NCBI RefSeq assembly: GCF_025698545.1
Contig: NC_068565.1
Coordinates: 3,410,001-3,474,000 of the forward strand
Length of the DNA: 64,000 nt
Direction: 5' to 3'
DNA from: Gossypium raimondii
Taxonomy: Eukaryota > Streptophyta > Magnoliopsida > Malvales > Malvaceae
Part shown: positions 1-64,000 of the stretch, in pieces
Layout of the letters: every line of letters starts with the position of its first letter
Position numbering within the stretch: the first letter of the stretch is position 1
Made by a program: the position numbers and the translations under genes
The notes under the pieces: model-generated
What the model was told of the DNA's origin: nothing
The model's input: the letters and a program-made list of their open reading frames with translations, nothing else
The model's database searches: none

Positions 1-69
1 ATTTCATGTAAATGATATAAAAATTCAAGCAAACAAATATAAAAAAAAAAATTGTATGTTTACACATTA

Positions 70-1580
70 TTTACTCGGTCCGACTTGTAAATCTTCATCT
101 TAAGATATAAAAGATATACCAAGATATGAATCTTAGCTAAATAGCAATTAGCAATAATGTGATTTGATGTATCTATACTTTAAGTGATATAAATCAAACT
201 GATGCTACAAAGTCGGTGAATCGGTTATGGATTTCAAGCTAATGGAGTGGGTGAATCGGTTTCGTCATTTTCTTTTTTAAAATCTGAACAGACATTTGCA
301 ATTGTCATTCAAAGATAGAACCAGACCAGAGCACATGGGTGTTGTTCCATTCAAAGTTACTTATCCTAAAAGAGATGTACTTCAACTTCATTTCTTGTGA
401 ATGATATAAAAATATGGGCCAATGCGTTGTTGCTTAATCTGTTTAGTCTGATCGCCCATTTCCTCCTCAACACACAACATGAACACGTGACAGAAGCTCA
501 CTTATTTCATGCATTATTCAAGGGTCTACGAACCTGGCAATGAAAAACTTGTCAATTGTGGGTCATGGTGTACAATGTCTGAAGCAGTTTTTTTTTTGAA
601 AGGTCTGATACAGTTTTTTAAGATATCGTCTTGCTATTTCCTATTTCTTTTATGTCTTTGGTCACACTCCACAATAGCTATATTTTGAAAATCTTTCTTT
701 ACTGAACATAATAATACAGCGTTGTATGTTTAGTTTATTTGTCACTATTGGATTGATTGTATATATGTTTCCACTTCATGTCTACAGAAAAACTTGTACC
801 AACATCAACATATATCATTTACATTCAAATTATGTCATATAATCAGTTTTTTAAAAGAAAACAAGAATTAATTATAAATTGTTTGAAATATTTTTTCTGA
901 CTTAATTATTACATGTGACGTGTAATAATTGAACTTAACATCAAAGTCACCAGTCATTTTGATCCAAATCATGTTAATGTGTTGTAACTTCCAACATATT
1001 TGATTACTATATATTTTTATTGTTTAGTTGTAAAGATCCTAAGATTAAAAATAACCCAAGTGGATCAACAACCCCAATATACCCAAGTTGGAATGGTACT
1101 AAATTTTCATTTGATGTCGATATTGTCTGCTATCTGTTTCATTGGTCAAATGAAACCAATGCTGGATATTGCTTGCCTGGAAAGTAGTTGTTGCTTGACA
1201 AATTGGGTGACTTCTCTATTCTTAACTTCATTGGAATCCATCACTAGAGATATACTTCAAATCATGCGGTGGAAATATAATTGTTCTAACTTTGATTTGT
1301 CACCATGTCTAAAATAATTTTATGTTCTTTATTTGTTCCATCTTTGCCTAGCACGACCATTCATTTAGTCTACTTGATACCGATTTATAAACTGGCTTCA
1401 TTAAATTAATTGATAATCTATTTAATTATTGGTTGAGCACATGTGCCCACGTTGGATGGGGTCTCCTAAGCATAATTACTTGGGCTATAAAAAGGTTATC
1501 TTCCATTAAAGGAGAGACATTGCAAAACATTTTCTCAAGTCTAAGCTATCTTAGCCTCTTCTATTCTTTGTTATTCTACA
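70..1580 (+). repeat. Upstream half of tandem duplication, copy 1
   Basis: This non-coding stretch is repeated, diverged and with indels, at about 3205-4480. Matching landmarks occur in the same order. Examples are the ...gtaaatcttcatctta... segment near 88 and 3230, the paired 'agagcacatgggtg' at 328 and 3487, the 'gggtctac' segment near 523 and 3708, and the promoter just before each gene. It holds no credible gene. The open frames at 1000-1317 and 4052-4327 lie in matching positions but drift apart in sequence, as non-coding DNA does. Confidence 0.75.
1435..1495 (+). promoter_or_regulatory. Core promoter of first acidic-protein gene
   Basis: A TATAAAAA box lies at 1486-1493, about 111 bp before the ATG at 1604. 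The 50 bp before it (gcacatg..cc.cacgtt..atggggtctcc.aag) is strongly conserved with 4326-4387, upstream of the second gene. It includes a CACGTT G-box-like core. Conservation here, while surrounding DNA has drifted, suggests a shared regulatory element. The factor that binds it is unknown. Confidence 0.7.
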
Positions 1581-1603
1581 CTAAAGAAGAAAAGTAGTAA
1601 ATT

Positions 1604-2047
1604 ATGGCTCTCAAATTGACGGAAAATCCAGGATTGATCAACGGATGTAATGGTGTGGAGGAAATCGAAGTTCCCGAAATCGATGCCGATCTTCTAATGT
1701 CGTTATTAGAGGAATCGCAGTGTGAGGAGTACTGCAATGAGGAGCAAGTAAATAGTCTGATGGAATCTCTAGAAGCTGAGATTAGAATGGTGAATGCTGG
1801 TTCATGCAGTATTGAAGGAGACATTGGAAGCAACGATTGCTTTGAATGGAGTGAAATGGAAATGGTGCCTTCCTCTCCAAGCGATGACATGACTTGGTAT
1901 GTGGAGGATCATGTCCAAGAGATGTCAGTGGACGGCTACTTGGTTCAATTTGGAAATGATCTTCCTTTGAATTTCTACGATATTCAGACAGAAAATGGTT
2001 TTACTTCTTTGTGGCAAGAGACCTATGATACAGCTATATACAATTAG
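1604..2047 (+). CDS. Small acidic protein of unknown function, copy 1
   Basis: This is a single-exon 147-residue protein. I do not recognise a named domain. It is Glu/Asp-rich and has no signal peptide or membrane segment. Residues about 20-65 look helical and acidic, with an 'LMSLLEES' motif and 'NSLMESLEAEIRM'. A Ser/Pro segment 'VPSSPSDDM' and the C-terminus 'LWQETYDTAIYN' follow. The paralogue at 4507-4950 has exactly the same length. The two agree over most of the protein, and the last 12 residues are identical, so coding selection is likely. The ATG is the first in the leader and lies 111 bp after a TATA box. A small nuclear or cytosolic regulator is possible but is only a guess. No intron is needed. 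Confidence 0.8.
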   Translation: MALKLTENPGLINGCNGVEEIEVPEIDADLLMSLLEESQCEEYCNEEQVNSLMESLEAEIRMVNAGSCSIEGDIGSNDCFEWSEMEMVPSSPSDDMTWYVEDHVQEMSVDGYLVQFGNDLPLNFYDIQTENGFTSLWQETYDTAIYN

Positions 2048-2454
2048 ATTACATACAAATTTTTTTCTAACTCAACAAAATTTATACATTTAAGTTTCAT
2101 CAAGTGATAAATTTTTTTTTTTTTTTTGAGATTATATGCTTCCAATTTTTATCTGTGACATAAAGTCAAAGAAAGTTGTCAGACTGTTAATATTTGTTTC
2201 TAGATTCGTTAAAAGAAATGGCAAGTGTTAAGACTTAAAACCCAATAATAAGGTTGAATTTATCGAACACAATTTCGGTTGTTACCGATTAATGATTGAG
2301 TTTTAGTCTCGAGCTCGTTTATGCTTGTTTTATTTTTTATTTAAAGATTGGGAAAGAATTATGAATAAATTTAAGATTGTTTTTTAAATGTAATTCTTAA
2401 ATTATTAATTTTATAAAATAAATTTAGACCTAAATAAAAAATATATAATTTGAA

Positions 2455-3185
2455 TTTCTTTTGAGGTTTGAAATTTCATTGAAAATAACTTAAATAATTA
2501 TTAAAATTATTCATGAATTAAGTATAGTTTAATCATCCTTTCAAAAAATAATAATTTAATCAGGAAGTCGCTGACTATATTACCCTTGAATTAATAAATG
2601 AAGTTAGGGTTTTAAAAAATCAATATTCAATATCATATTAACTTTCATTAAATACGAAATTGATTGATTGTGAACCATATTAAAAAAAATGGGCTTACAA
2701 TTTCAGTTATTACAAATTATTGATTGAATATTAATTGATTAAATTATCATTATTGGTACAGGATATGAACTCGAATTCGCTTATATTAATTTTTATTATT
2801 TAAGAGTTAAGAAAGAGTTATAAATAGTTATAAATTATTTTTAAATGTATTTCCTAACTATGGATTTCATTAAAAGAACCTTTAACCATAAATGAAGAAA
2901 ACGATATAATTTGAAGTTACGGTTTTTGAGTTTGAAATTTCATTAAAAACTTAAATTATTATTAAATTTATTCATGAATTAAGTATAATTTAATCATCCT
3001 TAAAAATAAAGTATAATTTAATCATGAAAATTTCGGCTATCATGACTGACTGTATTACCCTTGAATTAATGAATGAAGTTGGGGTTTTAAAATAAAAAGA
3101 AGTCAATAATTCAATAATTATATTAACTTTAATTAAATAAGAAATCGATTGATTGTGAACCATATTAAAAGAATCAAGAAAATGC
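2455..3185. repeat. Local direct repeat between the two acidic genes
   Basis: Two diverged copies of a roughly 230-260 bp AT-rich unit lie at about 2455-2695 and 2910-3180. Both contain 'ttcatgaattaagtata', 'attacccttgaattaat' and 'gattgattgtgaaccatatt' in the same order. The unit is non-coding. It probably marks an older duplication step inside the larger tandem duplication. The rest of 2050-3200 shows no gene. Confidence 0.7.
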
Positions 3186-3204
3186 AATATAAAAAGTCGT
3201 AAAC

Positions 3205-4480
3205 CAAATGCATTCCTTACTTAGCCTGACGTGTAAATCTTCATCTTATGCTATAAAAATGCACCAATATATGAATCCTAACTAAACATCATTTACCAAT
3301 AATGCCATTTGCTGTATATATAATTTAAGTACTATAAAATCGAACTGATCTCCAAAGTGGGTTTAGTGACTTACACTAAATCAGATCGTAATCCAAATTA
3401 ATATTAATTTCCAGCTAATGGAGTGGCTAAATTAAATTTTTAATAAATTCAACCGACATTTCCAGTTTTCAATCAAAGGAAGAACCAGAGCACATGGGTG
3501 TGGTTCCATTCATTGTCACTTAACCTAAAAGAGATGTACTTCAACTTCATATCTTTAGTGGCAACACGTGCACCGAAGTGTTGGTTGAATGATTAAATAA
3601 ACATGGGCCAATGCAATGTTGCTTCATCTGTTTATTTATTGCCTATTTCCTCCTCAACACCCAACATCAACATGTGACAAAAACTCACTTATTTCATGTA
3701 TTATTCAAGGGTCTACCAACTTGGCAATGTATCTTGTCAATTGTGGGTTATGTTGTAGTTTCCCATTTATGTCTTTGGTCACACTCCACAAAAATTAGAT
3801 CTTGTCTATCGAGAAAATCTCTTTCTTGAATTAAATAATATAAAATTGTTTATTCACTTCTCTTATGAATATTAAAGTCATCGGATGTTTCTATTATTAG
3901 ATATGAAACTTCCACCATATTTGATTACTATTTTTATTGTTTAATTGTAAAGATCCAAAGAGTAAAAATATCCCAAGTGGATCAACAACTCCAATATACC
4001 CAAGTTGGCAAAGGTACTTGATGTTCATTTGATGCGGATATTGTCTACTATTTGTTTCATTGTGTCAACTGCAACCAATGCTGGATATTGCCTGCCTGGA
4101 AAGTAGTTTGCTTTAAAAAGTGGGTGGCTTCTCTATTCTTAACATCATTGGAATCCATATACTTAAAATCGTGTGGTGGAAACATAATTAGTCTAACTTT
4201 GATTTGTCACCTTTTCTATAATAATTTTATGTTCTTTCTTTGTCACATATTTGCCTATCACAATCGTTCAATTAAACAATTATTATTTTTATTTGACCAA
4301 TTGATTATCTATTTAATGATTGGATAAGCACATGACCGCACGTTTACATGGGGTCTCCCAAGTAACAAATTACTTGGCCTATAAAAAGGTTAGCGTCCAT
4401 TGATTGAACCATCCCAAGTTTGAAACATTTTCATTTTTGTTGTTCTACACCTCCCCCACCACACCCCCCGGTCCAAAAAA
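3205..4480 (+). repeat. Upstream half of tandem duplication, copy 2
   Basis: This is the second copy of the 70-1580 region. It lies directly upstream of the second acidic-protein gene and ends in its promoter and leader. Short indels and substitutions distinguish it from copy 1, so the duplication is not recent. No gene is seen in it. Confidence 0.75.
4326..4387 (+). promoter_or_regulatory. Core promoter of second acidic-protein gene
   Basis: TATAAAAA at 4380-4387 precedes the ATG at 4507. It is flanked upstream by the same conserved ~50-bp block (CACGTTT, 'atggggtctccca') found at 1435-1485. The leader between them contains a C/A-rich stretch, poly-A and a short GA repeat (4489-4504) right before the start codon. 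Confidence 0.7.
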
Positions 4481-4506
4481 AAAAAAAGAAGAGAGAGAGA
4501 GAGAAT

Positions 4507-4950
4507 ATGGCTCTCTTGTTTAAGGAAAAACCAGTGTTGGTCGATGGAAGCGATGCCATGGAAGAAATCGAAGTCCCCAAAATGGATACTGCAATTCTAA
4601 TGTCGTTGTTAGATGAATCACATTGTGAGGAGTATTATAACGAGGAGCAAGTAAATAGTTTAATGGAATCTTTTGAAGCAGAGATTAGAATGGCAAACAC
4701 TGGTTCATGCAGTGTTGAAGGGGACATTCAAAGCAATGATTGCTTCGAATGGACGGAAATGGAAACGGTGCCTTCGTCACCAAGCGATGACATGAACTGG
4801 TATTTGGAGGATCAGGTTGAAGGAATATCAATGGATGAGTTGGTTCAATCTGGAAATGATTTTGCTTTTAATTGTTACGAAATTCCATTTGAAAATGGTT
4901 GTGCTTCTTCTCTGTGGCAAGAGACATATGATACAGCTATATACAACTAG
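4507..4950 (+). CDS. Small acidic protein of unknown function, copy 2
   Basis: This 147-residue paralogue of the gene at 1604-2047 begins 'MALLFKEKPVL'. An upstream in-frame ATG at 4420 would add 29 residues (poly-Pro, then Lys/Arg/Glu from poly-A and GA repeats). I reject it because the paralogue starts at the internal Met and that leader is low complexity. Shared motifs are 'EIEVP', 'LMSLL.ES.CEEY', 'NEEQVNSLMES', 'EGDI.SNDCFEW', 'VPSSPSDDM' and the identical 'LWQETYDTAIYN' end. Divergence is mostly substitutions without frameshift, which supports two functional genes. Function is unknown. Confidence 0.8.
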   Translation: MALLFKEKPVLVDGSDAMEEIEVPKMDTAILMSLLDESHCEEYYNEEQVNSLMESFEAEIRMANTGSCSVEGDIQSNDCFEWTEMETVPSSPSDDMNWYLEDQVEGISMDELVQSGNDFAFNCYEIPFENGCASSLWQETYDTAIYN

Positions 4951-4959
4951 AACATTTAC

Positions 4960-6015
4960 ATTTGATTCTTCCATTTTTATAATTGTAAAGTCTTCTCTGT
5001 ATAGATGTAGTTTTAATTTTAACAATAAAATCTTCTTCTCTTGTTAAGTATTTCTTAAAGGTTACATGCTTCAGTATTTCTTAAAACTGATCAAAGTAAT
5101 CAAAGTAAACCATATATGAATCCGTGTTCTAGTCATTTCTAGGACGTCATCATGCCATTGAGACAAAGCTTCATTGAGATAAGAGTTTCATTAAACTATT
5201 AAATACTGGGTTAATACCAAAAGAGTATGTAACAATTGCTGCCAGTACAATACTGATACCTTGGTCTTGTCTCATGAAATTGTCCTTTCTCCTCTCTTCT
5301 CTCTGTTTTTTTTCTTTTCTTTTCCTTGCTTCCTATTTCTGAAAAATAGAAAAAGTTGCATTATTATGTGTTTAGAACTGATAAATAGGCATAACATTTG
5401 GACCTCCAAGAAAAAGTTAATGAACCCCCCCCCCCTTTTTTGCGTCTGTTAAATTGCTTTTGACCAACAAATTGATGAATGAATCCTATCTAGTTGTTGC
5501 TTCGACGACCATTTTTAATTCTTCTAAACCTTATAAAAAGAAGTGTAAGATGGAGATGGATAAAGCTCAAATAATAAACAGAGATCAAAATAGAGAAATG
5601 AAGGACATTACACAAAAACAGTAAGATTATCATTGAAGTCCATACATTACAATCTTATTCAATGGGCCGGCCACTACATAATTTGGCATAAAAAATTGAA
5701 AGACTTCCATGTTCTGACATTCTCATTTCTCAAACTTGGTACTTAACATTTGAAGCATTGTCCTTCCATGTGGAGTTTGGAGTTTGGAGTTTTGAGAATA
5801 ATCCAAGCATCATGAGTAATACACTTAGACATTTTCCTAAATTCTTAAGGATTTACACTATTGAAAATCATGTTCAAAATCCTGTGTTAACAACTATAAT
5901 TAATTTATTAAAGATGATACTTAATTAGCATAATGAAACTTACAAATCAAAAAGCAGAGGCAGATGTTCTAAACTAGCCTATCAAAAAAGCATGATGTTC
6001 TAAACACATCAAGAA
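4960..6015. other. Intergenic DNA, no gene seen
   Basis: This stretch is AT-rich DNA between the acidic gene pair and the receptor-kinase cluster. It has a poly-C tract at 5425-5434 and small poly-T runs. I see no homology to the repeat units elsewhere in the window and no credible open frame. Confidence 0.5.
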
Positions 6016-6019
6016 ACTC

Positions 6020-6758
6020 GCTCATACTGAAATCAAAATTTGTTTTCGTAGGAGCAACTCTGGTAATAGCAGTAATCTCATGAAACAAAAATACCCTCCT
6101 ATAGCTTTTCTTAGATATCCAACATAGACATGTTTGTTATTTATAAATCAAATTGGAACTTCGGCTTCCGCAATGCAAAATTGATGGAAATCAGATGCAA
6201 TGGTATGTTCATTTAAAAAATAGGAGTAGAAAGTTGGAAGGGAAGAGATATTGATTTGGTAATACAACAAATGGCATCAAAATAGAGATATGATTTTATA
6301 GGATTCGTGCAATTAACTACATACATAATGTTGGCATCATATGAATAACCATTAGAATAGTCATGATACGAACTTCCCAGAGATAAGGAAGATCATATAC
6401 AGAAAAAGAAGGAAAGGGATTGCAATCATCCTTGTCTAGGCCCGCATCAACCACTTGCATATTGTATAATTTTCATAAAAAAAATTCTTGAACATATAAT
6501 TTCCCTTATCTTAAAACCAAAGTAGTGCAATTATTCTCACACTCAAGCTCAAGGCTTTGTGGTAACCCCACTGACGAAGTTGATTTTTTAATTCGAAGGG
6601 ATATCTAATATTCAATCTTAGAAAAGAAAAAAAAAAAAAGAGCCACAATCCTGGTTTCAATACCTAGAGACACAAGCACCTGGGAATATAAGTAGAAATA
6701 AAGCAAAAGCGGCCATGAGGTGACCCGACAATGGGAGTTTTGCTATTAGTTGTGGCAT
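6020..6758 (-). pseudogene. LRK10L-type ectodomain exon, orphan remnant
   Basis: On the minus strand an ATG at 6758 opens a signal peptide like that of the intact unit ('MPQLIAKLPLSGHLMAAF...'). It runs into the Cys-rich GUB_WAK_bind region, but a stop falls within about 40 residues of the Met, just before the 'QDCGS' motif. Further degraded similarity to exon 1 of the intact gene continues to about 6020. No transmembrane exon or kinase follows at lower coordinates. This is therefore an isolated broken first exon at the distal end of the cluster. Confidence 0.8.
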
Positions 6759-6929
6759 CCTAAACATTTGGCTAGGGAAGAAGAACAATGGGGTTAACAA
6801 CTAAGTTCCTAACTAAGTCAGGGAAATATATAAAGTATATTTCTTTGTGAAAAAAAGCATTAATTGTGGAGAAAGAGTGACTTACTCAAAGCTCATGGAC
6901 AAGAATTATTTCTTATAAAATTGTGGAGA

Positions 6930-7215
6930 ATTAATTCTTACAAAAACAACAAAAAAGGAACTTAATTGTTTTTGTAAGAAAACCAGACAGGCAACAAAAA
7001 CAACAATGCCAACATTCACAAACACAACAACAAAAATGATCAAAAGAAAGACAAGACATCACACTCAAAGTGTAGAAATACTTCAACTCGAGCATTGCAA
7101 CAACAAAAAAGGAAACAAGACATCCAGCATCCTTGTACCATGAATTATCCTCTGACTCACCACCGGCCAATGAATCATTGCTTTAATTGCAGAGTTTCTC
7201 CCTCAGACTCCTCCT
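6930..7215 (-). repeat. Recurrent 3'-flank block of LRK10L units (copy 1)
   Basis: This block recurs downstream of kinase exons at 24880-25110, 30350-30625, 33360-33615, 43960-44230, 60390-60625 and 63480-63735. On the minus strand it begins after a splice-acceptor-like 'attgCAG' and reads towards 'gttggatgtcttgt' and 'gagaatgttggcattattg'. The kinase exons end a few codons before an 'AAG/GTTAG' donor-like site, so I infer that this block is a spliced 3'UTR exon. Confidence 0.55.
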
Positions 7216-7321
7216 GCTCTGCAATCACAAAATAATAGGTGATCATGCCAGCAATTCTTATAAATAATATAAAACTCAAAGGTGAGATAACAAAACGAAA
7301 TGTTTCTAACCTTATACAATT

Positions 7322-10300
7322 TTAGAATTGGTCATTAGTAACAGTCTCCAGTGAAGAACTTGTCTCATCATTTAAGTTCTTACCGCTATGAACTTCCATT
7401 GACGTTTGAAGAGGAAGTTGATAAAATGGCTTAGGAGGCATCTGAAAGAGTTCAACATTAGTTTCAAGCATCTTCAAGACTTTACCCATTGAAGGACGAT
7501 TAGTCGGCAGTAATTGTATAAACCAAAATGCTGTTATTATCATCTTCATCACCATTACTTTTTCATCATCAGAAACATCTACGAACTCTATGTCCTCCTC
7601 CATGATCCAATCGATCATAAATCCAAGTTGGAAAATATATCTGACAACTGCGGTCAGCGAATGCATTCACATTCTTTCTTCTTCCTACCATTTCCATCAG
7701 TAACATTCCAAAGCTATAAACATCGGCTTTGTATGAGATACCTCCAAGATTTTTGTAAATCAATTCAGGAGCAATATATCCTATTGTCCCTCGTGCTGCA
7801 GTGAGAGAGACAAAACTATCATCTACCGAATACAATTTAGCAAGACCAAAATCTGAAACTTTTGGAATAAAATTCTCATCTAGAAGAATGTTGTGTGGCT
7901 TGATATCAAAATGTAAAATTTACATGTCACATCCTTGATGCAAGTAGTCTATTCCTCAAGCCACCCCAAGTACAATATCAAACATTTTTTTCCAACCTAA
8001 AGTATTTGTGTTTTCTTCAGAAAATATGATTTTATCTAAAGATCCATTTGACATGAAGTCATATACCAAGGCTTGCTTTGATCTCTCTACGCAAAATCCA
8101 ATAAGTTTTGTCACATTGGCATGATGAATTCTCCCAATAGAAGAAACTTCATTTATGAAATCTTGGCCTTACCCTTTGACTTATCTAACAGTTTTACAGC
8201 CACATGATGTCCACTACGAAGCTTTCCCTTAAACACCGAACCATAGCCCCCTTCACCTAATTTTTCTTTAAAATTTCTAGTCATTTTTCTGATTTCTTTA
8301 AAAGAATACCTAATCGGCACTAGATTGTTTTGACTTTGAAGGAAGTCTTTGATGATATCATCCATGGATAAGTGTCTCCTTCTCCATTTATACATAACAA
8401 GAGCAAGCAAGCAAAATATCCCAGAGAAAGGCCTGAATAAGATAACTCCAACTTTGTAGAAACACAAGGTAGTCAATTAGTACTTGAAATAAATCAAATA
8501 ACATATAACCTACATTCTTAAAAAAAAGTCTATAATGTGACAGGTATTTGGAAGAGAGATGCACTTGATTAATTTATGGAATTAATTTTTAGATAGCAGT
8601 TGACTTATTTTATACCATCATTGATGCATTGTGTTTCTTGTTCAATACCAAACGAAGATAAAATCAAGATAGATCTTTTTAATGTGCCTTTTGTAGATTT
8701 TTTAACTTTTAAATCAAGAGAAATATCTTGGATTACTGTTTCTATTGCGCATTGTTTTCGTATATATAAAATTTGAGTCCACAAGCATACCTGTTGCTTC
8801 AACAGAGTGATCATAAATTGCTGTAGAAATACAAAGATAAAAGATATGTATATCAGTATAATTAAACAAAATAGTAAAATATAAACATGCAAATAAACTC
8901 TGCAAAGCATACTTTTATACATTTCATTAGCAGGGGGTCGATAGGGCCCATGGAAAATGAAATGTTCAAAGCTCTTTCGGTATCTTCTCAAACCAATTTT
9001 AAGTACTCTTTTCAATCTGCAATGTGAATACACCCAAATAAACAGATTGATGGGTTTGATTCAAAACTTATTAAATGTTTTACTATTAACAATATCAACA
9101 ATTAGCTGCGTACTAATTACATATCAAACATTAGAGTTTAAAACCATCGTTTGTTGCATATAAAACCAAATTCTTTACATAAGCACAAAATTTTTAGTGA
9201 CAACAACCGTACCAAGTTGGAAGGAATTATAACTTTCGAGTACAAAAGCATTGTTGGAGTTTTTGTAAGTGCAGAGGAAGAAAAACAGGACACAAGATAC
9301 AAGGCAGCAAGATACAAGAAAAAAAATTTACTTGCTCACAAATGTGCAGCAAGGGAGTTTATGGCTGATAGCTCATTTTTGCTCATTCATTTAACTAGAA
9401 AAACAATTCATTATAGTCAAATACATCACCAAATACTACCTACTACCACTAAGTAGCCTAGTAACTTGATAAACATTGCTTGTACACGTAAACAAGCCAC
9501 CTAAACTAGTCATTCAACACCTAATGTGTCATCAACTTGTTCATTTTCAACTAGTTTGATTACAATGAAACTAAAGAGAAAACCTTGCTGTTACAGCAAG
9601 CATACGTGCTGCAGCATGTTTACGAGCTGCATGCACTTCAACCAAAAATATCACAGCAGCATGGTTGGCCAATTTTCAACAAGCATGATACTTAGCTAGC
9701 AGTAGAAGAATAAGGCAGAGGCAATTGCTTTAAACCAAAATATCTCAATTTGATGATCTAATTAACCACACTAAACCTAAAGCTATATATAGAACTGAGA
9801 TCTTTGAAGAAACTTACACGTCTTGAAATGAACGTTCATAGCTGCAGCGATTGTAGGTACTCCATGAAACCACAACACCCTTTGATATTTTGTTGTAGAT
9901 ATCCAGAGTAGACATACCTATTATATTATCAACCATAATTGGAACCACGGCTTCCACAGTGCAAAATTGATTGAAATCAGATGGTGGGGTATCTTGATCT
10001 AGAAACTAGACATAGGAACTTAATGGGGAAGAGGAATTGGGTTTGGTGGTACAACGAGAGGCATCAACATACGTAGATAATTTTATTGGTTTTGTGCAAT
10101 TTAAAACTTTCATAAAGCTAGCTCGATTAATATAATCATGTCTAGAAAGATATGTATATACATAAATATCATATGGAGATAGGGATTAAGATTTGTATAA
10201 CTGAGAGGAAGGGAGTTGCAATCATCCATATCCAAGCTCGCATCAACAGCTCGCATTGAATCATTTTTATAAAAGATTTGTTGGACAAAGAATTTTCCTT

Positions 10301-10544
10301 TTCCTAAAACCAAAGTGGTGCGGTTGTTCTTCTCACACTCGAGTTCAAGGTTTTGGTAACCGCAATGAAGAGGTTGGTTTTTTAATCGTAATGGATAACT
10401 GATATTCAAATTTCCACAAAAAACAGAGCCGCAGTCCTGGCATCGATGCCTAGCGAGACAAGCGCCTGGGAATACAAGTAGAAATAAAGCTAAAGTAGCC
10501 ATTAGGTGACCCAACAAAGGGAGTTTTGGTTTTAATTGTGGCAT
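7322..10544 (-). pseudogene. LRK10L-type receptor kinase, unit A (broken)
   Basis: All four exons can be located: ectodomain about 10544-9818, exon 2 9016-8913, a 30-nt exon 3 at 8820-8791, and kinase 8480-7322. The signal peptide, '[15 protein letters not shown]' and 'CDCNSLPLS'-type motifs are present, but the ectodomain has a frameshift near 10110-10130 and a stop beyond it. The kinase has a one-base deletion near 8166 ('ttggccttacc' against 'ttggccgttacc' in the intact copy). It has in-frame stops at 'VA*GIDY' and at the codon before 'ILHFDIK', and a one-base insertion near 7595. It would otherwise be a non-RD kinase (HFDIK). Intron sequence fills 9020-9815. Confidence 0.85.
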
Positions 10545-10589
10545 CCTAAAAACTTGGGCAGGGAAGAAGAACAACGGTTAATGGAGGGT

Positions 10590-11830
10590 CAACAATGGTG
10601 TTTAAGAAGACTGTAAGGAGCGTGTGAGACTGTGAACAGCTTTTAACGCTTTAGTCTTCATTTTAATAATAAAATAGTTTAATCTTTTATTCAGCGATAG
10701 AAAACGAAAAGTCGTAGTCGAATAATCAAAATCACCTAAGTGAGGAAGACTAAGTTGCACTGACAAATCAGTATAATGGACATTTGATTTAACCCTTATT
10801 TAATAACAAAAATAGTTAACCGGTGCAGGCCATCCATTTTTGTTAAAAGAATTATTATCATTAAAAAATTAATTAAAATGTGACTCCATCAGAATGTGTC
10901 ACGAAATATTTTGATCTAAATAAAAAAATGTCACTTAACATCCATATGTAATAATAAAATAAATAAATTCAAAATTGTTTCTAAATTCTGTGAACCTTCT
11001 TAAAACTCTACCATTGTGGATGGGTTATTTCTTTTCACAAAATATTTTTTAGCATAATAAAAAAATCTTTTAATGCTATAATATATATTTTGAATTTGTT
11101 AATTTGAATAAATTTCGTCTCACCTTTCATTATATAAAATAATTTTGGTTATGTAAAATTTATTGGCTGAGAAAAAAATATTTAGAATAAGATACACCAC
11201 AAAACAAAATACAGTGTTTTAGATTACCTTCAATTTTATCTTAACTATTTTTATTTTTATAATTACATTAAATATAAAATAAAACCAATAAATTAAGTTA
11301 TTCAACGTAACTAATAATTTAAATTTTATATTTTTATATAAATATATATTATAATTGAGATATATTTACATCTATATATATTAAAAATTTAAATATATAG
11401 ATAAATCAGAAATAGTTGTTTGATTTAATGCTTTAAATCTCCTCAAAATTTTACCTATTAGACTAATATGAGGTAATCTTTTACTATTTTTAATTTTCAA
11501 TTATATAAATTAAAAATTCATAATAATGAATTTTAAATTGTAAATCTTAAATCATAATAATCAACTTCGGTCAAAGTCAAAGGGTAGCTTTCTAAAATTT
11601 TTATTAATTTAAATAGAATAAAAGAAGAGAAAACAGCAGAGGCAGTTGCGCTGAGGTGATTTTACAGAGTGTTGTTACACATACATCTGTCCATGCCTCG
11701 GTTCGCCTATTTTTTATTAACCCAATCGAGATTATTACTAATCTGTTGTTGCCGTAATTGTAGTAATTACTACTAAAATGCTATTAAAGATTTTTTTTTT
11801 TTTTTTGGAAACAGAAACATGATCTTTAAT
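10590..11830. other. Intergenic; contains inverted copy of an intron repeat
   Basis: This is AT-rich flank of unit A. About 11005-11235 is the reverse complement of a segment found inside the intron regions of other units (28025-28265 and 36560-36850). Shared landmarks are 'tctcacctttcattatata' here and 'tatataatgaaaggtgaga' there. No gene is seen. Confidence 0.55.
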
Positions 11831-11965
11831 TAGCTAAACAAAAAAAATTAATTGCCGAGTTTCTCCCTCAGACTCCTCTGCTCTGCAATCACGCAATAAT
11901 AGCTGATCATGCCAATATAAAACTCAAAGGTGAGATAACAAAATGAAATGTTTCTAAGCTTATAC

Positions 11966-12715
11966 AATTTTAGAATTGGTCATTAGTAACAATCTCCACC
12001 GATGTACTTGGCTTATCATTTAAGTTCTCAAAGCTATCAACCTCCATTTACGTTTCAAGAGGAAGTTGATAAAATGGCTTAGAGGCATCTCTAGGAGTTC
12101 AACTTCAGTTTCAAGCATTTTCAAGACTTTATTCATTGAAGGACGATCATCTAGCTATAGTTATTTACACCAAAAAGCTGTTATTATCATCTTCCTCATC
12201 ATTACTTTTTCATCATCAGAATCATCTCCCAACCTCATGTCCTTTCCGTGATCCAATCGATTATAAATCCAAGTTGAAAATTATATTTGACTAATGTGGT
12301 CAGCGAATGCATTCACATTCTTTCTTCTTTCTACTATTTCCATCAATAACATTCCAAAGCTATAAACATCAACTTTGTATGAGATGCCTCCAAGATTTTT
12401 GTAAACCATTTCAGGAGCAATATATCCTATTGTTCCTCGTGCTACAGTGAGAGAGACAATACTATCATCTACCGAATACAATTTAACAAGACCAAAATTT
12501 GAAACTTTTGGAATAAAATTCTCATCCTGAAGAATGTTGTGTGGCTTAATATCTAAATGTAAAATTTGCATGTCACATCCTGGATGCAAGTAGTCTTTTC
12601 CTCGAGCCACCCCAAGCACAATATCAAACAATTTTTTCCAACCCAAAGTGTTTGTATTTTCTTTAGAACATAAGATTTTATCTAAAGACCCATCTGACAT
12701 AAAGTCATATACCAA
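11966..12715 (-). pseudogene. LRK10L kinase exon fragment, unit A2
   Basis: This is the C-terminal two thirds of a kinase exon: '[11 protein letters not shown]', '[10 protein letters not shown]', a degraded 'SNFGL' in place of DFG, and 'GTIGYIAPE'. The frame is open over 12281-12715 and then shifts towards the C-terminus. The N-lobe is missing. At 12715 homology stops abruptly inside 'LVYDF..' and unrelated retroelement-like sequence begins. It is non-functional. Confidence 0.8.
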
Positions 12716-13385
12716 ATCTAGAAATATTAAACCAAGAATTAAGTACACATAATTGAGAACAATATTCAAGTATTTATTATGTAAAATAAAAATCAAACGA
12801 CATAATTCGTCATAGGATTCGTCTCCCTAAGTGTTTAGAAACTAGTTCATGCATGCAAAAAACAACAACCAAGAGACAGTATAACCATAAGAAAAAAAAA
12901 ACTCATAATAATCTCCAAAGAATTCAAAAAGGAATCTTCAATCTTGATGGAAATCTGTTTCAGAATCGACTTCAATGGTGTTTTTCAAGTTATTTTCTTG
13001 AGTATTCTATGATAACTCACTCTCATCTTCTTATTTTTGTCATATATAGGGTCACAGAATACTCGAAAAACCCTAAAAAACCACATTTTTCTACTGTTTG
13101 GAATACAATTCATGAAATCAACACGGTCTACCACATGCTCGTGTGGCAACCCGTGTGGCATACACGGTTGTGTGTATAGGCCGTGTAGAATGGTCCAGCC
13201 CATGCGACCCCTGTAGCTTGCTCTGATTTTCTGATTTTTGCTCATTTTTAGTTCATTTTGTTCCAAAATGCTCTCTTAAGTATAAAAAAAAATGAATTTA
13301 AAGGATTAAGAGCATAAAATTCACTATTAATATAAAATAATCACCCAAAAAGCATTAAGAATAATACTAAAATATGTTACTTTTA
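12716..13385. mobile_element. Retroelement-like insertion replacing a kinase N-lobe
   Basis: This sequence has no kinase homology. It contains the 'cgtgtggcaacccgtgtggcatacacgg' style of repeated 'acacgg/ccgtgt' words that also occurs in the LTR fragment at 31107-32090. I read it as an LTR fragment. I could not find clean TG...CA ends or a target duplication. It sits between two kinase fragments, where the N-terminus of one and the 3' flank of the other should be. Confidence 0.4.
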
Positions 13386-13477
13386 ACACCTATCAATTAG
13401 TAACCAGACATTATTAATTGTATATGAAAATAATGAAGCTTAAAAAATTAAATTTTAAAGGTAATACCATTGTCTAC

Positions 13478-13508
<31 letters not shown>

Positions 13509-13589
13509 AATATATATATAAAAGACAAAATAATATAAAGCTAAAAGATGCGATAATGAAATGAAATATTTCTAACCTTATATGACATT

Positions 13590-14992
13590 TGAATTGGCTA
13601 TAGTAACAGTATCCAGTGATGAGCTTGGCTTATCATTAAAGTTCTCATAGCTATGAACCTCCATTATGCTTCAAGAGGAAGTTGATGAAATGGCTTAGAA
13701 GGCATCTCAAGGAGTTCAACATTAGATTCAAGCATCTTCAACACTTTATTCATTGAAGGACGATCAGAAGGTAATAATTGTATACACTAAAAGGTTGTTA
13801 TTATCATCTTTTTCACCATTGCATTTTCATCGTCAAAAACATCTCCTAACTCCATGTCCCTTCCTTAGATCTAATTTGTCATAAATCCATGATGGAAAAT
13901 ATATTTGACTAGTGTGGTTAGCAAAAGCATTCACATTCTTTTTCCTTCCTACCATTTCCATCAGTAACATTCCAAAACTATAAACATCAGTTTTGTATGA
14001 GATGCCTCCAACATTTTTGTACACCAATTCAAGAGAAATATATCCTATCTTTCCTCATGCCGCAGTGAGAGAGACAATGCTATCATCTATAAAATACAAT
14101 TTAGCAAGACCAAAATCGAAAACTTTTGGATTACAATTCTCATCAAGAATATTGTGTGGTTTAATATCAAAATGCAGAATTTACATGTCACACCCTTGAT
14201 GCAAGTAGTGAATTCCTTGAGCCACACCAAGCATAATATCAAACATTTTTGTCCAACCCAAAGTGTTCTTATTTTCTTCTGTAAATATGATTTTATCTAA
14301 AGATTCATTAGGCATAAAGTCATATACCAGAGCTTGCTTTGATCCCTCCACATAAAATCCAATAAGTTTTGCCACATTAGCATGATGAATTCTCCCAATA
14401 GAAGCAACTTCATTTATGAAATCTTGGCCGTTACCCTTTAAAAATATGTTATATCATTTGAGTATATTTGTGTTTTTATATTTGTGGTTTTCACACGCAT
14501 ACACGTGCGATAAGATTTCTTGTATTAAGTAAGTCTTTAATTGAGTTAGTGTCACAAGTCAATAGGGCACCAACTTGTTTAAGGAAATTACAGAAATTTC
14601 TATTCTTAATTAAAATAAGTTGTATAATTTGAGCGTATTTTAATCTTTTCGTTCTAAACAAAAATCAATAAAAATGTTCCTATGATAATAAACTAAGAGG
14701 AAGGGAGTTATAATCATCCGTGTCCAAACTCACATCGAGCACTTGTTGTACAGAGAATTTCCCTCCTCTCCTAACTAAAGTGGTGGAATTGTTGTTTTCA
14801 CACTCAAGTTAAAACTACACTGAAAAGGTTGATTAATGAAAAACTGACATTTAGATTTTCACAGAAAGTAGAGCCACAATCTTGGCTAATAAGATGCCTA
14901 GCAAAGCAAGCAGCAGGGAATAGAATTACAAATAAAGCAAAAGCGGGCATTTGGTGACCAAGCAATGGTAGTATTGCTTTTAATTTTGGCAT
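13590..14992 (-). pseudogene. LRK10L unit A3: kinase fragment plus truncated ectodomain
   Basis: Kinase homology runs from about 14440 ('[19 protein letters not shown]') to 13590. It has a stop before 'ILHFDIK', a stop near 'TAA*G' and a frameshift near 13865. Two of these lesions match unit A. Kinase homology ends abruptly at 14440, right where the P-loop half should start. After about 250 bp of unrelated DNA an ectodomain remnant follows (ATG 14992 to about 14690), with signal peptide and '[17 protein letters not shown]', then a frameshift. The second half of exon 1, the small exons and the N-lobe are deleted. Confidence 0.8.
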
Positions 14993-15418
14993 GCAAAAAT
15001 TTTGGGTAGGATTGAAGAACAACAATGGGGGGTTAACAATTAAGTTTCTAATGAAATCAAGGAAATATAAGAAAACTTCAATGTGAGAAGAAGCATTATT
15101 GAAGACGGAAGACCCCAACCAAGGCATATCGGGTTCCAAGAATAAAGCCAATATTACGTAACCAGGGGGACCAAGGGGACAAGGCTAAAAATATCTAGAG
15201 TGGAAACATTGGCAACCCTGTTAACTTTGCCAACTTGTTAAAACAATATGTATAATCACAACTTTAACCTCGTAACTTTTACAATTTTATCAACTTGGTC
15301 ATTACCTTTTTTCGTTTTTTCAATTTCTAGAATAGAAATATTGGCAAACAAATTTCAACTCTTTAATCTTTTCATTCTAAGGTTTAATCTTGATTTGTTT
15401 ATTTATTTTGTCGAACCC

Positions 15419-18238
15419 ATTTTTTGAAAAAAAAATTAGTTATCAACTTATTTAAAAAATAAAAATTGGAGTCGCCACCGATCTTTTATTGAGGTGTGAT
15501 CGGCTCACTTTAAAAATGATTTTGATCTACGAATTTTACAAAAAAATAGGTTCGGGAGTCAGTTACGTACGAGGAAGGATTAGCACTCTCGTAACGCCCA
15601 AAATTGATACCGAATTGATTGATTAATGTCTTAAAGTCGAATGTCAAAAATTTGAAAAGATTAAAAATGATCCCCCTTTTATTAATGAACAAATGTAAAA
15701 AGACCTTCTCATCCCGAGACAACAAAATGTCGTATTCTGTAAGTTAGGATGCAACATTTGAATTCCCGAGCATAAGCTAACCTTTAAAAACCTTTATTGA
15801 AACTTTGTGTATTTGAAAACTAAAAATGTTTGGCCATCTTGGTTCAATGAGGAAATCGAAACCTCATAAGTTAGGGCACAATTCCTCGAAGTTCCAAAGA
15901 CGACATATAAGTTTGCCTTTATTTTTTTAAAAAAAATCCCCGTCTCGAGATAACAAAATGTCATATCCAATGAGTTAGGACACAACGTATCGAATTCCCA
16001 AGAATAAGCTAATACTTGAATTTTTTACGGTTACTTAAATTCAACGAGGAAAATTGGAGCCCAGACAGTTAGGGCACAACCTTCTCGAAAATCTTGGATA
16101 CTGAGTATTGCGCTATTTTGAAAACCTTTGAATAAAACAATTTCAATACTTTAATTAAATGTAATCTTTTAAACAAATAAAATATGATGGAATGATAATG
16201 TACAACGTGAAGTGATAATTCGTAAACTAAAATGTACTCTAATGAACGACAAATAATCAATAAATACAAGTAAGCAATACAATACACATAATAACAATAA
16301 TTCTCACATCATATATTATGCAAATATTAATATCAACATTCAAAAGCTAATCTTAAAAGAAGTACCTAACAAATTAACATAAATAAAACATAACAAATTT
16401 AAAATAACTAAAAAAACAAATAACATGCAAGAAGGAAATTATAATCAATAAATTATACGTTAAAATAAATTTAAAATAAATAATATATACATATATGAAA
16501 GATTGAAATAAATCAAAATAGAGTTTAAAAATAAACACTACATAAAATAATAGTATCTAAATAAATTTTAAAGTAACTATTATATAAGAAAATCAAAATA
16601 CATAAAATAATATTCATATATTAATTTAAATAAGTAACACATATGGAGTGAAAAACTTTATGTAAAATAATAATATATAATAATATATGTAAAAGGTTGG
16701 AATAGGCAAAATGTAATAAAATAGGATTTTAAAAGAAAATAAATCATATATATAGAGATAGATAAAAAAGATATATAATAATATGAAACTAACAATATAT
16801 TATGTATGTATGTAACGAACATAATTTAATATAAATTGTGTATATATATATATATATATGAAATAGTATTATATAAGAATATTGTTGTATAAATCTTTAA
16901 AGCATAAAATGTATAAAAGTGAATTTTAAAATATATTATAAAATAAACCATTAAAAATATGTACAAATTATACTAGATTAGCATAACAAATAATACATGA
17001 TGAAATTAAATAATAATATATGATAAATTCAAACTAATATATGAAGAACCTAAAATAGTAGTACATGAAAAATTCGAATAATGTTAATGAAAATTTTAAA
17101 ATAATAACAATGATAAACTTACAATAATAATGCATGATAAACTTAAAATAATACATGAAAAACTTTAAAAAACAAATACATGATAAATTAAGTAATATTA
17201 ATGAATAATTTAAAATAATAATACAGTAAAATAATATTGATGATGAGTTTAAAAATAATATTGATGATGAGTTTAAAATAATATTAAGCTTAAAAATAAT
17301 ATTATATTTAATATTAAATATATATTTTTAAAATAACGGAATAATAAATAATTAAATAAATTAAAAGAAAATTAAGCACATTAATTAGTAGGGATTAGAT
17401 TGAATTTAAAACAGAATTGAAAGTAATAAATGAAAATAAAATAAAGTAAAGGGGCTTAATTCAACGGGGGTAACTTGGGGGACCAAGTAGGAAATAATCC
17501 CGTCCTTCCAAAACGCGGCGTTGCAACCTGGGCCGAAATGAAACAAAAACAAAATGCTGGGCGAAATTTAAATAAATAAAAAACTGGTTTGAACACTCTA
17601 TGAAATTGGATTGGGGGGACCATTTGCAAAAATTCCCCCTTTGAGCTATAAAACGCGCGGATCTGGGACTAGCGGGTCGGGTCGCGATGCGGGTTGGCAG
17701 ATACGACGCTGTTTTGGGGCCACTGAAGCAGGCCCCAAACGACGCCGTTTAGACGCCCTTCATATTCAGTTGACTAATAAAAAACTTAAGCATTTTGCCT
17801 CTCAACCGCCGCGCCGCTCTCACGCCCGTTACCTCCGTCTGAACACCGATTACAACGGAGTTCACGGAGATGCGACGGCACCGGAAACAAAAAGGTAAGT
17901 CCCCCTTCTATTGTTTGGTATTTTCGTATAGTAAGTGAAAAGAAAAAAAAACGATTCGCATAAAATCAGAAAAGAAAATCTGCCATCACCTTTTAAAAAA
18001 CGATTCTAGTGCTTTTCTTTGGTTTTTTTTTTTTTTGTGTTCGTCAGTGTCCTCTTTTACAGATTTTGTAATCGGCTTTTATAGCCTAAATGAAAAAAGA
18101 AAAAGAAATAAATAAAATAAAATCTATTTTTCACGTTCTGCTATTTTGCTGTTGTTGCCTTGTTATTTTTTCTGTTATTCCGCTGTTTCGTTCGCTGGCA
18201 TATTGTTGCCCGTTTTTGTTATCCGATTGCTGGTGTAT
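15419..18238 (+). mobile_element. Truncated LTR, same family as 54214-56880
   Basis: It begins TGTCGAACCC and keeps the family landmarks in order. These are 'ggagtcgccaccgatc', 'gtgatcggctcac', 'gaggaaggattagcac', 'gtaacgcccaaaattg', a set of 'cacaac..tcgaattccc' repeats, an AT-rich middle, a GC-rich block with 'aaacgacgccgttt', then a TATA-like 'ggcttttatagcc'. Left flank 15341-15418 matches host DNA at 61371-61425. Right of about 18238 the host resumes at a different point (matches about 23719), so the 3' end and adjacent host DNA were lost. The frame at 17611-17898 is not a gene. Confidence 0.7.
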
Positions 18239-18239
18239 G

Positions 18240-19005
18240 GATTATTATAATAATTTTATATTCAAATGGATTATTCTAACAAGTTAATTTCAATTTCATT
18301 GAAATTACTTAGTGGAAAATTTTATAATTTTATTATATTATAATGAAAAGCAAAAGGAAAAGAAGATTTTAAATTGTTAAAAAAATTTAAATAAATTTGG
18401 ACCATATACTTGTAGACAAACCTTTATCACTTTAATGAATTCCAACTATATTGAGGACGACCAAGAGAATGCAAGTCTTAAGTCTTCATTGAAACACAAA
18501 AACATTCTAAGTCTTTTAGCTTTTATGTCATTGCCGTGGTCGTTTTGTGTTATGTAAGTCAAGCTAGGCATATTCCACCCCAAATCCATGCATCAGGCTA
18601 GACGAGACTCAATGCCTAATTGTATAGATCTTTTATTTTATTCGACAACTACCCAAGTATTTTTAAAATATTTTTGAATATAATTACATATGTTGGTTAA
18701 AGTTTCTTTTCTTGATTTTATTTTATAATCTCTTTTTATTTTGCTTAATTTTAATTTTAGTTTTCAATTCTAAACTTCTTTTTTTTTTTTAACATTGATT
18801 AAAGAAATAAATTATCACTGATTTCTATGGATACAATCTTACTACAACTTGACAAAAAAAATTTTAAGCTGAAAGAGATTGGATTTAGTGGTACAATAGA
18901 ATATTTTCATTGCTTTTGTGCTATTCTAAACATTCATAACACTGCTAGGCCTATTAGGAACATAAGCCAAAAATAAAGAGATCCCATTGAAAAGAAAAAT
19001 CCAAG
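18240..19005. other. Intergenic block shared with other LRK10L flanks
   Basis: About 18400-18650 repeats, with divergence, at 23900-24190 and 61680-61930. Shared words include 'tttatcactttaat.aattccaac', 'gcaagtct..agtcttc' and 'acaatgcc' or 'gcattccacc'-type segments. It appears to be promoter-distal flank of the LRK10L unit. No gene is seen. Confidence 0.5.
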
Positions 19006-19009
19006 TCCA

Positions 19010-19240
19010 TGGAACAGAGAGTAGTTTTCTTGGATATTCTCATACTCAAGTTCACACCTACGATAACCACACTGGCGAGGTTGGTTTTTCAATCGCAAGG
19101 CATAAATGTTATTTAAGTTCCCAATAGCATGGCTAGCGAGGCAAGCATGAAAAGAATAAATTTAGAAACAAATCAAAAGCGGCCATTAGGACGTGGCTAA
19201 ACAATGGGAGTTTCTTTCTTATAATTTGGGATGCACGTTG
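19010..19240 (-). pseudogene. LRK10L ectodomain remnant
   Basis: This short minus-strand remnant of exon 1 is recognisable by the signal-peptide region, 'ccacactggcgaggttggttttt' (CG..N-linked core of GUB_WAK_bind) and the 'caagttcacacctac' segment. The Met codon of the family (CAT in 'ttggcatgc') is changed to 'ttgggatgc', and the rest of exon 1 is missing. It lies just downstream of the intact gene's stop. Confidence 0.65.
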
Positions 19241-19453
19241 CAAACTTTGATACGGAACAAAAATATAAATCTGCCGACATATACAACACACATAATAAGA
19301 TACTTTATACGTATAAAAGAAAATTAATATAAAACTACAAAGGTGAGATAATGAAATGAGATATTTCCAACCCCATTAGACATTTGAATTAATTATAGTA
19401 ACAGCCGAGGATGATGTGCTTGGCTTATCAACAGAGCTCTCACAACCATCTAC

Positions 19454-22400
19454 TTACATCGATGTATCAAGAGGAAGATGATGAAATGGTTTAGGGGGCA
19501 TTTGAAGGAGTTCAACATCCCCTTCAAGCATCTTTAGCACTTCGCTCATTGAAGGACGATCAATAGGCAATAATTTTATGCACCAAAAGGCTGTTATTAT
19601 CATCTTTTTCACCAGCAGTTTTTCATCATCAGAAACATCTCCTAGCTCTATGTCCTCTCCTTGATCCAGTCGATCATAAGTCCATGATGGAAAATAGATT
19701 TGACTAGTGCGGTCAACAAATGCATTCAAATTCTTTCTCCTTCCTACCATTTCCATCAATAACATTCCAAAGCTATAAACATCGGCCTTGTATGATATGC
19801 CTCCAAGATTTTTGTAAACCAATTCAGGAGCAATGTATCCTATTGTGCCTCGTGCAGCAGTGAGAGAGACAATGCTATCCTTCACTGAATACAACTTAGC
19901 AAGACCGAAATCTGAAACTTTTGGATTAAAATTCTCATCTAAAAGAATATTGTGTGGCTTGATATCAAAATGCAGAATTTGCATGTCACACCCTTGATGT
20001 AAGTAGTCAACTCCTCGAGCCACCCCAAGCACAATATCAAACATTTTTTTCCATCCTAATGTCTTCTTATTTTCTTCTGAAAATATGATTTTATCTAAAG
20101 ATCCATTTGACATGAACTCATATACAAGAGCTTGCTTTGACCCCTTCACGCAAAATCCAATAAGTTTTGCCACATTAACATGATGAATTCTCCCAATAGA
20201 AGCAACTTCATTTATGAAATCTTGGCCGTTACCCTTTGACTTGCATAACAATTTAATTGCCACATAATGTCCACTGCGAAGCTTTCCTTTAAAGACAGAG
20301 CCATAACCCCCTTCACCTAATTTATATTTAAAATTTTTTGTCATTTTTTTAATTTCTTTGAAAGAATATCTAATTGGTGCTAGACTGTGACTTTGAAGAA
20401 ACTCTTCAATCTTATTATCCATGGATAAATGTCTTCTATTCCATTTGTAAATAACAAGCCCAAACAAACAAGGTATCCCAAGCAAAGCCCTGAGTATGAA
20501 GAACCCCGCTTCAAAAACAAGAAAGTATTGTACTACTTTAGTACTTTGTGAGATCAAAAACTAATTATCTACATTCTCAAAATGTCTATACAAGCGACAG
20601 TCGCTTGCTCTCTTAAAACAAACACATACTTATTTGATATACCAAAACAAGATAAAATTAAGATAGATTTCAAATATTTAAAAAGTGGTTTGTAGTTTTT
20701 ATAACTTAAAATCAAATTATAAATATAAAGAATCTTTCATTTTTTTTTCCTCAAATTAAACGTGAATAGTTTTTCTTTCTATCTCTCAATGTTTTGGATA
20801 TATTAAAAATTGAGACCATAAGTATACCTGTTACTCCAAGATAAAAATTATCCTGTGCTGTGGAAACACAAAAACAAAAAGATACATCAATATTACCAGA
20901 AAGTAAAAAGTTCAAAGATCAGTAAAAAACAAATAGAACCTGCAAATCACACCAGCCGACCCAAAAAATAAAAAAAATCATACCATAATAGTTAGAATAA
21001 TAAAAAATGCCGCCGTAGAAAATTGATCGTGAAATGCTCCCAAAATAGGCTCTCAATTTATATTGCACATCGAACAATCTGCAGTATTCAGTACATCTAA
21101 ATAAGCAAAGCTATTGTAGATGGGACCAATGAGCTAAACATTAGACTAGATTTATATAACACTCTATTAACAATTCTTCTAAATGTATTTTATATTAAAA
21201 TTACAATATATATATAAAGTTCCAAATTTTACTATATATTGGCACAAGAATTATGTGTGAAAAAAAAAGTAAAAGGGATCAAATTATCTTATTATAAAAG
21301 GAGTAGGGATTTTGTTGTGTGTATCCAAAAAATCTTGGCAGAGTGTCTTTCTATGATTATACAAAATTATTAACAATAACAACAATTGGCTGAGTATTAA
21401 TTACATATCAAATATTTGATTATACATAAAAATTAGTAACGATTATTTATAATGTGTTTCATATAAAAATCAATAAAAGTTCTATTAATATTGACTATAT
21501 TTCCCCGTTTATTGCACTGTAAATTACTAAAATACTCTACAAAGGGAAAAAAAGTCTAGTAATTATTGTTACATGAAAATGAAAAAGAAGGAGTTGTAGC
21601 CGTAATTGTAGTAATTAATCTAAAATGCTATCGGATTTATTCTTTCTATGATTGGGAAGTCCACAGAAATAAATTTTGAAATTGTACATAGACTTTTATT
21701 AATCTAAAATTGTACATAAATTTAAAAATAACATAAAACAAATAAGTAGGTCTACATAAAGCAAAAGTAAGACACTAAATTAGAAATGTTATTAAGGTTT
21801 TTTCTTTCTTTCTTTTTTCCCATTTGATTGTTCGGAATTCATAAATTTTAGTTACAAAACATGATACTTAATTAGCAAGATAAAATTTATTTGTGAACAA
21901 AAAAGTAAGTCGTACAAAAAGCAAAGGCAGATGTTCTAACTAAAAATTTCAGTCTAATGACGTAATTAATAATGCATACTTAGAATGTAAACTAAAATCA
22001 CTGAAGAAACTTACACTTCTTTAAACGAAACTTTGTTATTGTAGTCGCAGCCCTGGTAGGTGCATTCATTCCAAGTAACCCAAATACCTTCTAGTAGTTT
22101 TTTGTAGATATCCAATGTAAACATGCCTGTTATATTACGAACCATAATTGGAACCTCCGCTTCCACAGTGCAAGCTTGATTGATATCAGATGGGTGGATA
22201 TTTCCATTTAAAAAATAAAAATGAAAAGTTGGAAGGGAAGAAGGAGGATTGGATTTGGTGGTACAACGAGAAGCCTCAATATAAAGTGATGATTTTATAG
22301 GTTTCGTGCAATTCACAACATGAATAATGCTAGACTCTAACCATCTACCATAATAATCATTAACAAAAAAAGGAAACGGTTTATATTCATAATAATTATT

Positions 22401-22757
22401 TATATAATCATAATAATAATCATATACAGAACTAAGAGGAAGGGAATTACAATCATCTGTGTCCATGCTTGCATCGACCACTCGCATTGTATAATCTTCG
22501 TAAATGATTTGTTGGACAGAGAATTTCCCTCCTCTTCCAACTAAAGTGGTGCGATTATTGTTTTCACACTCTAATTCAAGGTTAATGTAACCACACTGGG
22601 GGGGTTGGCCTTTTATTCGGAAGGGAAAACTGATATTCAAATTCCCACAGAAAGTAGAGCCACAATCTTGGTTAATAAGATGCCTAGCAAAGCAAACACC
22701 AGGGAGTAGAATTACAAATAAAGCAAACAATGGTAGCTTTTCTTTTAATTTGGGCAT
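19454..22757 (-). CDS. LRK10L-type receptor-like kinase, the only intact unit
   Basis: Exons read by eye are 22757-22015, 21078-20984, 20857-20828 and 20508-19454. All junctions are GT/AG and in phase, giving 640 residues. Residues 1-24 are a signal peptide. The extracellular GUB_WAK_bind region follows, with C32GSTFC and 'CDYNNK' near its end. A membrane helix lies at about 290-310. The Ser/Thr kinase has its P-loop GEGGYG at 354-359, Lys375, alpha-C Glu390, HFDIK with Asp471 and Lys473, Asn476, DFG 489-491 and APE 516-518. Phe in place of Arg before the catalytic Asp makes it non-RD, common among immune receptors. The family (LRK10L / Lr10-like) acts at the plasma membrane; the ligand is unknown. 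An alternative Met at 22790 is less likely because it precedes the signal peptide by 11 residues. The small exons are the least certain part. Confidence 0.85.
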
Positions 22758-22859
22758 GTTAAAATATTGGGTAGGATTGAAGAACAACAATGGGGGTTAA
22801 CAATTAAGTTTCTAACTTCAATGTGAGAAGAAGCATTATTGAGGACAGAAGACCCCAAT

Positions 22860-24210
22860 CAAAGGATATCAGATTCCAAGAACAGAGCCAGGATTACGTT
22901 ACAAAGGGGACCAAGGGGCAAGACTTTTCAAAAAAGATAAATTTCTTTTTTCTTAGCATAAAACTTCATAAATAAAAATGAAAAAGAGAGAATTAGAGGG
23001 GAGAGTACCTAAGTAACAAGCTTTATTTTAATACATTCTCTATATTTTTATTTTAATATATATAATTTATTATCTCCATCACTTACACATATTAATAATA
23101 TTATTAATTGAGTTAGTATCATAAGTTAATTCAACACTAATTCATAATTGAAGCGAAGATTACGTACTTATATGTTTAAATTTTATTTTATGCACAATTT
23201 AATTTAATCTTTTTAATTCACTATTTCTTATGTTATTATAATTAACTAATTTCAAATTATAATTTCTATTATTTATTATTTTTAAATATAAATTTATGAG
23301 TTTTACATGAATGCATATGGTATAGAATTTTTAGTATATAAAATATTTTATGTGAAAAGAAGTGTGAACGAAAGACAAAAGACGTTGACGAGTAGAAATA
23401 AAGTAAAGGCCGCCTTACATGACCCAACAATGGGAGTTTTACTTTTAAATCGTGATATTATTTTTATCTCTTTATATGAACTTTAAAAAAAATGCATTCA
23501 CTTTATAGTTGTTGATCCCAAAACTTCCCAAAATTTAATTACTTAAAATTTACCTTCTCAATCAAAGACACTTTTAGTTTTTATATCATTTCTTTTGCAA
23601 ATTTGTTATGTAATTTTTTCATCTATATTGTGAATATGCTATAATCTAATACATTTTTATTTTAACAATTATTGGTCATGTATGAAAGAGTATAAAATTA
23701 AGTTATTAAGTTTAGAATTTATTATAATAATTTTAGATTCAACTAGTTTAATCTAACCAATTATTTTGAATTTCATTATAATTACTGACTTATTGATGAT
23801 AAATTTTACAATTTACTACGATTAATTTGATTATCAGAAAACAAAAATAAAATAAAATTTTAATATCATTAAAAAATTTAAATAAATTTGGGCTAAATAT
23901 AAACCTTTATCACTTTAATAAATTCCAACTAAGACAATGCAAGTCTCCAAGTCTTCTTGGAAATACAAAAACATTGAAGTGGCTGAGAGACGACCATTAT
24001 CGCTTTGGTCCTTTTGTGTTACGTAAGTCCATCATTTTTTATAGTTAGAACCGTCAAGCAAGGCACATTCCACCTTAACCCGTGCATCACGCTAGACGAG
24101 ATACAATGCCCAATTAAATAATTTTTTATTTATTTTATTCGACGAACACTTAAGTACTCTTAAAATAATTTTTTTAATATAATTATATGTGTTTTTATCC
24201 TTTTACAAGA
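22860..24210. other. 5' flank of the intact LRK10L gene
   Basis: This is AT-rich intergenic DNA. The 'ggattacgt.acaaaggggaccaaggggcaagactttt' stretch near 22890-22930 recurs upstream of other units (15155-15185, 28875-28915, 59115-59155), so it is part of the ancestral promoter region. About 23900-24190 matches 18400-18650 and 61680-61930. I see no separate gene. Confidence 0.5.
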
Positions 24211-24221
24211 ATTTTAAATAT

Positions 24222-24653
24222 AATCCAGAGTGGTAAATATTTTGCATTGAGTCATTGTTGTTGGGCAACCCGGGGTGACAGACTGATTGAGTTGAGAAAA
24301 CCATTGTTGTTGGAGAATTCGGGGGTGACAGATTTGTATATCCGTTCCGAGGTCTACTTGAATACGATTGAGCTTATAGACTCGGAAATTGTTGATATGA
24401 TCACATGGAATTGGGCATATATAAATGTGTAATGTACACTGAATGATGAATTTATGCTTGTGATATGAATGGTAAGTTTAATAGTTTGTTTTCTGTGCAC
24501 AGATTAGGTTCGATTCGAGAATCTCGAGTATTAATTTAGCATCTAGTGGAGAATCGTAGACTCAACGATAATGCCCTATAATATCATGTCAGTACGAGAC
24601 GAGGAATCCGTCGCCCCAACATACCACTTTGTAGATTGAGTATGGGGTATTAC
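24222..24653 (+). mobile_element. 3'-terminal LTR fragment
   Basis: This insertion lies between host segments that are continuous in another copy (about 61930-61960). It ends 'gtatggggtattaca', a typical LTR terminus, and contains a short internal repeat 'ttgttgttgg..aa..cggg.gtgacag'. The left end and target duplication were not resolved. The 81-residue open frame across it (24187-24432) has no recognisable motif and I do not call it a gene. Confidence 0.45.
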
Positions 24654-24879
24654 ATTTAATATATTTACACATAGCCCAATAGGTAAACCCAAATTATCCA
24701 CTAGGCTAGGCACCCAATTCAATTATCTAAGTAATTGTATATTTAAATTTTTTATACTCAATATTTATTAGTAATGTAGGATTACTAAAATTGTAAACTA
24801 ATAACATATATAATATTGCTCGATCAATAAAATTTATTTAAAAAGAACCAAATGAGAACCATTATACAACTTTATAAAG

Positions 24880-25110
24880 TCGACAACGCATCCAACATTT
24901 AAAGCACAAAGAAACTAGATATGTCAACAACAAAATAATAATGCCAACATTCTCATATACGAAAACAAAATTATTTTAAAAATAGAAGATAAAGCATCGC
25001 ACCTAGAGTGTAGAAATACTTGGATTCAATCATTGTAACAATGAAAATGGAAACAAGACAGTCAGCATCCTCATCATCACAATGAATTCTCCTCTGCAAT
25101 GCAATAACAC
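24880..25110 (-). repeat. Recurrent 3'-flank block (copy 2)
   Basis: This is the downstream block of unit B, with the same landmarks as 6930-7215. Its acceptor-like 'gcattgCAG' is followed directly by 'aggagaattcattgtgatg'. It lacks the roughly 20-bp 'ttgttggtgagtc' piece present in most copies. Confidence 0.55.
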
Positions 25111-25644
25111 AAGAAAATGCTATTTTAATAGAAACTCTTATAAATATTTAAAATTAACTTTTAAATGCATCATATCTTGATCTAAAGTAAAAGTTTTATC
25201 AAAACATGAAAAATCTAACCAATACAGATCAATTCAACCGAACCTCAAGCTATCTATGTGGTTACTTTTAATTTATATATAATTTTAATTACGGTTTAAA
25301 TTTAAATAATTTTTAACAAAATTGTAAATACTTAATATTGAACAAATAGTCAAATTAATGAAATTTTTAATTATGAACAATAACTTAACACATAGGTAGA
25401 AGTTTGTTTTTTTAACTTAATAATATTAATAGCAATTGGACACTATTAATTGTATATGAAAATAATGAAGCTTAAAATTAAAATTTAAAGGTAATATCAT
25501 TGTCAAATTTACTCAAAATTTATTTTTAACTATACTTATCTATTTGGATATGTGACACACATCATAATATACAGTATATATTTATATATAGGCAAAATAA
25601 TATAAAGCTAAAAGGTGAGATAATAAACTGAAATATTTCTAACC

Positions 25645-28600
25645 TTATGCAATATTTGAACTTGTTATAGTAACAGTATCCAATGATGTACTTGGCTCAT
25701 CATTAGAGTTCTCACAGTTATGAACCTCCATTGTTGTTACAAGAAGAAGTTGATGGAATGGCTTAGGAGGCATCTCAAGGAGTTCAACATTAGATTCAAG
25801 CATCTTCAAACTTTACTCATTGCAGGATCAGAAGGTAGTAATTGTATACATCAAAAGGCTGTTATTATCATCTTCTTCACCATTACTTTTTCATCGTCAA
25901 AAACATCTCCCAACTCCAAGTCCTCTCCTTGATCCAATTTGTCATAAATCCAAGATGGAAAATATATTTGACTAGTGTGGTCAGCAAGTCCATTCACGTT
26001 CTTTCTCCTTCCTACCATTTCCATTAGTAACATTCCAAAACTATAGACATCAGCTTTGTATGAGATGCCTCCAAGATTTTTGTAAACCAATTCAGGAGCA
26101 ATATATCCTATCGTTCCTCGTGATGCAGTGAGAGAGATAATACTATCATCTACTGAATACAATTTAGCAAGACCAAAATTTGAAAATTTTGGATTAAAAT
26201 TCTCATCAAGAAGAATATTGTGTAGTTTGATATCAAAATGTAGAATTTGCATGTTACATCCTTGATGCAAGTAGTGAATTCCTTGAGCCACCCCAAGCAG
26301 AACATCAAACATTTTTTTCCAACCCAAAGTGTTCTTATTTTCTTCTGTAAATATGATTTTATCTAAAGATCCATTAGACATATGAAGCCATATACTAGGG
26401 CTTGCTTTGATCCATCCACGCAAAATCCAATAAGTTTTGTCACATTAGCATGATGAATTTTCCCAATAGAAGCAACTTCATTTGTGAAATCTTGCCATTA
26501 CCCTTTGATTTGCCCAACGATTTTACTGCCACATGATGCTTACTATGAAGTTTTCCTTTAAATACAGAACCGTAACCCCCTTGACCTAATTTATTTTTAA
26601 AATTTTTAGTCATTTTTCTATTTTTTTTTAAAAAATACCTTATTAACACCAGATTATTTTAGCTTTAAAGAAATTCTTTAATCGTATCATCCATAGATAA
26701 ATGTCTTCTTCTCCATTTGTACGTAACAAGAGCAAGCAAACAAATTATCCCAGAAAACGACCACAAAAAGTTAACTCCTCCTTGAAAGGATTACAATGCA
26801 ACACGTCAATACTTGTGAAATTAATCAAATAATATATATCTTACATTCTCAAAAAAGTATATAATGTGATAGCTTTATGCTCTTTTATAATTAACTACTA
26901 CTTGAAAGAGGGGCATATTTCACTACTTTATGGAATTAATTTAGAAATAACAGTTAGTTTGTTAGATAGCATCATTGATGCCTTGCGTTTACTCTTCTAT
27001 ACCAAATGAAAAACTTTGAAAGGCCATTGAGAACCCAAGAAAAATAATTTCGAATTATGTGTTATGTTTATATACTAGTAGGTGCACCTCAACAAATTCA
27101 AACTTAGAAATTCACACACAAAGAAGTAAATCAATAAATCATGCAAATTGGATACCAATTAATTTAACCTCACCATGGTCCATCAAGGATACTCAACTTT
27201 TATATTCATGTCAAATATACTTGAAGAAGGACAAAGTACAAATATAATAACCTTCAATCTTCATTAATGAAACAAAGTCTATAATCACCAAAAGATGCAA
27301 GACAACCCAAAAAAAAAGACAATGGATCGATTCAAGAGCTTAACTTTGTTGAATGTTTTAGCAATATGAATATTCACCAAACTTACAACCTGTGAAAGTT
27401 CTAAACAAGACCATTATGAACACAAACTTAACCAAAAACCCAACATCTTTCTTTACTTGACAAAAAAATATTCTTTCGTATAAGTAGAAGAAGATTGTTT
27501 TCGGCATTCAAACTCCTTAAAGAATGCTATAGATTTATCAGTTTTGCAGTGAAATTAAATATGAACTTGTATAGTACGATAGACTCCTTATTCTTTTTCC
27601 CCAAGAATATTGCTAATATCTTTTCTTAACCAGTGCTAGAATTTGTATCTGAAAAATGCAAATCTGCAAATCCAAAATTAACAATACCTGTTATTGCCAA
27701 ACAGAGAATATAAGTTCCTGTAAAAAAACCACGAATAAAAACGAAATATCATTATTTCAAGAGAGCAGCGAAATAGTAAAATCAAAGCACTTCTAAATTC
27801 TAATGAATTTTGGGAAGCATACTTCTTGGCATAGAATCGTTGATATCGTAGTAGACATGGGGGCCGTGGAAAAGGAAATATACAAAGCTGTCCATATAGT
27901 TTCTGAAGGCAAATTTCAAGTTTGACAATCTGGATTATATATTCAACAAATCAAAGTAAAATTAATAAAGGGGTGTAAAGGAAAATTCCAAATTTGTGTA
28001 AAAAAATCAATGGAAGGTAATCTAAAACATTATATTCTATTTTGTGGTATATGCTCAAAAAATTACAACAATTCTTTACATATTTTTGTTTGCAAAAAGT
28101 ATGCAACATGTATTACAGTATAAGAGTTTTAGTTGACAAAATTATTTAATATAATGAAAGGTGAGACAAAATTTATTCAAATTATTTAATCCAAAATAAA
28201 AATATACATTATAGCATTAAAAGACTGCGAAAAAAATAAACTCATCCACAACGGTGGAATATTTACGTACTGCCAACTAAATTGCGAAAAAAAGTAACAT
28301 AAAATAAAATAAAAAATAAAGGTAGGTCATACAAAAAGAAAGGGAAAAAGATAGTGGTTCATAATCATAAGTATCATAATAATAATATACAGAACTAAGA
28401 GGAAGAGAGTTGCAATCATCCGTGTCCAAGCTCGCATCAACCTTTCGTATTATATAATTTTCGTAAAAGATTTGTTGGACAGAGAATTTCCCTCCTCTCT
28501 CAACCAAAGTGGTGCGATTATGGTTCTCACACTAAAATTCAAAGCCATAATGACCACACTGGGAAGGTTAGTTTTTTAATCGGAATGAAAAACTGATATT

Positions 28601-28739
28601 CAAATTCCCACAAAAAGTAGAGCCACAATCTTGGTTAATAAGATGCCGAGCAAAGCAAGCACAGGAATAGATTTACAGATGAAGCAAAAGCGGCCATTAG
28701 GTGAACAAACAATGGTAGTATTGCTTTTAATTTTGGCAT
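25645..28739 (-). pseudogene. LRK10L-type receptor kinase, unit B (broken)
   Basis: Kinase exon about 26800-25645, exon 3 27717-27688 (30 nt), exon 2 27929-27823, ectodomain 28739-28280. Exons 2 and 3 are intact with good splice sites. The kinase has frameshifts near 26485 ('cttgccattacc', two bases shorter than the intact gene), near 26385 (one extra base) and near 25825. The ectodomain is broken between 28635 and 28507, and its C-terminal half is deleted, so exon sequence runs straight into intron-like DNA near 28300. The frame 25851-26423 still shows 'HFDIK', a degraded 'SNFGL' and 'APELVYKN'. Confidence 0.85.
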
Positions 28740-29139
28740 GCTAAAATTTTGGGTAGGATTGAAGAACAACAATGGGAGCAAGGAAATATGTAAGAAAACT
28801 TTATTGTGAGAGGAAGCATTATTGAGGACTGAAGACCCCAATCAAAGCATATCAGATTCCAAGAACAGAGCCAGGATTACGTCACCAGGGAGACCAAGGG
28901 AGCAAGACTTTTCAATAACAAAAAAATCTTTTGTTTTAAGAATAAAACTTCATAAATAAAAAAGAAAACTTTTTCTTTTGTAATTTTTAAAAGGTACAAA
29001 TACCAAAACTTGAATTTAAAAATAGATTTAGAGTTAGTTTCATTTTAAATGAAGTCAATTTAGCATTGAATTGATCATGGATCAAAGTTAGTGAAACAAT
29101 ATTTAATTCTAAAAAAAGTTTTAAGTCTTAGGCTTGTTT

Positions 29140-30330
29140 TCGACCCAACTCTCAAGAGCACATTTTTTCTTATTCAAAAATAATAAAATATTTAAAATAT
29201 TTTTAATTAATATTTTATATATACTTTATAATTAAATTTAAATTTAAAAAAATATTTTTTTTACTATTTAAATTAAATTTGAATTGAGCCGATCTAGATA
29301 CGAAAATACTTATCCAAGCCTAACTCAAATTGAATTGAGTTGTATGGGGTCACAGCTGTAGTTTAGCAGAGTTTGTTGAAATTGAAGGTGTGTAAAGTTG
29401 AATGATCAGATAGGGATTTATGAAAATGAAAACGAAGGTAAGTTTAATTTTTGAACTAATATAAGATGTGATTGAAGCCCATTCTTTTACGAACTTTGGG
29501 CCCGATTCAGCACCCATTCATTTATTTTAATTCTTGGCACTAAATTTATTTTAATTCTACATACCTTCCGTATTGTTATTTAGGGATAATATAGTTAAGT
29601 GCACTTCAGTACATATTTGTTTTGGTCTATTTTCACACCTGAATTTAACTATTAGGTATATTTTAATTTTTTAAATTGAAAAATATGAAAATTTTATGAT
29701 GCGACTCTATGAGATTGTGCTACATCATCACTTAAAAATTAAAAAGTTATTTATATAAATTTTTAGAAGATGACGTGGTACAATCTCTAAGTGCCATGTC
29801 CATTATTTAATAATCGGATTGGTGGTTAAATCACTCAAACCACTAGTTCTCCATTCAACCAGTTTGATTAGTTTGACTGCCGGACCAACAATAATTAAAT
29901 AAATCATTAAACATTCATAAAAATCTAAAAAACAATAAAAGAAATTTTTGTTAAACCGATTAATCATGGTCAACAGTTGGGGGTTTTCTCAATTTTCAAT
30001 TTTTACCAATTTCAAGCAATTTCTTATTAAATTGATTCAATTTCTTTGTTCAAACCATCATACCAATCGAGTCTCAGTTCAATCAGTCTGATCATTATTC
30101 CATGTGAGATATTAAAATAAAAAAATTTACCCTCTTTCAAATCACTTGTAACAAAACTCTAAAAATTCGGGATAAAACACAAAAAATTTAAGATCCCAAA
30201 TAAAATAAACGCATTAAAAATATTATTTGTACAGGTAGTAATGCAGCCAATTAGTCTAGATATGTTTCAAATCAATTGGTTTGATTCAATACAAAGCCTA
30301 AATTATAGTAAATTTTATTTGCTCGATTAA
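29140..30330. repeat. LRK10L promoter-side block, copy 1 of 3
   Basis: This block is closely similar to 42720-43920 and 62180-63430. Shared landmarks in order are 'tagtttagcagagtttgttgaa', 'agatgtgattgaagccc', 'cattcatttattttaattcttggca', 'gtgcacttcagtacat', 'ccatgtccattatt' and 'catcccatgtgagatatt'-type segments. It lies between the 5' end of one unit and the 3' block of the next. No coding potential is seen. High similarity between the three copies suggests relatively late segmental duplication. Confidence 0.75.
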
Positions 30331-30349
30331 TAGAATTTATTTAAAAAGA

Positions 30350-30625
30350 GCCAAATGAAAACCACTATACAACTTTATGAAGTCGGCAACACATCCAACA
30401 CTCAAAGCACAAAGAAACTAGATGTCAACAATAAAACAATAATGCCAACATTCTCAAACATGTCAACAAAAATATTCTAAAAAAAAGGAAATAGGACATC
30501 CCACCTGGAGTGTTGAAATTCTTGGACTCAGTCGTTATAACAACAAAAAAGGAAATAAGACATCCAACATTCTCATCACAATGCATTTTCCTCTTACTCA
30601 CCAACAACCTCTGCAGTGCGATAAC
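30350..30625 (-). repeat. Recurrent 3'-flank block (copy 3)
   Basis: This is the probable 3'UTR exon of a unit whose kinase lies at higher coordinates but is now missing. From the acceptor-like 'attg/cgCAG' the minus-strand frame stays open for about 60 codons ('..GCLISFFVVIT..'), as in copies 1, 5 and 6. Confidence 0.55.
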
Positions 30626-31106
30626 ACAATTAGAGGCTATTGTGATAGCAACTTTTATAAATATTCAAAAATTAACTTTTAAACACATCTTGTCTTAATA
30701 TAAGGTAAAGGGTTGATTCAAACATAAAATTTTAACCAATTCATCTCACCTCAATTCAATTGATCACATAACTAAATTGATACGAAAATCTATTCATACA
30801 ATGTACATTTAATTTATTTATGATTTCAATTATGGTTTAAATTTAAATATTTTTAACAAAAATTTTAAATATTTAATATTGAACAAATAGTCAAATTTCA
30901 AAATTATGAACAATAACTTAACACATAGGTAAAAGTTTTTTTTTTACTTAATAATATTATTAGCAATCGGACATTATTAAATTGTATATGAAAATAATTA
31001 AGCTTAAAAATTAAAATTTAAAGGTAATATCATTGTGAAATTTACTCAAATTTTATAATATAGTTATTTATGTACAAATGTGACACACATAATAAGATAA
31101 TTATAA

Positions 31107-32090
31107 CACTCCTAACCCGTATCTATCACTGAAACAAGGTTACGGAGCATTACCAGAGTTTACAAATCAAATAAACAGACATTTCAAACATTTCATATCA
31201 TATAATATTCATGTCAGAAATCAATCGAAAACAAATATATTGTCATTTATACGAGCCCTCGAGGCCCAAAATATGCGATAGAAACAAGTTGGGATACTCA
31301 AAGAATTTTTTAGAAAACATTGAAATTTTTCAAAGTTGTAAGGGTCACACGCCCATATGGGCATTCGAAATAGGGGCATACGGCCGTGTCCCAGCCCGTG
31401 TCTGTGCTCGTGTAACTCTCTGACTTGGGTCACACGGCCAAGCCACACACTCGTGTACTAGGCCGTGTGAGCATACTGACTTGCATTATTAAGAAGATAT
31501 AGGGGGCACACGACCGTGCCACATAGCCGTGTGTCACATACGGTTGAGACACACGCCCATGTCCCTACTATAGGTGTCCATGGGCCGGGTGGCCCGGCCC
31601 GACCTGACGGCCCGCCCGAAATATGGGAGGGTTCGGGCAAAAATATAGGCCCGAAATATGGGTTTAGGGAAAAAAATGAGGCCAGTTTCGGGCCTCGGGC
31701 ACCACTTTTTTGGCCCGGGCCCGGCCCGAATATAATAAATATTTATTTTTTTATTCTTTCAATTTTAAAATATTTTTAAAATACTTTTTTTAATTTTTAT
31801 TTTTAAAATAATTTTTTGGTGTTTATTAAAAAATGGGCCGGGCCGGACTTGGGCTTAGGAATTTTTCTGGCCGGCCTGGACAAAATTTTATGCCCATATT
31901 CCGGGCTAGACTGGGCCTAGGCCTAGGTCACGGGCAAAAAAAATTTCTGGGCCCAGCCCGGCCCATGGACACCTCTAGTCTCTACCCGTGTGGACGAAAA
32001 TAAGCCATTTTCCAAACCATATTTCTCATCCAATTTGATACTAACCTAAACACAACAATTTGCATATAACCAAGTCATACTAAATTAGAA
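31107..32090 (+). mobile_element. LTR fragment with nested hAT-type element
   Basis: It begins near 'taacactcctaacccgtatc', the form of a 5' LTR terminus (TGTAACACCCC...) with its first bases mutated. It continues 'ggttacggagcattaccagag', then many 'cacacg/cgtgtg' words. It is interrupted at 31569-31977 by another element and resumes at 31978 ('gtctctacccgtgtgg'). No internal retroelement domains are seen. The 3' end is unclear near 32090. Confidence 0.6.
31569..31977. mobile_element. Non-autonomous hAT-type element, 409 bp
   Basis: Terminal inverted repeats are TATAGGTGTCCATGGGCC and, at the other end read inverted, TAGAGGTGTCCATGGGCC. An imperfect 8-bp target duplication flanks it: GTCCCTAC (31561-31568) and GTCTCTAC (31978-31985). 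The interior is 'ggcccggg'-rich near both ends with an AT-rich core and has no transposase frame. The 8-bp duplication fits the hAT superfamily. Confidence 0.8.
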
Positions 32091-32229
32091 ATGCTTTTTA
32101 GTTTTTTAGTTTTTTTTCATTTGATTGTTAGATTTTCATAAATTTTAGATGCAAAATCATGATACTTGATTAGTATCATAAAATTTAATTGTGAAAAAAA
32201 AAGTAACATAAAATAAAAGAATAAAAAAA

Positions 32230-32550
32230 CAAAGATAGATGTTGTAACTAAAAATTCGAGTCTGACACTTAAAATGCAAACTGAAATTATTAAAGGAACA
32301 GACACATCTTTAAACCAAACTTTGTAATAGAAACACCCACCCATCTTATATCTTTAAACCAAACTTACACTAGTTTGGTGCACCAAACTTCCCATTTCTA
32401 TTTGGGATATCAATGGAAACACCCACCCATCAGTCTGATGCACACCAAACTAGTCTTTAGCTTTAATTGGGATTAATATTTTATTTTTGATCAATTTTTA
32501 CACTTTTTTTTTTGGGAAACACCTCAATCAAAGCACATCTGATTTTATAA
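32230..32550 (-). pseudogene. LRK10L remnant: exon 1 tail joined to promoter
   Basis: Minus-strand 32345-32290 retains the exon 1 end ('FYYKVWFKDV', compare the intact gene's '[11 protein letters not shown]') with its donor region. Directly upstream, 32440-32545 matches the promoter segment seen at 58995-59100 ('gggaaacacctcaatcaaag'). Nearly all of exon 1 has been deleted between them. A short duplicated 'aaacacccacccatc' (near 32330 and 32415) marks the joint. Confidence 0.55.
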
Positions 32551-32559
32551 AATACTTTT

Positions 32560-34183
32560 GATTGTTGTGTTCTGTCATACCCGTATCTTTATTTTTAAAA
32601 TTATCATATCATGCCGTACCCTCATTACATATATGTATTTGTGCTTCATAAGTAGGTTTTAAATGTTATTTTAGAATAATTATATATGTCTTCATTTATT
32701 TTGCATGAGTTTAAAATAATAAAATTTAAATATAGAATATAAATTCTAATTAGTTTGCATACAAAATTATTTAACTAAATTTAGATTCAAATCTAAAATC
32801 TAAATCTAAATTTTAATTATCATAACAATCAACTTAAATTAATTCAAAAGCTTAAATTTGAAAATACATGCGTTTCATTTTAAATGAAGTCTAGCTTAGC
32901 ACAGTTAAATATCAAAAGTCTATAAAAGTTGAATCATTAGATTGGATTATATGTGTGCTTGAGTAATTACTTATTTTGCCTGACTTGAAGCCCATTTTTT
33001 GGAATTTCGAGTCTCTTTAGTTACTTTTTGAATATTAAATATTACAATTATTTAAATTTATTTTTTATCAAAATATTTTTTTAGAATAAAACTTCATAAA
33101 TCAAAAGATCCTAAGTCACAACGTATCACTAAGTCACAATGCATCAGGCTTACACTAATACACCTAGTACCGATTCTTAGTTATGTCTTTGAAATATCTT
33201 CATAAAAGCATGTGCTAAAACTTTTAGATTCTAAACAAATTCGATTGTCTCAATTTTATTTATTTAAAATCAAAATTATATATATATATATTTATTTAGC
33301 TCATTTAAATGATATTTATTTAAAATGAATTAAATGAGAATCATTAAACAATTTTATAAAGTTGACAACACATCTAATATTTAAAGCACAAAAAAATTCG
33401 ATATGTCAATTACAACAAAACAATAATACCAACATTCTCAAATACGGCAACAAAATTGTTCTAAAAACAAAAGATAAGGCATCGCAACTAGAATGTACAA
33501 ATATTTGGATTCAATCATTATAACAACAAAAAAGGAAACAAAACATCAAACATCCTCATCACAATGGATTCTTCGGTGACTCGCCAACAACCTCTGCAAT
33601 GCAATAATACAAAAGGAGGTTATTGTGATAGCAACTCTTACAATTATTCAGAAATTAACTTTTAGATGCACTCAATCTAAGGCAAAGGGTTTATCCAAAC
33701 ATGAAAATTTTAACCAACTTAATTCAATTCAATTCAACTCAAACCTCAATCTATCTATGTAGTTTACTTTTAATTTATATATAATTTCGATTATGGTTTA
33801 AATTTAAATATTTTTTGACAAAAATATAAATAGAACAAATAGTGATATTAATGAAAATTTGTAATTATGAACAATAACTTAACGCATAGGTAAAAGCTTT
33901 TTCTTTAACTGAATAATATTATTAGCAATAGTACATTATTAATTGTATGTGAAAATAATGAAGCTTAAAAATTAAAATTTAAAGATAATATCATTGTCAA
34001 ATTTACTCAAAATTTATTTTTAACTATAGTTATCTATGTACATATGTGACACACATAATAAGATACTTATATATAATAATAATAATAATAAGGCAAAATA
34101 ATACAAAACCAAAAGGTAAGACAATGAAGTGAAATATTTCTAACCTTATGCAATATTTGAAATTGTTATAATAACAGTATCCA
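32560..34183 (-). repeat. LRK10L flank with 3' block (copy 4) and kinase stub
   Basis: It contains the recurrent 3' block at 33360-33615. It also has the region before it up to 34183, where the last bases of a kinase 3' end ('taaccttatgcaatatttgaa...agtatccaacg') are present and then stop abruptly. The kinase exon itself is absent. The rest (32560-33350) is AT-rich flank also seen near 60160-60380 and 61930-62100. Confidence 0.55.
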
Positions 34184-35693
34184 ACGAAAATTAGACATCA
34201 ACAGAATGATTACGTAAAACTTAAATCCAATTGTTACATAATATGAAAAATAAAATAATTATATTATGTAAATAGATCATTCTGATTACAATGAATAATA
34301 ATCCTTACAAAAAAATTAATAATTCAAAACTATAAACAATAATTTATAAACGATATTAAAATAAAAATATTAGAATTTTAATATACAAAATTTATATAGA
34401 AATATTTTTGAAGTTTTACATCAATTTAAAAAAATTGAAATTGGTAAACGTCCACACTTCAAAAATCATTTTTGATTTTATCCTTGTTAATAATTTTCTA
34501 TCGATTTACAAAAAAATAATAATGAAAATACAGACAATATCTCACAAAAACATTTTGTATTAAAATAAAGATTTAATTCTTGTTTTCGAAATCGTAACGG
34601 GTTTGTTTGATCAAATACCTGTTAAAGTATCGGTTCAAAGAGAGGTAAAAATTTGATTGACTCGTGAGTCAGTATGAACTAGTTGAATCAATTTAAAAAT
34701 CAATTGAATAGATGATTGAATCAGTTGAACTATATTTTATAATTTTTAATAATTTTTAATTATTTAATTTGAACCAGACGAATTAAATGGTTTGACTAGT
34801 TTGGCCAAGGTTGCTCAAATGGAACTAAACAGATTAGTCATATCAATTAAATTGGAAACTTATATAGTGTTGATTCAAAAAATAAAATATTGAATCAATT
34901 AATTTGAGAACTGATACAAACCTATTGAACCAAATAAAAAAATTAATTAAACTTAATTTTAGTATTTTTATTTTAATAATTTATTTAATCATTAAGATTA
35001 ATTAGAACAATGAACCAATGATTTAAATTTCGTCATAATCTAATTCTAAAAATTGTGGATTTGAGCGCTCCCAAATTTCCCTTCGCTTTCTCTCTCTCTC
35101 TCTGTTCTTCAACATCGTGTTTAGATCCGTCCCTCCCATCCTTGAAAGATTCCGTCTTTGACCCTTCTTCGTTGAATCTATCAAACAAATTAGGGTTCCG
35201 ATCTGTTACTTGTTGTGTTCGTTTAAAAAAAATTTCTTTGCCTCAAAATTTCATCTTCAGAAAAAGAAAAAAGAGAGAGAGAGAGAGAGAGAGTTTTCGA
35301 TTTTCCTTGATTTTGCTTGAGATTTATGTTCTAATCTGAAATTCATTACCTTAATGATTTGCTATATCGGTTCGATCTCCATTACGATTGCTTGATTTTG
35401 TATCGGATTTGGGGTTAAATCCAAGCTTGGGCGTTTTTACATTAAATCAGTAACCATCGGCCCAAACTCTACGCCTCTTTCTATCTGGAAAATTTTTACA
35501 TTAAAACAAACGGAGTTTGAAAGTTAAAAATTGACATTCCATTGAGTTTAAGTTTGAAAGTTTGGCTCAACTCACCGATTACACCCGCTTACATGAAGTA
35601 GAAGCCCTTATTACATCGATACATCTGTGTGTGTGTGTGTGTGTTTTCCGCTTCCTCTTCTTTCTTTGTGTGTGTTTTCCGCTTACATGAAGT
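34184..35693. other. Foreign 1.5-kb segment replacing the unit D kinase
   Basis: This segment sits where the kinase exon of unit D should be and is unlike any other LRK10L unit. Its first 850 bp are AT-rich. From about 35050 it looks like a plant 5' leader: CT repeat (35085-35103), 'acccttcttcgttgaatc', 'ttagggttccgatctg', and a GA repeat (35273-35293). It ends in a GT repeat (35625-35643) with a 17-bp direct repeat CCGCTTACATGAAGTAG at 35585-35601 and 35679-35695. The frame 35055-35339 has no recognisable domain. Origin is unknown. Confidence 0.5.
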
Positions 35694-38002
35694 AGGTGCA
35701 CCTCAACAAATTCAAACTTAGAAATTCACACACAAAGAAGTAAATCAATAAATCATGCAAATTGGATACCAATTAATTTAACCTCACCATGGTCCATCAA
35801 GGATACTCAACTTTTATATTCATGTCAAATATACTTTGAAGAAGGACAAAGTACAAATATGATAACCTTCAATCTTCATAAATGAAACACAAGTCCAGAA
35901 TCACCAAAAGATGCAAGACAACCAAAAAAAAAAAAAAAGAATTGATCGATTCAAGAGCTAACTTTGTTGGATGTTTTAGCAAACTACCTGTGAAAGTTCT
36001 AAACAAGATCATTATGAACACAAACTTAACCAAAACTCCAACATCTTTCTTTACTTGACAGAAATGTTCTTTCATATAATAGAAGAAGATTGTTTTCAGC
36101 ATTCAAACTCCTTAAAGAATGCTATAGAATTCTTAGTTTTGCAGTGAAATTACATATAAACTTGTATAGCATGATAGGCTCCTAATTCCTTTTTTTTCTC
36201 CCAGAATATAGCTAATATTTTTTCTCAACTAGTGCTAGAATTTGTATCTGCGCAAATGAAAATCTGCAAATCTAAAATTAAATATACCGTTATTGCCCAA
36301 CAGAGAATATACGTTCCTGTAAAAAAACACCACGAATAAAAACGAAATATAATTATTTCAAGAAAGCAATGAAACAGCACTATCAAAGCACATCTAATGA
36401 ATTTTGGGAAGCATACTTCTTGGTCGATACAATGAATCGTAGACATGGAAAGGGAAATGTTCAAAGGAAATTTCCAACCCTGACAATCTGAATTATATAT
36501 TCAACAAATCAAAGTAAAATTAATAAAGGGGTGTAAAGGAAAATTCCAAAGTTGTGTAAAGAAAATCAATGTAAGGTAATTTAAAACATTATATTCTGTT
36601 TTGTGGTATATGCTAAAATATTACAACAATTGTTTACATATATATTTTTGGTAAAAAGTATGCAATGTCTATTGCAGTACTAAGAGTTTTAGGTAACGAA
36701 AGTTATTTTATATAATGAAAGGTGAGACAAATTTTATTTAAATTAATTAATACAAAATACAAGTTATAGCATTAAAAGATTTTTTTTATTATGCTATAAA
36801 AGAATTTTGCGATAAAATTTAACTCATCCACAATGGTGGAATTTTGCGTACTACCAACTAAATTGAGAATTCATGATATCTCTTCTTCAGATATATCAAA
36901 ATAAAGATAATATACTTAAAAGACAAACATTATATGTTAATAAGTTTAACAGAATCTAGAAACATCATGGTTGTAAAAACATAATAAAATTTAATTGCCA
37001 AAAATGTGAATACAATAAAAGGAGAAAAAACACAGCAGAGGCAGTTGCACATTGATCTGTCCATGCCTCAGTTCGCCTATTTCTTATTAGTACAACCGAG
37101 ATTGGATATGGGTTTTTTTCATTTTAGCCCACGTTGAATTCAATTTAAAGGAAAATATTTTTAAATTTAAATTTAATTGTATATAATCAATAAAAATACA
37201 TTTAATTTTATTAATATATATAGTCAAAACATGCAATTTTGAACAGTTGAAAAATAAAAAAAAATTCTAGTAATTACTGTTAAATAAAAATGGAAAAGTC
37301 TTTTGAATATTATCTTGGTTGATATTGTATTATTGTCAATGCAAGAGGATATGAGTTTGAGTACGCTGAAGCGCGTTACCCTTATATTTATGGGTTGAAG
37401 AGGGACTATCGATAATTTTAAGTATTATATAAAAAAATAGATTTTATCAAACAAAAGCATGATGTTTAATTTTAGGTCTTCATAAATTTTAGGCACAAAA
37501 ACATGATACTTAATTAGCATGATAAAATTTAATAGCGAAAAAAGGTAACATAAAATAAAAGAAAAAAAGGTAGGTCATACAAAAAGCAAAGACAAATATT
37601 GTAACTAAAAATTTCAGTCTGATGATATAATTAGTGATCCCGCCACTCAGAATGTAAATTAAAATCATTCAAAAAACTTATACACCATTAAATGAAACTT
37701 TGTCTTTGTCGCATTCGATGTGGTAGCATACACTCCATCCATCCCAAGCACCTTCTAATAATTTAGAATAGATATCTATCGTTGACATACTTGATGTATT
37801 ATAAATCATAATCGAAACCTCTACTTTCATTGTACAAGCTTGATTTATATCAGTTGGGTAAGTATTTCTATTTAAAAAATAGAAATGGGAAGTTGGAAGA
37901 GAAGAGGAAGTACTAATTTTGATGGTACAACGAGAAGCCTCAATTTATAGGTTTCGTGTAGTCCACAACATACATGATGTTAGCCTTTAACTCACTACCA
38001 TT

Positions 38003-39216
38003 AGGGGTGAGCATTCGATCGAATCGAATCAAATCGAATCGAAAATTTTCGAGTTAATCGAGTTTTCGAATCTCACTTTATCATCCTAACTTTATTTGAA
38101 GTTTTCTCGAATCGAGTCGAGTGAGATGGAATTCGAATCGAATCGAATCGAATATATTTGTTCGAGTTAAATTTTAAAAAATAATTTTAGGTCCTTGTAA
38201 CCATTGTCACCCATCGTAATAAAATTTGTCCACCTTAATCAAATTTTTATTAACTTTCATCACTTCATAATTTATTTATTAATTTTTATATCTTGGTTAG
38301 CTTCTTTGCTTGCTTAGTTGTTTCAATTATCTTGATTCTTGTCACTATGTATTTTAGAATTAAAAATATATTAAATGTAAAAATATGATTTTTTAATAAA
38401 AGTTATTTTAAAATAAAATGTGAAATTGATACCAATATAAAATTTTAACACGAATATTTTATGGCATAATTAATAATTCAATTTTAATATAAATATTCAA
38501 TATGACTAAACAATTCAATAATATAAATAATATAAAATGTGAAATTTAATTTAATAATATAAATAGTAGATATAAATAAAATTATTACTATTTATGTTTA
38601 GTGATTTTTATTTGGATATTTTGATTTTTATTTGGGAGTAAAGGGTGAGAAGTAAAAGTTTAGGGAAAAATAAAAGTTTTGGGGAATAAAAGTTTGAGGA
38701 AAGTAAATAGGGGAGTAAAATTTTGGAGGAAAATATTAAAAAAATTGGAGGGGGAGGGTTTGGGATAGATGGGAGGTGAGATGGGAAGAGAATAAAAGTT
38801 TTAGGGGAAAAGTGGGAGGGAGTAAAAATTTTGGGGGAAAATAAAAGGTTTTAAGGGTTTTGGGAGTAAAATTTTGAGAAAAGTAAATGGGAGAGTAAAA
38901 TTTTGGTGGGAAATGGATTTTGGGTAGATTGGGGGTTGGGAGGAGGAGTAAAAGTTTTGGGGAGAAAGTGGGAAGGAGTAAAAGTTTTGAGGAAAAGTAA
39001 AAGGTTTGGGAGTTTGGGGTAAAATGTAAAATATTATAGTTTGATATTGAATTATTCGAGTTATTCAATTGAAAACTCAACTCGATTCGAACTCGAATTG
39101 AAAAAAAATTGAGTTGATTGAATAACTCGATTAACTCGAATAACTCGATTCGTTTAACTCGAAATTCGAATTTTTTTTCAATTTTTTCGAGTCGAATCGA
39201 GTTTTGCTCACCCCTA
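38003..39216. mobile_element. hAT-type element, 1214 bp, with perfect 8-bp TSD
   Basis: The ends are TAGGGGTGAGCA and TGCTCACCCCTA. The 8-bp duplication ACTACCAT is perfect at 37995-38002 and 39217-39224. Subterminal regions are packed with 'tcgaatcgaatcgaa' words at both ends in inverted relation. The middle (38636-39010) is a G-run-rich imperfect repeat of 'agtaaaagttttgggg'. No transposase is seen. The 187-residue minus-strand frame at 38736-39299 runs through the repeat and out into the host, and I reject it. It is inserted in exon 1 of unit D. Confidence 0.9.
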
Positions 39217-40094
39217 ACTACCATAATAAAAAGGAAAAGGAAAAGGAAAATGATATAAAACAGTAGAAAAAGAAAACAGTTTATAATAACCATAATCATA
39301 AGAAGAATATGTGGAACTAAGGGTCCGTTTGATTGCCAGTAAAATGTTTTCCGTAAAATGATTTCTGGAAAATATTTTACTTTTCTGTAAAATGATTTAC
39401 TGGAAAATATTTTTGGGTGTTTGATTGAATCTGTATAAAATATTTTCTGCTGTTTGGCAGATTTCCTGAAAATATTTTCCGGAAAAGTTATTTTTATATA
39501 TATTAATATATTTTATATTTTTATATTTTAAATTATTTTTACATATATTGAAATGATTTATTTATATAAATAAATCAAATTAAATATATAATAATACTCA
39601 ATTATTAAGCTTCTATATTAACCGTCATAAATTGAAAACAACCAAAGTCAAATAAATTATTTGTAATTGTGTTAAAAAAAAAAAAACAAGGGTTGAATAA
39701 TTATAAATTTAGCTTCCAAACCACAATTAAAAAATACTAATCTATGCATTTATTTAAAACATATAAGATGTATTTACCTACCAATATGAAACTTTGGATC
39801 TTTTAAATGATTCAAGAAGACCAAAATGTTAAACAAAAGACAAGACATATACCAAGTCCTTAGTAAATTGTTATAGACTGTATTTGGCGCAACTGCTTAA
39901 GTGCATCTGCTATCAAATTGCTAGCCACTTACAACTAAAAAAATGACAATGTCTGCTGCCAGGAAGCTTGCTGGGTTCAAATCAAAACACACAAAAATCA
40001 AAACTTAGGCTAAATAATCTAATCATAAAACACTACTCCGACTGTTAGCGTTGCATTAACTGATTCACCATCTGCTATCAAATTGCTAGCCACT

Positions 40095-40344
40095 TGCACC
40101 TTTCTTTAATAAGACTTTGATTACTTCTAGATGGGACCCTTGAACAGCATAGTGAAGTGGAGTGAATCCCTTGCGATTAGTGGCTCTCACTGAAACTCCT
40201 GATGAAAGTAGAGTTCAGACAACCTCTAGATGTCCTTTCTGCGCCGCAAAATGAATCGCACACATGCCATCCATGGCAGCAGCACCAACATCAGCCTTTT
40301 GTTGCAAAGATAACTCACTACCTGTGCTTGCCTGGCCCATGCTG
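40095..40344 (-). pseudogene. Captured ankyrin-repeat gene fragment
   Basis: On the minus strand, after an acceptor-like 'ttTAG', the frame from Met 40340 reads 'MGQAST..', then two ankyrin repeats: 'DGMCAIHFAAQKGHLEVV' with 'TLLSSGV', and 'RKGFTPLHYAVQGSHLEVI' with 'KVLLKKGAS'. The ankyrin consensus (TPLHxAxxxGHxEVxxxLL) is clear. One in-frame TGA at 40217-40215 falls where Arg is expected. Both edges end abruptly. A 25-bp piece ('atctgctatcaaattgctag...') occurs both at the fragment's downstream edge (about 40071) and at about 39909. It is a captured copy, not a gene in place. Confidence 0.8.
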
Positions 40345-40911
40345 CTAAATGTAGTCTATATCACAAGGTTACCGACGTCAAAGAAACAAATTGAAAACTA
40401 GAAGGCTATCATGCATGGTGAAAACAGCAGGATCCAGTCACTAACAATGTTACTGAGAATAAATATATACAATACAAATCATTCAAAAAGTGCAGAATGC
40501 ACATCGTTTGAGCATGGTACAATTCTGAACCGAGGACCTCTTTCTTAGTAGAGAGCTAATTAGGCTATGCATCATTCACAACAATTGCAACATCTCAAGC
40601 AACAAGTATATTTTGTTCTAATTTTAACAGTTCATACAGTTACACCGGACCAAACTGAATACAAAATATAGCTAAAATTAACCACAAATTAACCACATCT
40701 TTAGTATAACAATAATCAAGTAAGATCTATTAAAACCTTTGTTATTAATGAAAATTTTACTATATTTCAATTCTAAAGGATTTGCATAAATGTTTATAAG
40801 AAATGTGCTAGGGACAATCAAATGCAGTAATGTCTAGAGCATTTTATCCCATCCCAGATATGTTATTTAATATTTAATAACCGGGAAGAGGATAAAGTAT
40901 AGCATACTTAC

Positions 40912-41189
40912 GCAGTTAAAAACCGTAGGAGCTCCAGGTCCTGTAATATAGATTAAAAATAGTAGGAAAAAAAGTAGTAAATTGTTATATTTACAAAATA
41001 ACCAATATGAAACCTAGAAGAAACTATACACAGCTAAAGTTGACATTGGATACCAATTTCAAGATCATGCCATGGGTGAGCAGCGACGGACCTCCTGGTC
41101 ATTGACGAAAGGATCCTTTCATTCAAAGGAGGATGTGAAGCGCAGTGAGAGTCAGAGGACTTGACTGTAGTCTCAATTGGTGGAGTCAT
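40912..41189 (-). pseudogene. Captured 5' exons of a soluble inorganic pyrophosphatase gene
   Basis: There are two exons with good splice sites. Exon 41189-41054 (136 nt) encodes '[16 protein letters not shown]...' then '[20 protein letters not shown]' and 'DLEIG'. Exon 40940-40912 (29 nt) encodes 'PGAPTVFNC' and ends at GTAAGT. The 29-nt exon restores frame. This is the start of plant cytosolic PPase. The catalytic core, which begins just after 'FNCVVEI', is not present. The intron between them is kept, so genomic DNA rather than mRNA was captured. The reading frame is still open. Expression from its own leader at 41200-42230 is possible but unproven. Confidence 0.85.
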
Positions 41190-42719
41190 CACTATGAGTA
41201 ACAAACAGTGTTAGCAATAATAAACAATTCTTGAATAAGATTTAAACAGCAATAATAAACAATGATTGTAGAAATTTTATTGATTTGTTTCATTTCTTCT
41301 TTGATTTTTCTCTCGTGTTATCGATTATATAACTTAACCAATCAAATGCTTGTAGAACCATGCAGCGAAAACAAAATTGTCACCCCATATTGGGTAAAAG
41401 CCGTTTCGATTTCAGAAAACTGCCTAAGTTTTGCATTTGACATGGAGCTTTTCTGCTTTGAAAACTGAAGGTTTTCTTAGCACTTTAGCAGCAGAGTATC
41501 GTCAAATTTAACAATAACAAAACAATTCAACGTAAAACTCTCAAAATCCCAAAAGAAAACTGCCAAAGAAAAAGGAAAGAAAAGAAGAATTCTACTAATT
41601 GATTCTTTTACTCTGTTTGGAAAAATAATCGGAAAATAATTTTTGTTTTAAAGATGATTTCGTAGCAGAGTCTCTCGCGCGGTGATTCCACAGCTGATCG
41701 TTTACTTTTAGGAAAAACGTTTAGAATCAATTAAATTTATAGCTTACAAACATAGATCTACAAACTAGAATTGTAACCGTCGAAAAATAGAATTGCAACG
41801 TACTAGCAGCGGTTTCCAGTTCTGAACCAAAATGAAGCTTTCAAGAAGCTTGAAGAAACACACAGATCTCAAAAACAAAGAGAGAGCAAAAATAATAAAA
41901 GGATAATAGGCACTAAAATAGAGAAATAACACCTTATAGGAGGCTTTAAATAGAGAAGTAGCAAAGGAAGCTATGCCGGTTACCATTTAAAGCCAAACCC
42001 GAAGAGCAGAAAAGTGAAGGTTACCTGATCAGGAGAGGAGGGAACCGAGGAAATGAAAAACCATAGCGATAATCGATAGTGAGGAGAGTGGGGGATTACT
42101 GGAAAATCGGTTGTCGATGTTTTCTCAGGGAAGTTTTCTCACGGAAATTTGAAGAAATGAAGGAAGAGAGCTTACTGGATGAAGGGAGAAGAATGCCCGA
42201 GAGCTTTAGGACAATTTCCTAAAAATTGTAAGGTATTTTCCCGTGTTTTGGAAATATTTTCCGCCAATCAAACATTAGAAAAGTTAGAAAATAATTTCTG
42301 AAAAATCAAATCTCACAATCAAATGGACCCTAAGAGAAAGGGAGTTGCAACCATTCATATCCAAACTTGCATCGACCACTTGTAGAATTTTCATAAAAAA
42401 TTTGTTGGACAGAGAATTTCCCATTCTCTCCCAACTAAAATGGCGCGATTGTTGTTGTCCACACTCAAATTCCAGGTCATGCCAACCACACTGGAGAGGT
42501 TGGTTTTTTAATCGGAAAGGAAAACTGACATTCAAATTCCCACAGAAAATAGAGCCACAATCTTGGTTAATAAGATGCCTAGCAAAGCAAGCACAGGGAA
42601 TAGAATTACAAATGAAGCAAAAGCGGCCATTAGGTGACCAAACAATGGTAGTTTTGCTTTTAATTTTGGAATGCTAAAATATTGGGTAGGATTGAAGAAC
42701 ATCAATGGGGGCAAGGAAA

Positions 42720-43920
42720 TATATAATAATAAAATATTTAAAATATTTTTAATTGATAGTTTATATATTTTATAATTAAATTTAAATTTAAAAAATATTT
42801 CTTTTACTATTTAAATTAAATTTAAACCGAACTAATCTAAATACAAAAATATTTATCCAAATCTAACTCAAATCAAGTTGGTTGGGTCATTAGCAGAGTT
42901 TGTTGAAAATGAGGTGTGTAAAGTTGAACGGTTAGATAGGGATTTGGATTTCATTTATGAAAATGAAATTGAAGGTAGGTTTAATTTTTTAACTAATAGA
43001 AGATGTGATTGAAGCCCATTCTTTTAGGAATTTTGGGCTCTTTGATTTCTGTATTCCCACTTCATCACCCATTCATTTATTTTAATTCTTGGCAGTGTGT
43101 GGCCCACTAAATTTATTTTAATTTTTTACACCCGTATTGTTATTTAGGGATAATATAATTTTTGACCCCTAATCTTGATAGTTAGGTGCACTTCAGTACA
43201 TATTTGTTTTGGTCTATTTTGTCACTTGAATTTGACTATTAGGTATATTTTAATTTCTGAACTTGAAAAATACAAAAGTTTTATGATTCGACTTTTTGAG
43301 ATTGTGCTACATCATCACATGAAAATTAAAAAATATATATTTATATAAATTTTTAGAGGATGACGTAGTACAATCTCTAAGTGCCATGTCCATTATTTTA
43401 ATAATTGGATTGGTGGTTGAATCAGTCAAAACCACTTGTTATCGATTCAACCAGCTTGATCAATTCGACTGTTGGACCAACAATAATTAAATAAATCATT
43501 AAAAATTCATAAAAATCTAAAAAAAATAAAATAAAATTTTGTTAAACCGAATAATCATGGTCAACAGTCGGGAGATTTTCTCAATTTTTGATTTTTACCA
43601 ATTTCAAGCAATTTCTTATTAAATTGGTTCAACTTCTTTGTTCAAATCATTATATCGATTGATTCTAAATCCAATTGGTTTGATCATTATCCCATGTGAG
43701 ATATTTAAATAAAAAGATTTACCCTCTTTCAAATCACTTACAAAAAACTCTAAAAGTTCGAGATAAAACACAAAAAAATTTAAGATCCAAAAGAAAATAA
43801 ATGCATTAAAAATGTTATTTGTACGGGTAGTAATGTAGCCAATTAGTCTTGATAGGTTCCAAATCAATTAGCTTGATTCAGTGTAAAGCGTAAATTATAG
43901 TATATTTTATTTGCTCGATT
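42720..43920. repeat. LRK10L promoter-side block, copy 2 of 3
   Basis: This block lies immediately 5' of unit D's exon 1 and is similar along its whole length to 29140-30330 and 62180-63430. No gene is seen. The 82-residue minus-strand frame at 43619-43867 is not conserved in the other copies. Confidence 0.75.
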
Positions 43921-43959
43921 AATAAAATTTATTTAAAAAGAACCAAATGAAAACCACCA

Positions 43960-44230
43960 TACAACTTTATAAAGTCGACAACACATCCAACACTCAAAAG
44001 CACAAAGAAACTAGATATATAAGTCAACAATAAAACAATAATCTCAACATTCTCAAACATGGCAACAAAAATATTCTAAAAAAAAAAGGAAATAGGACAT
44101 CCCACCTAGAGTGTTGAAACACTTGGACTCAATCGTTATAACAACGAAAAAGGAGACAAGACATCCAACATTCTCGTCACAATGCATTCTCCTCTGACTC
44201 ACCGGCAATCTCTGCAATGCGATAACACAA
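43960..44230 (-). repeat. Recurrent 3'-flank block (copy 5)
   Basis: This is the probable 3'UTR exon belonging to the kinase remnant at 44780-45020. From the acceptor-like 'cattgCAG' the frame reads '..MHCDENVGCLVSFFVVIT' as in copy 3. Confidence 0.55.
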
Positions 44231-44779
44231 TTAAAGGCTATTGTGATAGCAACTCTTATAAATATTCAAAAATTAACTTTTAGACACATCTTATCTTAAT
44301 ATAAGATAAATGGTTGATTCAAACATGAAAATTTGAACCAATTCATCTCACCTCAATTCAATTGAACATAACTAAATTGAGACAAAAATCTTTTCATATA
44401 GTGTACATTTAATTTATATATAATTTCAATTATGGTTTAAATTTAAATACTTTTAACAAAAATTTTAAATACTTAATATTAACAAATAATCAAAAAAGTA
44501 ATTATTATGAATAATAACTTAACACATAGGTAAAAGTTTTTTTACTTAATAATATTATTAGCAATCAGACATTATTAATTGTATATAAAATAATGAAGCT
44601 TAAAAATTAAAATTTAAAGGTAATATCATTGTCAAATTTACTCAAAATTATTTTTAACTATGGTTATCTATGTACATATGTGATACACATAATAAGATAC
44701 TTTAATTTTATCCATATATAAGGCAAAATAATACAAAGCCAAAAGGTTGAGATAATGAAGTGAAATGTTTCTAACCTTA

Positions 44780-45020
44780 TCCAATATTTGAATTTGTTAT
44801 AATAACAGTATTCAATGATGTAGTTGTCTCATCATTAGAGTTTTCACAGCTATCAACCTTTATTGTGATGTTTTAAGGGGAAGTTGATGGAATGTTTTAG
44901 GAGGCATTTCAAGGAGTTCAACATCATATTCAACATCCTGAAGACTTTATTCATTGAAGGACGATAAAAAAGAAGTAATTGTATACACCAAAAGGCTATT
45001 ATTATCATCTTCTTTGTTAT
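44780..45020 (-). pseudogene. LRK10L kinase C-terminal stub
   Basis: The minus-strand frame contains 'KKMIIIAFWCIQLL', 'RPSMNKVF' and 'LPLKH', matching the last roughly 80 residues of the intact kinase ('[20 protein letters not shown]'). Everything upstream of the 'KKM' motif is gone; unrelated AT-rich DNA and a TA repeat (45125-45150) follow. It marks the proximal edge of the recognisable cluster next to the DC1 gene. Confidence 0.75.
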
Positions 45021-45119
45021 TTGGACATTTATAATAATTTTTAAGTCTAAACCAGAATTGCTTAAACCTAATTTGTTTTCAAACCTATAGTAGTCTATAT
45101 CTGTATCTATATACACACA

Positions 45120-45154
<35 letters not shown>

Positions 45155-45229
45155 TAATAATTACTATTAATTAAAACAATGAAGGCCAATGTATTATGAA
45201 ATACTTTATGAAGGAGAAGATATGCAAAG

Positions 45230-47949
45230 TTAAATTCCCCTAGTCCAGCTCCTCCTTTTCTTCATCTCCCTAGGAACCAAGAATGACACAACTTCTTCTT
45301 CCTGAAAAATGATAACAACTCCTTTAGTTTGATACATGCTAATTCAGTTTAGTTAATAATATCCTCTTTATCAGCCTTTCCTTCCACAAGTTTAGTAATA
45401 TTATATTGATTTCAATCGCTTAGCAATAATAAAATTCTTTAAACCTCAAAACAAAATTTATATATAAAGACTTACCTTAGAAAGTGCACAATCTATATGA
45501 GCAACAAATATTCCTGGGCATTCTTCACAATAGTAAACATGATGGTTTGGGTGTCTTTTTTCTTCACATGCATCACAGTAATGCTCATCTGAATCATCTT
45601 CGATATACGAATCTTTAAGAGTTAAAGGATGGATGTGGCATTTGGATTTGATAATTTGAGGTAAGGATAGACATTCTAGGTGGAAATTGATGAAACACTC
45701 AAGACAACGATAGAAAGATTGCCCGCTGCAAATTTCACCACAGTGACTACAAAATAGTCCAGCATAGATATCAATGAAGTCACGGTACATGGCAAAGAAT
45801 CGATCAAAGTCCGTCCCAAAATAATAAAGATGGTGCATGTGAGAGTCAAGTTTTAGAGGGCGTGTTAGGGAAATTGCACATGCAATATGGTAGTTGACGC
45901 CACAATCTTTACAACCATAGTTATAACTCTTATGATAGCCAGATGGTAACAGCTTTAGTGAACATGCATGGCACCCTCCATATCTCGTGTAGCTTAGAGT
46001 CAAAGTGTGTTGGGAATGAAAAGGTACTTGCATTTCTTGTGGTAACCTAAGGCAAGATTCATGAAGAACCCAACCACAGCTCATGCAATGGTATGTTGGA
46101 CCAAAGATTTGCAGTCGACAAAGATTGCATTGTCTTTTAACTAGAGGGTCAGTAAAATTGCAAAACAGTAGCTTGTGCTTGTGGGTGAAATGGAATAGCT
46201 CAGTTTCCCTCTCCGACTCTTTCAATGTTGTGCGCCCACTTTCAGAGGGTGCTCGAGTTGCGCATTTCAGATCGAGCTTGAAATCACAGTGCTCGCAAAG
46301 ATAAAAGAAGCCGAAGTACAAATCTTGACACTTATCACATATATTTTGGTCCAGCGACATAGATGTAGCGTAGAGGTTGAGATGATGTTGAGGATGAAGA
46401 GGGTGTTGTATCACATCGGGTAATTTAGCACAGTTTTCATGTAGGATATATAGGCATCCTTTACAGATGTAGCCTGGACCACTAAGTTCTAAACGACAAG
46501 CTCCGCAAACCCTTTCTCCCAAGTTTTCAGTTACCTCGCAAAATTTCAATGGATGTTTATGGAAGACTGGTCGGACCTGTACTTGTAAATAAACAACCAA
46601 CAAACCTGTTAATTCATCATGTTAAATATATGTAAAGAAAATATATATAATTCCTTTGTTTCCTACTAACCAGAATCGTTTCAGTCTGCTCCATTTCCTT
46701 CAGCTCCGAAGCTTTAGCATCCATGGATATGGGAGGGGAGGATGATGAGTCCTGTTTTGTTGATGTTTCCTCCTAATGTACAGCAAACATTCCATTATTA
46801 GAAAACGAGGAATAAAGTAATATATAAAAGTAAAGCAAACTAAGGAAAGGGTGCGACCTGATTGAGCACACATTCAATATGAGCAATATATGTGCATTTT
46901 TGGCAATAATAAACTTCATGTGTTGGATCTCGTTCTTTCTCACAAATATCACAGTAATACTCTCCAATCTCATCTTCTCTAATTGGTTGATTAAGGAGGA
47001 GTGGATGTCTATGATATCTGTGTTTAGCTAAAGGTGGAACTGGAACACATTTAAGATGGAGATTGAGATCACACTGCACACAACGATAAAAGGTGTCTAA
47101 ACACAGCTCATGGCAGGAGCTGCATTGGAAATGATATTTGAGAATTGGATCCCTGAAAGTGGGACCAACATAAGTGAGACCGTGGTTGTGGCCCTCATGT
47201 TTAAGGGTAGGTAATAGTTTTGCACACCCAAAATCAAGGTTGAAATTGCAAATTTGGCAACCATAGGCGGCGGTGGAGAAGTCTTTACTCATACTAATCC
47301 ATTGTGTACAAGCATTGCAAGTTGCGTCAACGAAATCCAAGCGAAGAGGGTGTGATGGATGGAAAGGATGGTTCAATGTTTTGGGTATCTTATCACTGCA
47401 AAATTCATGAAGGAAGAAGCCACAACTTTTACAACCGTAGAAAATGCCCGCCAGTGGCTTGTCACACCAACGACAATTATAATCATGTTCTCCCTCATTG
47501 CTATACTTGTAGAGGACCAGCGGGTGGATGTGGCAGTAATGCTGCATTGCCTGTTTCCTATCTGCATTGGATCTCTGCCTCTTCTTCCTAGCTACATGAT
47601 CATCACTGCTTGCAAAAGCGCAAACTAAATCGAGCTCGAAGGCGCACCGACAACACGTGTAATTGGTGCCCGAAGAAATCTTCAAACATAGATCACAGGT
47701 AAATGGTGCGAAAGGACCAGACCAATCTAACATAAGATGGTGGTGTGAGTGGAGAGGATGTGTAATCTCTCGAGGCAGATATTGTATAGCTTTGGCGCAC
47801 AATTCATGCAACCAGAGTTCGCACCGTACGCATGCATAGGCTGCACCACAGATTTTCTCCGTGCATTTCTCACACCATTTATCATCTGTCTCATCATCGA
47901 GACAATGATAGCCCATTGAATGCTCATGACTGGCAAGTTTGATCTCCAT
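45230..47949 (-). CDS. DC1 (Cys/His-rich C1) domain protein, 12 modules
   Basis: Exons read by eye are 47949-46858, 46772-46671, 46576-45476 and 45301-45230. All are phase 0, giving 788 residues. Exons 1 and 3 each encode six DC1-like modules of the form H..H-L...C..C....Y.C..C.F.LH..C, typical of the plant divergent C1 family, which binds zinc. The linker exon 2 is 'EETSTKQDSSSS'-rich. Exon 4 is short and basic at its end ('KKRRSWTRG'). The last donor is AAG/GTAAGT. The first, CAG/GTCGCA, is weak, so two adjacent genes (47949-46840 and about 46725-45230) remain possible. Family members are linked to stress or defence signalling in some reports; this gene's partner is unknown. The start is the first Met, 'MEIKLASHEHSMGYHCL'. 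Confidence 0.8.
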
Positions 47950-47959
47950 ATCTCAAACA

Positions 47960-48013
47960 AAGATAAGATTAAATGATAAAAGATGATATGGGAAGAAAAA
48001 CATTTGATTTCTA

Positions 48014-48048
<35 letters not shown>

Positions 48049-48877
48049 TGTAGGTATTAATAGACACTTCAGTTTCAATCTTTAGTATTACTTTTATCTT
48101 TGATATATAATATGCCATTTAATGAAAGATTAATAGCTTTCAAATAATTATTTATTAAGTTATTGGTGATGTATCTTAATATTGTTCATAATAATATATA
48201 AACCTGTCAGTTAATTAAATATAAAGTATCATTATTATTATTTCTTTCTACTATTGTATTTTACTAGAATTAGCCTTTAAAGGACACCAATAACTTTTTG
48301 AACTAATGATAAAAGTATTAGGTTGTATGTATAGAAGTTTGAGTTTAATTCTAAACAACCATATCCCATACCTTAATTATAAAAAATAATTAGTGTTTGA
48401 AAGCTATTTGATTAATTATTGGTTAAAAGTTTATAATTTTTTAAATAGTAGAAGATATATATTTTAATAATAGATACAATCAACTTTTATAATATTAATA
48501 TTTAAATATACTATGTAACAGAGTGCAAAACATTAGAACTCAAATATGCTAAATAATTTAAATGTAAATTACCTAACAATCCCATCCTGTATATTGCTTA
48601 CCTAGAGATGGAGGAATTTCTTGTAGATGACACACAAGGAACCAACTTTTCAAGTATTTAAATAAGTTTTTTCAATTATTATAAATATTGAATTAAATAA
48701 TTAATTTAATGTCTAACTTAATTATAACTAACTCATCAAAATAAATATGAGAGGAAATCACCTATTACAAAAGTAATATTTGAATCTAAGCATTCAAAGT
48801 ATTTCAAATAATAATTAAATAATTTTTACTTAGGAAACCTTATTTGCATAAAACAAAATTTTAACTTTTAACTAATA

Positions 48878-48909
<32 letters not shown>

Positions 48910-49460
48910 CATGAAGAAAATATTGATAGTTAAAAAGTACAAGTAGTTTTTAATTTAAATTTAAATTTTAAGATAATAACTATTCACTTTGTGTTTAGAG
49001 TATATAATTTTTACACAAATGTGGTAGAGTTTTAGTTTAAGATAATATTTTATATAACTTTTTTACTTTTAACTCTCTTTTTCAACTGAATTAATTTTCA
49101 GTTAACTCAATTAAAATTATAGAAATGAATAATTTTATGATACTATAACTAATTTATATTTTTAGAATGGATTTTAAAGTAGGCATATATTTCCCATCAT
49201 ACAAGAAAATAATATTATTTTGTGATTCATCACGCAAAGAAGTAACATATATTCTTTTTAAAGACAAAGGGCATATTTTTATTTTGGGTAGGACACAACG
49301 TTAAGGAATGTATCTTTTTCCTTTTGCTTTTCTGGAATGATTCTATTAATTGTTTGATAATATATCTACTTGATTATTTAGCATAAAACTTTTTGTTTAA
49401 TATGGCAAGGTTCATTGGGATTTAACTTAAGTTTTTTTGCTTCATTTTGTTCAAAATTCT
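47960..49460. other. AT-rich intergenic DNA with TA microsatellites
   Basis: This is the promoter side of the DC1 gene and beyond. TA dinucleotide repeats lie at about 48018-48044 and 48880-48902. No gene or clear transposon is seen. Confidence 0.5.
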
Positions 49461-49472
49461 CATATATCATGT

Positions 49473-49707
49473 CAGAGGCGCTTTTGAGGGAATTGGCATG
49501 GGCCCCGGCCCCTCTTAAAATGAAAAATTATCATTTAGGCTCTCTACATTTTTTTTTAAAAATTTTTAATTAGTAAGGGTAAAATTACACTTTGGCCCCC
49601 TAAAATTATAAAAATTCAATTTAATCCTTTAAAATTATAAAAATATAGACTATACAAAATTAAAATTTCATTCAGCCCCCTAAAAGATTGTTCTGGCTTC
49701 TCCCCTG
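49473..49707. mobile_element. Small hAT-type MITE, 235 bp
   Basis: The ends are CAGAGG and CCCCTG (inverted CAGGGG). A perfect 8-bp duplication TATCATGT lies at 49465-49472 and 49708-49715. The interior is 'ggccccggcccc' followed by stacked 'aaaattataaaaat' units. The CAGRGG ends with an 8-bp duplication are characteristic of hAT elements. Confidence 0.75.
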
Positions 49708-49856
49708 TATCATGTTAACTTATTATTAGACTATAATATGAATAAGGATGAATATGCTAGTTGTCAAGTACTACTAACTTTTATTTGGTATAACATACCA
49801 CTCCTTACACTAACAACCAATAAAAATGAAGTTTGGGATCAAACATAGGATCATAA

Positions 49857-49861
<5 letters not shown>

Positions 49862-49893
<32 letters not shown>
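49862..49893 (+). repeat. CT microsatellite
   Basis: An uninterrupted run of about 16 CT units lies between the hAT MITE and the retroelement nest. Confidence 0.9.
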
Positions 49894-49895
<2 letters not shown>

Positions 49896-50289
49896 CTTCT
49901 TCACTAAGTTGAGATATTTTTACTCTCTCCATAACCATGAATCCTTGATTAACTTAAGCATCGAAGAGTGATTGGAGTACCAACTCAAATGCCTCTTAAT
50001 TTATCCTTTAATCTTGTAGATCGAATCAAGCCCCTCGAAGCACCTCAATAGGCCTAATCCATTTCATCTAAAAAAGACTAGTATTTGATGTTGTCTATTG
50101 GAATTGAACAAAAATCCATGGCTCAAATCATGCTTCGATTTTTTCATAAATTTTTCAAGCTCCACTTCATCCATTGGAGATCTTATAAAGTTGCATTTTT
50201 GAGTTTTTTCTTTTTCTTTTTTTGCAACTTCTTCCATTTTGTGTTTCATAAAACTGCCATTTTGAGTTTCTTAGAGCCCTTTAATGTTG

Positions 50290-50899
50290 GTGTTGGATTT
50301 GGTGCCTAAGTGTAGTATTTTCATTAAGTACACGTGTAATTTTTCGAATAGATTGGTTAATAAACTTAATCATGAATTATACTAATACTTTGTATAATTG
50401 TCCTCATAAATTTTTTGCACGCAAAGCAAAATAGAAGCAAATGCTGCTCATTGGCTGTCTGATGTTTAACTAATACTAAGCGGTATTACGTGGTAGAATC
50501 GTAATATAGAAAGACGAATTATATTAGTAGACGAACCTAAACATGTCTTTAGTCTAATAAAAAATGAGCAAACCTATTGAAAGACTAATATTTCGACTAT
50601 TAAGTCTAATTTGGGAGGTGCTTTGTCTTGAGCATCAGAACTGATGACTCCCAAAAGATAAAGACACAGATGTGATTGACTGGACTGATAGTACATCAGA
50701 CAAGACCCAAAAATAATAGACCCTAAATTCGTTTATGGATTTATTCACTTGTGACGTTCATAGTGTGATATACCTAAATCCTAAGTGGATGACAAACTAT
50801 GTATGTGTGACTCGTACACTTTAATATAAGTAAAAGCCTAAGTTCAAATAGATAAGGAATTGAAATATCGTGTGTTAGGTGTACGACTTCTATAGTATT
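50290..50899 (+). mobile_element. Copia-like LTR, 5' part only
   Basis: It starts TGTTGGATTTGGTGCC and continues through 'cattaagtacacgtgtaa', 'gaattatactaatac' and 'cacttgtgacgttcat', a form I associate with copia LTRs in cotton. It is cut off at 50899, where the next LTR begins. Its 3' part is not found on the other side of that LTR. The frame at 50085-50309 upstream is not credible as a gene. Confidence 0.5.
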
Positions 50900-51694
50900 T
50901 GTAACAGCCCGTTTTCAGTGAAATAGGAACAGTGGTTTTGAGTCCACAAATTCGAGGTCTGAATAAAATTTATTTTAATATTATTTTATAGTCTACACTA
51001 TTATAGAAATATCTTATGAAAATTTCGATAAGAAATTTTACCAACTACATGTTTAATTTGATGAAAAGGACCAAATTGCATAAAATGTAAAAGTAGAATT
51101 CTAGTAGCTAAAGGTACCAAATAACTATGGAATTCAAAATTGAAGGTCCTTATATGGCAAATAGACCATTTATAGGAGTTAGTAGATAAGGATGATTATT
51201 CATCATTGGAAATTTAAGAAAGTAATGGTTAAATTGGAAAGATGATAAAAGAAATAAATAATTAAATTAATGTTATTTTCATCATCTTTCCTAAAAAAAT
51301 ACATGGAAACCATAGTTATGAAGCTTGAAGATAGACAAGCTTATTTTGCTTAATTAGGTGTGTATTCTTGTCTTGTTTTTAATGATTTTTATGTTTCCAA
51401 TGTCGTAATATCTTAATCTAGCTATCTAGGGATTAATTTACAAAACTATTAAAGTATTAGGGTCTTGTCATGGATGAATATAGTTGAATTATGAAGTTTT
51501 ATGGTAGAAAATGAAAGGTTGTTGATAGATAAACAACTATTGTAAAGAGAATTATGATGAAATTATGATTTAGGGACTAAATTGAAAAGATGGAAAATTC
51601 ATGGAAAAGTTCTAAATTTTATGAAATACATGAGCTGCTATTGTGATACATGAAATCGGCTAGGCTTGGAATAAGGATTAAATTGTATGAGTAT

Positions 51695-53112
51695 TGTAAT
51701 AGACCATTTTTTCGGGCCCAAACCAAAAAACCAACCCAATTTCCAAAATAATTATACAGTCCAAAAAATAAATTAAAAGCCCCAAAATAAAAAGAACCTA
51801 GTGGCCCAAGTGGCCCACAACCTAAACACATTTTCAATAAAACCAAAAAACTCTAACTTTAACACCCCATGTGCACCACGCCCATCTGCTGCCACCCTCG
51901 GTGCGCCTCGTCCTGAGGCCTGCCTGCCCCCTCTGCTACCTTGCACCAAAACGACAAAAAAAGCCGGAATCTTTGCCTTCGTTGACTTCACCAGCACCTG
52001 CGAACAAGGCAAAGAAAAAGACAGTAGCAAGAACAGTAGCATCACAGAGAGAAAAAAAGAAAAGAAAAGAAAAAGATACGCTGTAATCTGAAACGGCTAT
52101 AAAAGCCGAGTTCTTGTAATATTTTGAAAAGGGGGGAGAAATAAAAAAAAGAAAAACACATATTCGAAAATAAAAAATTTTAAGGTGACATTTTCGTTTT
52201 TATTTTTGTTTTATTTTATTTTTTATTTCGAAATAACATATAAAATAAAAAGGGAGGCCTTTTTTACCTTTTTCGCCGTCGCCGGAGTGCTCGGAGGCCC
52301 AAGGTTTGCATCGAAAAAAAAGGAGAAACTTTTTAGTTTCCCGACCGTCGTATACGGCGGTACCGATGCCGGTGACTGGCGGTCGGCGCGGTGGTTGATA
52401 ACTGGACCTTAGGCCGGAGCCCGGAGAAAAGGGGGAGGGTTGAGAGTGTTTTTCAGTTTTTTTTTTTTAAAAGAATGGAGCAAATGAAAATTTTTGAAGA
52501 AATTTTGGCTTAAATAGCCTAGTGAAACGACGCCGTTTCACTCAACTCCCATGTGCCCAAAACGGCGCCGTTTTGACCTAGATCGGACCAACCCGACCCA
52601 AACTGCCTAAGATCCGCGTGTTTTTAGATAAAAGGGGCTATTTGCGCCCCTAGTCCTTCCGCTTTTGAGGCTGGTTACAATTGGGTCCTATCATTTGTTA
52701 TTTTTTTATTTTGCCACAAAGTTTCATTTTTTTTTCTAATTTGGTCCTTATATTGTTTTAAAAGAAAAACACCTGAAATGGTGTCGTTTTGAAATTGGGA
52801 ATATTTCCCTATTTGGTCCCTCTATTTTTACGCGCGTCACATTGGGGCCCTAATTCATTTTTTCTTTTTAAATTTGGATCTTTATTTTTATTTCTCTCTC
52901 AATTTAGTCCCTTTAGTGTTTTATTTATAATTTGGGCTCTCAATTTTATTTTAATTTCAATTTAATACAGTATTCATTTATTATCAATTTTTTATATATT
53001 TATATGTATCATTTTCATCTATTTATTTATTTGTTTGCCCGTACATATATTCTTTTTATCATTATTATGTATATTTTACTTCTTTATTTGTTCATATGTC
53101 TTTGTATTTTAC

Positions 53113-53204
<92 letters not shown>

Positions 53205-54176
53205 GATTATTATGATTTCATACTTTCAATGTTTATAATCTGTTATTTTTATTTTTCTTTTTTGCTATTTTCATTTGCTATTATTATTATTTCATACTTT
53301 CTTATTTTCTTTATCGCATATTCCACCTTTTATGTGTTTATTCATTTCTTTTACTTAATTAATATTATATTTTATTAGTGGCTATTATTACTTAAATATG
53401 GTTGATATATCATCGCTTCGTTCATATGCACCATCATTTTATTATTATTACAATCATATTGCGAGCCATTTTAAATATCCATTCTTCACACTATAATTAA
53501 AATAAAATAAATATATATGTGTAGTTTTAACTCAAAATTTTATATTTCTTATGAAGAAATTTTTAAAATAAGGCAATATTTGCATTTAGAAATACGAGAA
53601 GCCGTGCCTAACTTACTGGGTTTCGATTATTTTTCGTAAAATCTAAACGACCGAATATCTTTTTAAAATTAAAATATGTGAACCTCACATGAGAAAATAA
53701 AATTTATTCTCGAGGATTTGAAGTGTTGTATCCTAACTTACTGAACATGATATTTTGTTATCTCGAGATAGAAGGGTCTTTAGCATACATTTTGATTTAT
53801 TTAAGATATTTTAACAAAGGATCGTAATTTTTAAGAATCTCTTCAAAATTCAATTTTTGACACTAAGACACTAATTAATCAATTAGGTACCAATTTTGGG
53901 CGTTATAAGGGTGCTAATCCTTCCTCGTACGTAACCAACTCCCGAACCCGTCTTTCTGAAATTCGTAGACCAAAAAGCGTTGTTTTAATAAATCGAACCG
54001 TTTATTAAAAATAACCATTTTCTGAGGTGACCCGATCACACCTCATCAAAAAGTATTGGTGGCGACTCCCATGTTCGTTTTCATTTTTAAATCAAAGTCG
54101 ATCCCTTTTTACAAAAAAAAATGGTTTCGAAAAATATCATTTTCCGAGCGTAAGGACAAAATCGTAATTAATTAAA
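51695..54176 (-). mobile_element. Solo LTR, minus orientation, TSD AGTAT
   Basis: This is an LTR of the 15419/54214 family in reverse orientation: TGTAATAGACC at the left, and the 'ggtggcgactccc' and 'gcgttataagggtgctaatc' landmarks near the right end. AGTAT flanks it at 51690-51694 and 54177-54181. The last roughly 45 bp (54132-54176) do not align with the terminus of the sister LTR (TGTTGACACC), so the right end is atypical. It contains the ATT microsatellite and a GC-rich block around 'aaacgacgccgttt' (52525-52575) with 'cggctataaaagccg' at about 52096. No internal coding region is seen. Confidence 0.65.
53117..53204 (+). repeat. ATT trinucleotide microsatellite
   Basis: About 29 ATT units run almost unbroken, ending in 'gattattatgatt'. 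It creates spurious poly-Tyr and poly-Ile reading frames at 52932-53378. It lies inside the minus-strand LTR. Confidence 0.95.
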
Positions 54177-54213
54177 AGTATAAGGGCAAAATAGTAATTT
54201 TTCCAATAATGTG

Positions 54214-56880
54214 TGTTGACACCATTTTTTTGATAAAACGGGGTCGACTTGGATTTTAAAAATAAAAACGAATACGGGAGTCGCCACCAATCTTTTTTTG
54301 ATGAGGTCTGATCGGGTCACATCGAAAAGTGGTTGTTTTTAATAAGCGATTTGATTTGATTAAAACAACGATTTTGGTCCACGAAATTAAAAAAAACGGG
54401 TTTAGGAGTCAATTACGGGCGAGGAAGGATTAGCACCCTTGTAACGCCCAAAAATTGGTACCTAGTTAATTAATTAATGTCTTAATGTTGAAAATTGAAA
54501 ACTTTGAAGAGATTTAAAATACGATCTTTTGTAAAAAAAAAAACTTATATAAAACAAGTTACCTGTTAAGACCCTCTCATTTCGGAGAGAGAAAATGCCA
54601 CACCCAATGAGTTAGGGCATGATATTTCACCTCCTCAAAAATGAGCTTGTCCAAAAAAACTCATGCAATAAAATTTAAAAGGATATTCAATTGTTTAAGT
54701 CGGATGAAGAAATCGTAACCCAATACGTTAGGGCACAATTTCTCAAAATTCTAAACATTGAATATTGCCTTTATTATTATTTTTTTAGAAAAATTCTCAT
54801 CTCGAGAAAACAACATGTCATATCCAATGCGTTAGGACACAACGTATCGAATTCCCGATAATGAGATTTTTATTTAACATATGCTTTGATTTTTTTTTAA
54901 ATGATTGGTTCTTTAGACTAGTAGAGAAAAATCGAAACCCAGTAAGTTAGGGTACGATTTCTCGAATTTTGAGTTGCAAAATTACTTAATATAAAATATA
55001 TCGGACGAAGGTTAATGTAATGCGATTTTATAGTAAAATGTAAAATGGATTACAATGCTAATGTATGCAACAACATATTGATAATGTCAATAATAAATAT
55101 AAATAACAATAAAATAAAATTAATAACGTTAATGAATAGTCAAAATTTGAATGTATGTATAACAAAATATAAATACGAAAATAAATAGATGACGAAATGA
55201 CAATAATAAATGTAAAAGTTGAAATAAAACAAACCAAACTAAAAAGGAATAATAGGAGTAAAAACAAAATAAGATAAATAATAAGAAACAAAATAATAAA
55301 ATAAAGTAAAAATAAAAAACTGATTAAAAAATGAGTAAGTAAATAAATGAAAATTAAAAATGATTAAAATTTGAAAGTGAATAAATAAATAATAAACGAG
55401 TGAATATTAAGTAAAACAACTTAAAAATAATAACAATACATATAATAATAGTAGTAAAAATAAGTAATAATAATACGATAATAATAATAGTAATATTTTA
55501 AAAAATAATAGTAAAATAATGATAATGCTATTAAAATTAATTAATTTAATAGCAAAAATAACAAAAAAAAAGACTAATTTGAACTTAACACAAAAATCTA
55601 GGGGAAAATTCGCAAATAAATAAAAGAAAGGGACCGAATCGAGTGTGTGAATAACAAGGAGGGACTGAAGGGGAAAATATCCCCGCCCTCCAAAACGCAG
55701 CGCTTTACACGGGACTCAAATGATATCAGAACAAAATTTTAGGGCAAAATTAAAAATAAAAGAAATCTAACAAAAAGGGACTAAATCATAAAATGGGTGA
55801 AATGCGGAAGGACCGGCAGCGCAAATAGACCCTTCACAGCAAAAACACGCGGATCCTGAGGGTAAAATGGGTCGGGTCACGGGTTAGAGGCCAAAACGAC
55901 GCTGTTTTGGTCTCTGAACCCAACTATCAAAACGACGCCGTTTGGTAGTCAGTATTTAAGATAAATTTCAGACTTTTTTTTTCATTTCTAACGCTCTTAA
56001 AAGAAAAACCAAGAAAGCCTCTCACCCCTCTCTCCCTTTCTGGGCACCGACCCGGTCTCCGGCGAGGGCTCTGGCCACCGGCCACCGCGTTGGTCACTGG
56101 TCGGGCGCCGATGACAGTCTTGCAGTGTCTGATTGTTGCTTGAAAAAACTAAAACCTCCGGTCCGACCATTTTAACCTCTCAAACCCAGATCTGGGTTCA
56201 AAATCCCCAGAATATTAATAAAAATACCTCAAAAGTCCAAGAAACCCTTCGGTTTCCGGCTGCCTATCATCGGAGGTCCTTGGCCTTCTTCGGCGTTGAA
56301 GACCCGAATACAGGTAAGTTATTTCTTTTTTTTCTTTTTTATTTTGTTTGAATGTAAGGATTCGTATAAAAAATAAAAAAATAAAATAGACTAAAAAAAT
56401 GAGGCAGAAATAGATATCAAGCTTTGGATTGATTTTCGTTCTTTTTGTATTCTGTTTTTTTTTTTGTGTCCAAAAAGGAAGAAGAAACCATACATTGATA
56501 TTTCATGGCTTTTATAACCGATTTACAAAACTGTTAATTTCTATTTTTTGTCTTTTTGCTATTTGTTTCTTCTGTTGGCGCCTTGGTTGTTGCGTATTGT
56601 AGGTGACAGAGATGTCAAAGCATGCGGAGGAGGTGGAACGGGTCAGAGGCAGTGCAGGCATGGCAGAGGCCTAGGGCGCGGTACTCCTAGGGTTGGGGAT
56701 TAGGGTTTTCTAAAAATTTTTTGTTGTTGTTGGGCTAGCTTTTATTTTTGTTTTGGGCCATGGGCTACATTGGGCCTGTTATTTTCCTTTGTAATTGGAC
56801 TGGCATTCTAATTGGGTTTTAATTTCGGCTTGATTTTGGTTTGGGTCATATTGGGCCCCGGGCAAAAACGAGTCATTACA
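54214..56880 (+). mobile_element. Solo LTR, 2667 bp, TSD ATGTG
   Basis: It begins TGTTGACACC and ends GAGTCATTACA. A perfect 5-bp duplication ATGTG lies at 54209-54213 and 56881-56885. Internal order matches 15419-18238: 'gggagtcgccaccaatc', 'gaggaaggattagcaccc', 'gtaacgcccaaaaattgg', repeated 'agttaggg..cacaattc', an AT-rich middle, 'aaacgacgccgttt', 'ggcttttataaccg', then a short splice-donor-like region. There is one LTR only, with no gag/pol, so it arose by LTR-LTR recombination. The 72-residue frame at 56133-56351 is not a gene. Confidence 0.85.
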
Positions 56881-57394
56881 ATGTGTATTGGATTGAATTG
56901 AATATGAATTGTATTAAATTGAGCTAAATTCATTTGTATAGATCCTGATAGACCTAGTACGGAATTGGATCGAGGAAAAGAAAAAGTATCAGATTAGTAG
57001 CTTACAAATCTACGAACACTTGTCGAGGTAAGTTCATGTAACTAAATTGTATGTTTATATGTTTAAATTGAATGTTATGTTTGTGAAATGTATAATTGCT
57101 ATGTATGTTTTTGATCATATATTCGAAAATATTTGACAAGTACCAAGTCCTGTTTGAACCTATGAAATTCGATGGATACAAATGACATTGTCATTAAGGG
57201 TTCCTGATTGATTGTTGTCCTGCATGTGTTGTGGACACACTATAGCTCTTATGAGCGTCCTGTTATTTGGCTTTCACGAGCTTCTCGAATTTGGCTCTCT
57301 TGAGCTTCCCGTTTATGGCTCGATGAGCTTCTCGATAATTGTCTCACAAGAGCTTCCCGTTATACAGCTCACATGAGCTTCTTGTTACATGGTT

Positions 57395-58880
57395 GTTAGA
57401 TCAAGACAAGTATGATCATTTTCTGTGGAAACACAAAAACAAAAAGATACATCAATATTACAGAGACTAAAAAGTTCAAAGATCAGTAAAAAAACAAATA
57501 AAACCTGCAAATCACACCATCTCATCAGCCGACCGCAAAAGAAAAAAAAAATCATACCATGATAGTAAGAAATTGCTCGTGAAATGCACCCAAAATAGGA
57601 CGTCGTACACTCTATTAACAATTCTTCTTAATGTATTTTATATTAAAATTACAACATATATATATAAAGTTACTACTTTTACTATATATTGGCACAGCAA
57701 TATTTATGTGTGATAAAAAAGTAAAAGGGATCAAATTATCTTATTATAAAAAATCTTGGCAGACTGTCTTTTGATGATTATACAAAATTATTAATAATAT
57801 CAACAATTGGCTGAGTATTAAGCATATCAAATATTTGATCAGATATAAAAAAAATAGTAACGATTATTTATAATGTGTTTCATGTAAAATCAATCAAAAT
57901 TTATTAATATTTGACGTCTATTACACTATAAATTACTAAAATACTCTACAAAGGGAAAAAAAAGAAATCTAGTAATTATTGTTAAATGAAAATGGAAAAA
58001 AAAGTTGTAGCCGTAATTGTAGTAATTAAATATCTAAAATGCTATATAAAATTGATATATAAATTTTAATTTAGTGCAAGTATATACATGAAACTTTGAT
58101 TGTGGTTCAACTATATACATGAAACTATAGTTTTATCCAATCACACACATGTAAAAATATTTACATCAAACTTTTTTGTATTGCAATAAATAAATATAAA
58201 ATGTTGCTATATCAAAATTATGTTAATAATTTGTAAAAATTGAATCAAATCAAAATTTCATATATAAAGTTGCACAAAATCAAAGTTTATGGATACAATT
58301 ATACACTGAATCAAAGTTCATACATAATTTTGAGACTTATTTCATTTTAGGAACATAAATGTTATGTTTAATTAGCTAATAAAATTTAATTACGAAAAAG
58401 TAACATAAAACAAATGAGTAGGTCATACATAAAGCAAAGAAACATACTGAATTAGAAATACTACTAAGTTTTTTCTTTCTTTCTTTTTCACATTTGATTG
58501 TTAGGTCTTCGTAAATTTTAAGATATTTATACACAGAACTAAGAGGAAAGGAGTTGCAATCATCCATATCCAAACTTGCATCGACTGCACATATTGTATA
58601 ATTTTCGTAAAAGATTTGTTGGACGAAAAGTTTTTATCCTCTTCTCCCAACCAAAGTGGTGCGATTGTTGTTCTCACACTCAAAATTCTAAGTCATAATA
58701 ACCACACTGGGGAGGTTGGTTTTTTTATGTGGAAAACTGATATTCAAATTCCCCCAGAAAGTAGAGCCGCAGTCTTGGTTAATAAGATGCCTAGCAAAAC
58801 AAACAGCAGGAAATAGAATTACAAATAAAGCAAAAGCGGGCAACAATGTCAGTTTTGCTTTTAATTTTGGCCTTTGGGTA
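57395..58880 (-). pseudogene. LRK10L unit G, truncated by the retroelement nest
   Basis: The ectodomain remnant is about 58880-58520 ('TLVLGE'-like core, 'MDMDDCNSFPLSSVY') with frameshifts. Its family Met is deleted ('ttttggcctttggg') and the C-terminal half is gone. Exon 2 is at about 57602-57556 ('YFGCISRAISYYHG'). Exon 3 is about 57424-57395, immediately followed by the outer LTR end at 57389. No kinase exon is present on the other side of the nest. Intron sequence 57605-58035 is close to 21130-21640 of the intact gene. Confidence 0.75.
58045..58340. mobile_element. Palindromic MITE, copy 1
   Basis: The long inverted arms carry 'atatacatgaaactttgat' on the left and 'atcaaagt.tatggatacaatta' on the right, with the same words as the element at 60985-61335. 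It is AT-rich and non-coding. The ends are ragged and no target duplication was resolved. It lies in the intron side of unit G. Confidence 0.55.
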
Positions 58881-58899
58881 GGGAAGATGAATAATAATG

Positions 58900-60380
58900 G
58901 GAATTAACGATTAAGTTTCTAACTAAATCAGGGAAATATATAAGAAAGCTTCAGTGGGAGAAGAAGAATTAATGGGGACACAAGACTTTGACTCTTCAGC
59001 TTTAGTTGGGATGAATATTTTATTTTTATTACATATCTTACACCTTTTATTCTCTCTTAATTTTTTTCTTTTCTGGGAAACACCTCAATCAAAGTACATT
59101 TAGTTCCAAGAAGAGAGCCATGGTTATCTCACCAGGAGGACCAAGGGGCCAAGACTTTAAAAAATAAATAAATTCCTTAAGTATAAAGAAATTAGATTTT
59201 CAATTTAGTATATATAAAATACATGTAAATAAGATCTTACAATTATTTAAGTTTATTTATTATCAAATTAATATTTAAATATTAGATATGATAATCATTT
59301 AACCTTATGTTTTATCAAAATAATATTTGATATTACTTTGTATTAGTTTATTAAATTAAATTAAAATATTACTAAATATTGTTGTTACCGAATGAATATT
59401 TAGATACTACTTAATATTAATTTATCAAATTAAAATTAAAAATATTACTAAATTTATCATAAAATTTTATAACTATATAAAGAAATCTAACTAAAAAATT
59501 ATCAAATTAAATTAAATTTAAAAGTATTACTTGGTATATTGTTAGTGAAAAGGAAAAAATTCAGAAGCAGAGTAAAGATAATTACATGTGTCCATTTATT
59601 TAATTTTAAATTTTTTAGAATAAAATTTCATAAATAAATAAAAATGAGAGAAGAGAGAGAATCTAAGCCACAAGCACTTAAGCGCTCAACCAAAATTTTA
59701 TTTTAATGCACATTATATATTTTTATTTTAATATATGTAATTTATTATTTTCATAGTTGCTCGTATTAATATTGTTATTAATTAAATTAATATCACAAAT
59801 TAACTCGACACTAACTCACAATTGAAGATTATATCACAATAAACAATTATAGGAAGATTGGAAGCATGTTCGGTCAGCAGTGGATGCATAAACCTTTCTA
59901 TGTAAGTTGAGTTCTCCCAACTACAATGATTGACCAAAACAATGCGAGTTCGTCAGAGTCTTTTTTAAAGAAAAATAAAAGTATTATGAGACCCACTAAG
60001 TCAATGCAAGTCAATTCTTCTTAAAAAAAAATATAAAAACAATTGAGGCTCTGGTTTTGACCCACTACGCCTCCTTTTGCATCAATTCATAAGAGATTTT
60101 GTTGCCAAGGAGCTTGAGAATCCTATAAAGGTATCACTTCAATGATATAAAGCTACATAAATTTTAGTTGTCTTTGAGATATTTTCATAAAAGCATGTGC
60201 AAAATCTTGTAGATTTTAAACAAACTCGATTGTCTCAATATTATTTATTTAAAATCAAAAGCACTTTTTTTTTTAAACAACATCCAACAATGTATTTTGC
60301 TCGTCCCGCAATTTATTTTTAAACATTTATTTGAAAAGAACCAAATAAAAACTATTATATAATTTTATAAAATTTACAAC
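58900..60380. other. 5' flank of unit G, no gene seen
   Basis: 58990-59155 holds the shared promoter-side segment ('gggaaacacctcaatcaaag', 'accaggaggaccaaggggcc'). The remainder is AT-rich flank with partial matches to 23000-23130 and 33120-33350. No coding sequence is recognised. Confidence 0.5.
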
Positions 60381-60389
60381 ATATCCAAC

Positions 60390-60625
60390 ATTTAAAGCAC
60401 AAAGAAATTAGATATGTCAACAACAAAATAATAATGCCAACATTCTCAAATACAACAGCAAAACTATTCTAAAAACAAAATATAAGACATCACACCTAGA
60501 GTGTAGAAATACTTGGATTTTAATCATTATAACAACGAAAAAGAAGACAAGACATCCAGCTTCCTCATCATAATGGATTCTCCTCTGAGTCACCAATAGC
60601 CTTTGCAATGCAATAACACAAGAAG
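60390..60625 (-). repeat. Recurrent 3'-flank block (copy 6)
   Basis: It has the same landmarks as the other 3' blocks. The minus-strand frame after 'attgCAa' reads 'RIHYDEEAGCLVFFFVVIM', matching copy 3. The CAG acceptor is CAA here, so splicing at the usual place would be lost. No kinase remnant was recognised upstream of it. Confidence 0.55.
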
Positions 60626-60984
60626 AGGTTATTGTGATAGCAACTCTTATAAATATTCAAAAATTAACTTTTAGATGCATCATATGTCTTAATCTAAGAC
60701 AGAATTTATCCAAATATGAAAAACCTAACCAACTCAACTCAATTCAACCCAACCTCAATCTATCTATATGTAGTTTACTTTTAATTTATATATAATTTCA
60801 ATTATGATTTAAATTTAAATATTTTTAACAAAATTTTAAATACTTAATATTGAACAAAAATAGTATTAATGAAAATTTACAATTATGAACAATAACTTAA
60901 CATAAAAATCTTTGGTTTTAAGAATAAAACTTCATAAATAAAAAGACAACTTTTTCTTTTTAAATTTTAAAAGGACAAATACCA

Positions 60985-61335
60985 AAACTATACATAAATT
61001 ATGGTTTAATATGTAATTGTATACATGAACTTTGATTTTATGTAATTTTATACATGAAATTTTGATTTGATCCAATTTTTATAAATTACTAACACAATTA
61101 TCGTTATAACATCATTTTATATTTATATATTGCATATATAAATAATTATATTTATCCAATATAAAATAAATTGATGTATTTATTTCTTTAAATGTCTATG
61201 ATTAAATCAAAATGAAAGTTTCAAATATACATTTGAATTACAATTAGAGCTTCATGTGTATAATTGGACCAAATTGAAGTTCATGTATACAATTATACAT
61301 CAAATTAAAATTCATGTATAATTTTGAGGTTTATC
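60985..61335. mobile_element. Palindromic MITE, copy 2
   Basis: The left arm 'tgtaattgtatacatgaact' and right arm 'agttcatgtatacaattata' are inverted repeats within arms of roughly 90-100 bp, with an AT-rich centre. It is non-coding. The left flank (60895-60985) matches 28910-29005, where the palindrome is absent, so that site serves as an empty-site comparison. Confidence 0.65.
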
Positions 61336-61359
61336 TCTTTCTAAAATATATAGAAACAT

Positions 61360-62100
61360 TGGCAAACAAATTTCAACTGTTTAATCTTTTCATTTTATGG
61401 TCTAGCCTTGATTTGTTTATTTATTTGAACTTAGGAAGAAGGTTTGAAGTTATTTCTCTCAACAAATGAATACATCCATACTATGTTTATGAGTTTAATT
61501 GAGTTGGTGCTATTGTCACTTATTAATTAAGTCTCAATTCAGTTGTAAAATTATTAAAAAGTTCATTATTTTCAAAATGAAAAGAATATTTTTGAGATTT
61601 TTTATCTTTTATATGAACTTTATAAAAATACATCCATTTAACAAAATTTAAACTCAAATATCATAATTTACCTCTTATCATTAATCTATACCAACTTCAG
61701 TGAGGAGGACCAAGACGATGCAAGTCTCAAGTCTTCTTTGAAACACAAAAATATTTAAGTGGTTAAGAGCGACAAGCCTTATTGGTCCTTGTGGGTTATG
61801 TAAGTCAATTGTAGAGAACGGTTGTTGGATATTTCTAAGAAGTAAGTTAATAGTTAGAACGGTCAAGGAAGGCACATTCCATCCCAATCCAAGCATCATG
61901 TTAGATAAGACTACTTCAATATTTTTAAATGTCCTTTTAATATATTTATAAGTGTTTTCGTCTATTTTACATGAATTTAAAATATTGCAAATTAAATTTT
62001 ATTTAATTAAATTTAAACTTAAAACTAAATTTTCATTTTAAATTTAAATTTTAATTATCCAAAACAATTGACTTAAATTAATTCAAAAACTTGAATTTAG
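61360..62100. other. LRK10L flank, shared with 15341 and 23500-24190
   Basis: 61371-61425 matches the host DNA left of the LTR at 15419. 61680-61930 matches 18400-18650 and 23900-24120. No gene is seen. Confidence 0.5.
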
Positions 62101-62179
62101 AATTACATTAATAGATTTCAAATTCGTTTCATTTTAAATGAAGTCAATTTAGTATTAAGATGACCATAGATCCAATTCT

Positions 62180-63430
62180 AAAAAAAAAAATTAAGTCTTT
62201 GGTCTGTTATCGACCCAACCCTCAAAAGCTAGTTTTTTTTCTTATTAAAAATAATAAAATATTAAAAATATTTTTAATTAATATTTTATAGTTAAATTTA
62301 ATTTTTAAAAATATTTCTTTTACTATTTAAATTAAATTTGAACCAAATCGATCTAAACACAAAAATACTTATCCGAGCCTAACTCAAATCGGATTACACG
62401 GGGTCATAAGTGTAGTTTAGCAGAGTTTGTTGAAAATGAAAGGTGTGTAAAGTTGAATGATTAGATAGGGATTTGGAATTCATTTATGACAATGAAATTG
62501 AGGGTAGGTTTAATTTTTTAACTAATAGAAGATGTGATTGAAGCCCGTTCTTTTACGAATTTTGGGCTCTCCCGCTTCATCACCCATTCATTTATTTTAA
62601 TTCTTGGCAGTGTGCGGCCCACTAAATTTATTTTAATTCTACATACCTTCGGTATTGTTATTTAGGGACAGTAAATTTTGACCCCTAATCTTGATAGTTA
62701 AGTGCACTTCAGTACATGCTTGTTTTGGTCTATTTTGACACTTGAATTTGAATATTAGGCATATTTTAATTTCTGAACTTAAAAAATATGAAAGTTTTAT
62801 GATGCGACTCTATAGGATTCTGCTACATCATCTCTTGAAAATTAAAAAACTTTTTATATAAAATTTTAGAGCATGACGTGGTACAATTTGTAAGTGCCAC
62901 GTCCATTATTTTAATAATCGGATTGGTGGTTGAATCAATCAAACAATTAATTTTCGGTTCAACCAGTTTGATAAGTTTGATCGTCGGACCAACAATAATT
63001 AAATAAATCATTAAACATTCATAAAAATCTAAAAAAATAAAAGAAAATTTTGTTAAACTGATTAATCATGGTCAACAACCGGGGGTTTTCTCAATTTTTT
63101 ATTTTTACCAATTTCAAGCAATTTCTTATTAAATTGATTCAACTTCTTTGTTCAAACCACTATACCAATCGATTCTTGGTCTAATCGGTTTGATCATTAT
63201 CCCATGTGAGATATTAAAATAAAAATAATTACCCTCTTTCAAATCACTTGCAAAAAACTCTAAAAATTCGGGATAAAACACAAAAAAATTTAAGATCCAA
63301 AAGGAAATAAATGCATTTGAAATGTTATTTGTACGGGTAGTAATGTAGCCAATTAGTCTAGATAGGTTCTAAATCAATTGGTTTGATTCAGTGTAAAGAC
63401 TAAATTATAGTAAACTTTATTTGCTTGATT
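62180..63430. repeat. LRK10L promoter-side block, copy 3 of 3
   Basis: This is the third copy of the block at 29140-30330 and 42720-43920, with the same order of landmarks. No recognisable ectodomain exon lies on its low-coordinate side. No gene is seen. Confidence 0.75.
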
Positions 63431-63479
63431 AATAAAATTTATTTAAAAAGAACCAAATGAAAGCCACTATACTACTTTA

Positions 63480-63735
63480 TAAAGTCGACAACACATCCAA
63501 CAGTCAAAGCACAAAGAAACTAGATATGTCAACAATAAACAATAATGCCAACATTCTCAAACATGGCAACAAAAATGTTCTAAAAAAAAGAAATAGTTCA
63601 TCCCACCTAGAGTGTTGAAATATTTGGACTCAAATCAATATAACAACAAAAAAGGAAACAAGACATCCAACATTCTCATCACAATGTATTCTCCTCTGAC
63701 TCACTAGTAACCCCTGCAATGCGATAACACAATTA
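63480..63735 (-). repeat. Recurrent 3'-flank block (copy 7)
   Basis: It has the same landmarks as the other copies. Because the block lies 3' of kinase exons, its presence here predicts another LRK10L kinase, intact or broken, just beyond the right edge of the window. Confidence 0.55.
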
Positions 63736-64000
63736 GAGACTATGTGATAGCAACTCTTATAAATATTCAAAAATTTAACTTTCAGACACATCTTGTCTTA
63801 ATATAAGGTAAAGGATTCATTCAAACATGAATATTTTAACCAATACATCTCAACTCAATTCAATTGAACAAAACTAAATTGACACGAAAATCTACTCAGG
63901 TAGAGTACTTTTAATTTATATATGATTTCAATTATGGTTTAAATTTAAATATTTTTTAACAAAAATTTAAATATTTAGTATTGAACAAATAATCAAATTG

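Follow-up and report, generated by a model that had tools for sequence, protein, structure and literature searches.

The element described here, 3010 bp long and contained in a 64,000-nucleotide stretch of Gossypium raimondii DNA (the window), is very probably a Pack-type non-autonomous PIF/Harbinger transposon that first captured part of an ankyrin gene, later had the part upstream of it replaced by part of a pyrophosphatase gene, and then inserted with duplication of TAA, a probable passenger in its present location. Capture of genes in several steps by a plant PIF/Harbinger family is well resolved here, in that donors, empty sites and transposase relatives have all been found. A junction scar common to its sister elements allows the steps of capture to be partially ordered, and bears on the question of whether plant Pack elements arise by template switching or by the fusion of neighbouring insertions. 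The features of the element are collected in Table 1.

Table 1. Features of the element and its insertion site, in positions of the window
Feature	Position	Strand	Basis or remark
Whole element, PIF/Harbinger non-autonomous	39321..42330 (3010 bp)	.	TIRs, TAA duplication, empty paralogous sites
Target-site duplication TAA, left copy	39318..39320	.	
Left TIR, 15 bp, GGGTCCGTTTGATTG	39321..39335	+	End search
Transposon-derived left end, about 410 bp	39321..39730	.	83-84% identity to transposase-bearing L051, L052
3' UTR and downstream flank of ankyrin gene	39731..40084	-	Donor L025 4379-4714, 87%
Junction scar, 23 nt from ankyrin donor 3' flank, between exon 2 and 3' UTR	40069..40091	-	In 16/16 carriers examined
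5' half of ankyrin exon 2, with 1-base deletion and TGA 40217-40215	40092..40355	-	
Two ankyrin intron 1 pieces (donor 3435 onward; donor 2868-2899)	40356..40680	-	
Intron 2 (acceptor missing), exon 2, intron 1, exon 1 and 3' part of 5'UTR intron of pyrophosphatase	40683..41767	-	97.6% to donor
Pyrophosphatase exon 2, splice donor GTAAGT retained	40912..40940	-	Donor alignment
Pyrophosphatase exon 1, ATG 41189-41187	41054..41191	-	Donor alignment
5'UTR-intron start, 5'UTR exon and proximal promoter of pyrophosphatase	41773..42013	-	Donor alignment
Transposon-derived right end	42014..42330	-	Common to L038/L039/L040/L042 elements
Right TIR, 15 bp, CAATCAAATGGACCC, 1 mismatch vs left TIR	42316..42330	-	End search
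Target-site duplication TAA, right copy	42331..42333	.	

Ends, insertion site and transposon family

An earlier, sequence-only reading of this DNA had pointed to matching ends with TAA on both sides, and both were located, with one mismatch between the terminal inverted repeats (TIRs). Within the 64-kb window, matches to the TIR with fewer than three mismatches are confined to the two ends of this element, while two further matches at three mismatches equal the chance expectation. When the flanks are joined with one TAA they match an array of related sequences at 3.26-3.58 Mb of C1 (40 scored of 1482 candidates), and three paralogous stretches in the window that lack the element cross the insertion site as GAACTAAGAGGAA, with a single TAA. 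One of these (28241-28528) is a good match to both flanks, the match of the second (22311-22565) takes in some 28 bases to the left of the joint, and that of the third (58421-58675) extends only about 6 bases to the left. To the right of the element lies part of a GUB_WAK_bind sequence (1.9e-8), which up to the insertion point has 53% identity with the gene at 22014-22796 of the window; comparison of the left flank with the same gene gave no further similarity. The empty paralogues with their single TAA, together with the flank resembling wall-associated kinases, indicate an insertion with TAA duplication into wall-associated-kinase-like sequence, which was perhaps already a pseudogene.

The sequence-only reading had allowed that no other copy might share these ends, but many genomic copies have them. 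The 26-nt left end occurs 391 times genome-wide at up to two mismatches, against none for its reversed control, and by-eye comparison among the matches listed (100 places) puts at least four left-end sites about 1.8 kb from a DDE_Tnp_4 match. Two larger elements, L053 (5488 bp, flanked by TAA/TAA) and L054 (5593 bp, TTA/TTA), are structurally complete, with both TIRs, and have a DDE_Tnp_4 match, and the coding halves of L051 and L052 match DDE_Tnp_4 as well, that of L051 over two neighbouring frames (an intron or a break). The coding half of L051 also contains Myb_DNA-bind_3 (Myb/SANT); the Myb/SANT scan covered this locus only, DDE_Tnp_4 being found in all four. A DNA search with the same coding half returned at least 34 near full-length copies including the query (40 scored of 1344 candidates). 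The first 407 bp of our element are 84% identical to L051 and 83% to L052, two loci in which the right TIR was not found, and the right end of L053 is 86% identical to that of the sister copy on C8 over about 177 bp. Both ends were located in 18 elements, and in 17 of them the flanking triplets agree (10 TAA, 5 TTA, 1 TCA and 1 TTT, hence TAA or TTA in 15 of 17), the flanks of the remaining one, L011, differing by one base (TTA/ATA). The TIRs, the TAA/TTA duplications and the transposase-bearing relatives with common ends place the family in the PIF/Harbinger superfamily, so that the earlier attribution to a PIF/Harbinger-like TIR transposon now stands on its relatives, beyond TAA alone.

The interior of the element consists of the sequence of two donors and of family ends, and DDE_Tnp_4 was not found in it among the matches listed for those of its ORFs that were scanned. 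Since a transposase of its own was not found, we regard the element as non-autonomous, a usual state in the PIF/Harbinger superfamily. Its right end recurs in four elements (L038, L039, L040 and L042) in which a pyrophosphatase match was not found, and carries a splice-donor-like CAG/GTAACC at about 42024, some 15 nt ahead of the pyrophosphatase joint. L009, L038, L039 and L040 keep this motif and L010 and L042 have it in altered form; it was looked for without success in the right ends of L026, L041, L053 and L054. That the element is an ordinary host gene with TIR-like ends by chance might be read from its open pyrophosphatase frame, but sister copies with their own duplications, transposase relatives and empty sites refute this, and we attach practically no probability to it.

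Two donors and a common junction scar

The pyrophosphatase sequence runs from right to left, from the promoter through most of intron 2, and stops just short of the acceptor. Its introns are retained and its exon frame is open, as the sequence-only reading had recognised in describing two spliced exons, and the best solved relative of these exons is a soluble inorganic pyrophosphatase (E 4.1e-17). The captured promoter has a TATA-like CTATTTAAAG at 41953, and, relative to the donor, about 276-280 bp of the 5'UTR intron are deleted between 41767 and 41773. The donor itself, at C4:13113687-13115124, is an open and intact gene of 7 exons and 203 aa, from which the captured columns are separated by K2P distances of 0.023 in this copy, 0.029 in the C8 copy and 0.024 in the C2 copy. 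Besides these three copies and the donor, a search with the pyrophosphatase part (40 of 40 candidates scored) returned pyrophosphatase paralogues, a piece of 143 bp on C5, 14 places with the 5'UTR end only, and places with the transposon right end only. The same capture is present in more than one genomic copy, that is, on C8, on C2 and in shorter form on C5, where the 143-bp piece sits in a 2.4-kb element flanked by TTA/TTA together with a 184-bp ankyrin piece. The C8 sister has lost its start codon through a deletion of about 70 bases, and the C2 sister has AT instead of GT after exon 2. Three other identities were considered and rejected: a retrocopy, because introns are retained; the pyrophosphatase gene at C9:42.21 Mb as donor, because at about 70% identity it is a paralogue; and a foreign MITE at 41773-41847, because this 75-bp stretch, which is found alone at 14 other places, is the end of the donor 5'UTR exon with the start of its intron.

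The ankyrin donor, also open and intact, lies at C4:45962144-45963832 (2 exons, 238 aa). The search for donors and sister copies that had been suggested from the sequence was productive, yielding two intact, separate genes and sisters on C8 and C2; and since the donors stand about 33 Mb apart on C4 (13.11 Mb and 45.96 Mb), the two segments are not contiguous in one host gene, as had been envisaged against the capture. The element contains 32 nt of the start of ankyrin intron 1, the end of that intron, the first half of exon 2, and the 3' UTR with its flank. Pyrophosphatase and ankyrin parts both read from the right end to the left end, in agreement with the earlier description of pieces in series and in one orientation. 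Of the two ankyrin repeats then described, the second piece is upheld by PF00023 at 2.4e-9, while the first reaches 0.006 and is under the cut-off. Between the two pieces lies the TGA at 40217-40215, which is indeed the single stop that had been reported, although an additional 1-base deletion in the exon had been missed; among carriers covering that place, the deletion occurs in this copy alone.

Searching with the ankyrin part (19 of 19 candidates scored) brought up the donor, split into two pieces, together with 16 carriers and a further two, on C6 and C5, whose partial ankyrin sequence stops short of the scar. In every one of the 16, exon 2 ends at GGTGCAAGT; then come about 23 nt from position 4520 onward of the donor locus L025 and, after these, 3' UTR from about 4391, with microhomology at both jumps (AGT, 3 nt; AGATG, 5 nt). 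A single junction scar throughout the carriers implies that the ankyrin capture happened once. At the stop position, the CGA of the donor has become TGA in 10 of 16 carriers, including all three with pyrophosphatase, and TAA in one; L011 retains CGA, two bases are deleted there in L017 and L024, and the site is rearranged in L022 and L023. In L011 and an element on C6, L056, the ankyrin sequence begins at about the start codon of the gene and includes all or most of intron 1, and for this reason the arrangement in the window looks derived. The captured 3' flank is 87% identical to the donor, compared with 97% for the exon and intron part, a difference that counts against the course of capture proposed below.

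A 23-nt scar drawn from the donor 3' flank, with short microhomologies, points to template switching; also, where pyrophosphatase meets ankyrin in the C8 copy, the two donors have TAATTT in common. Judged from the sequence, the small out-of-order copy of donor flank would be a better fit to gap filling or FoSTeST than to the fusion of neighbouring insertions. Under fusion, two adjacent insertions would be mobilised together by their outer TIRs, a published model for Pack-TYPE elements including Pack-PIF, as the main text of that paper has it (Gisby and Catoni 2022, PMC8903248). The left and right ends of our element do resemble different sub-families, and the ankyrin donor locus has two family-end-like sites at exactly three mismatches, one of them in intron 1, which is approximately the chance rate but would allow some room for fusion. 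However, no family end at up to three mismatches was found in the 8-kb pyrophosphatase donor locus (L012) or between the cargo pieces of the element, and fusion does not predict an out-of-order flank copy with 3- and 5-nt microhomology, so that we consider it an unlikely route.

Upstream cargo of sister elements and the proposed course of capture

While the ankyrin tail is common to all 16 carriers, the side towards the right end varies: three have pyrophosphatase (this copy, C8 and C2), five have kinase and/or PORR sequence, seven have unnamed sequence (L013-L017, L019 and L024) and one, L011, has the ankyrin gene's own 5' part. A kinase fragment lies upstream in L018, L020 and L021; L020, L022 and L023 have the beginning of a PORR gene, L021 has part of it, and for L018 a matching piece lies about 2.6 kb away. 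Pfam returned no family for the ORFs scanned in L013 (2 of 11 listed) and L026 (2 of 6 listed), and such cargo is consequently left unnamed. Outside the carriers, the kinase/PORR cargo matches C4:18109198-18109720 (96%) and C11:15557-17753 (93-96%), and has an exon-spaced relative at 52.10 Mb of C1 (81-86%). Within the same family ends, L041 and the six compared of 13 other places have the pyrophosphatase 5'UTR end joined to a PPR fragment. All five named cargo genes read from the right end to the left end, as does the transposase, a common orientation that, with five genes, can be no more than suggestive. In the star-like tree built on the ankyrin segment, 3 of 14 inner branches are supported; the kinase/PORR carriers are grouped (95/89) and the three pyrophosphatase carriers are not one group. 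Because this tree is otherwise mostly unresolved, the order of the exchanges lacks proof from phylogeny.

Transposase-bearing members also vary widely, between the right end and an acceptor-like site just ahead of the transposase ATG, a divergence that rests on five copies. In L053 and L054, no shared stretch reaches 70 bp in the interval from the right end to the transposase exon, but against a clean exchange count the last 575 bp or so ahead of that exon, which L051 and L053 have in common, and several pieces there that are common to L052 and L054. The corresponding region of L053 recurs partly in a few places (40 scored of 80), and by-eye inspection of its 5' region gave no clear gene. Any novelty of this family could lie in its swapping of upstream modules and in how far its transposase-bearing copies differ ahead of the transposase exon. 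A wider and rather doubtful proposition is that the family operates as an exchanger of 5' modules, in which the right leader and the left downstream module would be fixed, the middle would be repeatedly swapped for 5' portions of host genes by template switching, and captured promoters and leader exons could express both cargo and transposase.

In proposing how the element formed, we derive its left and right ends from a family of transposons in which the larger members code for a DDE transposase together with a Myb/SANT protein, and, to judge from the common ends, the transposase of such members presumably moved it in trans. An ancestor would have taken up part of the ankyrin gene when DNA synthesis switched template within the donor locus, as the scar suggests, and template switching during repair or replication would have made both the scar and the joints. 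The sequence on the right-end side of the ankyrin piece would later have been exchanged in different lineages, and in this one the pyrophosphatase gene's promoter, leader and first two exons would have taken its place. The element would then have inserted, with duplication of TAA, in a wall-associated-kinase-like sequence of a tandem array.

Known systems and coding potential

Pack-MULEs capture pieces of host genes and join them in series with introns retained, and in these respects the cotton element resembles them. However, they belong to the Mutator superfamily, with a 9-bp duplication and long TIRs, whereas this element has a 3-bp TAA duplication, a 15-bp TIR and DDE_Tnp_4 relatives. A Pack-MULE was rejected on the 3-bp duplication and on relatives of PIF type instead of Mutator ends; a Helitron was also rejected, on the familiar features of that group.

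The sequence-only reading held capture by PIF/Harbinger-like elements to be much less described, which is true in part, for Pack-PIF elements, among them some that combine fragments of different loci, are known from maize and rice according to the main text of Gisby and Catoni (2022; PMC8903248). As characterised there, they are alike in having non-autonomous PIF/Harbinger ends, mostly TAA/TTA duplications and captured gene fragments, and maize cluster 18 is alike in that a second capture was added to a first. The captures of that cluster are 163 and 58 bp long, as against 1.3 kb here and about 0.9 kb of the second gene, and, unlike cluster 18 as reported in that text, the cotton element includes a proximal promoter, a leader and two exons, and both of its donors are intact. 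None of the words promoter, microhomology, template and Gossypium appears in the main text of PMC8903248, and a literature search on Gossypium raimondii, Harbinger and gene capture found no paper. With captured fragments from two identifiable intact donors it is a Pack-TYPE element, and a further case of Pack-PIF with unusually complete evidence and a larger cargo that contains a promoter. The main text of another study (PMC8277862) describes the formation of animal Pack-TIRs by gap filling or FoSTeST and deems an extension of the model to plant Pack-MULEs worth exploring, without using the word Harbinger. Those elements, in the account given there, are alike in their microhomology and template switching at breakpoints and in multicopy spread after capture, but they are from animals and ours is from a plant.

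A chimeric transcript had been raised as a possibility by the sequence-only reading, and in this copy the splice signals and frame do allow one: the spliced reading 41189-41054, 40940-40912, 40355-40215 encodes 101 aa, comprising 55 pyrophosphatase residues, 18 out of the ankyrin frame and, because of the 1-base deletion, 28 back within it before the TGA. On these signals this copy may produce a short chimeric transcript, but the ankyrin frame would be followed for only about 28 residues, and the two sisters are unable to do the same. It seems very improbable to us that this constitutes a functional chimeric gene, with the pyrophosphatase promoter driving a spliced mRNA of pyrophosphatase residues 1-55 and ankyrin sequence whose 101-aa product is kept by selection. 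This copy does have the TATA-like box, the ends of the 5'UTR intron, the start codon, the splice sites of exons 1 and 2 and the ankyrin acceptor, and its ankyrin exon is back in frame after 18 residues; yet 11 of 16 carriers have the stop (10 TGA, 1 TAA), including 3 of 3 with pyrophosphatase, the C8 copy is without the start codon and the C2 copy without the exon-2 GT, residues 1-55 lack most of the pyrophosphatase, and the exon changes relative to the donor, two residue-altering and one silent in 165 bases, are too few to speak for constraint. So widespread a stop implies that the ankyrin frame probably died before or with the pyrophosphatase capture and, together with the broken sisters, argues against a selected protein. 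The element is most likely a passive passenger, whose product bears no sign of being kept by selection.

The element might instead act through RNA, its transcripts or read-through giving rise to small RNAs that silence or tune the two intact donors. We think this unlikely: the captured pieces lie in one orientation and so provide no built-in hairpin, although 1.3 kb is about 98% identical to the pyrophosphatase gene and 0.56 kb is 97% identical to the ankyrin gene, and more copies of these segments are present elsewhere.

Insertion into wall-associated-kinase-like sequence

The right flank of the element is a partial GUB_WAK_bind sequence that is truncated at the point of insertion; the transposon therefore split wall-associated-kinase-like sequence. 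The paralogous empty site (window 22311-22565), a stretch lacking the element, sits within one exon of the wall-associated receptor kinase cluster of the window.

Features of the window and of related elements
Feature	Position	Strand	Remarks
Wall-associated receptor kinase exon cluster	window 10113-10577, 12284-12826, 19457-20560, 22014-22796, 25854-26444	minus	GUB_WAK_bind and kinase domains
Degenerate short repeats, G-rich	window 38649-39010		GGAGTAAAAGTTTTGGGG-like; left of the element
Partial GUB_WAK_bind sequence	window 42287-42673	minus	right flank of the element
ORF with many C1 domains	window 45461-46621	minus	
ORF with many C1 domains	window 46843-47952	minus	adjoins the 45461-46621 ORF
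L053, compared region	606-3056		reverse complement of locus
L054, compared region	499-3023		
L056 element	C6:28107700-28110739		TTA/TTA flanks
L049	C13:43300582-43304150		

Divergence between transposase-bearing relatives

The structurally complete relatives L053 and L054, both transposase-bearing, have their right end in common and are alike again from shortly 5' of the transposase ATG onward, but across the intervening 2.5 kb they share no stretch of at least 70 bp. An acceptor-like TGTAG|ATGG marks the limit of this divergent region.

Other cargo under related ends

Five sister elements with the same ankyrin tail, L018 and L020-L023, contain kinase and/or PORR fragments in a single orientation; L022 and L023 are without the kinase part, and in both the ankyrin exon is rearranged. 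The cargo of L056 runs from about the start codon of the ankyrin gene through most of intron 1, together with a piece matching 5742-5880 of L051, an interval that falls within the last ORF of that transposase-bearing element.

A separate multicopy group with the same family ends, comprising L041, L049 and 13 other places, six of them compared, has the 5'UTR end of the pyrophosphatase gene, with its splice donor, joined to a fragment of a PPR gene. In L041 an open frame of 296 codons extends across both parts.
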